Shown: piece after piece, positions 1-64,000 of the stretch
Numbering within the stretch: the stretch's first letter is position 1
Layout: every line of letters starts with the position of its first letter
Assembly: GCA_000827205.1 (NCBI GenBank)
Contig: KN832556.1
Location: forward strand, 475,436 to 539,435
Source of the DNA: Plicaturopsis crispa FD-325 SS-3
Lineage: Eukaryota; Basidiomycota; Agaricomycetes; Amylocorticiales; Amylocorticiaceae
Reading direction: 5' to 3'
Length of the DNA stretch: 64,000 nt
The notes under the pieces: model-generated
The model's database searches: none
Told to the model about the DNA's origin: nothing
The model's input: only the letters and a program-made list of their open reading frames with translations
Made by a program: the position numbers and the translations under genes

Positions 1-2233
1 TCGTCCTCTGAAGACGTGTATATCGGCGAGCGCCGGCGGGAGCGGGCGGCGGCCATGGACTGTCTCGCGCGACCGTCGGCCGCGAGGGGCGAACCGGGAG
101 GTGGTCTATTCGAGTTGGGCAGCGACTGGCGGGAGGGAGGCAGTGGCGAATGTTCCCTCTTGATCCTTTGGCGAGGCAGCGGAGAGCGGTCATCGGGTGT
201 GAGAACAGGCTTTTTGGGCAAGGAGAGGTCGCGGACGGGCTTCGCAGAGGGGACGGGGAGGACACCGGTGTCGGTTTTACGCCGTTTGGGCGCATCGCCA
301 GCTGTAGACGGACTGGGTCGGTCATGCTCGTCAGTATCGGGTATGGGTTTCTTGCGCTTCACGCCCGCCGCCGGGGAATCGTTTCGTCTATCCTGTGCCG
401 CAGGTCTCATCCGCTCTCCTCTCTCCACCACTCGATCTCTATCCCCGCCATGCTCACTCTCCCTACGCCTGTCACGGTCGGCGTCTCGTCCTCGTTCCTG
501 CTCTCGCCTCTCCGCGCGCTTTTCATCCTCCCGAGCTTCGCGGCGCGCCGCCTTGGCGCTCTCCCGGTTATAGTCCGCGTCGCGGCCTCTCTCACCGCCC
601 CGCTCTCTATCGCGCTCGCCATCTCGTTCTCGCGCTTTCTCCTGCCGCTCAACCGGTCTTGAGGACGCGTCGTTGGGCTTTCTCATACGCGAGGCGGAGG
701 AAGACCTTGCCTTTGGTTCATCCACCAACACAGAGACAGGTTTCGCAGGCAACGAGGGCGGAAGCTGGTCCCTCTTGACTGGCCGTGCGGCGGGCGGTCG
801 CGGGCTGTCGGTGGCGTCCGAGCGCGAATCCTGTGACCCCGATGCCGAAGCCTTGAACCCGGATCCAGGGAGTCTCCTAGCGGGGAGAGGCTTGGCCTCT
901 TGCTTGAGCTTGACATCTGCAACACGAGGAGGTTCCGCGTCCTTGCTCCTCGCGCTGGCGGTTCGGGAGGCCTTCAGGCTCTCGTCTTTCATCGTCACCT
1001 CGCCCTTCTTCTTGGCGCTGTCGACCTTGGACTTTGCGGTCGCCGCCTTTTTCTCCTTGACCTCTTTCGAGGATATCCCCCGTTTAGCTTCGGTCTTTAC
1101 TGCTCCGCTTCCGGATGCAACAGCACGGGTAGACTGTGTCGCAGGGGGGACAGCAGGCGCCGCATTTGGGTCGGCCTGCGTCTGGAAAGTAGCCCATAAT
1201 TCGCTCGACTTGGGGATTTTTAGGCTTTGGAGTGCCATACGGGCCTTGCGGGCGCATTGCACTCGATCTTGATAAGAGAAGCGGGGCCACTGCCATGGCC
1301 GTGTCTCAAGCCACGAAGTCTGTTTGAGCATCCATTTTCGAGGAGAGTTATCTCCCTTTGACGCGGGGGCAGGTTCCGCGATCTAATGACTATACATCAG
1401 TGACATATCGCGGCGCAAAGCCCAATGCACTTACCTGTTCCAGGAGTTCTGTCAAGCGCCTGCGCATTGCAGCATCGCATGAACCGCCGCCAATGGCACG
1501 AACAACCTCGTCGGCCGTAACCGCGTTGGTCGCAATCTCGTTGGTAACAAGGAATCTCAACATCCTATCGCGTGCAGGATCAGGCTGGTCTGATGTGGGT
1601 GCAGGTGCCGATGTCTGCGGAGATCCTACTCGAGCGGGGGTGGACGACGCAGACGCGTTGCGGAGGCGGTCGGACTGGGTTGGCTTCTTCACTATAGGAT
1701 TGGCAGCGGCTGGAGCTTTCCGCTTTTTGTTTGTCGCGGGAAGTACGGGTGGCTGCTCGAGCATGATAGTCTTGCGCTCGGAGCGCTGTTTCTCCGCTTC
1801 GCGCGCGCTTTCGCGCAGTTTTCCGCCAATGTCGGCTTCGTCGAGGTCGCGCTCGATCGTGAATTTTCCGATGACATTTGCGTGCAATTTCAAGGGCGCC
1901 ATAGGCTTTGCGGCAGTAGGAGCGCGCACGTAGAGGTCGTGCGGGGATTCCTCCTTGACTGGACGCAGAGGGAAAAAGTGGTCGCCAATGTATAAGCCCT
2001 ATATAGCGCGTAAGATTTTCCGTACTCTATAGTGCCCGAGAGACGACACGACTCACTGGCATCTTGCCAAAATCGAACTCCATGTGAGGCTTCTGGGGAT
2101 TGAATGCATCGATAGCGTCCAACGTCTCATCGGACAAGCGCACAATCATGGCCTGCTTCGGTTTTGAGTGGACAGTATCTCCTGGCCTCGAGTGCCCTTG
2201 CACGGACAACGTAGCATTGCTGGGCAAAGGCAT
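1..2233 (-). CDS. ELL: RNA polymerase II elongation factor ELL (partial, C-terminus off window)
   Basis: Suppresses pausing of RNA polymerase II in the nucleus, usually as part of elongation complexes. Three exons are visible: 2233-2057, 1998-1435 and 1382 to the window edge, with GTGAGT and GTAAGT donors, both phase 0. The first exon has the ELL-type start IVRLSDETLDAIDAF, continuing across the intron into LYIGDHFFPL. Further on, MRRRLTELLEQ corresponds to the metazoan DGLLQQVANL segment, and after the second intron WLETRPWQWPRFSYQDR matches the ELL WPGYSEGDQ block. The part after about residue 330 is low-complexity, rich in Lys, then Arg/Asp/Glu (for example EKARERDGERDRERG), then Ser/Pro. 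No stop is reached before base 1, so the C-terminal occludin-like domain, if present, lies outside. The N-terminal domain is shorter than in animals. The family call rests on motif order, not a database search. Confidence 0.82.
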
Positions 2234-2829
2234 GGCGAATAGCGGGCGTCGTTACTCCGTAGGTGCGCCGCGACGCTGTAAGAGTTACGCGCGAATGCAA
2301 TGGGCAGGAAATGGGTATCGATGTGAGCAGAATTTCCGTGTTTCAGACTAGTCGCTCCAAGGCGAACACACTGAGCAGAAGTGGTATAAGGGAAAGCCAG
2401 ACAAAGGTACAATGGACGGTCTCAGCAGGTGGCGCTAGCACGGCGGTCACCGGTCCCGCCGCCCTGTCGGCAAATCGGCATTCGGACTCCGCTCGGGATC
2501 TAAATTATTCAAACTCCAAATGGCAACTCTTGTCGTTTGCTTGTCGTTGGCGAAATTTCCTCAGCACAGACGACCAGTAGGTGCGTGTGGGTGCATATAT
2601 GATATATCATCCTTAAATTTTATGATATCGATAGTATTGGAAACCCTACGCACTCACGTCTATGGCTTTAGCATCGGTATACTTTTATGCCCCGATACTC
2701 ACAAATAACAACCCTTTTCCAGGATACACCGAGTCTTACTGCCCGTGCAGCAAATGTTGCGACGGTTGAGGACGACACCTGCTTTCCAATGCGCGGTGGA
2801 ATCATAGATTGCCTTGCTCAAAGTCATGT
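2234..2829. other. Intergenic region, no gene seen
   Basis: Upstream of ELL. Short open frames here have no recognisable domain and no convincing splice structure. The right end grades into the decayed kinase copy that starts near 2830. Confidence 0.5.
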
Positions 2830-3341
2830 CCGCTAGCGTCGATGTCGAAGGCATTGTCGAGAATATGCGGCGGGCACGTATTGCAATGCACTTCGCGGCC
2901 GCGTGCCGCTTGTGCACAAGTTCGGCCGTCAGCTGGGCTGCTCGTACATCGTGATGGATAGGGTATCGGGGCACCAGCTCATCATGATGTGCATGATCGA
3001 ACGGCATCCCTCCAGAAATTATAGCAAGGTCGACAGACAAATCGCCGCAATTGTAGCTGATCTAGCGGCCGTCAATATCTCCCACAACGACCTCGACCCA
3101 CAGAACGTACTGGTCTGAGAGAATCTGGACATAGTATCCGTCATCGACTGGGATTTTTCTAGGGCCTTTAATCGATGCGAGGAGTATCAAACTCGGGTGA
3201 TAAATCCCTTCCGGCATAGCAATGATTGGTACTGGACCTCAGCGTTTCGTACATCTCAGAAACAGGGCATTTTATGAGGCCGATCGGCACGACTTCAAAT
3301 TTAACATGTTGAAGTTGGTAAAAGAGGAGGATCTATTGTAA
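2830..3341 (+). pseudogene. Decayed copy of the APH-like kinase (paralogue of the 10964-12509 gene)
   Basis: Fragments match the kinase half of the Sec7/APH-like gene at 10964-12509 but are broken. In order: MSASVDVEGIVENMRRA (about 2830-2880); after a frame change, VPLVHKFGRQLGCSYIVMDR; then ISHNDLDPQNVLV, which retains the HND catalytic loop and is followed at once by a TGA stop (3116-3118); then IDWDFSRAF in the same frame beyond that stop; then further stops near 3275. An in-frame TAG also lies before the first block. The Sec7-like half is not seen. It is inferred to be a dead duplicate of a host gene, about 8 kb from the intact copy and on the opposite strand. Confidence 0.75.
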
Positions 3342-3510
3342 CGACAGCGAGGTTGCAACGAATTTACACCCATGTATACAGATATTTAGGAGCATGTGTA
3401 GCGTACGATTGAACTGGCGTTGAAGCCATGAGCACTGTTTAGCTATGTAGGGGAGCAATTATCACGGAATATCCATCCACACATTATATGCAAGTTTGTC
3501 CGAGCCTGAA

Positions 3511-6500
3511 TCACGCTGCAGTCTGGCTTGCTGTCTGCTGGCGGATACCGAACAGTTCTATCAAATCTGCAACATCTGAGTGAGTACGATATTTATCCGG
3601 ACAACAAGAAGGATTACCTTGAAGCCGAGCTTCTTTCTTCTGGCGCGGCGTCTCTGTGCGCTTAATGCCCGAGAATGCCTGAGTAAGAACATGTTAGATT
3701 CAGCCTGGTGGCCATGAGCAATATCGTTTACCTGCTGGATGAGGGCCTTCTTCCTCTCTTGTATGTCGATAACCTTCAGGATGTCGGAATTCGTCAGATA
3801 GCCGAGCGACGGTGAGATGACCAGAGGTATCTCCGCATACCTTGGATTCTACGGTGTTCTCTGCAATGAGCTGGTATACGTGAACTGGCTTCTTTTGTCC
3901 GATACTATATGACCGGGCGATAAGCTAATGGTACAATCGCCAGATGAGATGATAGCGTACCGGTTGACCCTGTCGATGGCCTGACTTTCAATCCCCTCCT
4001 GTAGAAATCTAGTCAGAAACACGGCGAACGAGCATACCATACGGGTGAACGCACCTGCCACCACCTGGAGTGCGTCGAAGAAAGGTTTGAAATCAGCTAT
4101 CAGATATAGAAAGTAAGATCTTGAACGCACGGATCCATCCTATATAGACATGTCATGTCAGATAACAGTCCGTGTATAGATTGGCAGGATCTTACAGATA
4201 AACGTTATTGGCGACCGTCAGGTTCAGCCCGAGAGCCCCCGCTTTCAAGGAGATCAGCATCACTCTGGGGTTTTCACCCGCGAACGAGGACCCGTCGACT
4301 CCAGCGCGGATGCTTGCACGAGAGCCGGCCTTCGCTTTGGCCTTTCCTTTACCCTTCGCTTTCGCTTTGCCCTTGCCCTTGCCCTTGCGAGATTTCGAGG
4401 CGAACGCACCGTCGTCATCCTCGTCGTCCAAGAAATCGTCGTCATCATCTTCGCCGGCTGCAGTCATGACGAAGTCGTCGTCTCCGTCATGGTCGAATGA
4501 GCTGTCAGCCTGCAGCACGCTTTGGGTGCTGCTTCGCCGGCGAGTGCGCTGGGAGGAAGTGGCTGCGGAGTCTGCAACTATCGGCACAATAGGTTCCTCT
4601 TCGATAGGGACAGAGAAGCTGGCCAATGTCTCTTGGCGTCGCCTCTGAGACATCTGACCATCGAAACGGACATAGGGAATGCTGGACAAACGAAATATCA
4701 ATTCACTGCGCTAGAACACCGCGTTCAAGATGCGTACCCTTGTTCCTCCAAAACCTCTGCGATCTAGCAAACGAATTAGATTTTGCTCTGCATCAGTAGA
4801 AGGGTGAAATCTGTCCTTACCTTATCTAAGAATGAAGTGAACTGGGAAAAGACGAGAGATTTTTCGGTCCCCGGAGTGAGTTTCAGCAAATGCACCAGTT
4901 GATCTATTTTTGCAGACGAGGTGCTGCGCATGTCGTCCTCGTCTTCAGGCTCATCTTGACGGACAGGGGCCTGAGTGAGGTCGGTGGGCGGCGGCGGTTC
5001 GATCAAGTCACCCAGCCCCAGCGGACGCCGATCCTATACACACGGCTCCATTAGCAGACTGGGACCACACATCATGAGATTTTGTGCGCACCATAGGGCA
5101 CTTGGGGTCGCGTGAGATAACCTCCGTGATGCTATTGGGGATCGAACCAGTGAGCCTCCGGGACAAGAAGAGTTCACATGCAAGGACGCACCAGGCGAGA
5201 CAAAATGGATGAGCACAGCTCGTGATCCTGGGGTCTTCAAGGATATTGAAGCATATCGGACATTCTTCGCAGTCTTCTATCGCTTTGGCGAGCAAATTTT
5301 GCATGTGTATTCTTTCCTGCGGAGTTAGCTGTTTTGTGGTGTGCGGAGCATCCTCATTCTGCTCAGCGGCACGAAGTTGCTCCAGATAGTTTGCAGGAAG
5401 CAAGCCCGGATGAAGCGCGAGTTGGCGAAGACGCGTCAACATGCTCAGAACATTGCTTTGCACCTTCAAAACAAATGTCAGGGGCGGATGTACGCAGAAA
5501 TGCATCAAGGGTGCCACGCACCACAGGGTTTATACCGCCATTGCGATTGATAATATCCTCTACCCGTTCTTTGGACAGCAACTCGACGGCATCGTACAGT
5601 TCCTGGGCACATGGTTTTAAGTCTCCAGAGCCGATTTTAGAATTGGATTTCCTTACCCTTGCATCAGGATGCAGTGCGACTGGCACAAGAGTCATTTCCA
5701 CCTAGGAATCGTGTAAGTCGACGTATAAGATATGACGTATGAGCCTTACGGGCGGTAGGGGAACAAGACTATTGCCTTCACTGTCTTGCATCTGAAATAG
5801 GAAACATGAGTAACCGTTTCCGCATTGATTCTGTAGCAAAAAATCACTTCTTTCGTCCTTCGAATGCAGATGTGGCTCATCAGGGCCTGTAAAACAAGTA
5901 ACGGGTCAGTACCAAGCCAAGGCCACGATTCGAATGTTCATTACACGAAGAAGCTCGGCACCCGCTGGATCACCATCTTTCAAGGGACGCAGCAAGAGCC
6001 TCTTGTAGAAGTCTTGATTATCGAGAGGTCGACAAATTTGCAGGAACGTGAGGATGGAGCCAAGGTCCTAATAACACCAGAAATTATAATGACTACCGCG
6101 GCAAATATATTCTTTTTACACACCTGAGGCGAGTTGATCTGGAGAGGTACATGTGAGTCAAGATGAAAAGGGCACCATCTTCGATTCGTGCTTACGATTG
6201 GAGTCCCAGATAAAACCCAGCGCCTTTGTGCATTCAGCGCAGAGACAGCTTTCGCCATCTTTGTCCTCGGATTACGGATTTGATGACCTTCGTCGAGGAT
6301 AATCCGCTACATATTTTTTGTAGTGAGGCGCGTTTCTAATGAGGATGGTGCATCGCACACACCTTCCATTGGACGTCGAACAGCCCCTTGCTCACCTTCT
6401 TTTTCTTCTTGGATGGCTCGCCGTCTGTCTTATCGCTGCCGGTATGTTCGCCGGCAACGGTTTGGTAAGTCGTGATGACCACATCGTACTTGGCGAGTTG

Positions 6501-8283
6501 TTCTGGGGTCATTGTACGTTTTGATCCATAATAGATACAGTACGTCAGTGTTCCCGGGGTGCAGTGGTCCTCGATTTGCTTCTCCCAATTCGATAGAATG
6601 GATAATGGGGCAACTTGAAGAAACAGCTACTTAGCCCCACAACGATGAAGAAGAATGAGCAAAATACCGATCAGAGTGCTTTTGGCAAAATCGGTGGGGG
6701 TGTCCTTTCTTGTCGCAATGATGAGCGCCAGCATCGTAAGAGTTTTGCCCTACAAGAAAAAACATCAGCCTTTCGACAGATTCAGGATCATTGCCATAGG
6801 ATTATGATGTACCAGACCCATACTATCGGCGCAAAGCGCACCACGTCCAAGGACTGGAGGCGCCTCTTGAGGAGACTTGGTCGCAACTAGACATTCTCGG
6901 TAAGATGACGCGAGATATAGATGATGAGGGGACCTTACTGTTGTAGTAATACGGCTGTGGGCGGTCGTTATATTAGATGGAATTCGGTGGCACTCAAGCC
7001 TATCAAGTTCTTACCTTGTTCCCACTCTTTCGGAACTGCCAAAACTGCACAGGACGATCTGACTCCGTCTTCGGTAAAACAGGATATTCATGCTCGATGC
7101 ACCATTGCAACGCTTGGCTCTGAAACACATCGTTTCAGTCAAAGTTCGTCGAATCTATACGCGTAAAGAATTACCTGGTGCTTGAGTAGATTGACTACCA
7201 ACTCGCCAGTATCAATGCTCGGAGGGGCCGGATGCAATGGCAAGTTCAAGATGTCGTCTGTAGAGCACAGCGTATCGAGCAACGAGCTTCGGCGACCCTC
7301 GTCATCTACCTTCTCAAGAGTGGTGAGCATTTGCTTGAGCTCATGAGCCCTCCGGAGTGCTTCCTGTTGCTTCCTGGCCGCCTCTTGTTGAGCGAGCTGC
7401 TGAGCAGTCGGCGCCTTTGCACGCTTTTGGGTCGCCGGAGGAGCCATTGAAGAGGATGCTGCAGTGGAGGAGGGATACGCAGGTTGAGTGCTCTGCGGAG
7501 GTCTCTGACTACTCGCCCCGGTAGTGCGAGGCGGAAAGCCACGCTGACCGGGCGTCGCCCAAACGAGCTGGGGTTCCAGAGTGCTTCGCTTATCCGAAGG
7601 CCCGTATATTTTTAATGTCCTGAAAGGTTTTGTCAGCAACCGTCCTGGCAGCGACGGGAGTCACTTACAATCCAAGTGAATAGCTCTTGCCCTTGACTAG
7701 GTCACATGAGAGGGAGTCTGACAACGAGTAGAGGGAGTAAGCTCACGATTTCCTGTCTGCATAACGCCCTCAACTGTCACGGCATTACGGTCGAGAAGCG
7801 GTGCTAGTCTTCCTGCGACGTTACGGGGGATATGGCCCACCTGGTGGTGGCCGATGTTTTTAACCTGAATTGCATTGCTAGAGACACATTATTGTCTGAA
7901 GGGAGGACACCACAATGTGTCTACTTACTGATCATACTTGTTATGAGGTTCCCTGATCAGCCGCACTTCTTCACCAGCTCCGACCAACCCTGCATGTACG
8001 TTGTAACAGCAAGTTAAGTAATATGCTCGAGGCGTGAAAGAAATCACGCACCGTTATAGTATTGTACGCCAACTACGCTCGTACTCATCGTACAGTATAA
8101 TTCGTCTCGCGCCTCTTCCTCGGGAACGTCCTGTTCAATTTCTTCTTCGGCGTACTGAGACGCAGTGGGAGGGGCGAGAGGGCGCAAAGGTTGAGACGAC
8201 GATGGCTGAGAGGAGCTAGGGGCAGTGGCTTGTGAAGAAGGATGAGCGGCCTCAAATGCAGCCTTTCTCTTCTTTTGGCTCAT
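3511..8283 (-). CDS. RAD5: HLTF/RAD5-type SNF2 translocase and RING ubiquitin ligase
   Basis: Family role: polyubiquitination of PCNA and remodelling of stalled replication forks in the nucleus. About 29 short exons give one continuous reading with this order: N-terminal KKRK and low complexity; HIRAN domain (STSVVGVQYYNG ... NAIQVKNIGHHQVGHIPRN, spread over exons near 8060-7750); SNF2 lobe 1 with LCADSMGLGKTLTML (Walker A), DEGH box (RIILDEGHQIRN) and RRWVLSGTPI; a RING finger inside the helicase (ECPICFN ... CAHPFC ... KCPMDRR); lobe 2 with SLVFSQFTSFLD, YVRFDGQMSQ, LISLKAGALGLNL, and MDPWWQEGIESQAIDRVNR read across four exons. HIRAN plus an embedded RING separates this from RAD16-type proteins. 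Oddities: a ~100-residue Asp-rich then KGKGKAKAK insert in lobe 2 (4220-4600), Asp in place of the last RING cysteine, and exons of 9 and 10 nt. The start at 8283 (MSQKKRK) is a choice; the frame is open upstream to 8454 and an earlier start exon cannot be excluded. Stop TGA at 3511-3513. Confidence 0.88.
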
Positions 8284-9104
8284 GGCTGGGGTCGCGCTAG
8301 GCGCAGGTGCGGCGGCGGCTGGGGCTTTAGCTGACGCCGGAATGTCTACAGGGTCAATGAAGCGCCTCGCAACTGCAGTCTGGACCCTGGTCTGATCATC
8401 CGCTCTGAGCAGGGTGTGAGTGGTGATAGGAGGTACTAAGATTATCAGACGCACTTCAACTTCTCAAACCCACGAACACGAGCCAGAGACCCTACGGACG
8501 CCAGATTCGCGAGGATATCTGGCGTTACGCACCCCCTGTAGCGAATTAGACGCGTCAATATGGCGAGTATGGACCATGCACTGATAATCGTACCAATGGC
8601 GCCATTCCACCGTGTCGTTGAACTTTCCAGGTATAATCCGGCCATATCTTAATGTTCCTGGTTCGATGTTGGATCCGTTGCAAGGAGCTGGGCCATGACA
8701 AGTTGACCGCGAACTCCTACTGTACTGCAGTCGAGAAATCCGGTTAGCGTAGCCTTTAGACATCCGTTGGAGACGCGGATAGCTCACCTCGAGGCAGTGA
8801 GTTATGGACATTTAGCACTCTCGTATATTCTACTTTACTGCTGCATGTGTCGTCTGCAAGTAGATCAACCACTGGTGCACGTCGTGGTTTAAGGGCAAGT
8901 TGCGATTATTTTTTGTCGTCGTCGTCAAAGCGGAATTGTGTTCAGCCACATGCGCGTCCACAGAACCAAACAAACCACGACGCGTTGCAGCAAAGTGCCG
9001 CAAGCGCATTTCCTTGACTTTCCTTTTATTTATCTATCTTGTTCGCATCTTACTCGTTATAACACAGGAAATTGCCCAAAACCTCTTTGAACCGCACGCC
9101 CATC
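8284..9104. other. Divergent promoter region with coding-like segments on the minus strand
   Basis: Separates the HLTF-like gene (-) from NSE4 (+). On the minus strand some stretches look coding, such as VTPDILANLASVGSLARVRG (near 8470-8530) and ADDQTRVQTAVARRF (8340-8400), the latter in the same open frame as the chosen first HLTF exon. They may be extra N-terminal exons of that gene or a small separate gene. I recognise no family in them. Confidence 0.4.
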
Positions 9105-10411
9105 ATGTCTGATGTCGAAATGGGTGACAATCTCGCGTACGACCCGGACCAAGATCCAGACGAGAAACGCGACGTTCGCAAGAAATACCGCACGTTGCAG
9201 AAATCTGCTGAAGGTGCGTGTCGTCTAGCGCGCTGTGACTTGCGCTGAACATCTGCTGTACGAACTAGATCAACAGGCAAACCCGAATGACTACACTGCA
9301 GAGGATCTTGTTGAGCAAGTGCGGGATGCCGATGAGTTGTTCTCGAAGGGTACGCATTGTAATATCACAAACACAAAATACTTTGCCTCTTACCACTCTG
9401 CCATAGTCAAGGGGCCACAGGAGGCTACACTAGACTCTGACTTCCTAGTCAAAATGTCGAACCTGGGAGCGCAGAAGGCACGGCAAATGAAGTCCGCCGG
9501 AAGCTCCTTCGACATGGACGATTTCATCTCTAAACTGATCACCTTCATGGGCGGCCGAAAGCAAATAGGCGGTGGGCTTCCAGATGACTCTGACGTAGAG
9601 AATGGGAACGACGGTGACGCGCCACTCGATTGGGATAAGATCGGGCGAAAGGCGTTAGCCAAGAGTCGCAGAGTACCAGCTATGGACTTCATGTGAGTAT
9701 CAGTCCATCCATTAGAAATGCTCTGTTGATTTTTCCCCCGAAAGGCTTGGTCCTCTGTCCATCGAGCAGAAGAAAAGAGCGCCCGTGAAGAGATCAAAGC
9801 TCGAGAAGAACAAAGAGGAAGAACGAAAACCCCAGGAACTCAAGGAAGAAGATATTCAGCGTTCTCAGAACGAAACCACGAAGAACGTCGCTGGGGTATG
9901 TCGCTCCTGTCTTTTGGTTTCGTGTCCCTGTCTGACGTCCCCCGTTCAGATCGAGAAACTTCTCGGGGAAGAGAATGGTCCCGTAAACCTCTTCAAATTC
10001 GTCGTCAACCCAAACGACTTTGCCCAATCCGTCGAGAACATTTTCTACCTCTCATTTCTTATTCGCGATGGCAAATGTGCGCTCGAGACCGACGAGCAAG
10101 GGGAACCCATTATATGTTCGTACACTGCACCTTCCGCTTGCGCAACGGGTTGACCTTATCTTTTGTAGTTACATGCGAGCAGCCGAGTCCGGAAGATTAC
10201 GAGGGCGGCCTAAAAAAGCGGCAAATTGTCATGGAGTTCGATATGGCGACATGGAAGGTGGCTTTTCCTTGCTCCTTGTTCCGCTGTACCATGATCACGA
10301 CTTGACGCTCTATTTTTTCAGCGAGCTATCGAAGTCTTCAACATAACAGAGACGAAGATACCACAAAGACCGCCGGCGAAAACAAAATTGGGAGACAAGT
10401 GGTACGGCTAA
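9105..10411 (+). CDS. NSE4: SMC5-SMC6 complex kleisin subunit Nse4
   Basis: Nse4 is the kleisin that bridges the SMC5/SMC6 heads and acts with Nse1/Nse3 in chromosome repair. Seven exons: 9105-9213, 9269-9349, 9407-9692, 9745-9895, 9950-10115, 10169-10257, 10322-10411. All junctions are GT-AG and keep frame. The N-terminal helical part reads RDVRKKYRTLQKSAED...DADELFSKV, as in kleisin heads. The C-terminal Nse4 winged-helix region carries NLFKFVVNPNDFAQSVENIF, YLSFLIRDGK and KKRQIVMEFDMATWKRAIEVF. The protein of about 310 residues is short for the family but has both ends. It is divergent from the HLTF/RAD5-like gene, another fork-repair factor. Confidence 0.9.
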
Positions 10412-10963
10412 TGTACCGATGTTTGATCAACGCTGTACCGGCATATCTATTCGGGGCCGACTTGTAGAATATGCATATTTTATTGGTGACGTTCAGTGTA
10501 TTTTTATCCACATGTCGGAAACATAGATGACTGCGCTTACTCCTTCTCCGAGACTGCGTACCTCAGCAGCGTCTGAGACTAATCTTCACGGCGCTGCAGT
10601 GACCTCCGATAGGTCCACAACAATACCATTGTACCGGGCGCCTCCCGTGGGCGGTCTTTCCCACCAGCATGCGGTAGAAGTTCAGATGCTTGGCTCTGAT
10701 CACCTTGCTAAGTTGACTGTGGTTCTCAAGTGGTTCTGTCGGATCTTCAAGACGTCGTTTGCTGAAGAGGTGAAGACTTGCTATTTGGATACCCCGTAGT
10801 TTTGCATTTAACTCCGCGGGTTTAGGATTCGAAGCCGCCTTCGACGCAGTCACGGTGCAAACGACAGTGTTTACCAATCCAAGCCCTGTTCATCGCTGTA
10901 ACTTGTCCAGATATACACATCCTACAGCTCGCGCAGGCGAAAGCCTGATAGCTGGTGCCAAAG
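10412..10963. other. Intergenic region, no gene seen
   Basis: Lies between the convergent 3' ends of NSE4 and the Sec7/APH-like gene. Short open frames have no recognisable content. Confidence 0.5.
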
Positions 10964-12509
10964 TCAATAAGTCGAACATAAAGCCTCCTCCTCCAGGAAC
11001 CTCATCGGGGGAAAATCGACATCGTGGTAGCTGAAGCCGTACCCATGCATCAAGACACTATTCGCCTGGGCTCTGCGAAAGGCAAAATCCCAATCCCACA
11101 CATGGTTGTGGTGCCAGGGATTGAGCGTTCGGTTTTGGTACTCCATGCTACGATCGGCGGATCCAGCAAAATCCCAGTCTATGATCGCAAGGACATCCAA
11201 ATCCTTGGTGACCATGACATTCTGCGGGTTGAGATCATTGTGCGAGATGTTGATTGTCGCCAGACCTGACACAATGGTGGCGATTTGGCCGTACACCTTG
11301 TCGTAGTTGCGATTTGGGCGTCGGTGCATGAGGCTCATGAGCTGGTGCCCACCTATCCGGTCCATCAGGATGTACGAGCACCCCATCTTCCGGCCAAATT
11401 CGTGTACGGCAGGTACCTGGTTGGGAAATACAGTAGCCGCACGCCTCATATAGTCGACAATGCTGTCGACGTCGACGCTAGCAGACATGATCTTGAGCAC
11501 AAACCGATCATCGACGTGCGCAAGTAGACAGCGAGGATAGTTGGTGTAGAAGATTGAGATCGTGGTACTCCAGGGCACAATGTCGTGTAATGACAAGTCA
11601 CGATTTACTCGCGCCATTGGGGATCCACGAAAATGATTTGGCCATGATCGCGCCCGGCGCAGCGGTGGACTGGAGAGGGGAGGTGACTCTTCGTGGAACA
11701 ACTTTGGCTTCACCTCAGAGAGTAGAGGTTCCATTACGCTGGCGTCATATGTATCAGCCAGGAATGTTTCTGCAAGCGGACCAGTGGTTAAGTGTCGATT
11801 GAAGTGGATGAACTCTGCTTTAGAGGGGAGACTGTCAGCCCCAGTATCAAATGCAGCCAGGTTGTTGAGTGCTAGCACAGAATACGCTAACTCCGATGAT
11901 GCACCTGAGTATTCAAGTGGTAAGAGTCACGCTCTGAACATAAGATGGAGTGCTCACGGGGATCGATAAGAGAGTGTGACGGGTTCATATCCAAGTAGTT
12001 GTGCGAGAAACCGAGGAGAATTTGAAAGGCCTTTTCTTCTTCCTTGGGCGGGAAAACAAACAAGAGGAGAAATTTCAGAGCATCCACAAACGATAGGCCT
12101 CGAAGGGGTAAAATGCTCCAGAGAAGTTCCAAGACAGCGCGGCTATGTGTATTGCTAAAAAGAAGAACCAGTGAATACCCTTTCACTTCAGGACGTACTT
12201 GGCAAGCGGAAGACTCGCTCACCCGCTTGTCAGGTACATCCCAATCTTATGTCGATCGACATTGTACGCGTGATTTAGCGGCCATAAGAACAGGGCGATA
12301 TCGTGAGGGTCTCTGGATGTGATTATCCCGTCCCTTCGCAAATCCTTGATTATCTTCGAGGGCGTTAGCCAAGCACAAGCAGGGGGCATATTTTTGTCGC
12401 TCACCTCGGCAGGCGGCCCCACACTAGTATTGAACGAATCAGCGGCCTGTAAGAGAAGGAATTTGGCCTTCCACGCGGACCACGAGTACCATAATCCAAC
12501 GAGATCCAT
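10964..12509 (-). CDS. Sec7-like domain fused to an aminoglycoside-phosphotransferase-like kinase
   Basis: Exons 12509-12405, 12353-12223, 12154-11958 and 11886-10964 join in frame to 451 residues plus stop. Residues about 20-180 follow a Sec7 (Arf GEF) fold pattern: IIKDLRRDGIITSRDPHDIALFL, KIGMYLTSG, LRGLSFVDALKFLLLFVF, FSHNYLDMNP, YSVLALNNLAAFDTG and EFIHFNRHL each line up with the Sec7 consensus. The catalytic PGEAQKIDR loop is replaced by PPKEEEKAFQ, so Arf exchange activity is doubtful. After a Ser/Pro/Arg linker, residues about 225-430 resemble the APH/choline-kinase fold: RFVLKIMSA (lysine strand), CSYILMDRIGGHQL, ISHNDLNPQNVMV (catalytic loop) and IDWDFAG (metal-binding loop). What is seen is the domain order. 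Function is unknown; phosphorylation of a small molecule or protein is inference. A broken duplicate lies at 2830-3341. An upstream exon beyond 12509 cannot be ruled out. Confidence 0.72.
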
Positions 12510-12935
12510 TAGCGCGACGAATCAACAATTCAGTACTCCACCGTAGTAGTTCAGGAGAAACTAGACCTTGGTCGTCGCCGTATTCGAGTTCAACTTCGAG
12601 GACACCACTTGAGTCCTCGGAGGAGGATCTGATTGGTCCATTTATGGGTATCCTCCTATCTCTCCTTGGATGACCGCCATTTCACGTCTCAATCGGCCCT
12701 CAGGCCTCAGTGCTCAGTGCTCACTGTCTGGTGCAGTCTAAGTCATAATCTCCATGTAGGATATCGAGAATGAAAAGGTTCTGCGTCACCTGCTGCACAG
12801 AGAGCTGAGGGTTGTCCAACTCATGGGCAAGATGAGATGCCAATTTGTTGCAAGCAAGTACAATAGAAGATACATGTCGATGTCGCGCTGGACACCTGCA
12901 GCCGGACAGGAGGGTATTACTGCGATTGTCCGATT
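12510..12935. other. Intergenic region, no gene seen
   Basis: Between the Sec7/APH-like gene and the 3' end of the ARPC4 gene. The small minus-strand open frame at 12721-12939 is downstream of the ARPC4 stop and has no recognisable domain. Confidence 0.45.
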
Positions 12936-13774
12936 TCATGTATTGAACTACAATTTCAAGCTATATCAGTGAGGGCAGGGATAAGTGCACGTAGGTATGT
13001 ACTTACAGCAGTGAGATATGACTCCGCGACTATACGCGCGCGGGCATTGAGGCTCAGCTTCATCTCGCTGATTTCCCTGTCGACTTCTTCCATGAACCTG
13101 TTTGCACCGGTCAGACATACTGGAATTCAATGATGATTAAGACAACGCAACTGGATGATGAAATCGACGATTTTGTGCTTCAGCATTGTCTCCGAGTGAA
13201 CATTCGTGATCAAGAAAGAAATGTCGTATCCCTATCAGCGCATTCAGCACGACTGTAAATGTTGAAGGCGTAGACGTACGCACCTGCACTGGTTTTCTCC
13301 GTAGCACAATAAAACTCTCCGCACGCTGCATCATGAAGCGCGTAAACTTGTGACACAGAATCCGTTCGATCTCATCTGCCTGCTTGATCTTTATGCTTAG
13401 CCGTATTGAGTTGACCGAGGGTTCGATAAGCACGCGTTCGTGCTCGTTACGCGATATCGTCAAGGGATTGAGCAGCACCTCCTTCGAGCCTCTGCGAAAC
13501 AACGATTAGTGTTCTAGTCCACCGCACGCGTGTAACATGCGCGTACGCGGCCTCGACTTCTGGTTTGTTGTGGCGTTCTACGACCTTGAGCGAAATGAGA
13601 CGACAATCTCTCAGCTTAGGCGCGTTAGGTGCATACCTGCGACGAGAAGTTCTCCAGAGTGAGTGCCGCAGTCAAAGTCGACCTGACCGCGGCAAGGTAT
13701 GGCCTCAAAACATTGGACTGTATATATCTTCAGCAACATATTGTGGATACGTCTCAGAGCACGATACGGACCAT
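12936..13774 (-). CDS. ARC19: Arp2/3 complex 20 kDa subunit (ARPC4)
   Basis: Core scaffold subunit of the Arp2/3 actin nucleator, where it pairs with ARPC2. The reading [103 protein letters not shown] and [23 protein letters not shown] is nearly the animal ARPC4 sequence in order and length (about 168 residues). Seven short exons are needed; the last is only FNT plus the TGA at 12936. The start is placed at 13774, where an ATG-only first exon would splice to TCCAATGTT (MSNVLRPYL, as in other fungi). Its donor would be GTCCGT, which is weak, so the first exon is less certain than the rest. The gene is head to head with the FKBP gene. Confidence 0.93.
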
Positions 13775-13980
13775 GATGGCGAGCAAGACAACCAAACAGT
13801 ATAAGTCGTAGACGTTAGACGATAAGCTCGATGTCAGCTGAAGCTTCGGAATCCGCGTGTCGTTGTCCAAGCGGAGCTTGAAATTCCGATCTGGGTTTTC
13901 GCGACGCGTCCGAGGCCAACTTTTTTCTCTGAGACTCTCCACCGTTTTCTTCGTTCCTCCTCCAATAACTACCTGTAAAA

Positions 13981-15437
13981 ATGCCTATTGCCGTCGCGTT
14001 ATGGTAAGTACAGGATTTTTAGTCCGGTATCCGGTCTCTGACTTTTTGCAGGAGTCTTGCCCTTAAGCCGGGAGAGATGCATGCCATCGTCCCGCAAAGT
14101 GACCTCCGAATCACGAACGCAGCTCTTGGCGAAGAACTCGCAGACTCGACCGGACGGACCACTGTCAAGTTCACCTACAACACCCCCATTGCCATTGACG
14201 AGGATGATTCAGATGAGGAGAACACCCCCGAGCTGAGCACAACTGTTCTCTGCTCCCTGACTCCCGGAAAGGTGCGCCACCATTGTCTTCTTCAAAAACA
14301 CGCGTTTTAAGTTTCTAACATACGCAATAAAGATTGAACAATCTACCGTTGATCTGATCCTGGAGGAAGATGAGGAGTTTGTCTTCGAGGTTGTCGGAAA
14401 AAAGTGTGTATGTTCGGTCTGCTCCAAATTTCCTTGCTAAATTCTTTTTACAGCGTTGTTTACCTGACTGGAAACTACGTCGGTGCGTTGATCATGATGC
14501 CTCGTTATCTTACCTGTTGTTGCTCACCAATGACCGCGCATCTGTTTAGACCAGTCCCCGCCCGATAACGTTCCATACAACGATGAGTCGGAGGACGACG
14601 AGGACGAGGAAGGCTTCCGCCTTGAGGACGTCAGCTCCGACGTCGAAATTGACCCCGCTGAAATTGACAGCGACGAGGACGAGGACGCTGAGTACGCCAG
14701 TTGACTTTTATGCTCATGGTACCGGAACTGAAGCATTTTCTTAGACGCTTTGAAGAGGTTGTCGAGGAGAAATCCCTCAAGCGTCCCCGGGAGTCTGATG
14801 CCGCAGATAACGACGGTCCCGCCAAGCTCTCTAAATCTCAGGAGAAGAAACTCAACAAAAAGCTGAAGGCCGAGGATGGAAAGGCCGTCGCTGCCGGGTC
14901 TGAGCCAGAAGCCAAAAAAGACGGCAAGGAAAAGAAGGAGAAAGACAAGAAGAAGAAAGAAAAGCCCGCCAAGGAGGCTGCAAGTGACAGTCCGGCCAAG
15001 GAGCTCCCCAGCGGTCTCAAGATTCAGGACAAAAAGATTGGTACCGGTCCTCAAGCAAAGAAGGGAAACCGTGTCTCCATGCGCTACATTGGTAAATTGG
15101 AGGGTGGTGCCATCTTCGACTCCAACACGAAGGGCAAGCCGTTCACCTTCAACCTTGGCAAGGGCGAGGTGATCAAAGGTGCGTCGATGGTTGTACAGTC
15201 TGAAGGCTTCATTCTTATCGACACAAATGTATATAGGATGGGATGAGGGTATTGCTGGAATGCAAGCTGGTGGAGAGCGCCTGCTCATCGTCCCACCCAA
15301 GCTGGGCTACGGCAACAAAAAGATGTCAGGCATCCCCGCGGGATCGACGCTCATTTTCGGTAGGACAATTTGACTCGCTCTACAACATTTGCTTAACCTA
15401 ACTCTATCCAGAATGCAAACTCGTCGACATCAAGTAA
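13981..15437 (+). CDS. FPR4: Nucleolar FKBP-type prolyl isomerase with nucleoplasmin-like domain (Fpr3/Fpr4)
   Basis: Histone chaperone and peptidyl-prolyl isomerase of the nucleolus/chromatin. Eight exons: 13981-14003, 14052-14271, 14333-14403, 14454-14482, 14550-14691, 14745-15178, 15237-15359, 15412-15437. The N-terminal nucleoplasmin-like domain ([20 protein letters not shown] ... [21 protein letters not shown]) is followed by an acidic tract ([23 protein letters not shown]), a Lys-rich linker ([17 protein letters not shown]), then the FKBP fold: [62 protein letters not shown]-type [19 protein letters not shown] and ECKLVDIK at the end. Domain order and acidic/basic tracts are those of yeast Fpr3/Fpr4. 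Only about 206 bp separate its start from that of ARPC4, so the two probably share a bidirectional promoter. Confidence 0.94.
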
Positions 15438-15628
15438 ACAACTACCGTCTAGTTGTCTGCTGCTGCATATCTACTCCGGGATTCTTGGGTGATCTTTCAA
15501 AAGTATCTCACGCATATTTTCATGTTTTTGCCACTGCGTCTATCGTCTAATGTTGTCTTTTTATCTGTTGACCTCGCTCGATGACCGGAATAACAGACTA
15601 CGCGTACGCCTTGCATTTTCTGTGAATT

Positions 15629-16231
15629 CTACTCTGAACGTGCTGCGTCCATTTTCCGCTCCAGCCTACTCCTGATGAGATCCCTCCACTCCCATGCTAA
15701 GATGCTGTATCCCACAACGTCGACGTATCTTCCCGGCCCTTCTTTCCAGCATTCGCGTTTCTGGTGCTCGACGCTGATGCGAGCGACGTTCTCCAGCCAC
15801 CCTCGCATGCCCACGTTATTCACCGCGACGTCGAACTCCGCCCTGTGGAGACCGCGTTCCTCGAACGTGAACTTGAACAGCGCATGCAAGATCTCCGTCG
15901 CTGCTCCCTTCCCGTGAAACTCGGGCGCTACGAGAATGCCGACTTCGCACTTGTCATTCAGCGCGTCGATGTTCGTCAGCCCGCATTGGCCCACGAATGT
16001 GCCGGTGGCCGTATCGTGGACGTTGAAGTTGACAATGCATGGATCCTTTGCGCGAGTCTCCCTGAGTATGCGTGCGTCCTCCGGGGAGAGGTGTTCGGGG
16101 AGGAATTTTAGAAACGCCCGTATCGTTGGGTGCGAACGGAGTGAGGCAACTGCCTGATCGTCCCCCGGGTTTGGTGGGATGAGCGTGAAACGGCCTGAGT
16201 ACGATGTTAAGTGTGCCTGGTGTTGGGGCAT
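15629..16231 (-). CDS. GNAT-family N-acetyltransferase (RimJ/RimL-like)
   Basis: Single exon, 200 residues. It has the GNAT_3 layout: FTLIPPNPGDDQAVASLRSH at the N-terminus, a central strand GTFVGQCGLTNID, then CEVGILVAPEFHGKGAATEIL, where the HGKGAA segment is the acetyl-CoA binding motif A, and LHRAEFDVAVNNVGMRGWLE, the typical asparagine motif B, followed by the conserved VEHQKRECWKEG and VVGYSILAWEW. The substrate cannot be told; relatives acetylate protein N-termini or small molecules. No targeting signal is seen. Confidence 0.85.
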   Translation of the reverse strand: MPQHQAHLTSYSGRFTLIPPNPGDDQAVASLRSHPTIRAFLKFLPEHLSPEDARILRETRAKDPCIVNFNVHDTATGTFVGQCGLTNIDALNDKCEVGILVAPEFHGKGAATEILHALFKFTFEERGLHRAEFDVAVNNVGMRGWLENVARISVEHQKRECWKEGPGRYVDVVGYSILAWEWRDLIRSRLERKMDAARSE

Positions 16232-16604
16232 GGCTACTTGGTAATGCAGATGCAGATGCGCTCTGCAGTACTGGTTCCCCGCAAGTCTTTATAGCACGCC
16301 GTCTTCGTCGGTACCGCCCTTGTCGTCCTTCGAACAAAATGACTAGCTGTGGGACATACTCCGTCTTCTATGGGGTGAGTTATTGGACGCGTAACTGCAG
16401 CCTTGTTATGAGACGGCCACGGGTAGGTAGCAGGTATACACTGACGGCCACTGCGAAGCTGCGTGCCGAGCGCCAAACTTTCGCACTAGAATGAATCATT
16501 TGACGACCAATGTGCACTAAGTAATACTGTATTAAAGGTGGTTGATGCGGTAGATGGTTCTCAAGTAAAAGGGATACTGACTGGGATTGCTCACGATGTT
16601 TGGG
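16232..16604. other. Intergenic region, no gene seen
   Basis: Between the GNAT gene start and the 3' end of the MYND-finger gene. Only short shadow frames. Confidence 0.5.
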
Positions 16605-18407
16605 CTACGGTCGGTATCCCTCAATCGTGAACATCATCTGCAGCAATTGGTAGTCCAAACTGGTCTCCGCCGCCACCTTCTTGCATTCCTCCATATCCAC
16701 CTCGTACTCCTTCTCGAGCTGTGGGGTAAAATCACCGAATTTGTACCCGTCGCCTTCGACGCTACCATAGAGCATCCAGTCCATGACGGCGATAGACGCG
16801 AGATCACGCTCCTCCATCGCCTTCTTGCGCGCCCGGAGGAACATTCGTTTGAACTTCTGGTCGAAGTCGTCCGCGCTGGGGAACCGCTTCATGAGCGAGC
16901 TCCCGTTCTGGTTCGCCGTGAGGTGGTAGTCCGCGTTCGTGGGGTCGTTCTCGAGGAAATGCACTTGGAGGCGGAGCGCGGGCGTCGGCGTCTTGGTGTA
17001 AAGGGGGAACCGCTCCGGCTCGGCGGCGTTGGATCCAAAGTCAAAATTGAGCGGCGCGTCACGGAGAGGCTTGGAGCATATCTGCTTGTGAGGGGGATTT
17101 CCGTGCTTGTAGTCGTGCACTTGGCATTCTCTGGCGGTGTGATCAGTAGCCACGGAAGAATAAAAGAGGTGAACACGGGTGCAAACCTCGAACAGTATAA
17201 TACGCGCCTGCCGAATTTCTTGCAGCCAGCGCACGCTTTCATTGTGACGGTAGTGTCGTCGCCTGAATAGTTGCAATTAGTCGGTGTGCGTACTCACAAA
17301 TGACATCTTCCAACCAATTTTGAGACAAGACGCGCAGCGATCATACTGCGGGACTGCTGAATCTTTGCGCGCATCTCTGAGTCTCCTGTTCTCAGCATCT
17401 TGCGCAGCTCGTACGTCACGAGGAACATGTTCTACCCATTGAAATTCACAGTCAGAAAGTTCATCGTGTGCAGGTGTTTGTACAACTCACGCAGTGAGCG
17501 CCGAGCGGCACGTTCAGCTTTGGCCTGCGCTGTAGATCCAATTTTGTGCGCATATTGTGGCGTGGTAGAGATACCATACTATTCAGCATAATAATCAGTG
17601 GAGACCCATGATACTGAACTTCGCACCAAGGAACGTACCATGTGACATAAGATTTGAATCACAAAAGTTGCTAGGAAATAATGGCGGCAGACAACCACGA
17701 GGTTATGTAGGCCACGTACACCCTCTGGTCTACGGGCCTCTGAAGCAGCGTCCTTGATGTCAAATCGCTTCCACACACGGGGTTCCTCCAATATCGGGAA
17801 GTCTAGCGGAGGTACGACCTGCGGATCCTTGCAGAGGAAATGCTGGACGAGGGTGATAAATCCTTCGCCATTCCCGCTGCACATATCTTCCAAGTTGACG
17901 TCGGGGCAATATTGCCATAAATCCTCGCCCATGGCACCGTCCCTGCCAGGCGTGTCGGTGAAGCCAAGAAGCGCTTTCATCACGAATTCTTCTCGTTTCG
18001 CGCGGCCGAAACTGGCCCACAGTTCGTCGACCGCGTTATTTTTTGCGTATTGAGACAACCACAGGAACGTGATTTCTTTTCGGTATATCGCGATTTTCTC
18101 GCGAAAACTGTGAAGGATAACGAGCTGTCCCTCGGTCATGCTCCACATGTACGACGACGACTTCTTGTCCTGGAAGTACTCTCAAGAGCTTGAACCAATT
18201 ATTAGTGACGGCTAACTCACAGTAATACGCTCCCATTTTCCCTTGTACAATAGATCAAACTCCTTCATCCACCACTTGTCTGACGCGTTCAAACTTGGGT
18301 CACAAATCGCGTCTGAAATTGGACAGATATAACTGAGACTCACACCACAAGTCTGGGTTCTCGTCGGGTTTCGGGCGACCCGCCTTCGTATGGAACATGC
18401 TGCTCAT
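16605..18407 (-). CDS. MYND-type zinc-finger protein
   Basis: MYND fingers bind proteins; such genes are numerous in agaricomycetes and mostly uncharacterised. The reading starts at MSSMFHTKAGRPKPDENPD (18407) and runs through about seven exons: WWMKEFDLLYKGKWERIT; MWSMTEGQLVILHSFREKIA to VVCRHYFLATFVIQILCHM; a region with YGISTTPQYAHKIGSTAQAK; NMFLVTYELRKMLRTGDSEM and SMIAARLVSKLVG; then the finger MKACAGCKKFGRRVLYCSR, interrupted by an intron, continuing ECQVHDYKHGNPPHKQIC. The terminal exon holds PALRLQVHFLENDPTNADYH and ends FTIEGYRP. The finger has the outer Cys and His residues but lacks the middle Cys pair of the classical MYND consensus, so it may bind a single zinc ion or be a shortened type. 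Boundaries of the inner exons are approximate. Confidence 0.75.
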
Positions 18408-18541
18408 TCTAGGACAGTTGTAGCAAACTGGTAGCAAATAGAAAGGTAAGTAAAGCAGCAGAACGCGACGCGCCTGTATAAAGCCCACGTGGAATTCTCG
18501 TATGTAATTGCCAGTGGCTGCGGGTCTGCGGCCCAGGGGTT

Positions 18542-18552
18542 TCACTATCGAG
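18542..18552. repeat. Left 11-bp direct repeat flanking the old inverted-repeat element
   Basis: TCACTATCGAG here is repeated exactly at 19921-19931. It brackets the element at 18553-19920 and may be its target-site duplication. Confidence 0.5.
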
Positions 18553-19920
18553 ACCGATGAGACTGCTGGGGATATTTCGGAAACTTTCCGAAACTCGAAA
18601 AATCCCTCCAGGCATATTTTAATAAATAACTGTCCGGGCTCTTGTACCTTACGCAGACCGTGAGTAGGTGCAATCCATGTAAGTTATCCCTTCAGGTGTT
18701 TTAGCTTGAAAATGCCTCGAGGGATATGCTTAGCTCTTTCCCTTGAGGAGAATTAATATTAAATGTTCTTGAATGGTCCCGGGGTGGATTGCTCTGGAGG
18801 TACTTATTTGTAAGGAAACATCACCTTAAGTGATTTCTGAGCTAAAAAGCGTGGACACCATTGGTTGATATTCAGCCTTAACAGATATTTGCGTCGATTA
18901 GTCCATAGCGAGGGACCGTAAAAATATAAAGATACGGCGAGGGTGGTTCGAACGAGCGCCTCCAAGGGACCATACCCAATCCGCCATGCGCTGAACCGCT
19001 AGACTATAGTGTCGAATGAAGTGGCCGTTGTCGCAATCATTATAATCTGTAATTTCTGCCCGACATATGTGTAAAATCAGGCCCCCGGAAGCTCCTGCAG
19101 AGGTAGGCGAACTTTTTCCCGAAATTCGACCCTCAAATCCGCAATTTTTTGGGCCCAAAACCTCCCCAAATCCGCTATTTGGGACTGGGTTATGCAGGAG
19201 AAAATCACGTGATGTAGCGATTTTTGCCAAAAACTTGGTTTTTTCCTCGTTGTCCCTCCATAATCGGCTTAAATTTGGCTGAAAGTCTAAGAGAAACCGG
19301 TATCGACCCAAGCCCATCGTTGTCAAATTACAGCTTGCCGACCTTGCTTTAGATCCAAAGTCCTGTCCCAGAGTCTCCTGAAATCCGCTATATGGGACAG
19401 GGATTCGACCTCGAAGGGTCTAAAATCCGCTATACCAGCACATAGATTTTCGATTTTTCGCTCCCTCAAATCCGCTATTTCGTCGCCTACCTCTGCAGGA
19501 GCTTCCGGGGGCCTGTAAAATCCTGAACCCAATTCAGGGCCAAAACCGGTCCACAAATATTGTGTGAAAAACCACTCCATGGAAATTGATACATATCTAG
19601 CTGAATCTCTGTAAAGGTTAAAATCTATGAAGACATTTTTGCATAAATGTGGTTTAAGACATTAATGAGATGTTTTGGATCAAAGTGGATAACCTTCATT
19701 TTCCCTCAAGGCAAAATGCACCTGAAACCGCTAAATGGTTTTTACCAAGAAAAGACCTGGAGCATTGGTCCTCCAGGGATTTACTGCACGATTTGGCTGA
19801 AGGGATCTTTCAACAAAAACACGTCCAGGTGAATTGACCAGAATCGGCCTGGAGGGATTTTTCGAGTTTCCGAAAGTTTCGGAAACTTTCCGAAAAATCC
19901 CCGGTAATCTTAATGTTCTG
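18553..19920. mobile_element. Old non-autonomous DNA element with ~45-bp subterminal inverted repeats
   Basis: Inverted arms lie at 18568-18612 and 19853-19902. Both read GGGGAT(A/T)TTTCGGAAA inward and share the palindromic core TTTCGGAAAC/TTTCCGAAA and the block CTCGAAAAATCCCTCCAGG. The whole is flanked by the 11-bp direct repeat TCACTATCGAG. Duplications of 9-11 bp are typical of Mutator-like elements, but the outermost 15-18 bp of each end do not pair, so family assignment is open. No transposase is present. It occupies almost all of the space between the divergent MYND gene and SNX3, and a younger MITE sits inside it. Confidence 0.5.
19078..19515. mobile_element. 438-bp MITE with perfect 33-bp terminal inverted repeats
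   Basis: The 33 bases at 19078-19110 (CAGGCCCCCGGAAGCTCCTG...GGCGA) are the exact reverse complement of 19483-19515. TAAAAT flanks both sides (19072-19077 and 19516-19521) as a 6-bp target-site duplication. The interior has no open frame and carries about five degenerate copies of CAAATCCGCTAT. Perfect termini suggest recent insertion. The autonomous parent is not in the window. Confidence 0.9.
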
Positions 19921-19961
19921 TCACTATCGAGGCTGTGTCGCCACCTCTTCCACTATCCGCC

Positions 19962-20671
19962 ATGACCACAGTCTCACCTTTTGCGCGCAGCAATGCTTTC
20001 GACGAGCCCAGAATAACTGGGCGTGAACAGACCGTAAGCCCGGCTTGTCCATGCTGATTTTTCTATTCGTGCCATATGTAAACACGTACAGGAACGTTAC
20101 AGATCGAGGAAATGTACAGCGTTCCCGAGAGCTTTCTCGAGATCGAAGTGAGGAACCCCCAAACACACGGTCCGTCACCAAAGAGCTTGAATCTGCGGCA
20201 GTGCGTATGCTGAAGGGCGAACGCAGGATTTGGCAGGAAGATGTACACCGATTATGAGATAGTGTGCAAGGTGCGTCATAGAATTGTTATTGGTCGACTA
20301 CTTATGTTCAATGGTGCCTCTCACGTAGACCAATATCCCAGCATTCAAACTGCGGCACTCGCTCGTGCGCCGCCGATACTCAGACTTCGAGGCCTTCCGC
20401 GACATTCTCGAACACGAATCCACGCGCGTGAATATCCCGCCTCTACCGGGAAAGGTCTTCACCAATCGCTTCTCGGACGAGGTCATCGAGAGCCGAAGAG
20501 AGGGACTGGAGCGCTTCCTGAGCATTGTAGCCGGGCATCCACTTCTGCAGGTACGCTTATCGTCTAAATCCAAAATGCAAGCTGTCATTGACGCGGCGTT
20601 ATCAGACTGGTAGCAAGGTCCTGTGTGCTTTCCTCCAGGACCCTGCGTGGGATAGGGCGCAGTGGGTTTAA
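19962..20671 (+). CDS. SNX3: Sorting nexin-3 (Grd19) PX-domain protein
   Basis: Binds PI3P on early endosomes and helps retromer recycle cargo. About five exons: [20 protein letters not shown]... (19962-20033), then [24 protein letters not shown] (from 20103), [10 protein letters not shown], and [20 protein letters not shown] with [21 protein letters not shown], then [15 protein letters not shown] to the TAA at 20669-20671. The RRRYSDF phosphoinositide-binding motif and PPLPGK loop are intact. Length is typical of the SNX3 group (PX domain only). The small intron between the NPQTHG and MYTDYE parts (a donor near 20192) is inferred from reading frame. The 5' UTR begins just to the right of the repeat element at 18553-19920. 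Confidence 0.9.
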
Positions 20672-21506
20672 AAGCTCCTCTGACCTCTTTTGATTGTGCC
20701 ATGCTATCCTTGCGCTGCAGATTTTCCAATTGCCGGTTTCACATATCCCATTCTTCGCTATCTTTCCGCTGTATCATCATCTCTATTCTCTTGGCCCAAT
20801 ATGCACGTCTGTTCAGACACCGTTCCATAAACTTCTGGGATAACTACCCACCGCTCTTAGTGCTGTGTTCGGCGTCAGAGCGAGTTTTCCGACATTGCAT
20901 CCCCCATGGTCCTTGCAATGATCCATACTTGGGTAGGTACCGTACAGCTCTTGCGAACCACCGTCAAAATGTTGCTCGAGTAGGATGGTGCATTGGATTC
21001 TCAGGTTGACTCACGCTGTTCGTTGACGTTCGCCGTTGTTTTAAGGAAAGACCACTAGCCCCCATCTCATTCAGTCAACAAACATCCCTCACGCGATCGT
21101 ACAATGCCGCAGTATCAGACCTACTTAACATTGGCCGCAGCATCGCTCTTGATCTACCAGCTGCCACTCGACGAACTCTGGACTCGCACTCCAACGATCC
21201 GCAAACACCGCGCTTTCTGCCCTAGCACTGCTTCATCGCGGGCGCGCAGGCGCGGAGGATCGGGCGTCGACGTGCACAGCTAGAAGGGCGCATGTGCAGG
21301 CGTGTGCATGGTGCACCATTTCGGCAGAGCGATTGGCATGGGCTGGGTAGTGTCCTCGTTGAGTCGGGTAACAGTGAAAGGATGGCTGGAGCAAAGAGTA
21401 GACGCGTCTGCGTCGATGCTAGTTCATAGCGTGAGCACCTCGCCATGTGAAGAGCACGAAAGGAATGGCGTTGTTGTACAAGGAGGATGTCGCCACCGTG
21501 TGACGA
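20672..21506. other. Intergenic region, no gene seen
   Basis: Separates the convergent 3' ends of SNX3 and the Trs65-like gene. Several short frames on both strands, none with a recognisable domain or exon structure. Confidence 0.5.
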
Positions 21507-24446
21507 TCACCCGTCATTGGATTCGTGCACAACAATATCGATAACAGACCTGCAAGCGTACGTTAAAATTAATACGACTGTCTGCAGCAGATCATCATGA
21601 TCATGTAAACACGCACCTGAGGTTCATAGAAAACCCACTCTGGATGTCGGTGAGTGTTAAAGTATCGATGGAATGCACACCGGGCGTTAGTGCCAAAAAC
21701 TCCATCCTTACAGACTGGCATGTGGACGGTTGTAGTGGTCTGGGAAGAGACGGTCAATAGATATGTACCAAGAGGATCGATGCAATACTTACCCTACACG
21801 GACACGATTTTCGAGCGGCAATAAACCAGGGCCCGCCCCAGGCTTCTCCATTTCTCTCCGCCGCCCTCGCCGCTCGGGAAACGTCACCTCAAATCGCCTC
21901 GTCCACGAGCTCTTGTTAAACACAAAGATATCCAGCGTGAACTGGTCCAACGGGAATATTCTTCCGGGATGGCGTTTCCTCCGAGCAAGTGGCATAAGAC
22001 CGACGGAAACAACGATCGGCTCTCCTCCTTCCTCCTCCATGGCATCCATCAAACCACGCTCGCCAAACGTTGCCCCCATCACTGTTGGCCCGGGTGTTTG
22101 CGCACCCCCGGGACCACCGCGCTCGCGCCGTATCTCGACGCTCGGGCCCACGCTCCCCGTCTGCTGGCTCGAGGTCGGTGCCTGCCACTGCGGTGTCGGC
22201 GGGACGGTAGAATTTTGCGGGTACGCAGGGTAGGCGGGTGTCGGCGGGGGCATCATGTTCGCATATGGATCATACGACGACTGACTGCTGTCTCCGCCGC
22301 TTGTCGGAGGGGCGCCATAAGTCGTCGGCGATCGAGCGTATGACTGCACCGTTATCGAGGGCGGAGTGTACGCCAATTTTCCAGGGCCAGGGGTGGCTGG
22401 GGGATGGAGGGGATTGAGCACTGGCGTAGAGGCACGGTAGTTCGCAGGCGGGACCGAGGAGCGCAGCGCGCGGCTCGCTACAGTATTTGCCGGCATGGTG
22501 TGCCGCTTACTGCCCGCCACAGCTAGAGCCGGCGGTTTCTCGAAGGGGGACGAGACGGCGGGTGAAGATTGTCGGACAGAGGCGAGCGTCGCGGTGCGAG
22601 GGCTAGGCATGGGGAACGGCGACGGCGGCTCGGGCAGCACCTCGCGCATGGTGTAGTTCCCGAAATCGACGGATTCGGGCCTCTGCTGTTGCGGGGCGGA
22701 TAGATCGAGAACGCAGTTCCACCGTGAAGAGAACGTATGCGTCGGGTACAGGAGTTCGTCGTCGGATCCTTTCTGGATGAAAGGCTTGCCGTTGATGTTG
22801 ATCGTCACTGCACGCTGTAACTCTGTGCTCACGGAGGCTCCTCCTGGATTCGATGGATTGAGCGAGAGTGAGTCTGCATCGTCGGGCGAGTGAAGGAACG
22901 ACACCGCGTATAGCAGATTGTATTGCTCCATTGAGCCTACGCGCAGCGGGAAAGCCTTGCTTTCGGCCTCCTTGCCGAAGACTCCTTCTCCCCACCCTAT
23001 CAACATCGCCTTCGCGCCCTCGCCACCGATGTGCACGTCAACACCCTCCACGGTGAAGCCTACCCCCGGCCCGCTCTCGCCTGCGTTCTCGACCTCAACA
23101 CAGAGCACTACCGTGCGCTCCTCGTTCCCTGCGTCACGCCGTTCCCGTTCGTCATCCTCGTCCTCGAGCTCTTCAAACGCCTTCTGCGCACCACCGAGCA
23201 CAACGTATGGCACAAATACTGTACGCATACGCACCCGGAAACCGGAGACAGTATGTAAGGTTTTGCGGAATGATTTGCGGAGCGTGGGGTATGCTGTGTG
23301 GGTGGTAGGGGTAGTAGCCGGCGATGAAGCTGACGGGGAGGCGGGTTGCAGAGAGAATATTTGACGTCGGGATCTTGGTCCAAGACGCGTAGAGGGAAGG
23401 GATACGCCGTGGGGTCCGGTAGATGGGAAGGTAGGCCCTACATGTATGTCAACAGCGGAACAAGCCCAAGATGGCGGGGAGCCTACCAATGCCAAGGCCT
23501 TCGAGAAGATTCACTTCCTCAAGCCCGTCCAGTTCGTCATCTTCGTCGTCATCTGTACCCTGACCTTGAGCGGTCGTCGAATTAGCAGGCTTGTCGCCCA
23601 CTGCACCGGACTCATCTTCTACAGATGTAAGAAATGCCACGAGCGGGTGGTTTTTCTGGGTCATCGCGATTGGTTTCTCTCGCAATGTCGCAGAGACAGT
23701 CAGACATAGCACCGGGTCCGAAACCGGCAGTCGTAGAAACGCTACGTATCGATGTCAATGAGGAGAATATCGCAATATGAGTTCACGGCTCACCGACAGA
23801 GACAGCTAGTTTGTACACTGCCACCCATCTCTGGTCCTTTTCAGACCATAGCAATGCGAAGGCCTCTCGAGAATTCTCGACAGTACTATGACCCCAAATA
23901 CTTGCAGCCAATAGCGTGCCATCTGAGCGCATGTATTTACGGTCGGTATCCGCTGTTGATGGGATTGGGCTGGGTGTGCTAGGTGGGAAGATGGATGGGT
24001 GTGCAGCAGGTCCATTGCGCGGTTTCAGTTTCATGGAATCTGAGCGAGGGGGAGTAGCCAAACGGCTGCCTGGCGGAGAAGTTGGCGCCTGGGTAGGTAA
24101 CGGGGAAATGTATGTGGCCTCGAGCGAGACTTGAAGGTGGGACAAGAAATTGAGGAGATCCGTCGGGGGGTGTTTAGGATCGGGAGCACCATTTGGGTCT
24201 GGTTTCTCTATGCGAGCAATTAGGATAAACTCCAGCAGTTCGTCTGTCAAAAGGTCAACAACATGGCTAAATTATAACATGCAGAGTGAGTACCTCACCG
24301 AAGAATGCCTGTTTCCTTTCGAGAGGGCCGCTTTTCAGCTGCTCCAACCATTCGTCGCCTTCATTTTGAGAAGGGAATACGACAGAGGTATCCGGAACGA
24401 CCACTTCGAGGAGGGTAGTATTGAAGAGGTGCTCAAACAGCGACAT
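21507..24446 (-). CDS. TRS65: TRAPP II subunit Trs65-like protein
   Basis: Trs65 helps assemble the TRAPP II tethering complex at the Golgi. Start at 24446 with MSLFEHLFNTTLLEVVVPDT, then QLKSGPLERKQAFFGE; after introns ELLEFILIARIEKPDPNG, SDGTLLAASIWGHSTVEN, LRLPVSDPVLCLTVSATLRE, and a long exon (about 23440-21789) with GFRVRMRTVFVPYVVLGG, LCVEVENAGESGPGVGF and NLLYAVSFL. The end reads GVHSIDTLTLTDIQSGFSMN and VIDIVVHESNDG, the strongly conserved fungal Trs65 C-terminal block. A Pro/Ser/Thr-rich stretch of about 200 residues lies between the beta-sandwich-like part and the C-terminus. Final exons are short; the stop is TGA at 21507-21509. Assignment is by remembered C-terminal motif; TRAPPC13 would be the related alternative. 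Confidence 0.75.
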
Positions 24447-24962
24447 TGCTGATGTACAGCGCACGCGTTTTGTCGCCGTCTAGGCTATCTAGCTTGTGCA
24501 GACAACAAATGGATAGAATAGTCGCCAAGGATGATGCAGACGAGGGTATTTCAGATATCCCCGGGCCTGTGGGATGTCAAGGGTCGCGCTAGTGGGAGTC
24601 AATGCCAGGTCAATGCAGAACGTGCAACAGCAGGCGCGTCGGCGGCGGCCACGCACTTGCAAGTCGCGTCACTTCGAATCGCAAGGCGGATAGGTTTGCC
24701 AGAGCAAAATCACATATATGTTGCAGCAGCATGGTTTCTTATGTACATAGTAGATGTCGAGTGAGTAGGTAGATACATGCAACGAGTGACAGACGTAGAG
24801 GCGCGTTAGCCGATAGATGCATAGCTGAAAAAAGCAGAAAAGCAAGATTGGAGTCATTTTAACACGTAGATGTGGTGTAGATGAGGGATTCATTGCAAAG
24901 GCTACGTAGGTTCGTGTAAGCAAATTGTGTTGCAGTAAAAGATGCGAACACGACTCACCACA
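24447..24962. other. Intergenic region, no gene seen
   Basis: Between two minus-strand genes: promoter of the Trs65-like gene on the right side is 24447 onward, the 3' end of the disordered-protein gene lies at 24963's right. No supported gene. Confidence 0.5.
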
Positions 24963-27900
24963 TTAACCGGTCCTGGGTGGGGGAGGAGGCATGTCGTACC
25001 TCCTGTCATCTCGGTTGTAGTTTCCTCTGCCGTACAACGGTGCACCACGGGGCGGGGGAGACCGCGCAGGAGGCCTATCGTACGTAGACGGGCCACTGTA
25101 TCCATCAGGTGCCCTGTCGCGAGGAACATAGTCGCGATCTCCATTAGCGCCTGCGGAGAACGGAGGCTGAGCATATCGACTGCCAGAAGCCGGGGGTGGC
25201 GAAGCATTGCGAGCAAATTCAGCAAACTCCCCGGGCCGCGAGCCTCGCTGAGGCGGGTCTCTGCTGGGCAGCGGAGAATAGTACCCGGGCGGATATTCGT
25301 CTCGCTGTCTCTTGAGGGGCGGGCGCAAGTCATCAAGTGAACTGGATGGTGCGAGTCTCCTTCCCACAGGGCTGGGACTGCGCTGCCTGACACGAGAGAA
25401 AGGTGGGGGACTGGGTCCTGATCGCGGAGGGTAACGGGGGCGTTCCGCTTCACGAGGAGCCCAATTGCGATCTTCGACAGGGGCCCCGGGGAAGCCATCT
25501 GTAAGCCGGGAGCTGAGCGGGCGAGCTGGGCCAGGGTCTAGCGAGCGCGCAGAGGGCGACGGCGGGAATGGTGGCCTACGGTCGAGGTCATCACGCGGCT
25601 CCCAGCGCCTAGGAGGAGCATCGCGGTCAAGCCTGTCTCTGTCAGCAGCAGTCCTTTCCAAAGGCCGGCCAGATTTCCAATAGGGATCATCCTCTGGCGC
25701 CCCCCACTCAGGCTGTCGTCTCGAATAACCAGGCCAGTCTGCACGCCTGTCATCGCTAGAGTAGCGACGGTCCGCGTCTGCATCGAACGGTGGCGGCTCG
25801 GAGCGAGGGGGCGAACGGGGGGGATAGAAGGCTCGCGCGCGATCGCGTTCAAGGTCAGCAGACGACGGAGGAGAGAAACGCCTGTAAGGCGGGCGATTGT
25901 CTGTGAACCTAGGAGGAGGATCAACATCCATGGTGTCAGCACGTCGGCTATCTGCGTAGCCAAATTCTGAGCGATATCCGGGCCGCTCACGAGACAGTGA
26001 CCGACGACGAGGTGGGTGCAAGTCCGAACGGCTGAGGGGGGGAGGGGGATCTTTCGTGAGACGGGGATCATCGCGAACCAAAGAAGCAGCTCGAGAAGGC
26101 GGTTTGAAGCCAGCCGACCGCGTTGGGGGAGCACGATCTTGGACTGGCGTTATTGGGCGCACGTAGCGGTCACCAGGTCCTGCCCGGCCACGATCGTCGG
26201 GGGGAGGAATACGCTCGCCTGGGGGCGGAGGTCGCACAGCATCGACAGGGGGACGACCACGGTCGTCTGGAGGGCCAGGTCGAGCGGCACGGTCAACCAC
26301 AGCAGGGACTGGCCGCACCGGACGATCGTCGAGCGGCGGAGGACGTGCAGCATTACTAGGCGATGGGGGAACGCGCGGCGCACGGTCATCGACACCGGCA
26401 TTACGGGAGATACGATCATCTGTCCGCCCAGTTGCAGGAGGAGCTAGCCGGTCTTGCGGAGGACGAACAATTCGGTCTTCGAGAAGTACAGGTCTATCAT
26501 TGGGATCGCTTGCAACAATGGGCGGAGGACGAGAGCTCCGCTCGTCTACGAGCGGACGCCCCGACGAAATATCCGAAGAAGCAGTCGCAATCGAGGGACG
26601 AGCAGCACGATCATCAGTAGGCACCGGCCCACGGCGATCATCCGTCCGGAGAGGCTTTATGGGACGGTCATCCCCTACAGGCCTAGGACGACTATCAGGA
26701 GGCGGGGCCCGCCCGGATGGTGCGGCGCGATCGTCTAATGGAGGACGGGGAGGGCGGTCATCTACCAGCGGGGGAGGTCGCGCGCTTCGATCGTCGGGTG
26801 GCCCAGAACGAGCTGCAGGTGATCCCGGACGCCTGTCGTTGACAGGAAGATCGTCTCCAAGAGGCTTCGAATCGAAGCGACGAGGCGGCAAGTCTGAACT
26901 GTACCGAGGCTCGTAATGCCGCTGTTCAGGGGGTGGCCTTCTTGCGTCGGTCATCCGAGGACGTTCCCAACGATAATCGGGTCGTCTGTCGCGATCTCTA
27001 TCGCGCGCATCCCAGTCTCTGTCGCGATCGCGATCTCTGTCCCTGTCTCGCATCCTCTCTCGATCATAGAATCTCGGGTCCCTTGCACCTCCGTTTCGAT
27101 TGTCGTTATCGAGGGCCCGCGAGTCTACGCCATTGCTAGGCCGTCCAGGATCGGGGTCGATTCTTCCACGTCGCTCGTCAAGACTGGGCGGACCGTCTCT
27201 CGATGCCCAGTTCGAATCGCGGGGAGAAAGTGCTTCATCCTTGACAGGATACTTGGGACGGTCGCTAGCCCTTCCGTCATACGTGGACTCACCAGCGGCA
27301 GGCCGTTCGCCAGCAGATTTCTGCCCAGATAGCGTCGGGATGTCCCGCGGGTCATTTTTGCTCTGACTAGCATTGGCCTTGGAGCCTCTATCCGGTGCAG
27401 GTAAACCAGCAGAAACCGGATGGTCTACATCCATAGCACCGCCAGACGACACTGCAGCATTCTTGGAAGCGTGGAGTGGTATGCTGTTCACAGTGGAAGA
27501 ATTGCCAGTGTAACGATTCCCAGAAACTTGCGGGGCCGATTTGTCATTCTGAGTCAAAAATCATTAGCAACTGCAAACGAGAGGGCAACTCAGGAGTAAA
27601 GAGCACATTATTCGTAGTCTCAGCACCACTCACGCCTGCAGGCGGACCAGTTGCAGGCTTCACAGTCACCTCCCAGTGATCTTTGTTTGTCTCCCAGTGG
27701 TCCTTTGTTGGATTCCGTGCAAGTGGCCGGCGTCCAGGATCTGCAGACGATGACACATGATTGGGACCAGCACCACTACCTGCCTTGCCAGATGCCACGT
27801 CATGAGCAGAAGATGCGAAAGATGGACTTTGGAAGTCGGGTGGCGCTTGTTCTGGATGAGGTGGGACTTGCGAGACTCCATTGACAGGACCTAGATATAT

Positions 27901-28320
27901 GCTAGCGAGTGCAGCCGGCTGAGGGATGGCGCGATAAAAATCATGCTGCCCGTTTTTGATGGTTTCTTTCAGTTTTTCAAGCACCTCGAGGTCGTTCTGG
28001 CCAGGTGTTTGCTGCTGCGATGAGTAGAAGGACGACTGTTGCTGTTGCTGATGAGGCCCGTGCATCGGATTCATACCGTAGTTGTAGTTGAATGCGAAAT
28101 TTTGCGGCATTTGATACCCAACGTTATTAGCGATGCCTCCAGAGTTAGGTGTGACAGAAAACGGAGCAGACAGAAGACCAGCGCCGCCAGCAGGTTCCTC
28201 GCTGGGGGTAGGGACAAGAAAAGAGGTGTTGGGATCCTCGGTGAGAGTGGTGACCGTGCGCTCACGGTTGCTGAGGTTGTTGCGTCCCTTGCGCGCCTTT
28301 TTGTTTCGATTCGTGGCCAT
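24963..28320 (-). CDS. Large disordered Arg/Asp/Pro-rich protein, function unknown
   Basis: Two exons, 28320-27634 and 27548-24963, joined by a GTGAGT/CAG intron in phase 0, give about 1,090 residues. The start ATG at 28320 (MATNRNKKARKGRNN) is the first in the frame. The only ordered-looking part is near residues 105-145, LEVLEKLKETIKNGQHDFYR followed by AIPQPAALASIYLGP, preceded by a Gln-rich run. KDHWETNKDHWE is a small internal duplication. The rest is low complexity: RDRDRDRDRDWDARDRDRDRR, about twenty degenerate DDRxxRPPP units between roughly residues 400 and 660, and a C-terminus of PPPRGAPLYGRG type. The composition is that of nuclear RNA- or transcription-associated proteins, but no domain is recognised and I assign no function. 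Confidence 0.72.
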
Positions 28321-29323
28321 GAAATTGTGTGGGTCCACTGATGTACTTGTTTGTGCGCTGCAAACCCATTAGCTCCGCGAATCACAATACGTCCGAGTCT
28401 CGCTAACTGACCAGTTCTACGCCAGTGCTCAGATACCCTCTACCCTACAACTACGGAGACTCGGCAAGGAAAAGCAATCAGCCTGCGAGGAGTAGCAGAT
28501 GTCGAGCAAAAAAGCAGATGGGAGTAGGAAGCAAGAGCGAAAAGTGCTTTGGCCCAACGCCGCAGCCGGTGCGATCTCCTGATCCGGGTTATCATTCTTT
28601 TTGTTTCGACTCTCACCGTTTGGCACAAACATCCTTACTTACCAGTCTGGCTATATCTCTCCTGTCTGTCGACTACAGCCGTGCTCTTTTGCCAGGGACC
28701 ACAGGAGATAACACCGTCCCGGTGCTCCCCCTTACCGCCAGAGGGTCTCTGGAAGTAACCGAGGCTCAAGCGCTCTACAGCTGACGGTGAAAAGGATTTT
28801 GATACGCAAAGTTCCCCGACCTCATATGGTCTACGAAGCCCCGAAGTCCTCTGGGGTCCGTGTTGCATCGGTCAAAATTTCGCTCATAGTGAGTCGGTGA
28901 CCTACCCATGGATTTGGATATACACCCCTTTGCTTATTCGGATTCGCGCAGAGATTGCAATTGAGCCGGAACGTTGGGAGCCCATGAGGACGTGGACTTA
29001 GAGTCCCGGTTCTCTGCAACGATAGGGACTTGCTTTGCTCCGCGCTGTGATGCAAATGTCATGCGCGAGGCGAGTTCATACGCGTTGCGTACGATTGCAC
29101 CGTGCTCTCTCTGCTGATCAGTGAATGTGTACACATCCGCCGATTGTTAATGAGCATTGAGCAGCGTAGCTGCAGTGCGGACAACCACAATGTTTTCCGC
29201 ACCATCAGGCGAGGTGAGTTTGTGAACGAATTTCATGTCGAAGGCATTGAACTCGTATAGTCAAAGACCCAGTACAGTATGCACATTGCAATATATATAT
29301 CTCCTCTCCCAGCGTGTCAACTG
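28321..29323. other. Intergenic region, no gene seen
   Basis: About 1 kb upstream of the disordered-protein gene and downstream of the first RAS-like gene. Frames at 28425-28784 and 28831-29134 show no domain and no homology I recognise. Confidence 0.45.
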
Positions 29324-30249
29324 TCAACTGATTATACACTTGACTGATCTTCTCTTTCCCCCAGGAGCGGCTCCCCCCTGCAATGCTGCAGCATCCGCCG
29401 CCCGTAATGCGCGTACGACGTTGGAAAAGAGCAAGTCGACATTCTGGCCGGTTTTCGCAGACGTCTCTACGAACTCGCAGCCGAATGTGCGCCCAAGTTG
29501 CGCCCCTTCGTCATGAGACACTTCCCGCTGGGATACCAGGTCGCATTTCGTGCCGACCAGCATAAATACTGGTGTTGCGCCCTTGGCGCGTATCACGTCC
29601 TGGCGCAAGATGTCGAGTCCATCGAACGTTGCACGCGACGTGACCGAATATACGAGGATGAACGCTTGGCCTTCCCTAGAACGGCCACAACGCTCGGCCC
29701 CGGAACTACAGTCTTCAGATAGTCGTGCTTACCGCACGTAATGGTCGTGAAGAGCCGCATTTTTCTCTGAAAGGCGAAAGAATCAAGACTCGCCGTGGAT
29801 GGGCCTCCAAGTACCGAGAACGTACCTCGAGGTGCCATGTCAGTGGTTTCAATAAAGGACTTTTTGCCATCCACTGTAATCTGTTTCCTGTAGTAATCCT
29901 CTAGTGTTGGATCGAATACCTTTCGTGACGGTATGAGTAGTATCAGCCTCGGTCAACTCCACAGGGTACAGGCTCGAGATGTGAATACTTGCCTCTAAAT
30001 AGCGGCGCGATGTCAAAAAAATTGTTACTGCGGTGTTTGGCACGTCCGTGAAGTTGGATAGAAAGCCCACCGACGAAACAATTGACCACAAACTGTGAAC
30101 AGAAAGGCGATACGTTTATCGCATATGTGCATATCCAAGCAATTAGGGTGACCACGCACCTGGGTAATCAAAGCGGTTTTCCCGCAAAAGTGGTCACCTA
30201 GCAAGATAACCTTCCAGTTATCCGCATAGCCTGTAGTACCGTCAAGCAT
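29324..30249 (-). CDS. Divergent RAS-like small GTPase, copy 1
   Basis: Membrane-anchored G-protein fold. Exon order on the minus strand: P-loop exon (KVILLGDHFCGKTALITQ), FVVNCFV plus one base, a proposed 2-nt exon AG at 29994-29993, VFDPTLEDYYRKQITVDGKK with FIETTDMAPR, EKNAALHDHYVR, then EGQAFILVYSVTSRATFDGL through VFMLVGTKCDLVSQREV and CEFVETSAKTGQNVD to a CIIS CaaX box. G1, G4 (TKCD) and G5 (ETSAK) are kept. The G3 DTAGQ is replaced by DMAPR, so the invariant Gly and catalytic Gln of switch II are lost, and P-loop residues 12-13 are His-Phe. Intrinsic GTP hydrolysis is therefore probably poor (inference). The GC-AG intron after the 2-nt exon has a strong GCAAGT donor. The start at 30249 is the ATG before the P-loop. 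Confidence 0.72.
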
Positions 30250-30518
30250 ACTGTTCTGAATACTTGGGAGCGCGCTAGTAGATATTAGCAGGAGAATGCC
30301 ACATATATGGGCCTCCGCGTTGATTGACTTCAAAGTTCGTCGTGTGAAGGGCTTGCTCTGCCTGTGCACTGCAAACTCCCGCGGCCAGGTTTCACTTGCA
30401 GGAAACTGGAAATGAAAGAAACTTCAAAATCAATAACGATGACCAGTCAATGAAGGGCAAACACTTATGTAGCACAGTACATGGATAAGAAATCTGCCAG
30501 CGTTCACAATATCGCCTC

Positions 30519-31409
30519 TCAACCGATTGTGCACTTGTCTGTGCTTCTCTTTCCCTTAAGAGTGATTTTCCTCTGCGAAGGAATGGCATCCGACGTCTGC
30601 ACCGTCCGTAGCAGCCGTACCACGTTGGAGAAGAGCAGTTCGACGTTCTGCCCGGTTTTTGCAGAGGTCTCCATGAATTCGCAGCCGAAAGTTCGCGCGA
30701 GTTGTGCCCCTTCGTCGTGTAACACCTCCCGTTGGGACACTAGGTCGCATTTCGTGCCTACCAGCATAAATACTGGTGTTGTTCCCTTGACACGTATCAT
30801 GTCCTGTCGCAAAATGTCGAGTCGATCGAATGTTGCGCGTGACGTGACCGAATATACGAGGATGAACGCTTGACCTTCACTAGATGGCAGAAACGCTTCA
30901 GCTCCAAGCCCCCGACAGTAGTCTGCAGATGGTTGTGCTTACCGGAGAGCATATTTCTCTGCAGCGGAAAATCAGGGTAACATTTCATCGTATTATTAAT
31001 ACCATACCTTGAAGGGCCGTGTCAATGACTTCAATGAGCGATCCCTTGTCGTCCACCGTAATCAATTTTCTAAAGTAACCGTCCAGTGACCGCTCGAAAG
31101 TCTTGAACGTGGGCCATTGGTCAATGAGACTCCTCCTAAGCCCTAGATTTGGACGCTCACTTCTGGATCTGACAGACGCCGCGGCACCGAATGGAGTCAG
31201 TGCACGGAAGTCACAGCAGACCGTACTGGCTTGCAGGAAAGCCCTACCGATGAGACGACTGTATAAAAACTGTACAGGAAATCAATGTATTGACCATGTA
31301 GTTGAATGGTTTGTCCACGTACCTGGTAAATTAAAGCGGTCTTCCCGCAACGCGCGTCACCTAGCAGGATGACCTTGTAGGTATCCATATCATCTGCACG
31401 GCTGAACAT
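30519..31409 (-). CDS. Divergent RAS-like small GTPase, copy 2
   Basis: Tandem paralogue of copy 1 with the same intron positions. P-loop exon MDTYKVILLGDARCGKTALI; FLYSRLI plus one base; proposed 2-nt exon AA at 31162-31161 with donor GTGAGC; ETFERSLDGYFRKLITVDDK with IDTALQ; EKYALR; then EGQAFILVYSVTSRATFDRL, VFMLVGTKCDLVSQ, CEFMETSAKTGQNVE and a CTIG C-terminal box, which is a poor CaaX. Switch II is DTALQEKYALR: the Gln is kept but the Gly is Leu, and about five residues are missing relative to RAS. The effector loop has ERS where RAS has DPT. It may be drifting towards loss of function; no premature stop is seen. Confidence 0.68.
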
Positions 31410-31594
31410 ACCGTATTGAAGACTCAAGTCAAAAAGGATGGATTAGACGTTCACGTATACGTACCTTTGCGAATCTTCACGTTCGAATGAAATGGCGACG
31501 TGCACACGGCTTGCAGGCACTGCAAAGTTCAAACTCACAGACTCGGACTCGAGGACATAGACTCGAACCAGTGCCCGAAAACTACGCTACACAA
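31410..31594. other. Short spacer upstream of RAS-like copy 2
   Basis: Promoter side of copy 2, ending at the inverted repeat. No gene seen. Confidence 0.4.
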
Positions 31595-31778
31595 AAGATA
31601 ATCGTTTTGTCGCTCGGATTCGGGACTGGTGCATAACGCGGCCATTTAGGACGGTCAAAGTTCCGAATACCTTCCGGCCATCACATGACCAGAATAAAAT
31701 GGACTTAGAAAAATCGAGCACTCTCGAAAATTCAAACTTGTTAGACCGCATTTCTGGGGAGACAGAAAGTCTCGTTAT
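31595..31778 (-). repeat. Left arm of a ~180-bp inverted repeat pair
   Basis: Reverse complement of 33781-33957 with about 85-90% identity by eye, starting AAGATAATCG at the outside and ending at GACTTTCTGTCTC inside. The central 70 bases around TTCTGGTCATGTGA are almost identical. See the right arm. Confidence 0.75.
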
Positions 31779-32371
31779 GTATTCGTCGAGACGCCCCCGA
31801 GGTTTCGAGATGCGAAGCAACATTTTACGCGTGGTAATGTCGAAACAACGACTCCACCTGGTCATTTACCTCCTTCAACCCCGCGCTCACATCACGACGC
31901 CCGTCCATCTCTCAACCTCGTCTTACGGTCTTTCATTTCCTAGGCATGTAGCTGGAACTCGTGGATATCCTGTAGACTGTACCAGCTTACCGCCATTGAG
32001 TAGTTTCCACGACCGTGCAGGTAGCTTGGGAGTGGCGGCGGTGTTCTGTCACGTCGCGTCTCTAATTGCACGGTGCGCATACTCCAGCTTCGATCTGACG
32101 CAGATTGCGCTGACATCCTTCTATAACTGTCTAGTATTCCACCTGGATTGACCGTTCTCGAGAGGCTACGATAAACATGCCAGGAGCTATGCCGCTAGGC
32201 ACGCAGGATTGGAGCACCCAAGCCGTGAATGCGGTAGAGCATGCTTCCCGTCAAAGAGGAGGTGATATAGCCTGCTCCAATCCCTGGACCACTGCGGGAC
32301 TGAATTTCTCGACCGGTACGTCGTCAGCATTTGACTCACAGACATGGTACCGGGAGGGTCGTCCATTGACC
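31779..32371. other. Sequence between the inverted repeat arm and gap 1, no gene seen
   Basis: Open frames run into the N gap and cannot be judged. No domain recognised. Confidence 0.4.
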
Positions 32372-33320
32372 NNNNNNNNNNNNNNNNNNNNNNNNNNNNN
32401 NNNNNNNNNNNNNNNNNNNNNNNNNNNNNNNNNNNNNNNNNNNNNNNNNNNNNNNNNNNNNNNNNNNNNNNNNNNNNNNNNNNNNNNNNNNNNNNNNNNN
32501 NNNNNNNNNNNNNNNNNNNNNNNNNNNNNNNNNNNNNNNNNNNNNNNNNNNNNNNNNNNNNNNNNNNNNNNNNNNNNNNNNNNNNNNNNNNNNNNNNNNN
32601 NNNNNNNNNNNNNNNNNNNNNNNNNNNNNNNNNNNNNNNNNNNNNNNNNNNNNNNNNNNNNNNNNNNNNNNNNNNNNNNNNNNNNNNNNNNNNNNNNNNN
32701 NNNNNNNNNNNNNNNNNNNNNNNNNNNNNNNNNNNNNNNNNNNNNNNNNNNNNNNNNNNNNNNNNNNNNNNNNNNNNNNNNNNNNNNNNNNNNNNNNNNN
32801 NNNNNNNNNNNNNNNNNNNNNNNNNNNNNNNNNNNNNNNNNNNNNNNNNNNNNNNNNNNNNNNNNNNNNNNNNNNNNNNNNNNNNNNNNNNNNNNNNNNN
32901 NNNNNNNNNNNNNNNNNNNNNNNNNNNNNNNNNNNNNNNNNNNNNNNNNNNNNNNNNNNNNNNNNNNNNNNNNNNNNNNNNNNNNNNNNNNNNNNNNNNN
33001 NNNNNNNNNNNNNNNNNNNNNNNNNNNNNNNNNNNNNNNNNNNNNNNNNNNNNNNNNNNNNNNNNNNNNNNNNNNNNNNNNNNNNNNNNNNNNNNNNNNN
33101 NNNNNNNNNNNNNNNNNNNNNNNNNNNNNNNNNNNNNNNNNNNNNNNNNNNNNNNNNNNNNNNNNNNNNNNNNNNNNNNNNNNNNNNNNNNNNNNNNNNN
33201 NNNNNNNNNNNNNNNNNNNNNNNNNNNNNNNNNNNNNNNNNNNNNNNNNNNNNNNNNNNNNNNNNNNNNNNNNNNNNNNNNNNNNNNNNNNNNNNNNNNN
33301 NNNNNNNNNNNNNNNNNNNN
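32372..33320. other. Assembly gap 1 (949 N)
   Basis: Run of N. Content unknown; it lies between the two inverted repeat arms, as would happen if the inside is a multi-copy element. Confidence 0.99.
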
Positions 33321-33780
33321 GCTCGGTAATGGCTTCGAGTCGGTGTGACAGGCGACATCCGAATCGGACAAGTACCACTTTGCACTTGAATCTATCAGTG
33401 CTCCCTGCTGGCTGAGGAGGTAAGAATTCTTGTTTCTTGTCCATGGAACCATAACTGATAACATCCTTAGCTGTAGTCACCTCGATTGCGCGGGCCACGC
33501 TACAATCTTCAAGTTACGAAGCAGGGATCTGAGGATGGCCGCGCCGCACCTCGATGGAGGGCGCTCGCGGATAGCGATGTTACCCACATCCCATGCGACA
33601 TCTTGTTCAGTGCTAGGATAGTTTGAGGTTGGCTCTATCTGTGTATCTCGCGACAATCCGTCGACTCGGATATCAATTCTAGTAACCTTGCTCAACTGCA
33701 TACCATTTGAGTTGCCGTTGAACCACCTATAGGTATCATGATGTGCAACTTCGGGGGCATCTTAACGGGCACATTGCGAA
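33321..33780. other. Sequence between gap 1 and the right inverted repeat arm, no gene seen
   Basis: Minus-strand frames such as the one with DVAWDVGNIAIRERPP near 33600 show no known domain. Any gene here is cut by the gap. Confidence 0.4.
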
Positions 33781-33957
33781 GCTTTCTGTCTCTTCAGAAA
33801 TACGATCCAACGAGTTTGAATTTACAGAAGTGCTCGATTTTTTCTAAGTCCATTTTATTCTGGTCATGTGACGGCCGGAAGGTATTCGGAACTTTGACCG
33901 TCCTAAATGGCCGCGTTATGCTCCAGTCCCTATACAGCCAACTCGAACGATTATCTT
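33781..33957 (+). repeat. Right arm of a ~180-bp inverted repeat pair
   Basis: Pairs with 31595-31778. Both arms encode the shadow string SILFWSCDGRKVFGTLTVLN in one frame only because the DNA is nearly identical. The arms with the enclosed 2 kb could be long terminal inverted repeats of a DNA transposon; no target-site duplication is obvious next to them. Confidence 0.75.
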
Positions 33958-34319
33958 CGAGTGTCGGCTGTGAAATTTTGACTGCCTCGAGTCTATCGAG
34001 GACAAGGACTCGCGTTTGATCGTCGAGGCCAAAAAACTCTGAAAAATCGCGCTGTCCTGCGAGTTGTAGAGTCCTATATCCTGCACGCGATGTTCTACGA
34101 CGTGGCGAGTCTGAGTCTGTGGCGAAAACCTAGCGAGAACCACGCTACAAAGATTCATAGAAAAGTGGAGAAGGTTTTGGAAGCATCCGGAAAACGCGTT
34201 GTGCGCGCGTATCCGCGATCGTAAATAATCTGGATTCTGCACCTTGCATCTGCCGTTCATCATCTCCCCGTACTTTCCCTGTATCGATTTACTTCCCATC
34301 CTAATAACCGTCGTACAAG
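33958..34319. other. Promoter and 5' region of SSE1
   Basis: No gene seen. Sequence between the inverted repeat arm and the SSE1 start codon; no clear TTC/GAA heat-shock element array stood out. Confidence 0.4.
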
Positions 34320-36880
34320 ATGGCTGTCGTCGGTATCGACTTTGGAACGCTGCACAGCAAGGTGCGTGCCAATATTGTGGCGTCAGATGCAGAGACTGAC
34401 TTTTTTCGCTGAACAGATCGGTGTCGCCAGACACCGTGGAATCGATATCATCGTTAACGAAGTTTCTAATCGCGCTACCCCGTATGTTTTTTGTGCTGTA
34501 GGGATCACCTCTGAGTGCTCACTTTGCGATTTTTTTCAGATCACTTGTTGCTTTCGGGCCTAAACAGCGCGCCATTGGCGAGGGTGCTAAAACGCAGGAG
34601 ACATCGAACTACAAGAACACTGTCGGGTCCTTGAAGCGTCTCATAGGACGCACACTCACCGACTCCGAAGTGCAGGAGGTCGAGAAAAAATTCATCAATG
34701 CTAAATTGGTCGACTCGCAAGGGACCGTCGGTGTGGAGGTATGTTTTTTTCTTCAGCATGGCACTTTCCAGTGGGCTCACGCGCTTTTCAATAGGTCAAG
34801 TACCTTGGCGAGACCCAGCAGTTCTCCGCAACGCAGTTGGTTGGGATGTACCTGGGCAAGCTGCGCGACATCGCTGCCAACGAGCTCAAGATCGGAGTCA
34901 CTGATGTCGTTATTGCTGTCCCCGGATGGTACACCGACATTCAACGGAGAGCTCTCCTCGACGCTGCCAGCATCGCTGGTCTCAACACCCTTCGCATCAT
35001 CAACGACACGACCGCCACCGCCCTCGGGTACGGCATCACCAAGTCTGACCTGCCCGAACCGGAGAACCCTCGTCACGTCGTCTTTGTCGATGTCGGCCAC
35101 TCGAGTTTGTCCGTCGCCGTCGTCGCGTTCTCCAAGGGCCAGCTTATTGTGAAGAGCACGGCGTATGACCGCAACCTCGGTGGACGTGACATCGACTATG
35201 CGCTCGTAGAACACTTCTCCAAGGAGTTCGAGACCAAGTACAAGATCGACGTCATGAACAACCCGAAAGCCAGCTTCCGCCTTACCGCTGGATGCGAAAA
35301 GCTCAAGAAGGTGCTGTCAGCTAACGCTGAGGCGCCCTTGAACGTCGAATCTATCGTCAACGATGTCGATGCTACCTCCAAGCTCACCCGTGACGAGTTT
35401 GAGGGCCTCATCGCCCATGTTCTCGACCGCATCCCCGCCCCCCTCCTCGAAGCGCTCAAAGAGTCGGAGCTCACCCTCGACCAGATCGACGCCATCGAAC
35501 TTATCGGTGGCTCTACCCGTATTCCCTCCGTTCGCGCCAAAATCCAGACCGCATTCCCCGGAAAGACGCTCTCGACCACGCTCAACCAGGATGAGGCCAT
35601 CGCTCGCGGTGCCACCTTCTCCTGCGCCATGCTTTCCCCTGTATTCCGTGTTCGCGACTTCCACATGCACGACATCACGCCATACCCCATCAAAGTGCAG
35701 TGGGACGCATCTCAAACCGACCCTGATGACGACACCGAGCTCGTCGTGTTCCCCCGCGGCAACGGCATTCCCTCAACGAAGGTCCTCACCTTCTACCGTA
35801 AGGAGCCGTTTGACCTCGAGGCACGCTACGCTGAGACCGACCGGCTTCCGGGCAGTATCAACCCGTGGATCGCCAAATTCCAGGCGAAAGACGTTGGCCC
35901 CGACGCCAAGGGCGACCCCGCTGTAGTGAAGGTGAAGACACGCCTCAATCTGCACGGCATTGTGTCGTTCGAAGCGGCGTATGTCGAGGAGACAGAGGAG
36001 AAGGAGGAGGCCATGGAGGTCGATGGTCAGGCAGAAGGGCAGCCCAAGAAGAAGAAGATCGTGAGGAAGCGGGATGTCCCCTTCGTCAGCGGTGCAACTT
36101 CTCTGGACCCTTCGATACTGGAGAGATTGAAGGAGCAGGAGGCGCAAATGCATGCTGCCGACAAACTCGTCTTCGACACAGAGGTAAATATGATTTCTGC
36201 TACTGCGCGAAGAAATCTTACTTACCACACGCTTCCCATAGGACCGCAAAAACGCGCTGGAGGAGTATGTCTACGACACTCGTAGCAAGCTCGACGAGCG
36301 TTACGCCGCCTACGCCCAAGCACAAGAAAAGCAGAAGCTACTCGTCCAGCTCCAAGAGGCAGAGGACTGGCTGTACACCGAGGAGGGCGAAGAGGCCACC
36401 AAATCCGCATATGTGGAGCGCCTCGACTCTCTCAAGGTCCTCGGCGACCCCATCGCGTTCCGCTACCGCGAAAACGAGACCCGCGCAAGCGTCATCGCCC
36501 AGCTGCGGGAGACGCTCAACAAATACATGTCGGAAGCAACCTCGAATGAGGAGCGCCTGTCGCACATCTCCGACAAGGACAAGCAGTCCGTTATCGAGAA
36601 GGTCGCGACAGTGCAGAAGTGGCTGGAGGACCAGATCGCACGGCAGGCGGAGAAGCCCAAGAACGTGAACCCTGTCCTGACGACCGAGGAGATCTTGAAG
36701 AAGAAGGACGAGGTCATCTACCATGCTACACCCATTCTCTCCAAGCCCAAGCCCAAGCCCCCCGTTGTCGACTCCAAAACCGAGGCGCCGAAGAGCGGGC
36801 AACAGACTCCCGACCCTGCCGCTGGTGGTGCGAAAGCCGAGCCTGAGGCGCAAGGACCGTCGGAGATGGATGTGGACTAG
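34320..36880 (+). CDS. SSE1: HSP110-type chaperone, nucleotide exchange factor for Hsp70 (Sse1)
   Basis: Cytosolic Hsp110 that exchanges nucleotide on Hsp70 and holds unfolded clients. Exons 34320-34361, 34417-34481, 34540-34738, 34795-36183 and 36242-36880. The ATPase domain starts MAVVGIDFGTLHSK (Hsp110s have L or V where Hsp70 has T-N-S), then NEVSNRATPSLVAFG, VIAVPGWYTDIQRRALLDAA, RIINDTTATALGYGI, VFVDVGHSSLSVAVV and ELIGGSTRIPSVRAKI. The substrate domain has an extended acidic loop (VEETEEKEEAMEVDG) and KKKKIVRKRDVPF. The helical C-terminus includes EDWLYTEEGEEATKSAYVERL and ends SEMDVD. Total about 775 residues, normal for the family. Confidence 0.96.
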
Positions 36881-37153
36881 AGGGTACGCCGTCGAGGAAG
36901 TTGTTTCGAATAGAACACAAGATTTGTAGTAGAACCACCATACTTACTAGTATCATTTTCATTGGCATTGTTCATCGTGCATCCCTGCTACTTGACGCTT
37001 GAGCCTGACCCTCCTGAATTCTGTGCTCAGTGCATTTGGCCGTCGGTCTTTATAATTTCCTCCGTTCTGTACATTTGACCCCGCGGCGCGAGTTCAACGG
37101 CGGATGGACTCTACCTGGCTTGTACTTATACCACTGCCATTTCATTCGAGGAC

Positions 37154-38120
37154 ATGTCAAAGTCAATGAGCAGTAAAGGTGCGTATGATATACCCTCGTA
37201 ATTCAGCGCTCCCAAGTGTTCAAGATCGTCTGTCACAGAAAATATGGACCACTGGAGGATCACCGTGCTAGGTGACCACCATTGCGGGAAAACTGCCTTG
37301 ATAGACCAGGTGCGTACTTGCACCATTCACGTTGACAGTGAATTTTTACATGCATCGCCTTTTCGTGCATAGTTTGTGCTCGGTTGCGTCGTCGGTGGGC
37401 TGCCTTTCCGCGGACCTTCGCGGTCGAGGTGAACGCCTGACTAACTTCTTGACGACGTCGCGGTGCTATACAGACGTATGCGTTCGCAAGTTTTGGACCT
37501 GTGGGGATGAATGAGACTGATAGGATAACCTCACGACAGGTTTTTGATCCAACCCTGGAGGAACACTGTAGAAAACAGATTGAAGTAGACAAGAGAATGT
37601 CTTTCATTGAACTCATCGACGCGATGTGTGAAGGTACAGTCTCCTTTCCTCAATACACCAATGTAGAGCTAAAAAGGGTCTCTACTGCAGAGGAATACGC
37701 GAGTCTACGTGATCAATGGATACGGTAAGCATGGACATCGCAGACCCCGCGTCCCGAGGCCGAGAAGTCTTGCCGTCCAGTGAAGGTCAAGCGGCCATCC
37801 TGGTGTATTCGGTCACGTCGCGTGCATCATTCGAGCGAGTCGACGCTCTGCGACAGGACATAATACGCGTCAAGCCTGAAAAGCCAGTGTTCGTGCTGGT
37901 CGGCACGAAATGCGACCTGGTACCCCAGCGGGAGGTGTCTCACGACGAAGGGGCGCAACTGGCGCGCACTTTTGGCTGTGAGTTTATGGAGACGTCTGCG
38001 AAAACCGGGGAAAACGTCCACTTGCTCTTCTCCAACGTCGTGCGGGCGCTACGGGCGGCGGATGCTGCAGCATCGCAGGGGACGCGAAAGAGAAGAATAG
38101 ATATGTGCACAATTATTTGA
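37154..38120 (+). CDS. Divergent RAS-like small GTPase, copy 3
   Basis: Same family and intron positions as the two minus-strand copies about 6 kb away. MSKSMSSKENMDHWRITVLG; P-loop GDHHCGKTAL; FVLGCVV plus one base; proposed 2-nt exon AC at 37474-37475 flanked by CAG and GTATGC; VFDPTLEEHCRKQIEVDKR with FIELIDAMCE; EEYASLRDQWIR; EGQAAILVYSVTSRASFERV; VFVLVGTKCDLVPQREV; CEFMETSAKTGENVH; C-terminal CTII CaaX box. Switch II reads DAMCEEEYASLRDQW: overall length is conserved but DxxGQ is DAMCE, so the conserved Gly and Gln are Cys and Glu. G4 is TKCD as in Rho proteins, while the effector loop is RAS-like. Confidence 0.75.
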
Positions 38121-38732
38121 GGCACATACTTAAGCCTGCGCTTGTTGCCCTCAATAAGCCTATACAATGCTCACCCATACTTGCAACAGGGTGTCAGGGT
38201 CAGAAAGTTGGATTATCTAGACAAATGTAGCATTGCACACTGCCGCTCCTAGTCCATCGTATGCACCGTTCCTCCAACACAAGACCACAGTCACGTACGT
38301 AGTTACATGCTCGATTATTAAAAATGTCTGGAACGCACAAAAGGATGACAAGACGACGAAAAGCCGCCGGCCACAACCCACGCCCGTAAAGTAGAGGTCC
38401 GTTGTAAAATGCGTTCCTTGAAGAAGAAAGGACAAACGGGCGAGATGAGGATAGAATGCGGACAAGCCGAGTACGCAGGGGGAAGGTCGTTCCCGTTTAG
38501 TCCGGAGGAAACGCGATGGTCTACGCGGGCAGCGAGCGCAGGATGCAGATGAAGCCGGGAGCGGGATGCAGACGGAGACTGGACGCAGTGCGACGACAAA
38601 AGCAGGCATACTTTGATTGCGGAATAGATTGCGACGGCGGATTTTCGTACAGACTAGGTGATTGAGTAAGGGAGTAGTTCATGATCATCACAGCGGAGGG
38701 GAAGGATGCGAGGGAGAAGAGTGGCCCAACGG
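38121..38732. other. Intergenic region, no gene seen
   Basis: Between the convergent 3' ends of RAS-like copy 3 and the GT2 gene. Short frames only. Confidence 0.5.
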
Positions 38733-40503
38733 TCATGCAGCATAGCCGACATTTGGATCCCGTGTCGTATGCGCATCTGTATACGGCGTTAATGGTTGCG
38801 GTGTTAATGGCTGGGCATACGTCGACCGGTTGTGCATCTGCCCGCCTTCCTGTCCGAGGAACGCCGAGTTGCGATCGTATTGCGGCGTCGATGGCATGTC
38901 CTGATAATGCTGCGGTTCGTGCAGCTTTTCGTTGGACGCGTTCGTGGCGGCGTTCGTGGCGGCCATGGGGTCACCGATACCGGCACGAGTTCCCCACCCG
39001 GTCTGACAGCAGCGTCATGAGACACGGAAATAGAGCAAAGAAGTAACAAACACTGACCTCATGCAGCGTGCAAAGGGCGTAGAGTTTCATAATGGCGAAG
39101 TAATAGCCGAATAAGATGAAGGCGGGTACGTGGATGATATCTTGCGGTCGCTGCCACAGATGGGGCAGAAGCTTGAATGTACGGGTTGCCATGAGCCAGA
39201 CGACGTAGCTACACATGATGTTCCTAGAGTGGCAAAAAAGTGAGCACGGTGACCAAGCCAAAAAAAGACAAATCGCTGAAACGCACCACCACGGAAGATG
39301 ATAGCCGCCTTTATCGACAGGTATCGTGCTCTTGTACATCAAGTACGCGACTAACACAGGGCCTACTAGCAATGTAAACGGGTTGAACAACTTGTCGACC
39401 TGCAATACGAACGTCAGTCAAAAATTGTAACGCATTTACAGAGAGGAACAAAAATACCATGGTATACGCCACGTAAGGATGCGACGTCCAAATATACCGC
39501 TCCGTAAAAAGAGAACGGATGTCTGATCGCCACGTATTCCTCGTCCACCGTAAAACCTGCTTCAGGAACCGCCAGTTCGGTTTCATCGTACTCAGCAGCT
39601 CCGCCTCCTTGCAACACTGCACGTAGGTATTCCATCCGTGGCTGACCATCCACCGCGTCAAAAACTTGTCGTCGCCCGAGTTGAGCTGGTACTTGTCCAG
39701 CCAGTAGTCGTGGGTGAATCCGTGTAAGAACTCGGGGTCTTTAAGAATAACCGTGCGGTACGCTGCTGTCCGACCCGACAGGCACGGAAGACCGCCGTCT
39801 ATATGCGTGGACGCAGATATCTCGATATTACGGATAGTGAGACGGAAGGCGGCGAGCACTTCCCAGACGGTCATGTGGTCTCCGACAGGCTGAACACGTT
39901 GCGAGGTGCCGACGCCGCCCACTTTCTGGTCTTCGAAGCAGGCCAGGGTGTACGGGAGGAGGGTCGGAGGCCAAATGGCATCGTCGTCAGCAAAGACAAT
40001 GATGTCTGTTGTCGTGTTCTTGATGCCGTGAGACATCTGTAGGCGCTTGTTAGCAAAAGGCACGGTCAAAACGCGTATGCGTTCCGGGTCAACAGCGTTG
40101 GCTAGCTCCTGCAAAGGCCCAAGCATCTTCTCCTCCGTGATGATGATGATCTCCTTGGGTTTCCCAACGAGCCAGCTGTTGGCAGCTTCCTTAAATTCCT
40201 CGCCAGCGTCGATGGTGGGCACAATGATAGTGACATCCTCAGATGCGATATACGTGGGGTTTTCTGGGAGCGGTATGGGGTGGTATGCGAATGAGGCGGA
40301 TAAACGTATGAGATACCAGAGGTATCGGTAGAATCTGGAAAGGCTGTCAGCACGCTGGAGGACGGAGGAGCACAAAGCATGCCCACCCGATAACTCCAAA
40401 GGGTACGACTACATTGCAGGACGTCGTCAGTCATGCCAACGACAGGCTGAGAAGAAGACGGCCGCTCACAGATTGGAAAATTATCGGACGTCAAGTACAA
40501 CAT
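38733..40503 (-). CDS. GT2 polysaccharide synthase (Cps1/hyaluronan-synthase-like)
   Basis: Processive membrane glycosyltransferase of family GT2. Starts MLYLTSDNFPIFVVPFGVIG (two small introns), then RYLWYLIRLSASFAYHPIPL. The catalytic domain has VTIIVPTIDAGEEF, IIVFADDDAIWPP (D-D-D, UDP-sugar binding), SGDDKFLTRWMVSHGWN (acceptor GDD) and LKQVLRWTRNTWRSD (QxxRW processivity motif). Membrane segments follow: FTLLVGPVLVAYLMY, NIMCSYVVWLMA and IHVPAFILFGYYFAIMKLYAL. The cytosolic tail is about 85 residues, rich in Gln/Pro/Thr, with QPLTPQPLTPYTD, ending VGYAA. Known relatives (Cryptococcus Cps1) make a hyaluronan-like or glucuronic-acid polymer; the product here is inference. Confidence 0.85.
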
Positions 40504-41669
40504 CGTCTAACGCCGTCCGTCCGCACAAAGCGGTTGTTGTAGTTCAAGAAAGCAAACGAGCGGCTGGGGTCGACGCCAGGCGACGAGGAGGTGAAGTTTG
40601 AGGTCGCCGTTGGCAGCGAGTTCGTTGGCGGCTGGCTAAAGCTATAAGAATGGGGACTCGCCTCGCAACGCGCAAATGCAAGGAACCGACCTGACGATCG
40701 GGACTCAAAATGTTTCAAGCTCCGCGGTGCGGCCTTCCAATTGCTATTCGCTCGGCTTTCTTGCGGCTTTCAGCGGTTTTCAGCACCGCCGCGCTCAGCG
40801 TCAACCTTTCCTTGCATAAATTATCTGTCCACTTTGCTACGTTGCTGTGCTTTCAATACATAGCTTGAAGGCCCCATTCCGGCCTCATCGCCCGAATCAT
40901 TTTTCAGCGCTCACTTCAGCTGCGCTAGACTTTACCGTCGGTCCTCGGCGCCCGTTGGACTGCGCAGGCCCATCGTGACACTGACAGTACCCGCCGGCAA
41001 AATACACGCGTCTGAGATCCCGAGGTACCTGGCGAACCTCCGACCCGGACAAGAGGCAGAGAAAACCGGGTCCGGGATAGCAGCTTGATCTTGAGCTCGA
41101 CGATGTTTTTTGGGTCCCTCGGAGTTGAGTATCCATGTTGCGTTGTGTTACGCGTTTACTCCTACATGTGGTGTCTATCATTGGAATGTGTACTTACAGC
41201 TCGATCGCGGACGTGTATTACTATCCAGCCAAGAATGTGAAATCCTCGCATGGACAAGTCTATAGGTTGTCTATTATAGCTTCCCTTGTTCTCATGGATA
41301 GATTCAGAAAACACTCTACCTAAGTATAGGTGTGCACATGTCTCAGGTTGCAATTGCAGTAGCGATCATGAATCATGCAAATCATGGAGCTCGACCTTGC
41401 TTGACATTGACCGAAAACGCATGTAACACCGCGCGGAAAGGACCTCATTTATCTTTCAATTTCATCTTTATTTAACAGACCGGCAGGATGGGAGGATGCT
41501 ATGATGAGCTCCGGAGTGGGTAATACAGTATGTGAAGGTCATGGAGCAGTGTGGTGGTACGTGGAGGCGTTACGGTGACGAGAGTCCGGATAGTAGGTCC
41601 TCAAGGAACAGAAGGTGATGAAGCACAAGCCACGATATAAGAGAAAGAGAAACAGGACTTGGCCAACGT
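40504..41669. other. Intergenic region, no gene seen
   Basis: About 1.2 kb between the GT2 start and the 3' end of the Ariadne gene. Small frames at 40491-40718 and 40897-41181 lack recognisable content. Confidence 0.45.
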
Positions 41670-43799
41670 CTATTCGTCATCGGTCTCGAATCCTTCGACA
41701 GCAACATTCCACTTCCACCTGCCCTCGAGGAAACCATTCGCGGTGTCCTCTAACACGATCTCGTTGCGTTTCTGGACGTACACCTGTGGAGAGTACACGG
41801 TCAGAACGCTGCTGTGCGATGTAAGATGGGATGCTTACCGTCTTATCGGTTACCTTCTGTCGCAGGGTGGGGATGTTCTCAGCCTCAATAGGCGACTCGA
41901 GTAGCTCGGACAAATCCTCGACGGCCTTTTCCAAATCGCTATAACCGGGCTGATGAGTAACGTGTATGCTCCGGAATGCATTGCACTTCGACTGACCGCT
42001 GGTTATCCTCGAAAAGCTCCTTCTCGTTTCCTTTAGCCAGGAAATACGCCATGGCGTAGGTCCACTTCAGAGTCATCCGGCACTTCTCAACCTCGTCCAC
42101 CGCCTTCTTCATGAATTGCACCTCGATCCAGGTAAGCGCAGACGTGACCTGCATCTCCTCCATCTTCTTCTCTGTCTTGACATACAGCTCGACAGAGAGC
42201 TTGGCAGATTGCTCGTGATTCGCCCAGCGATTATAGTACTGTAGCAGATAGGGTTAACCAAACGTGAAATGGGAGGTAGTTAAGTATATATTTACGTGGA
42301 GGTATCGTTCCAATGAGTGGCGGCTCTGCGACTGTGCATCTCTTGCGTCGACACCCGCCTGCTCGTCAAATCTGTTGCAAGAATACCAAGCGGTCCCGTG
42401 TTCCGACCAAGGTCCTGTACGTATATTTAGTAGGAGCTATTTGCGTATGGGCACATCCACGTACCCATGCACACCCAACAAAATTCGTGCTTGCACTTCT
42501 TGCACGTCATGTGGCTGCACGTACACGATAAGCAAATGTGACATGCCGTAAAGCCTTGAACAAAGCCACGCACTTGCAACCTCCGTTCTTCTCGATTGTA
42601 CTCTGGCATTTCGTGCATTCCTTCGTGTTGCTCTTGATCCAATTCGCGGTCTCGCTGTCGTCCCGGCATTTCTTGAGCCACATCTTTGCGACACTGCAGA
42701 TAACAGGCCTGTGGTCCCCATCGATAGGACAACCAAAACAGAACTTGTGTGTCGCGGAGGCGCCGCACGTGACGGTCGGTACCATAGTGATAAGCGATGA
42801 CTTGCTCGCCGCGGTCGGGCAAGATACGGTATATGTGCATGACGGGTATGGGCAGTACTTGAGGTTCGGGTTGGAGGCAACAAAGTGCCGCAAAATCAAC
42901 TCGTGGAACCGATCCCATGTCGCTGGATCGTCCTTGAGGATGCCTTGAACCACATTATCCGGGGCGACGATAGAACAGCCTTCAGCCATGCACCGGATAG
43001 CATGTTCGCCCTCTTCGCGCACCTTTGAGGTAACGTAAGCCTCCCAACATCCTGTGCAGAACAAATGGTCACACGACAGAGATAAAGTCTCCGTCTGCGT
43101 ATCGTCAAAGCAGATGGGGCAAACGAACGCCTTTGACACGGGTGATTCTGAGCGCTTTGATGATGGCTTGCCAGATGCTCGAGGTGTGTCAGCAGTGGTT
43201 CGGCGTGTAGAGCGACGAGCGCCGGACCCGCTGGATGAGGATCGGGTGGCTGTCAAGGGCTGCGAGCGGATTGGGGCGGGCGATGCGGCGGGTGGAGTCC
43301 TAGGGGGCGGTGCTATTCCAGCTGCCGCGGTCACGCCAGAGGCGTTGTCCATGAACTTCTCAATTAGGCGCTCTTTGTTCCAGTTCATGTGCCGCAGCAG
43401 CAAAGCCGCTGTTGCCGCCTGCTCGCCATACCACAGTGAGCAACATTATCCATACACGACGAGAGCGATATGAGCACGCACATCGACTCCGAAAATACCG
43501 CTGATGTGCTCAACATCTTGCTGCATGCGCGCCTCGACGTCGGCCTGACTAAGGGAGTCATAGTCGACTTCATAGGACTTGTGCTTCCCCTTGTTGGAGA
43601 CTTTGAAGTCGTCGTTGAACACATCCATGTCCATTTCGTCGTCCGACGGTGCTGAATCTGACTCGCGTTTAGCATGGAGCTCGGGTGGTATCTACGCGCT
43701 ACAGGAGGTGGCACACTCACCGTCTTCCTGTGTATCCATCATTTCCCCGTCGTCGTAGTACTCTCCGTCATCGTCAGAGTACTCATAATCGGAAGACAT
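41670..43799 (-). CDS. ARIH1: Ariadne-type RBR E3 ubiquitin ligase
   Basis: RING-between-RING ligase that forms a thioester on RING2 and works with neddylated cullins. Start 43799: MSSDYEYSDDDGEYYDDGEM (acidic), then DSLSQADVEARMQQDVEHIS (UBA-like start), LLRHMNWNKERLIEKFMDN, a Ser/Arg-rich linker, RING1 AFVCPICFDDTQTETLSLSC/DHLFCTGCW, IBR with LKYCPYPSCTYTVSC and CGASATHKFCFGC, RING2 TKECTKCQSTIEKNGGCNHM with catalytic Cys in NGGCNHMTC, then CKHEFCWVCMGPWSEHG. The Ariadne autoinhibitory domain follows: YYNRWANHEQSAKLSVELY, ALTWIEVQFMKKAVDEVEK and LTLKWTYAMAYFLAKG-type RMTLKWTYAMAYFLAKGNE. It ends FETDDE at 41672. An intron separates NGGC from NHMTC. Divergent from KRS1 with about 290 bp between starts. 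Confidence 0.93.
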
Positions 43800-44087
43800 A
43801 TTGCCCTAAAGAAAGCTCGCCGTTGTCGGGTAGATCGATGAGCTCGCGTTGCGTTAGCCGGGCGGTAAACGTGAGGTCAGAGGTGCAAAGTACCGATTTC
43901 CGACTCCGCGCCTCTTATACCACGATTTTGTAACTCCGCCAAGACAAGCCTGACTCGGAATCTCGGGCAGTCGGACTTGGTCAAAAAAAGCTGTCGCATG
44001 CAAAGATTCTTTCGACCGTCGATAATCTCCAGACTTCATCTGTATCATAAACCACCACCAGCCCGTGTATATTGGAACTGTAGAAAA

Positions 44088-46269
<2,182 letters not shown>

Positions 46270-46647
46270 TCGTCCCCGTAGCTACTTTCGTATTCAGTAA
46301 GTATACAGTCGGAAAATTTGCTTTATTTGTTGGGTTATGTTCAATAGTAGTAGACGGAATATAATCGACGGTCGGGCATCTTGCTCGCTGGCGTGCGTAC
46401 AGTAAACAATCTCTACAGGAAAAGCAGCTTTGGCACCGAGATGTACTCGAGCTCCTCGAGCCCAGGTGTGGACCTCTCAATCAGACGATGGGACGACCGC
46501 ATGCGCAGCCGATGAGTACAGTATGAGTTTTACATATTCTATAGGGTCCTATGTAGGCCTATCCGGCGACAGGGAATTAAAAAAGCTATGTAAATAGTCC
46601 TGTGTAAGGTCGTCGGGAATCCTTTTCCTTCCAGGGGCGTGCTACGC
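46270..46647. other. Intergenic region, no gene seen
   Basis: Between the convergent ends of KRS1 and the PC-esterase-like gene. Confidence 0.5.
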
Positions 46648-48165
46648 CTACCGCACCCGTCCAACTAGTTCGCGCGTGACGAAATGCCAGATGTAATGCG
46701 ACCAACCCTCCATCACACCAACGCCAGCCATAATATGCAGACAGTCACCCGTAGCATGCTATGATTGGACCGGATTAGTACTGACGCCACAGAACTAACT
46801 GTGTCTACTCACTGCGTCTGGACGGAGACGTGCAGGCCTGTCTATGGGAAGGTAATGGATGTCGGGGTATTTTGGTGTCGTCAGGAGAGCCTAAGACATT
46901 CGTTCAGCACAGCGCCTGCCGTGAAGAGTCTAAATAAGTACCTGGAAGACTTTGTTGTAATCCTTGATCCACGCCCAATTATACCAGTGCCACTTGAAGC
47001 CCTGATCTTCCGTCCACGGCTCTCGCCAATTATGGCAGTCATCATGTCCAGGGAGATATGCACGAACGACGGCCTGTCTCGTTTTCTTCGATCCTGCATT
47101 CGTCTGGACACGGCGGTCCTCTGTGAGCGCATGCTGTACATCGTCCGCCCACTTGCGCATAGCATGGCCGAAGAATGTGATCACATCTTCGACGCCGTAA
47201 CCAGCATCTTCGCCCTTGCTCTCGTCGCGGAAGCCGCTGAAGAGCGTCGTTGTCCAGTGACCGCCTGTGCTTGCAATGAGCGTTGCGTAGTTCGCATCCG
47301 GTAGCGGTGCGGTGAACATTGGCATGTACTCGGAGGGCGACATGCTCCAGTATTTCTCCTCGCTGATCAGTGTGAAATTGTCGGGTGGGTTGTACAATTT
47401 TCGATGGAGGTCAGTCAACTCCGTATGGTTTAGGAGCAAGTCGATGCGCCGGAAGGTAATAAGGGGCGTGCGCGAGATGTTAAATCCAGTGGGGAGGGAA
47501 AGCGTCGGTAGAAGAGGCGACGAGGGGTCAAGATATAGGTTCTGTGGCCATGCGCGGTCAAAGTACGGATTCTCGGTATAGTTCGGCGTCGCTCGGACGT
47601 GGGGGTATAGAAGGCAGGACAGGGAGAAGAAGTGACCCTCCGTAATCGAATCTGTCAATCATGAGCAGGGCTTAGAGTCATGAGTCGCAGTAGGATACAT
47701 ACCGCCCAGGAGCATCCAACCCCCCTGCTCTACAAGGTCCCGCACCATATCCTCGCGATTGAATGGACGGACATCGCAGCCCTGTCCTGGAGACCAGTCA
47801 TAGGATGCGACCTTCGGGAATCTATCCCATTGTGCGGGGGTATCCGACGCCAGATGCCAGAAATACTCTCGTGAGCTTGCGCAGCCATCCAAGCCGTCCA
47901 TCGCAAGCGCGTCGATCGGTGCGGTCATATTCGTGAGATTAGACCGTGGCCTGTAAGTCCATTTCCCGTCTGCCCAGGACGTTGCCGGGCACGACGCCCG
48001 CGTACGGCCCTCGGACAGGAATGGGATAGAGAATTTTGGGAGAGTGGCGAAGGATGCGGAGGAGTATGTGTAGACGACGAACATGAAAGTTATCAGTGTT
48101 CCCAGCGCAATGAGCCTCACGTAGATCGACCGCGGGTTGACACCCACTAACGAGAAGCTCCTCAT
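46648..48165 (-). CDS. Type II membrane protein of the PC-esterase (SGNH, PMR5/Cas1-like) kind
   Basis: Relatives O-acetylate or de-acetylate glycans in the Golgi. Start MRSFSLVGVNPRSIYVRLIA, then a membrane anchor, ALGTLITFMFVVYTYS, and a lumenal domain. SGNH-type marks: GGWMLLGGDSITEGHFFSLS (GDS, nucleophile Ser, spanning an intron at about 47700-47650) and near the C-terminus TGDCLHIMAGVGVMEGW, which would supply the D-x-x-H pair. Other segments: CASSREYFWHLASDTPAQWD, ITFFGHAMRKWADDVQH, YLPGHDDCHNWREPW. The protein is about 470 residues and ends RELVGRVR at 46648. The substrate is not known. Divergent from USE1 with about 220 bp between the start codons. Confidence 0.7.
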
Positions 48166-48386
48166 GGCCCCAGCTCGTTATAAAGCAGGTGCTTGGGCTG
48201 GTGTTTTGGCCGCTGTCGTGGTGTCAAGAAAGAGACCGTATGCAAAGAAAATATACAGCGTCGCAGTCTAAGCGCAGCTTGGAGCCGATTCTCGATGTGG
48301 AAACACCCCTGAAAATGCGTTCATTGCCCGGCGGCTAATGCTTGCAAGTTGCAGTTGGTTCAACACCTTCTGCTGGTACAGATAGC

Positions 48387-49400
48387 ATGAGTCTCCAGAC
48401 GGCGGAGCAGTCTCTTCACGACCAGGTTAATCTCGGACGACTTGTCAAGAGGCTAGAGAAGTCTGTGTCCGACGACGACTGGAGCGAGGATGCCAGGCGC
48501 CACGACAATTGGCTCAAGGCACAGCGCGTCCTTCAGGCAAGAGCAGGGAGGCCCCCGATGCTGGATTTACGCTAAATGTTTGCCTTTCAGAAAGTCAAGT
48601 TCGGGAGGAAACTGCTGAAAAGTGTGGAGGCGCATGATTTGGACCCGACGCCGTGAGTACCATGCGTCGCCGCCAGTGCATGTTGTTGAACAAGCTTGAT
48701 TCAGGCAGTCGCTAAAGCGGTATCGGGATGTGCACTCTACGCTGGACCGTATAGAGGGATTTTTTGTTGCCGTGCAGGAGGTGAATTGTGTTGAACTTTT
48801 GCGCCTTGATACTAACATAGTGTTTTGCAGAAAACAGCGCCGAAAGTGACTCGTCCAGAGCCTATTCTACCAAAGATTCCCCTACCCGTAAACACTGAAG
48901 CCAAGGCACTCTCGCTATCTACGTCGCCCGAGGACCTCACAGAAGAGCCTACGGTGAAACTCGCTGCGGACGATCTCCTCCTTTCCCCGTCGGACACATC
49001 TGCTCTGGCACCACAGAGCGCCAGCCTCCTCTCAAGCATACCAACGACCAGCCTTCCGCCACCATCTCAGACCGCATCCGCGACGAAATCCACCGCCGTC
49101 CCAGCGTTTATACAGAATTCGAATGCGTTACAGCAGGAGATGTCCGAGCAACTCGCGCAGATGGCGACGCAGCTAAAGCGGAACGCGATGCACTTTTCCG
49201 AATCGCTCGCGCGTGACCAGGCCGTGGTTGACGAGGCGCAGGAGAAACTGGAAGGGAATTACGATGTCATGAAGAAGGAGCGCGTACGGCTTAGGGACCA
49301 CAGGGGGAAGAGTGGATCCACGACGTGCTTGGTTCTCATGAGTATGCTAGTGGTTGTCGTTGCTTTCCTCTTGACGTTCTTTGTGATTCGCTTAACATAA
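48387..49400 (+). CDS. USE1: SNARE protein USE1 (ER/Golgi retrograde transport)
   Basis: USE1 is the ER-resident SNARE used by COPI vesicles returning from the Golgi. Four exons: MSLQTAEQSLHDQVNLGRLV...AQRVLQ, KVKFGRKLLKSVEAHDLDP, SLKRYRDVHSTLDRIEGFFV, and a long last exon. The SNARE helix region is ALQQEMSEQLAQMATQLKRN and SLARDQAVVDEAQEKLEGNY, followed by the C-terminal anchor CLVLMSMLVVVVAFLLTFFV with two residues after it. The first intron appears to have a GC donor (CAG|GCAAGA), the others GT. The last 430 bp of this gene are duplicated across gap 2 (49813-50242), which I read as an assembly artefact rather than a second gene. Confidence 0.87.
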
Positions 49401-49511
49401 CACTCTATACTTTGCTTGCTAGGATACTCAATGGCCTCCTGTAATTCCTCGGTGCACATCCTTTTTGCCTGCCCGCGGTCCCTCGAAAAACAGGTGCAGA
49501 CTCGGATTATG

Positions 49512-49812
49512 NNNNNNNNNNNNNNNNNNNNNNNNNNNNNNNNNNNNNNNNNNNNNNNNNNNNNNNNNNNNNNNNNNNNNNNNNNNNNNNNNNNNNNNNN
49601 NNNNNNNNNNNNNNNNNNNNNNNNNNNNNNNNNNNNNNNNNNNNNNNNNNNNNNNNNNNNNNNNNNNNNNNNNNNNNNNNNNNNNNNNNNNNNNNNNNNN
49701 NNNNNNNNNNNNNNNNNNNNNNNNNNNNNNNNNNNNNNNNNNNNNNNNNNNNNNNNNNNNNNNNNNNNNNNNNNNNNNNNNNNNNNNNNNNNNNNNNNNN
49801 NNNNNNNNNNNN
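49512..49812. other. Assembly gap 2 (301 N)
   Basis: Begins directly after GGATTATG at 49504-49511, the same 8 bases that flank the KDZ element. The right side restarts inside USE1. Confidence 0.99.
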
Positions 49813-50242
49813 CGACGAAATCCACCGCGTCCCAGCGTTTATACAGAATTCGAATGCGTTACAGCAGGAGATGTCCGAGCAACTCGCGCAGATGGCGACG
49901 CAGCTAAAGCGGAACGCGATGCACTTTTCCGAATCGCTCGCGCGTGACCAGGCCGTGGTTGACGAGGCGCAGGAGAAACTGGAAGGGAATTACGATGTCA
50001 TGAAGAAGGAGCGCGTACGGCTTAGGGACCACAGGGGGAAGAGTGGATCCACGACGTGCTTGGTTCTCATGAGTATGCTAGTGGTTGTCGTTGCTTTCCT
50101 CTTGACGTTCTTTGTGATTCGCTTAACATAACACTCTATACTTTGCTTGCTAGGATACTCAATGGCCTCCTGTAATTCCTCGGTGCACATCCTTTTTGCC
50201 TGCCCGCGGTCCCTCGAAAAACAGGTGCAGACTCGGATTATG
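49813..50242 (+). repeat. USE1: Repeat of the USE1 3' end beyond the gap (probable assembly duplicate)
   Basis: Matches 49082-49511 base for base, apart from one missing base near its left edge (CCACCGCGTCC against CCACCGCCGTCC). It holds only the last ~86 codons of USE1 and continues through GGATTATG into the transposon. No promoter or 5' exons exist on this side, so it is most simply the same locus assembled in two overlapping contigs. Confidence 0.85.
50235..50242. repeat. Target-site duplication of the KDZ element, left copy
   Basis: GGATTATG, identical to 62843-62850 on the other side of the element. Length 8 is that reported for Zisupton/KDZ elements. Confidence 0.9.
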
Positions 50243-50556
50243 CACCTGTGACTCCCATATGATGGGTGTTGTTAGACCTGTTATCGTGGGGGTCTCGCAC
50301 GGCTAAGTCGGCTCAAATTTGCTGATCTACCGCCTCCTTCAATAAATGCTCGTTATCGATCACCTGGCACTTGTAAGATTTCCATGAAATAGCACTGTTA
50401 GGTAGCCCTAGAGCACGTAGTGACATCCAAGCGCCGATCGACAAGGCGCCTAGAGCGTGCGCCGGGCGTCGTCGTCGCCAAACACGCGAGCTCGCTGTTC
50501 CCCACGACGAGCACGCGTTTTTGCTCAGTTTTTCGATTCCCGCCGCCGTACTTATG
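50243..50556 (+). repeat. Left terminal inverted repeat of the KDZ element
   Basis: Reads inward CACCTGTGACTCCCATAT, then GTGGGGGTCTCGCACGGC and TCAATAAATGCTCGTTATCG, up to CTCAGTTTTTCGATT near 50540. Pairs with 62533-62842. The outer ~130 bp are nearly identical; the inner part is more diverged and has small indels. Confidence 0.9.
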
Positions 50557-50633
50557 TGGTTGGAGCGCAATTACTCCGGGCCTGTTCTTAGAGATAATAT
50601 ACTTTGTTATTAAGTAGAACAATACACAGTGTG

Positions 50634-52627
50634 CTAATGAGGTCCCGAAGATTCGTCGCTAGACGAGTCTGAGTCCACGATAGCTGCGCTTTTGGGAGCC
50701 TTCTGCACCCTTCCCTTGCCCTTGGACGCCCTCGCCGTGCCTCCATTGGTCTTTCTCGCCCTCTTCGCCGATCCCTGAGGCTCAGCTTCAGTATCTTCAG
50801 GACCGAGCGCTGAGGCCGACGTGCTCTTCCTCTTGGTACCCTTGTCCGATCGTTGCTTCCGTGGCGGCTTCTCGACGGTCTCGCCCCGGTCACGGCGTTC
50901 CTCCAGGTCGGCGAGATGCGAGGCAAGCTGACCCTTCGTCATCTTCTCCCAATGGCAGGCGCCAGATTTCCAGGCATCTCGTAGTTTCCGGATGTCACCA
51001 ACGGCGCCGATAGCAGAGGGGCTGACGAATTTGACGTCCTTCGGCCAGCCTATGATCCGAACACTGTATTTCTCGACGATGTCCTTTTCGTAGTTGCGGT
51101 AGCACATAAGGATAGACCGGACGTGCGTAGCAGACTCTGTACACGGCTAGGATCAATGCATGTTCTTCTAAAACTAAAGGAGAATCTTACTGAGTGCTGT
51201 TAGGATCATGCGCGTACATTGCCTGCGCACATTTGCTAGGTTGTCACGCTCGATAATATCTGTTGCACCGTTACCGCGGTTAGACACAGGGCAGTGAATG
51301 AGGCTCGAAGGACTTACTCTGACTAAGGGCACATGCCCACTGTTCATACTGCCGAACGATGGTGTCGGGATCCATCTTCAAAACGTCCTCCCAGAAATCC
51401 ATCGAGTTGTGCGTGCCATAGTACGTTGCTTGGGCAGTGTCGTTGACGTGGCCTCGGGTCAAGAAGAAGCAGGCATATGCCCCTGTACGACTTGCCAGAT
51501 TGTCGAGCTACAATGTGTCGAATGCGCACATATTAGCATTTGTATACTAAGTGATATTCCTAGGCCAAAGGATACGAGCTCACCAACTTGATTGTCGCTT
51601 CGACGGTGGCTAGTACATCGCGAGCCGCAGCGGCGTTGTTAGCGCGTAGTCCGGTAAACTTCTTCTCGCGATGCTCTTCGAGCTTCTCGAGATAACTCTT
51701 TTTCTCCGCCTTGGTCAGGTTTTTCATATCCGGATCGTTTGCAACCAGCTCTGTTAGCTCGGCAAGATTACGGCGACTACCTGTGGGTAGATCTAATGAT
51801 AGTCAACGACCCGCAATCACCGAAAATGTAACAAGCTCACCGGCATTGACCTCCTCGGCCTTGGCGTGTATGAGCGCGTTTTTCAATGAAACCTTGCGAG
51901 TACTCTTTGTGCGCGTATGGATCCCGATGAGCTCTTCCACCTCCTTGGGATGCCTGTCGAACATCGTGGCAATTTCTTCAACCCTAGCCTCCATATCTTT
52001 GACGACCTTGTGGATGGCATCATTCAAGGCTTTCGTCCTGTCCGCGCGCTGATCGCGTGCAATTCCCTGCGAGGATTTCTGCGCATCCGTGAGGCGGCCG
52101 CGTCCAGGTCGAATGGAGAGGACAGGTCGACCGGGGTTGCGGTCCTTCCAGGACGATTCGTTGGCGTTGTCGTCACGTAGAGCCGTGTGTGATAGGGCAG
52201 CTTGCAATGGCGGATCGGCGGACTGCTCGGATACTGGTGACGGTGGGCGGGCCAACGAGACATCCGGAGGCGGGGATGATTCGTTGTCTAGGTCTGTGTT
52301 GCTACTTGAAGCAGACGGCATAGATGTGAGACCGCTGAAGAGGCCACGGCGGTCGTAGTCAGGTGTAAGAGACTGCACTGCAGCCAAGTTCGGGTCCGCC
52401 TGATCGTAGTAGGCATTCTCGAAGCCCTGCAGACCAGCTGTAGGTAGAAGTTGATATGGGGGAACTGGGTGATAGAATGAATCGTCGAAATCTGCTGCGT
52501 GGTTTATATTGAATTGGAAACTGTCGTGTCCGAGGCCAAGAGGGGCCTCGCTCGTACCCGGCGGGATGGGTTGTAGAAAGTCGAGGCTCTCTAAAAAGCT
52601 GCCCGAAAATGTGGAGTGGTCGTCCAT
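50634..52627 (-). CDS. Uncharacterised KDZ-element cargo protein, basic C-terminus
   Basis: Lies wholly inside the transposon. Exon 1 (52627 to about 51845) encodes an acidic/Ser/Pro-rich start (MDDHSTFSGSFLESLDFLQP) and a helical part with TKALNDAIHKVVKDMEARVE and TRKVSLKNALIHAKAEEVNA. Following exons: RRNLAELTELVANDPDMKNL, KKSYLEKLEEHREKKFTGLR, then TGAYACFFLTRGHVNDTAQA with TYYGTHNSMDFWEDVLKMDP and RQYEQWACALSQ. The last exon has VEKYSVRIIGWPKDVKFVSP, AVGDIRKLRDAWKSGACHWE and a Lys/Arg-rich tail (RKQRSDKGTKRKS) that could be a nuclear signal, ending SSDESSGPH. I recall similar proteins, with the G-W-P-K-D-V and F-W-E-D-V blocks, as an expanded family in agaricomycete genomes, but know no function. 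A DNA-binding or transposition-accessory role is only inference from its location. Confidence 0.7.
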
Positions 52628-53721
52628 GTGTGAAGGGGTAGAAGGACGGCGACAAGAGCGGCATGCGGGAGTTGGAAGAAAATCTGCGGCGAGTGCGCCA
52701 CACGCAAAGCGCCGATGTCACGTGTCGCCCGTCGCGCTGAACAGCGATAAGTATATTTTGGCTACCGTTTTGCACACAACTCACGATGCTTCAGCTGTGC
52801 ATCTCGCGCAATCCGGCGGTGTGTGAACAGAACCAGAAATTCTGCGACCAAAGTCTGGCGGTCGATGCGTCTAATTGTTTGCCAGCTCAGTACGAGCCTT
52901 GTAAGTTGTTGACAACAATCAAGCTACGCACTGGTTTGCCAAAGTATAGCTTCCATAAATTCCTGATCACAGAGTTGATGCCTGAAGACGATGGCCTGTT
53001 AAGTTACTTGAGCGGTAGTATGGCCTATAACCTGACTGCACCTGAGGAGACGTCAAACTGGTGACGAATATAGTACTATTGGATGAGCTGTTAGTAATCT
53101 TAAGCCTCGGTGATCAAATCGACGACGTACCTAGCGCAATTCGCACTCACGGCGGGCTCAAATACATTCTGCTGCAAAGGGGACAATAGCGATCCCTTAC
53201 TGCTGGCCTGAACTACCGGCGTAGGCTACTGCTGCAACATGCTGTGTGGCGATGAGTATTAGAAAAGTTGTACCATGAGTATCAAAGTAATCAGACGCAC
53301 ATATACGAGAATCCGATGCCCTCGAGGCGACGGCACCGTCGGTGCTAGCGGGCGTTTGTGGATCCTATTCATAACACTTTCCTACTTTGGACGTTGATTT
53401 GTTTCCGCGTCGGAGTTCGAAAGTTCAGCTCAGCAGACGGAACCTTGACCTCCTCAAGCAACCGTCAAATGCTCTCTCTCTTCGACTTCATGCCCCAATC
53501 TTCTCACAAGTAGCGGGGTACATCATGCGCCTTGCTCCTCCTGCACTGAAAGGTTAGTCTCATTATTTTTTTGTCTCTCAAACGAGGCTGTAGGCTGCAA
53601 CGGACGAAGTTTCGCTGCTTCAATCCTGGACCTGCGGGCGGACTCTTGCGCAGCATGCAGCCTTGATATTCCCTTGTCAGCCGCTTGCTATTTTGCTGAC
53701 TTCTGCTTGTCTGAAATTTAG
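52628..53721. other. Spacer inside the KDZ element between divergent cargo genes
   Basis: Upstream of both the uncharacterised gene (-) and the dioxygenase gene (+), so it holds their promoters and perhaps the first dioxygenase exon. The frame at 52786-53064 shows no domain. Confidence 0.45.
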
Positions 53722-55540
53722 AAGCCGTCTGCGACATTCTCGGTGAGTTTTTCCAATGCCTCTATGCTCATAGTATCTAACGTGTTTTCTTTGTGGTCTA
53801 CGCGACAGATTCATCGTTCCGACGTGTACGTGTTCGTCTTTATGTTTGAGACATATCAGCTAACTTTTTTTACGCGTAGACGCGCACTGGCAAGAAGTTT
53901 TCGCCTTGGGCAGCACCGGTCACGGCGGCCACTGGCGCGAACTTCAACTTCGATAGCCTACTCCTTAACGCCATAGTCGCAGAACACGACCTCGCCGATG
54001 ACGACTCCGAGGGCCAGGACCTCGACTACGAAATCAACTTTGACTCCCCCACACCCCTTTCTCCGTTGCCAGATGCATACGCGGATGCCAGCACGTCAGC
54101 CCCGCCGCCTTTGGATTTAGATGCGCAGGCCGCATGTTCGCACCCAACCACGAGCAAAGACACTCCGCACACTTCACGCCGACCACCCACAGTAAAGCCG
54201 TTTCATCCCTCAAATCGTGAATACCCGGACGGCGAATTTGAGAAGGGCCACCGCAAAAATTCGCACAATAGGCGCCGTGCTCAGAAGCGCAAGCGCGAGC
54301 GTGAAAGTGCGCCGTACGGTGAATACCGGTTGCGACCGTCGGTCGTCAACAAATATGTCCGGCCAGCCGTTGCAATCGAGACCAACCTCGACACCACGAA
54401 GCTCCCCCACACCGTCAACGCGTACACTGGCGGAAGGGACACGGGCGCTTTGCGAAAAGTCTACACACTCGACGAGCTCAAGAAGCTCGGCTTCAAATAT
54501 GAGCCTTGGGACGGAGGGTAGGGAATTTTAATTGTATCTGCTATGCTATATGCTAACACGTGTGTGTGTAGCGACTCTAGGCCAATAACCGACGACCGCG
54601 GCAAGGTCATCGGGGCTCTTTGCTGCCCACCGGAGGATGCAGACTGGCACGATGGTGCCGCTGCCGCTTTCGACGACGCCCGTCAAAGAATGCGTTTCCC
54701 CAAGAAAGATTCGAATCACCGCCGTGGGACATTTTGCGCGCAGGCGGTGGGATCGTCTTTTGGTGGTGGGCAGAAGGTATGTATCCATTGCGCCACGTCT
54801 TAGGGAAACGTCTGATTCGCTCGGTATAGATGCCCGGGAATCTTGTCAATACTGCCGTCAACACCGCCATTCTTGCTAGCCTACTGAGCAACATCTACAT
54901 CATCCGCATAGCCGGCTTTGCTTCTGGTAAGTCCTCGAGTGCTATGTTTTGTTGCTATCTCGCTAACACTCCTTTCCTAGCCGCATTCGCAACATGGGCC
55001 CCAAACCTCTACACCTACTATGTTGAACACCTCAGGCCCCTCCACACGACGTACCCACGCCTCAAGCGCAACTTCATCAACAGTGTCTTTGCTGCCGCCA
55101 CGTTCAACTTTGGTCCGGTAACCTGCACGTATCCTCACCGCGACCCAGGTAATCTTCCGTTCGGGTGGTGCGCAATCACAGCCCTGGGCAAGTTCGATCC
55201 AACGCGCGGTGGTCATCTTGTTCTCTGGGATATGCACCTTATCATCGAGTTTCCGCCAGGTACCACGATTTTAATCCCTTCGGCAACCATCCGACACTCA
55301 AATGTGGCAATTCAGAAGGGCGAGACTCGCTTCTCGTTCACGCAATACACGGCAGGCGGCCTTTTCCGCTGGGTCGATCAAGGATTTCAACCTAGCTCAT
55401 CATTTCTAGCTGCACTGTCAAGTGAAGAGGTCAAGGAGGAGAAAGTTCGCGCAAAGGTCCAGGAGCGCTGGAATATGGGAGTCAATCTTTTCTCCGACCT
55501 CACTTCCCTGCAACAGCCACCTAACTTTGACGCAGTATAG
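53722..55540 (+). CDS. TET/JBP-type 2-oxoglutarate/Fe(II) dioxygenase, KDZ cargo
   Basis: TET/JBP enzymes oxidise 5-methylcytosine or thymine in DNA. The readable part starts with short exons (KPSATFS, IHRSD) that join in phase to TGKKFSPWAAPVTAATGANF at 53881; the true start codon upstream is not resolved. A disordered acidic then basic stretch (RRAQKRKRERES) leads to the fold: WDGGDSRPITDDRGKVIGAL, HRRGTFCAQAVGSSFGGGQK, MPGNLVNTAVNTAILASLLS, RIAGFASAAFATWAPNLYTY. The catalytic double-stranded beta-helix has TYPHRDPGNLPFGWCAITAL (Fe-binding H-x-D), GGHLVLWDMHLIIEFPPGTT, LIPSATIRHSNVAIQKGE (distal His) and TRFSFTQYTAGGLFRW (the 2-oxoglutarate-binding Arg). All expected ligands are present, so the enzyme may be active. 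A 54-nt in-frame intron lies at 54927-54980. Transcribed in the same direction as the transposase. Confidence 0.85.
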
Positions 55541-55625
55541 CTATTTTCTTGCATGTATCCATACTTACCAGGTTAACATTGCGGTGATTTCTTGGACAAT
55601 CGCTAGGTTTTCTATTTGCTACTAT

Positions 55626-55801
55626 GTTCGCTGTACGTTTGCGATAAGTTTGCCGTGAGTTTGCCATGAGTTCGCTACACGTTCGCCATAAGTTCGCCAT
55701 AAGTTCGCCATAAATTCGCCATAAATTCGCCATACGTTTGCTATGGATTCGCCATATGTTCACTATGGATTCGCTATGAATTCTTGATGAATTCGCTAAG
55801 T
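55626..55801 (+). repeat. 11-bp minisatellite, about 16 units
   Basis: Tandem units of the form GTTCGCCATAA, with three perfect central copies and drift towards both ends (GTTTGCCGTGA, ATTCGCTATGA). Lies between the dioxygenase stop and the first small gene of the KDZ element. Confidence 0.85.
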
Positions 55802-55895
55802 ATGTAACCGCCCAGTAACTCTCCGGTTTACTAACCTGTCTCCTTCGCTGAGCATCTCTGCCTCGTAACACCTGCTAGTCCGCGACTCCCTATAG

Positions 55896-56139
55896 ATGGG
55901 TAAAGGACACGGAAACAGTCATAAAAGAACGTCCGAGAGCGCCCGCTTGGCAACAAATCGTTGGCTGAACAAAGACGGGTAAGTACTTAGTTGCTGATTT
56001 CATGCCTTCGCGTCAGTTTCTCATCGCGCTGCCCAGTGTCCGCGAAAAACAAAATGAGAAAGCCCGCGTACGCGCCGCAAATAATCGTGCACGGTACGCC
56101 CATGATCCTATGTACCTGGACGATATCATATTGACATGA
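55896..56139 (+). CDS. Small basic protein of the KDZ element
   Basis: Two exons (55896-55978, 56037-56139) give about 61 residues: MGKGHGNSHKRTSESARLAT, NRWLNKDG, VREKQNEKARVRAANNRARY, AHDPMYLDDIILT. The second exon uses acceptor GCTGCCCAG. Rich in Arg/Lys/Asn and helical, like the basic segments of small DNA-binding proteins, but no family is recognised. Its TGA overlaps the ATG of the next frame (ATGA at 56136-56139). Confidence 0.5.
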
Positions 56140-56927
56140 ATCCGTCATGCCGTGTTCAATGTCCATGTAGTAAAAAAGCTGCCGACTCGGAGAAGACTCC
56201 AGAGCCCGCCAGTGCTCAGGCTAGGCATTCTAGCACTCCAACTACTATCGGCAGCACTGTGCAGACTGTTTACCGAGGTCGTGCCTCACCACCTGCCATC
56301 CCCGGACCATCCATTTCTATGACAGCAGCCACTGGCACAAACCGTACAGAACAGACCATTGTCGACCGGGGCCGTGCCACACTGGCATCTAGTGGCGACC
56401 GATCCATTCCCTCGCACCGCCCTCGACGCTCTACGAGCCGTAACAGCCTGAGTCAATCGAGTCTTGACGAAGGCGACCTTTTCGACCTCGACTCGGACAA
56501 GTTCGTCACACTTGAAGAACCGGAAGATATCGTGCATAACATACGTCGCTGCCGTCTCGTCGTTATGAATTGGCAGTGTGGATGGGGAGGCGATAACAGC
56601 TTCTGGGAGAAGTACTTCTCTGAGCTGCTTGAGGAGGCACGTCAGAGGGATCACGATGGTAACAGCCCGGGTCTGGTCGATTTCTTCAAGTGTTTTGAGG
56701 CGCACATCGACAAGGGAAAGGACATTCTGGAGGATTTGAAGGGGGTTGCTGAGTATGCTTGCAATTCTACACCTGACGAGATTCGTGACCTCTTTTTTCA
56801 AGGTTTCGAAATGGGCATGGCTGTGACCTCTGAAGTCAAATTTTTCGAGATGAAGCTTCACCAATATGCTCCTGCAATCCCCTTGTCACAAGTTACTGAT
56901 TATAGATCTTACGGTAGCCGATACTGA
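56136..56927 (+). CDS. Uncharacterised 263-residue protein of the KDZ element
   Basis: Single open frame. MNPSCRVQCPCSKKAADSEK has a CxVQCxC start that might bind metal; then Ser/Thr/Pro/Arg-rich low complexity with two YRGRASP/DRGRATL-like units, and a folded-looking C-terminal half: VVMNWQCGWGGDNSFWEKYF, SELLEEARQRDHDGNSPGLV, IDKGKDILEDLKGVAEYACN and FFQGFEMGMAVTSEVKFFEM. No known domain. The frame is preserved without stops for 790 bp and sits just before the transposase. Confidence 0.55.
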   Translation: MNPSCRVQCPCSKKAADSEKTPEPASAQARHSSTPTTIGSTVQTVYRGRASPPAIPGPSISMTAATGTNRTEQTIVDRGRATLASSGDRSIPSHRPRRSTSRNSLSQSSLDEGDLFDLDSDKFVTLEEPEDIVHNIRRCRLVVMNWQCGWGGDNSFWEKYFSELLEEARQRDHDGNSPGLVDFFKCFEAHIDKGKDILEDLKGVAEYACNSTPDEIRDLFFQGFEMGMAVTSEVKFFEMKLHQYAPAIPLSQVTDYRSYGSRY

Positions 56928-57115
56928 CTTAAATGTGCTCTATGCTTTGAAGTACTACTAGAAATACCAGTCTACATGTATGCTACGCTACATACATTGC
57001 AACTTGAAGCTGGTGAAAAGCGCTGCGGCGCGTGCAACGAGACTGCCAGTGAAGTCGCGACGCCAGACGCGGTGTTCTTGTGCGCCACCGCCTCTTCCTC
57101 TTCTCATCGACTGGC

Positions 57116-60100
57116 ATGGGCAAGGGGCGCGTCAGAAACCACACCAACCTTTCTACCAGGAAGGTGCGCCATCCAGGACCATCTCGCAATGCATCAGGAT
57201 GCAGTATTCCACTTACACATGAAGTCTTGGGACCCGTGGCGCTCGCAAGGCGGGCAAAGGAATCACACGAAAAGCGCAAGATGCGTTTACAGGGTGAGCT
57301 CAATTCGACACTACTTGCCGTAGGCAGAATTTAACCATGGTATATTGTTATCTGTAGAGATGACCGCAGATGAACGGCGTGCACTTGAAGCACTGCGAGA
57401 TATTCCCATTGCAAATGACGACGGCAGCCACACTTTCGAGGACGTCAACATTGAAGACATCCTCGATGGCTCCGAGCCCTTGAATATTAGCCATGCTGGA
57501 GGAGAGTTTGAGGCACTAACTCAAGAACTCAATAGCGAATTATGGAAAAAGTAAGCGCACAGTCACCTGAGCTGCGACCCTCCCCAACTTGAACTGATTG
57601 TTTGATAGTCAATACCGTCGTGTACCTAAGAACATCGACTATCGTACGCGTCGTGACCGGCAGGAACGTCGCGATCGTGCATTTGACATGCAGATGGACG
57701 CGATCATGGATGCCTACCTCATTTGGAGCTTAGATCGAGCCGAAAACCAAAATGCAGGATTTTTCACAAGGCTAGCAGATCAAACCCGTGCTGCGGGTGC
57801 AGATTCTGGATGCACGACGGTCACAGTTGTTGATGTATACAGTGAGTACGGATTTATGTTGTCATATAGATTACGGTGTACTGAATCGTCTTTTCTAGCC
57901 GTTCAGAAAATCCTTCTCCCCATCCTACCCACTGACCGATTCATCGCATCGGCATTTGTGAGGCAGGGTGTCATGCCTTGCTCTCCTATCGCTCCCACTG
58001 TAGGGATTACAACCGACGCCCTCGAACTGTACCGCGTAGCCCATCTCCGCGACCCTCATTTCTCTATTCAGGCCTTTGTTAAAACACTATGCGACCTCCA
58101 TTCAGTATGGAGACTTTTACATCCTGTCTAGTGTGATAATCTGACGGATTCTTTCCCTTTAGGTTCCGTTCCAGAGACACTTGTCTCGTCAATTCTCCAT
58201 AGCATTCGACCTCTATCTCTCCATCCGAGCAAGTGTCGAACAGGCAGTACACACTGCTTTACATCGCAGTTCGCCCGATTGGCGTCTGAAGCATGCCTGC
58301 CCTGCATGCACGTACAAGTTAAAGGACGAGGAACCACTTCTTTTTTCAATGCTATACACGCAGGACGGTAATGATTCCTTGCGGCGTGTAGTGGCACGCT
58401 CACCGTCAGACGACGACGGTAAGCTTGGTTCATCGTCGGAGTTACCGACTGCGCGGAATGTGCAAGGCGACCGTTATCTGTCACGCGAATACGTCAACAA
58501 GTGGGCGAACAGAAATCTTCAAAACGCGATGGGCGACTCGGACGATCCGGAGAATGTAAGTACACCATGACTCTGATGTTCAACCTTCAAGTCGGCTGCA
58601 CTGCTGATTTGATTTAATTACAACTAGGATAAGAGCTCGGACACTCCATGCGGAAGCCGCTGGAAGAACATGAATCAAGCTATCCTTGACAGAATGTGGG
58701 GTGTGTTCGACGAAACTGGCATATTTTTGGCTTTATGCCGCCACGGATTTTCCCTGCTTATTGCAGACATGGTGCGGAGCGGTGAGCTGTAAGATCGCAA
58801 GTGCTACTACCCATTCAAGACACTGACGGTGGCTCAAAAAGTGCCAAATATCCTCTGGCCATCACCAAGAAGCTTCTCAGCACTTTCGGCGACGGTCTCG
58901 GAGGAGGATACGACATCATCAGGAAAGCTTCGGCCGTCTGAACAGGTCTGAACGGTATGAAAGCTCTGGAATTGACTGAAAACTTCGAAAAATTCTGAAT
59001 GTTGCTCAAATTTGCCGTTCAGAACAGGTTCAGATTGGTTGAATTTTCAGAGTGTTCATTCTGGAGTCAGAGCGCTCGCTGAAAAACTCAGATGGTACTT
59101 CAGATCACTCAGACCCAACTTAAATCATACAAACTCGAAATCAGGAAAAGTGTTTGCATTACAAGTCAATAAAACCGATATCACAAGAGAGGCTTGAGCT
59201 CGAGACACCGTACAAAGCAAGCTACTAGAGTACTGAAAGGATCTGGAACTTGAAGTCTCCGGGATAGCTCGAGTATATGGGCCTCGCCGTAGATAAAGCT
59301 ACTTAGCATATGTATCTGGGGATCACGAAACAACAGCTTACCATATTTCCTGTCGCATTGCGCCGCATGTGCCCCAGTGGCTTCACATCCGTCAGCACCT
59401 TGTAGCTGCAAGCGGGAATGTCCCGTGGTTATGTGCTGCAGAGGTTGGTTTGCGCCGTGCAGGCTCGCGCTCGCGCCACGCAGTGGGATTGTGTTTGTCG
59501 GCTTAACGTGTTGATCCAGGGGAGGGTGCCAGCGAGGGATGATTCATGTGGAGTGAAGCAGTAAGTAGCAGAAGGGAGGACATGGACAAGCAGGGAATCG
59601 AACGAGTGTCATGGTGCTCAACGTTCAACGTCGTTTAGCATGCCACGTCGGTCAAAGTGACTGTGGCACTGTGTGAAATTCAAGCGGAGCTTGAACTGCG
59701 TTTGCCACGTCTCGCATTTGCGAAGTTCAATTTCGTTCAACTTCACCTCGTCTCACCTCTGCTCTCGATGTTGACCTTGGCGACTCCTCGACATAACTTC
59801 CGTTCAACGCTTGCCCTTCCCACTGCACGCTGACGTCGACTAGCACCACACGCGCGCTTTGAGGTTTTCGGCGTTGCTGCTCGGAAACAACGTCGCGGGG
59901 CACGGGCGTGACAGGCGGTCCTCTCGGAGGCGCTGCATGCACTGCTGTACCATTGAAGCTGCTGGCCAGGAATGCGAGACGAGTAGCGCGTTTCTGAAAG
60001 GCTCGTCCTTCTCTTGCCGATGATGCATTGAAATTGGTCTACTAATCTGTTGCTTATCATGCCTTCAATCTCTTCGATTACCTTAGGAACGCAGGCGTGC

Positions 60101-62489
60101 GCGCGCGCCAATCACAAGCTCGTACTCTCGGATGGCCATTCCTCTCGTGTTCGCCGTGTCTCCTCCCTCTAATGTCTAAGAAAATTTGGTACGTCGATCT
60201 CATTCTTGCATACTCAGTGCGATACTAAATTGTCAATAGGTATATCTCGTGAAACGTCTTTGCTTGGTGTCGCCCGTGCTACGCTTGACATCGCGGGGCG
60301 CTTCATCCATACCAGCACCCATATCAATAGCCTGTACCGTTTGTTTGTCGTACTACCTGTTTTATCGGCTTGTATCTTAGTCTCCATATATGAATATCAT
60401 TTGCTTTTACCCCTACTGCCTGTTGTTGTCTGAGCTAAGAATGCCAGTCTGAATGATTTGGAACCTGTCTGAATGTCGGTCTGAAAGTGATCTGAAAGTG
60501 TTGACCTGAATGCCATCTGAAAGAAAATTGTTCCCGAAAGTCGGTCTGAAAACTGTCTGAAGGCATCTGAAGTCAGAAATGGACCTGCTGAACTCAGACT
60601 GCCAATCTGACCGTCTAACCGTCTGAAACGGTCTGAAATCAGGGGTTTCAGACCGTTTCAGACGATTTGACTTTTCCTGATGATCGGATGCAAATTCAAG
60701 ACCACACTCAACAACAGCGCACTCGGGGCTCGCGCTCGCGCGCTGCATCACACAAGCTTAGTGGGTGCATTCCACGGGCACGCACACCAGCGGCTATGTC
60801 AACTCTCGCACCTTGCCACGTACGTCAAGGGCTTAGGCCTCGAAGACCTCGAGGGGTGCGAGCGGGCATTCTCCAAGTCAAATGCTCTTGCACCCGCTAT
60901 CCGGTATGCCAGCATCTTCCATCGACAGCAGGCGATTGCGACGTACTTTGAACACAACGATAATTTTGAAATTTATGCAAACCTCAGTGCGTGTATTGCA
61001 CTCCATGTCATCACTGCCATACCTAATTCAATCTCGTAAACTTCACTAGCAACATTCCTTTTCAATAACTACAAGCAAGCACTCAACATTCTCTCGGATG
61101 GTGATGTCGCCCTTCCGCTTGCCATGGCCGATCTCAATATCACGAGTCGTCAAGTTTTCGAGGTCTGGTTAGCCGAAGAAAAAGAGTATCTCCTCGGCCT
61201 GCAAAAGGAGCCGGAGGAGGAGACCTTACAGATGGAGTACTGGCAGAAACTGATAAACCTACACGGAAGCGAGTGAGTCACGTAGTATTACCGGCACCCT
61301 CGTACATGTCAGCTTACCACACCTTCCGTAGAAAGGGCCTAGTGGTCGCGGCACCCACAGTCTGGGATATAACGACGCCTGACACTCACGAGCCGGTGCT
61401 CAGGGACACCACTCGCACTACCGAAACAACGCGTCGTCATGCAGTCGAGAACTACGAAAAGGACTTGAAAGCGGTTCAAGTCCTCGAATTGAAGCTCGAT
61501 ATCCAAGTACGCTGGGTTGCAACTGATCCCGAATGGCAGAACGCCGGTCGGCTCGTAGCCATGCGCAAATATCAGCGTGCGCTAGACTCCCTCGAAGGCC
61601 TCATTGTTGCGCGCATGTTCGAGCTGTCAAAGATGAATCGATCACAAACCGGTAAGTCCAGCCTCGAAAGTCAGATGCAATAATTTGCTTATCAGTCACC
61701 CTATGGCCAGGCTACGCATTGCGGAAACACATCGGCAAGGCCCTCCAAGCACGGTCGTCAGCTATCCGTACTGCATTGGATAGGTACAACACCGCTGCCG
61801 CATCCCTATCTCCACCTCGTCGCATGCTCGAGTGGAAGGAGGTGGTCGAGTACGCGTTCCTAGCCGACTTCGACCTCCTTCGCGATGCTCGCCAGGACAT
61901 CTCGCAACGACCGTGGGCGACACCTGCTGGGCGATTGGCGATGGACATGCACTTCAAGATGCACCGTGCCGAAGAAGAGATTCAGCGTCTCAATGTCGAG
62001 ATCCGCCGAGTTGCCACATACCTTCGTGATGAAGACAGCTATCTTCGTGCATGCGAGGCGCAGGTGCGCCCGTCGAATGCAGCCCTCGCTTACCAGATAT
62101 CTGTACATCGTCTAGAACGCGGCCGCTTCAACTCCCACCACGTCCGACGACTCCAGGATATTGCCAAGCTACCTGGATTCAGTGGCACCATCTCCCCTGG
62201 CCACAGTGAGGCCACAGGTCCAGGTGAAAGTGCGAGCCGACCATATCCAGTCCCCAGTACGCCGATGCCGGCGTCCCCGATGGCTCTCGACCTGCCGGCA
62301 GACGATCCAAGGGTCTCACGCACTAGGAGTAATACCAGAGCGTCGGCACTCGAAGATGTTCCCCCAGATGGCGAGCGGTACGCAACAGACACCCTGGAGG
62401 AACTAGAGAGGGACGAGGATGAGGATTCATCAGTTGAAGAGGTGTCTCAAGCGCTGTACACCATCTTACATGTATCAGGCGACGAGTAG
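57116..62489 (+). pseudogene. KDZ transposase, split by a nested 1.76-kb element
   Basis: RNase H-like transposase of the KDZ superfamily, CxC-type. First part (57116-58917): MGKGRVRNHTNLSTRKVRHP; EMTADERRALEALRDIPIAN; DAIMDAYLIWSLDRAENQ; PTVGITTDALELYRVAHLRD with FSIQAFVKTLCDLHS; the zinc-cysteine block LKHACPACTYKLKDEEPLLF leading to LYTQDGNDSLRRV; CGSRWKNMNQAILDRMWGVF; CRHGFSLLIADMVRSGEL; KYPLAITKKLLSTFG, ending GGGYDI. After the insertion, at 60686: GCKFKTTLNNSALGARARAL, SLVGAFHGHAHQRLCQLSHL, GLGLEDLEGCERAFSKSNAL, FHRQQAIATYFEHNDNFEIY, then long helical exons to HVSGDE (stop 62489). The conserved GYDI-GCKF junction is where the element landed. Apart from that insertion both halves read open through normal introns. 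No function expected unless the insert is spliced, for which there is no sign. Confidence 0.85.
58918..60682. mobile_element. Non-autonomous DNA transposon with TCTGAA subterminal repeats, inside the KDZ transposase
   Basis: Ends ATCAGGAAAGCTT and (inverse) CATCAGGAAAAG give short terminal inverted repeats; ATC at 58915-58917 and 60683-60685 looks like a 3-bp duplication (a 2-bp AT reading shifts the ends by 2-3 bases). Removing it restores the conserved GYDIGCKF string of the transposase. Both ends are packed with TCTGAA/TTCAGA hexamers: left about 58935-59110, right about 60430-60670, where they often read GTCTGAA or GTTTCAGAC. The ~1.3-kb middle has no transposase and no recognised gene. 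Dense subterminal hexamers are typical binding arrays for an absent transposase. Confidence 0.75.
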
Positions 62490-62532
62490 CTGTATGCATG
62501 TTACTAGTATAGCATCAGCTCCAAAAACGAAC

Positions 62533-62842
62533 TAAACGCATGTAAATACGGCGGTGTGAATCGAAAAACTGAGCAAAAATCCGTGCTCGTCGTGGAGAAC
62601 AGCGAGCTCGCATGTTCAGCGACGGCGACGCCACATGCCACGCGGGCTGATCGGCGCTTGGACGCTACGTGCTCTAGGATTATCTTACAGGGCTATTTCA
62701 CGGAATTCTCGCAAGTGTCAGGCCATCGATAACGAGCATTTATTGAAGGAGGCGGTAGATCAGCAAATTTGAGCCGACTTAGCCGTGCGAGACCCCCACG
62801 ATAACGCCTCTAACAACACTAGCTATATGGGAGTCACAGGTG
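62533..62842 (-). repeat. Right terminal inverted repeat of the KDZ element
   Basis: Reverse complement of the left repeat; the outer end is GGGAGTCACAGGTG at 62829-62842. Starts about 45 bp after the transposase stop codon. Confidence 0.9.
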
Positions 62843-62850
62843 GGATTATG
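62843..62850. repeat. Target-site duplication of the KDZ element, right copy
   Basis: GGATTATG directly after the right terminus, matching 50235-50242 and the last eight bases before gap 2 (49504-49511). Confidence 0.9.
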
Positions 62851-63181
62851 ATGCAGATATTCCCGGCCGCCGGCGGCCATCTACATATTCAGCCACGGAT
62901 CAGATTTCTCGTTGCCTGCAGGTTCTCATTCCCTGGGTGGTCTGAACTGCACCCCAATCGCACCCGACGCATTCTTGTCGATTCCACAGCATCCGGCCGA
63001 GGACGTTCGCCGCATTAAGGAAGTATGTTGATCGTTTTGCACTGCCACCCACATTGGACAGCAGCCGCTACAAGGTTGTGACATCATGTCCTTGACAAGT
63101 CCTTGACGGAGAACCTTTAAAGGGCAGTGAATACACGGAGAATGGCTACCACCTTCACGCGCCTGCTCCTTTTTCTCCAAC
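62851..63181. other. Promoter region of the beta-mannosidase gene
   Basis: Host sequence between the transposon and the beta-mannosidase start codon. Before the insertion it would have joined directly to the USE1 3' flank. No gene seen. Confidence 0.5.
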
Positions 63182-64000
63182 ATGTTGCGGTCTTTATACC
63201 GCGCCATACTCACATTCTCTCTCCCGGTGCTCGGGCTTGCGCAGAGTTTTCCCCTTTCAGAATTGCAGTGGACACTGAAGAATAGAAATGGATCTATCAG
63301 TGTTCCCGGGTACGTTCCCTCCCAGACGCACTTGGATTTGTGGAGCGCCGGTGTCATCGACGACCCTTTACGAGGCATCAACGGTAAGCACGACATAATT
63401 CACCTCTGGAAACGACGCCGCGACGCTTACGACGCGGTAGATTTCACGGAGAGGTGGATAGCCGATGACGACTGGACGTATACTGCTGACTTGTCTCCCT
63501 TCCTCGACAAGCGCGCGCAGAATACCTCAGAAAAGACTCTTCTGGTGTTCTATGGGCTTGACACCGTCGCAAACATTGTATGCCGTGTTTCCACATAGCC
63601 CCAACAAATTATTGATTGTTTTCATTTCAGACTCTTGCTGGCCATCCGGTCGCCTGGGTCAACAATCAATTCCAGCAGCACATCTTCGACGTGTCCAGCA
63701 TCCTTGCGTCACCTGTACAAGGCAACAAGAACTTGACTGTCGCGTTCGAGTCCGCCTGGCACTACGGGCAAAACGTTTCGTCCCGGCCTGACGCAGAATT
63801 CGATCTTATCGACCCGTTGGACTCTGTAAGCGTCCTCCTAGGAACAAATTTTAACACTCGACTCATCGTATTCCACTAGTTCGAGTATCCTGCCGTTCGT
63901 CAATGGGTTCGAAAGACTTCTTCAGACTTCGGATGGGATTGGGTATGTCTGACATGTCGTTTAGGTCAATACTTCCAAGCTGAGACGCTTCTAATTCCAG
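63182..64000 (+). CDS. Secreted GH2 beta-mannosidase (partial, N-terminus only)
   Basis: Exo-acting glycoside hydrolase family 2 enzyme that removes beta-mannose from mannan oligosaccharides. MLRSLYRAILTFSLPVLGLA is a clear signal peptide followed by AQSF. The sugar-binding domain has LQWTLKNRNGSISVPGYVPS, THLDLWSAGVIDDPLRGIN, then across an intron (donor GTAAGC at about 63386) DFTERWIADDDWTYTADLS, LLVFYGLDTVANI, VAWVNNQFQQHIFDVSSIL, and FEYPAVRQWVRKTSSDFGWD, the typical RKxxxDFGWDWGP start. The catalytic domain is beyond the window edge. Introns are about 50 bp. Confidence 0.93.

Follow-up and report, generated by a model that had tools for sequence, protein, structure and literature searches.

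A KDZ transposon family with long terminal inverted repeats and a predicted TET-fold dioxygenase in Plicaturopsis crispa

Introduction

Complete elements that carry a TET gene, Kyakuja and Zisupton among them, have been described by Kojima 2025 (PMC12730594, cited here from its main text). The TET-bearing Kyakuja elements of Agaricomycotina resemble the locus reported here, element A, in being agaricomycete KDZ elements with TET cargo and 5'-CA...TG-3' termini (PMC12730594). Two L. bicolor Kyakuja families have 7-bp target-site duplications and no inverted repeats, whereas element A has an 8-bp duplication and repeats of ~310 bp; further, the TETs of those families are of the AG type (CcTet-like), while the enzyme of element A lacks the AG residues (PMC12730594). 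Zisupton and TET-bearing Zisupton elements, compared by description, share the 8-bp duplication and inverted repeats with element A and its two relatives (PMC12730594).

Given these complete TET-bearing KDZ elements, element A is already known in kind, and the novelty implied by a sequence-only reading of the locus does not hold (PMC12730594). What appears new, relative to the main text of that paper, is that long repeats occur together with an 8-bp duplication, that the TET-fold enzyme has neither the AG nor the PE signature, and that one accessory protein may contain a GTF2I-repeat-like domain. In the main text of PMC12730594 no TET-bearing Kyakuja is described as having long inverted repeats, and neither a TET class with the Asn and Cys residues described below nor a GTF2I-like partner is mentioned, although Table S1 of that paper may hold such cases; P. 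crispa is not named in the main text.

Results

Element A has defined ends and lies on gap-free sequence

The window analysed is a 64,000-nucleotide stretch of the Plicaturopsis crispa FD-325 SS-3 genome. Element A, a KDZ transposon of 12,600 bp, occupies positions 50243-62842 (Table 1). Its left repeat aligns with the reverse complement of the right repeat at E 4e-83, the outermost 18 bp are the same at both ends, and GGATTATG adjoins both repeats, confirming the exact ends and 8-bp duplication first read from the letters alone. The neighbouring genes encode Use1 (PF09753, E 2e-12) and a protein with a glycosyl hydrolase 2 N-terminal domain (E 3e-14) that fits a beta-mannosidase, in agreement with the earlier placement of the unit from USE1 to a beta-mannosidase gene.

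Table 1. Features of element A, in window coordinates
Feature	Position	Strand	Basis
Left target-site duplication, 8 bp, GGATTATG	50235..50242	.	sequence read beside repeat
Left terminal inverted repeat, 312 bp, begins CACCTGTGACTCCCATAT	50243..50554	+	85% identity to right repeat
Basic protein gene (P0001), 581 aa	50634..52627	-	exact exon match
P0001 exons	51839-52627, 51584-51778, 51319-51507, 51192-51257, 50637-51134	-	exact match to P0001
Predicted TET-fold 2OG-Fe(II) dioxygenase	53880..55540	+	fold comparison, conservation in copy B
P0039 (annotated part of dioxygenase), exons and stop	54543-54776, 54830-54925, 54980-55537	+	protein match
ORF3, orphan protein	55896..56927	+	conserved between copies
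ORF3 pieces matching P0038 of copy B	55896-55979, 56038-56094, 56268-56918	+	
KDZ transposase gene, ~10 exons by analogy with copy B, interrupted	57116..62489	+	PF18758 in copy B
Nested insertion, 1,766 bp, termini CATCAGG...CCTGATG	58917..60682	.	inferred from alignment with copy B
AT duplication (2 bp) of nested insertion	58915..58916 (left), 60683-60684 (right)	.	
Right terminal inverted repeat, 300 bp	62543..62842	-	pairs with left repeat
Right target-site duplication, 8 bp, GGATTATG	62843..62850	.	sequence read beside repeat

The left flank (49081-50242) contains 301 N at 49512-49812 between two copies of the same 431 bp from the end of the USE1 region. These copies are 99.8% identical and the first stops exactly at GGATTATG. 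The arrangement looks like an assembly artefact, probably two unmerged contigs; alternatively, an unfilled site in some of the sequenced nuclei would likewise split the reads. No N occurs from 49813 to the end of the window, so element A lies with both ends on a single gap-free stretch. A joined 219-nt query for a contiguous empty site, which the sequence-only reading had suggested looking for, matched the flanks alone in this genome, the left one twice because it is duplicated.

Two relatives define a transposon family

The host genome (33.2 Mb, 49 contigs) was searched for relatives. Used as a query, the left repeat of element A matched four places, namely both ends of element A and both ends of a second element, copy B, whose left end is 95% identical to it. 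Copy B (C2:447519-458099, 10,581 bp) is gap-free and flanked by the 8-bp duplication CGCACTTA. Copy C (C3:197770-209799, 12,030 bp, duplication CATCCAAA), on the contig that also holds the window, was picked up through matches to the KDZ, ORF3 and basic proteins, and its bounds were then set by its ends, which are repeats of 139 bp at 97.8% identity. All six ends of the three elements start CACCTGTG, giving the termini CACCTG...CAGGTG, with repeats of 139-312 bp and three different 8-bp duplications. Elements A, B and C thus form a genuine, well-bounded family.

Gene content (four genes) and gene order are identical in copies A and B. The claim that the dioxygenase and the unknown gene travel with the KDZ transposase is borne out by copy B, which shares both ends and cargo and so supplies the further copy on which that claim depended. 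Transposase, basic protein and ORF3 are common to all three elements, the dioxygenase to A and B only: none of 12 dioxygenase proteins matches C3:197770-207204 (tblastn, 1e-2), and no dioxygenase codon maps anywhere in copy C. As copy C has the same kind of ends, the enzyme is not required for transposition as such.

A scan for element ends (a 14-bp inverted end with at most two mismatches and an adjoining 8-bp direct repeat) returned A and B as the best pairs in their regions and found no element ends in six other TET-like or KDZ regions; it covered neither the dioxygenase places on C25, C12, C19 and C26 nor the two each on C10 and C9. In the C8 region the scan gave a 7-bp pair, with two mismatches and a spacing of 16 kb, that is put down to chance. 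Outside element A, the window also holds several 200-330-bp repeats at 82-86% identity, direct and inverted, at 29375-38081 beside a 949-N gap (32372-33320).

The transposase of element A is split by a nested insertion

PF18758 matches the rough exon-joined transposase of copy B at E 3.5e-73, and both pieces of the split transposase of element A exceed the cut-off for this domain. Within the KDZ domain the alignment of A to B runs as far as GGGYDI and restarts at GCKF, on either side of the nested insertion. Element A is therefore not intact, and the description of it as complete-looking fails as regards autonomy; it could now be mobile only with transposase supplied by another copy. Apart from this insertion no lesion was seen in the exons of element A, which does not prove that there is none.

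At 1,766 bp the insertion is short for an autonomous element. A genome search with the nested stretch gave 21 matches, including its own place and its own palindrome, and showed related pieces at other places. A 59-bp near-palindrome at window 60613-60671 lies at the right end of the insertion. PlavakaB elements are described as having CATCA...TGATG termini and a 2-3-bp duplication (PMC12730594, main text). The nested insertion has both the terminal signature and the duplication size, and on its sequence appears PlavakaB-like.

The genome contains 31 KDZ loci and 15 places of the dioxygenase class, condensed from 43 and 28 genome matches respectively. In a KDZ tree for this genome, built from 27 of the 29 loci read (loci on C17 near 40 kb and C5 near 1663 kb were dropped, their matches ending by profile position 138), A, B and C form a clade of their own (UFBoot 100), outside a clade (99) with the KDZs that adjoin CcTet-type TETs. 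A single dioxygenase-class place, C24:89025, lies beside a third-clade KDZ (C24:83575).

The dioxygenase resembles TET enzymes by predicted fold

Copy B also conserves an open stretch upstream of P0039 (53880-54512). P0039 has no Pfam match, Tet_JBP (PF12851) included; at a threshold of 0.01, PF12851 matches three of 31 relatives (best 1.2e-6), and none of the 15 places of the P0039 class is among the six PF12851 places in the genome. PDB searches with the single protein and with a profile likewise found no TET. As a control, three PF12851 proteins from the same genome were used as queries and reached CcTet at 4e-29, so the search works and the class is truly divergent. These negative searches had pointed to an enzyme that is not a TET, a conclusion overturned by fold comparison: the structures nearest the predicted fold are TETs (rows 1-11 in VIA, rows 1-25 in Foldseek), at ~14-16% sequence identity to CcTet, NgTET1 and human TET2 (PDB 7w5p, 4lt5, 4nm6). 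The protein therefore appears TET-like by a fold comparison that sequence profiles alone miss, and the original TET/JBP label stands as to predicted fold and not as to Pfam.

The catalytic triad and the 2OG-binding Arg are well conserved among the 31 aligned relatives: H163 in all, D165 in 30, and H216 and R227 in 30 with one gap each. The HxE motif of PE-type TETs is replaced by HxD (30/31) or HxN (1/31). At the positions of the AG-type signature (Gly/Ser at H+5, Asp at H+11; assigned by spacing and hhalign) all 31 have Asn and Cys, while three PF12851 control proteins show Gly/Ser and Asp. The Asn falls at the substrate position hTet2 Asn1387 in 31/31, and the Cys at that of CcTet Asp337 and hTet2 Thr1393, also in 31/31. 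For hTet2 His1904 and CcTet Arg393 there is no clear counterpart; counting from R227 would land on Ala. On these residues the pocket looks nearer to that of human TET2 than to that of CcTet, and the invariant Asn, as in human TET2, suggests 5mC rather than 6mA as the substrate.

A search gave 525 relatives at E <=0.001; the named ones among the best 120 of these are from agaricomycete fungi and include a Laetiporus protein at 61%. The enzymes of A and B are 93% alike; elsewhere in the genome the figure does not exceed 53%. Ten of the 15 places are KDZ-linked and five have no KDZ locus within 10 kb. Two stretches of 6 kb, C8:906584-912596 and C13:9522-15520, are 92.6% identical and carry the same dioxygenase class with no KDZ match within 10 kb; perhaps they represent another type of transposon with a TET of this class.

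A basic protein and ORF3 accompany the transposase

The basic protein belongs to a set of 36 proteins, P0001 included, the rest mostly from Suillus, with others from Pisolithus, Leucogyrophana and Imleria. Residues ~394-483 may, by structure prediction, adopt a fold resembling the GTF2I repeat, with the core G-[WL]-P-x-x-[VI]-x-F-x-x-P. P0001, a fungal transposon protein, may share this fold and core with the GTF2I repeat of TFII-I, the sequence similarity being not significant; a GTF2I-repeat-like domain is suggestive only. Twelve domain sequences scanned against Pfam stayed short of the PF02946 cut-off (one at E 0.13) and gave HMG_box_2 (0.11, one sequence), S4 (0.042, one) and the Cdc6/ORC lid (0.077, three). 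A PCRF match (E 0.52) is attributed to chance. The literature, as far as it was seen, yielded nothing that joins GTF2I with fungal transposons.

The sequence-only reading counted four accessory genes, of which three are supported. Of its two small ORFs, one is ORF3, conserved between copies, and for the other no match to a conserved gene was found. P0037, the listed form of ORF3, is a single frame at 56136-56927. A protein search recovered two ORF3 proteins, those of A and B, and weaker relatives occur in this genome in copy C (33%) and at C2:8112-8747 (24%). The last adjoins a diverged dioxygenase of the P0039 class (together C2:5529-8747) near a contig end, with no KDZ nearby. Pfam matches of ORF3 to DndE (E 0.11-0.12) are considered chance.

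Coding sequences are conserved between copies A and B

Between A and B, dN/dS is 0.10 for the transposase, 0.09 for the dioxygenase, 0.27 for the basic protein and 0.23 for ORF3, ratios that are rough because dS is near or above 1 for three of the genes; comparisons with copy C are saturated. Read from sequence comparison, these values indicate that all four genes are under purifying selection, and hence that cargo and transposase have been maintained as a unit. Outside the nested insertion the two copies are 89-98% alike over the first 1,500 bp and 53-90% in the other intervals compared. This contrast suggests a mosaic, with recombination or gene conversion between copies having homogenised the left ends.

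Discussion

We think it rather probable that element A is a cut-and-paste DNA transposon of the KDZ superfamily that carries its own anti-silencing module. The KDZ transposase would bind the inverted repeats, move the unit and create the 8-bp duplication. The dioxygenase would oxidise 5-methylcytosine on the element, allowing its genes to evade silencing by methylation. The basic protein may bind DNA of the element, most naturally at the inverted repeats, and bring the dioxygenase or the transposase to it, with ORF3 as a possible core partner.

Plant Vandal (MuDR) transposons carry an anti-silencing protein (PMC12730594, main text); for A and B, a similar relief of silencing, encoded by the element and guided by sequence, is proposed. 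A more specific version is doubtful. In it, a GTF2I-fold protein bound to the long repeats would recruit a TET2-like oxidase specific for 5mC, as a fungal counterpart of Vandal anti-silencing, and fungal transposons would hold relatives, and perhaps the source, of the GTF2I repeat of TFII-I.

It is quite possible, if short of an even chance, that the basic protein is not GTF2I-like and is instead an HMG-like or unrelated DNA-binding or structural protein, as the GTF2I scores are weak and the E-values for HMG_box_2, S4 and the Cdc6/ORC lid are no worse. Iyer et al. 2014 are also said to have described a divergent HMG protein from elements of this sort.

Somewhat unlikely is a real transposon whose dioxygenase leaves the methylation of its own element alone and instead works across the genome, on a different base or on RNA, or sets marks on DNA that serve host regulation. 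According to the main text of PMC12730594, the function of transposon-borne TETs lacks experimental validation, oxidised methylcytosine occurs in retrotransposons too in Coprinopsis and Laccaria, suggesting action that is not target-specific, and other TET/JBP enzymes produce other modified bases. Against this reading, the Asn conserved at the Asn1387 position points to 5mC, and the linked DNA-binding-like protein could provide targeting.

We regard it as very unlikely that the dioxygenase and the helper genes were trapped as bystanders between a pair of transposon ends or are carried along neutrally. The lack of the enzyme in copy C and the five dioxygenase places without a nearby KDZ locus would fit such an origin, but two independent insertions agree in all four genes and in their order, ten of the 15 places are KDZ-linked, and the coding sequences have been kept (dN/dS 0.09-0.27) while the intergenic stretch 2401-3000 of element A no longer aligns to copy B (38-40%). 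An assembly chimera, to which the gap and the duplicated flank ending exactly at the insertion site might point, is extremely improbable, because element A lies entire on gap-free sequence and the gap-free copy B has the same design.

Under the preferred reading of a transposon with its own anti-silencing module, the basic protein is a candidate targeting factor, and the apparently TET2-like pocket of the dioxygenase makes the question of 5mC versus 6mA testable. Copies A and B with the enzyme and copy C without it, all with defined ends in one genome, offer a natural comparison for self-protection by TET.
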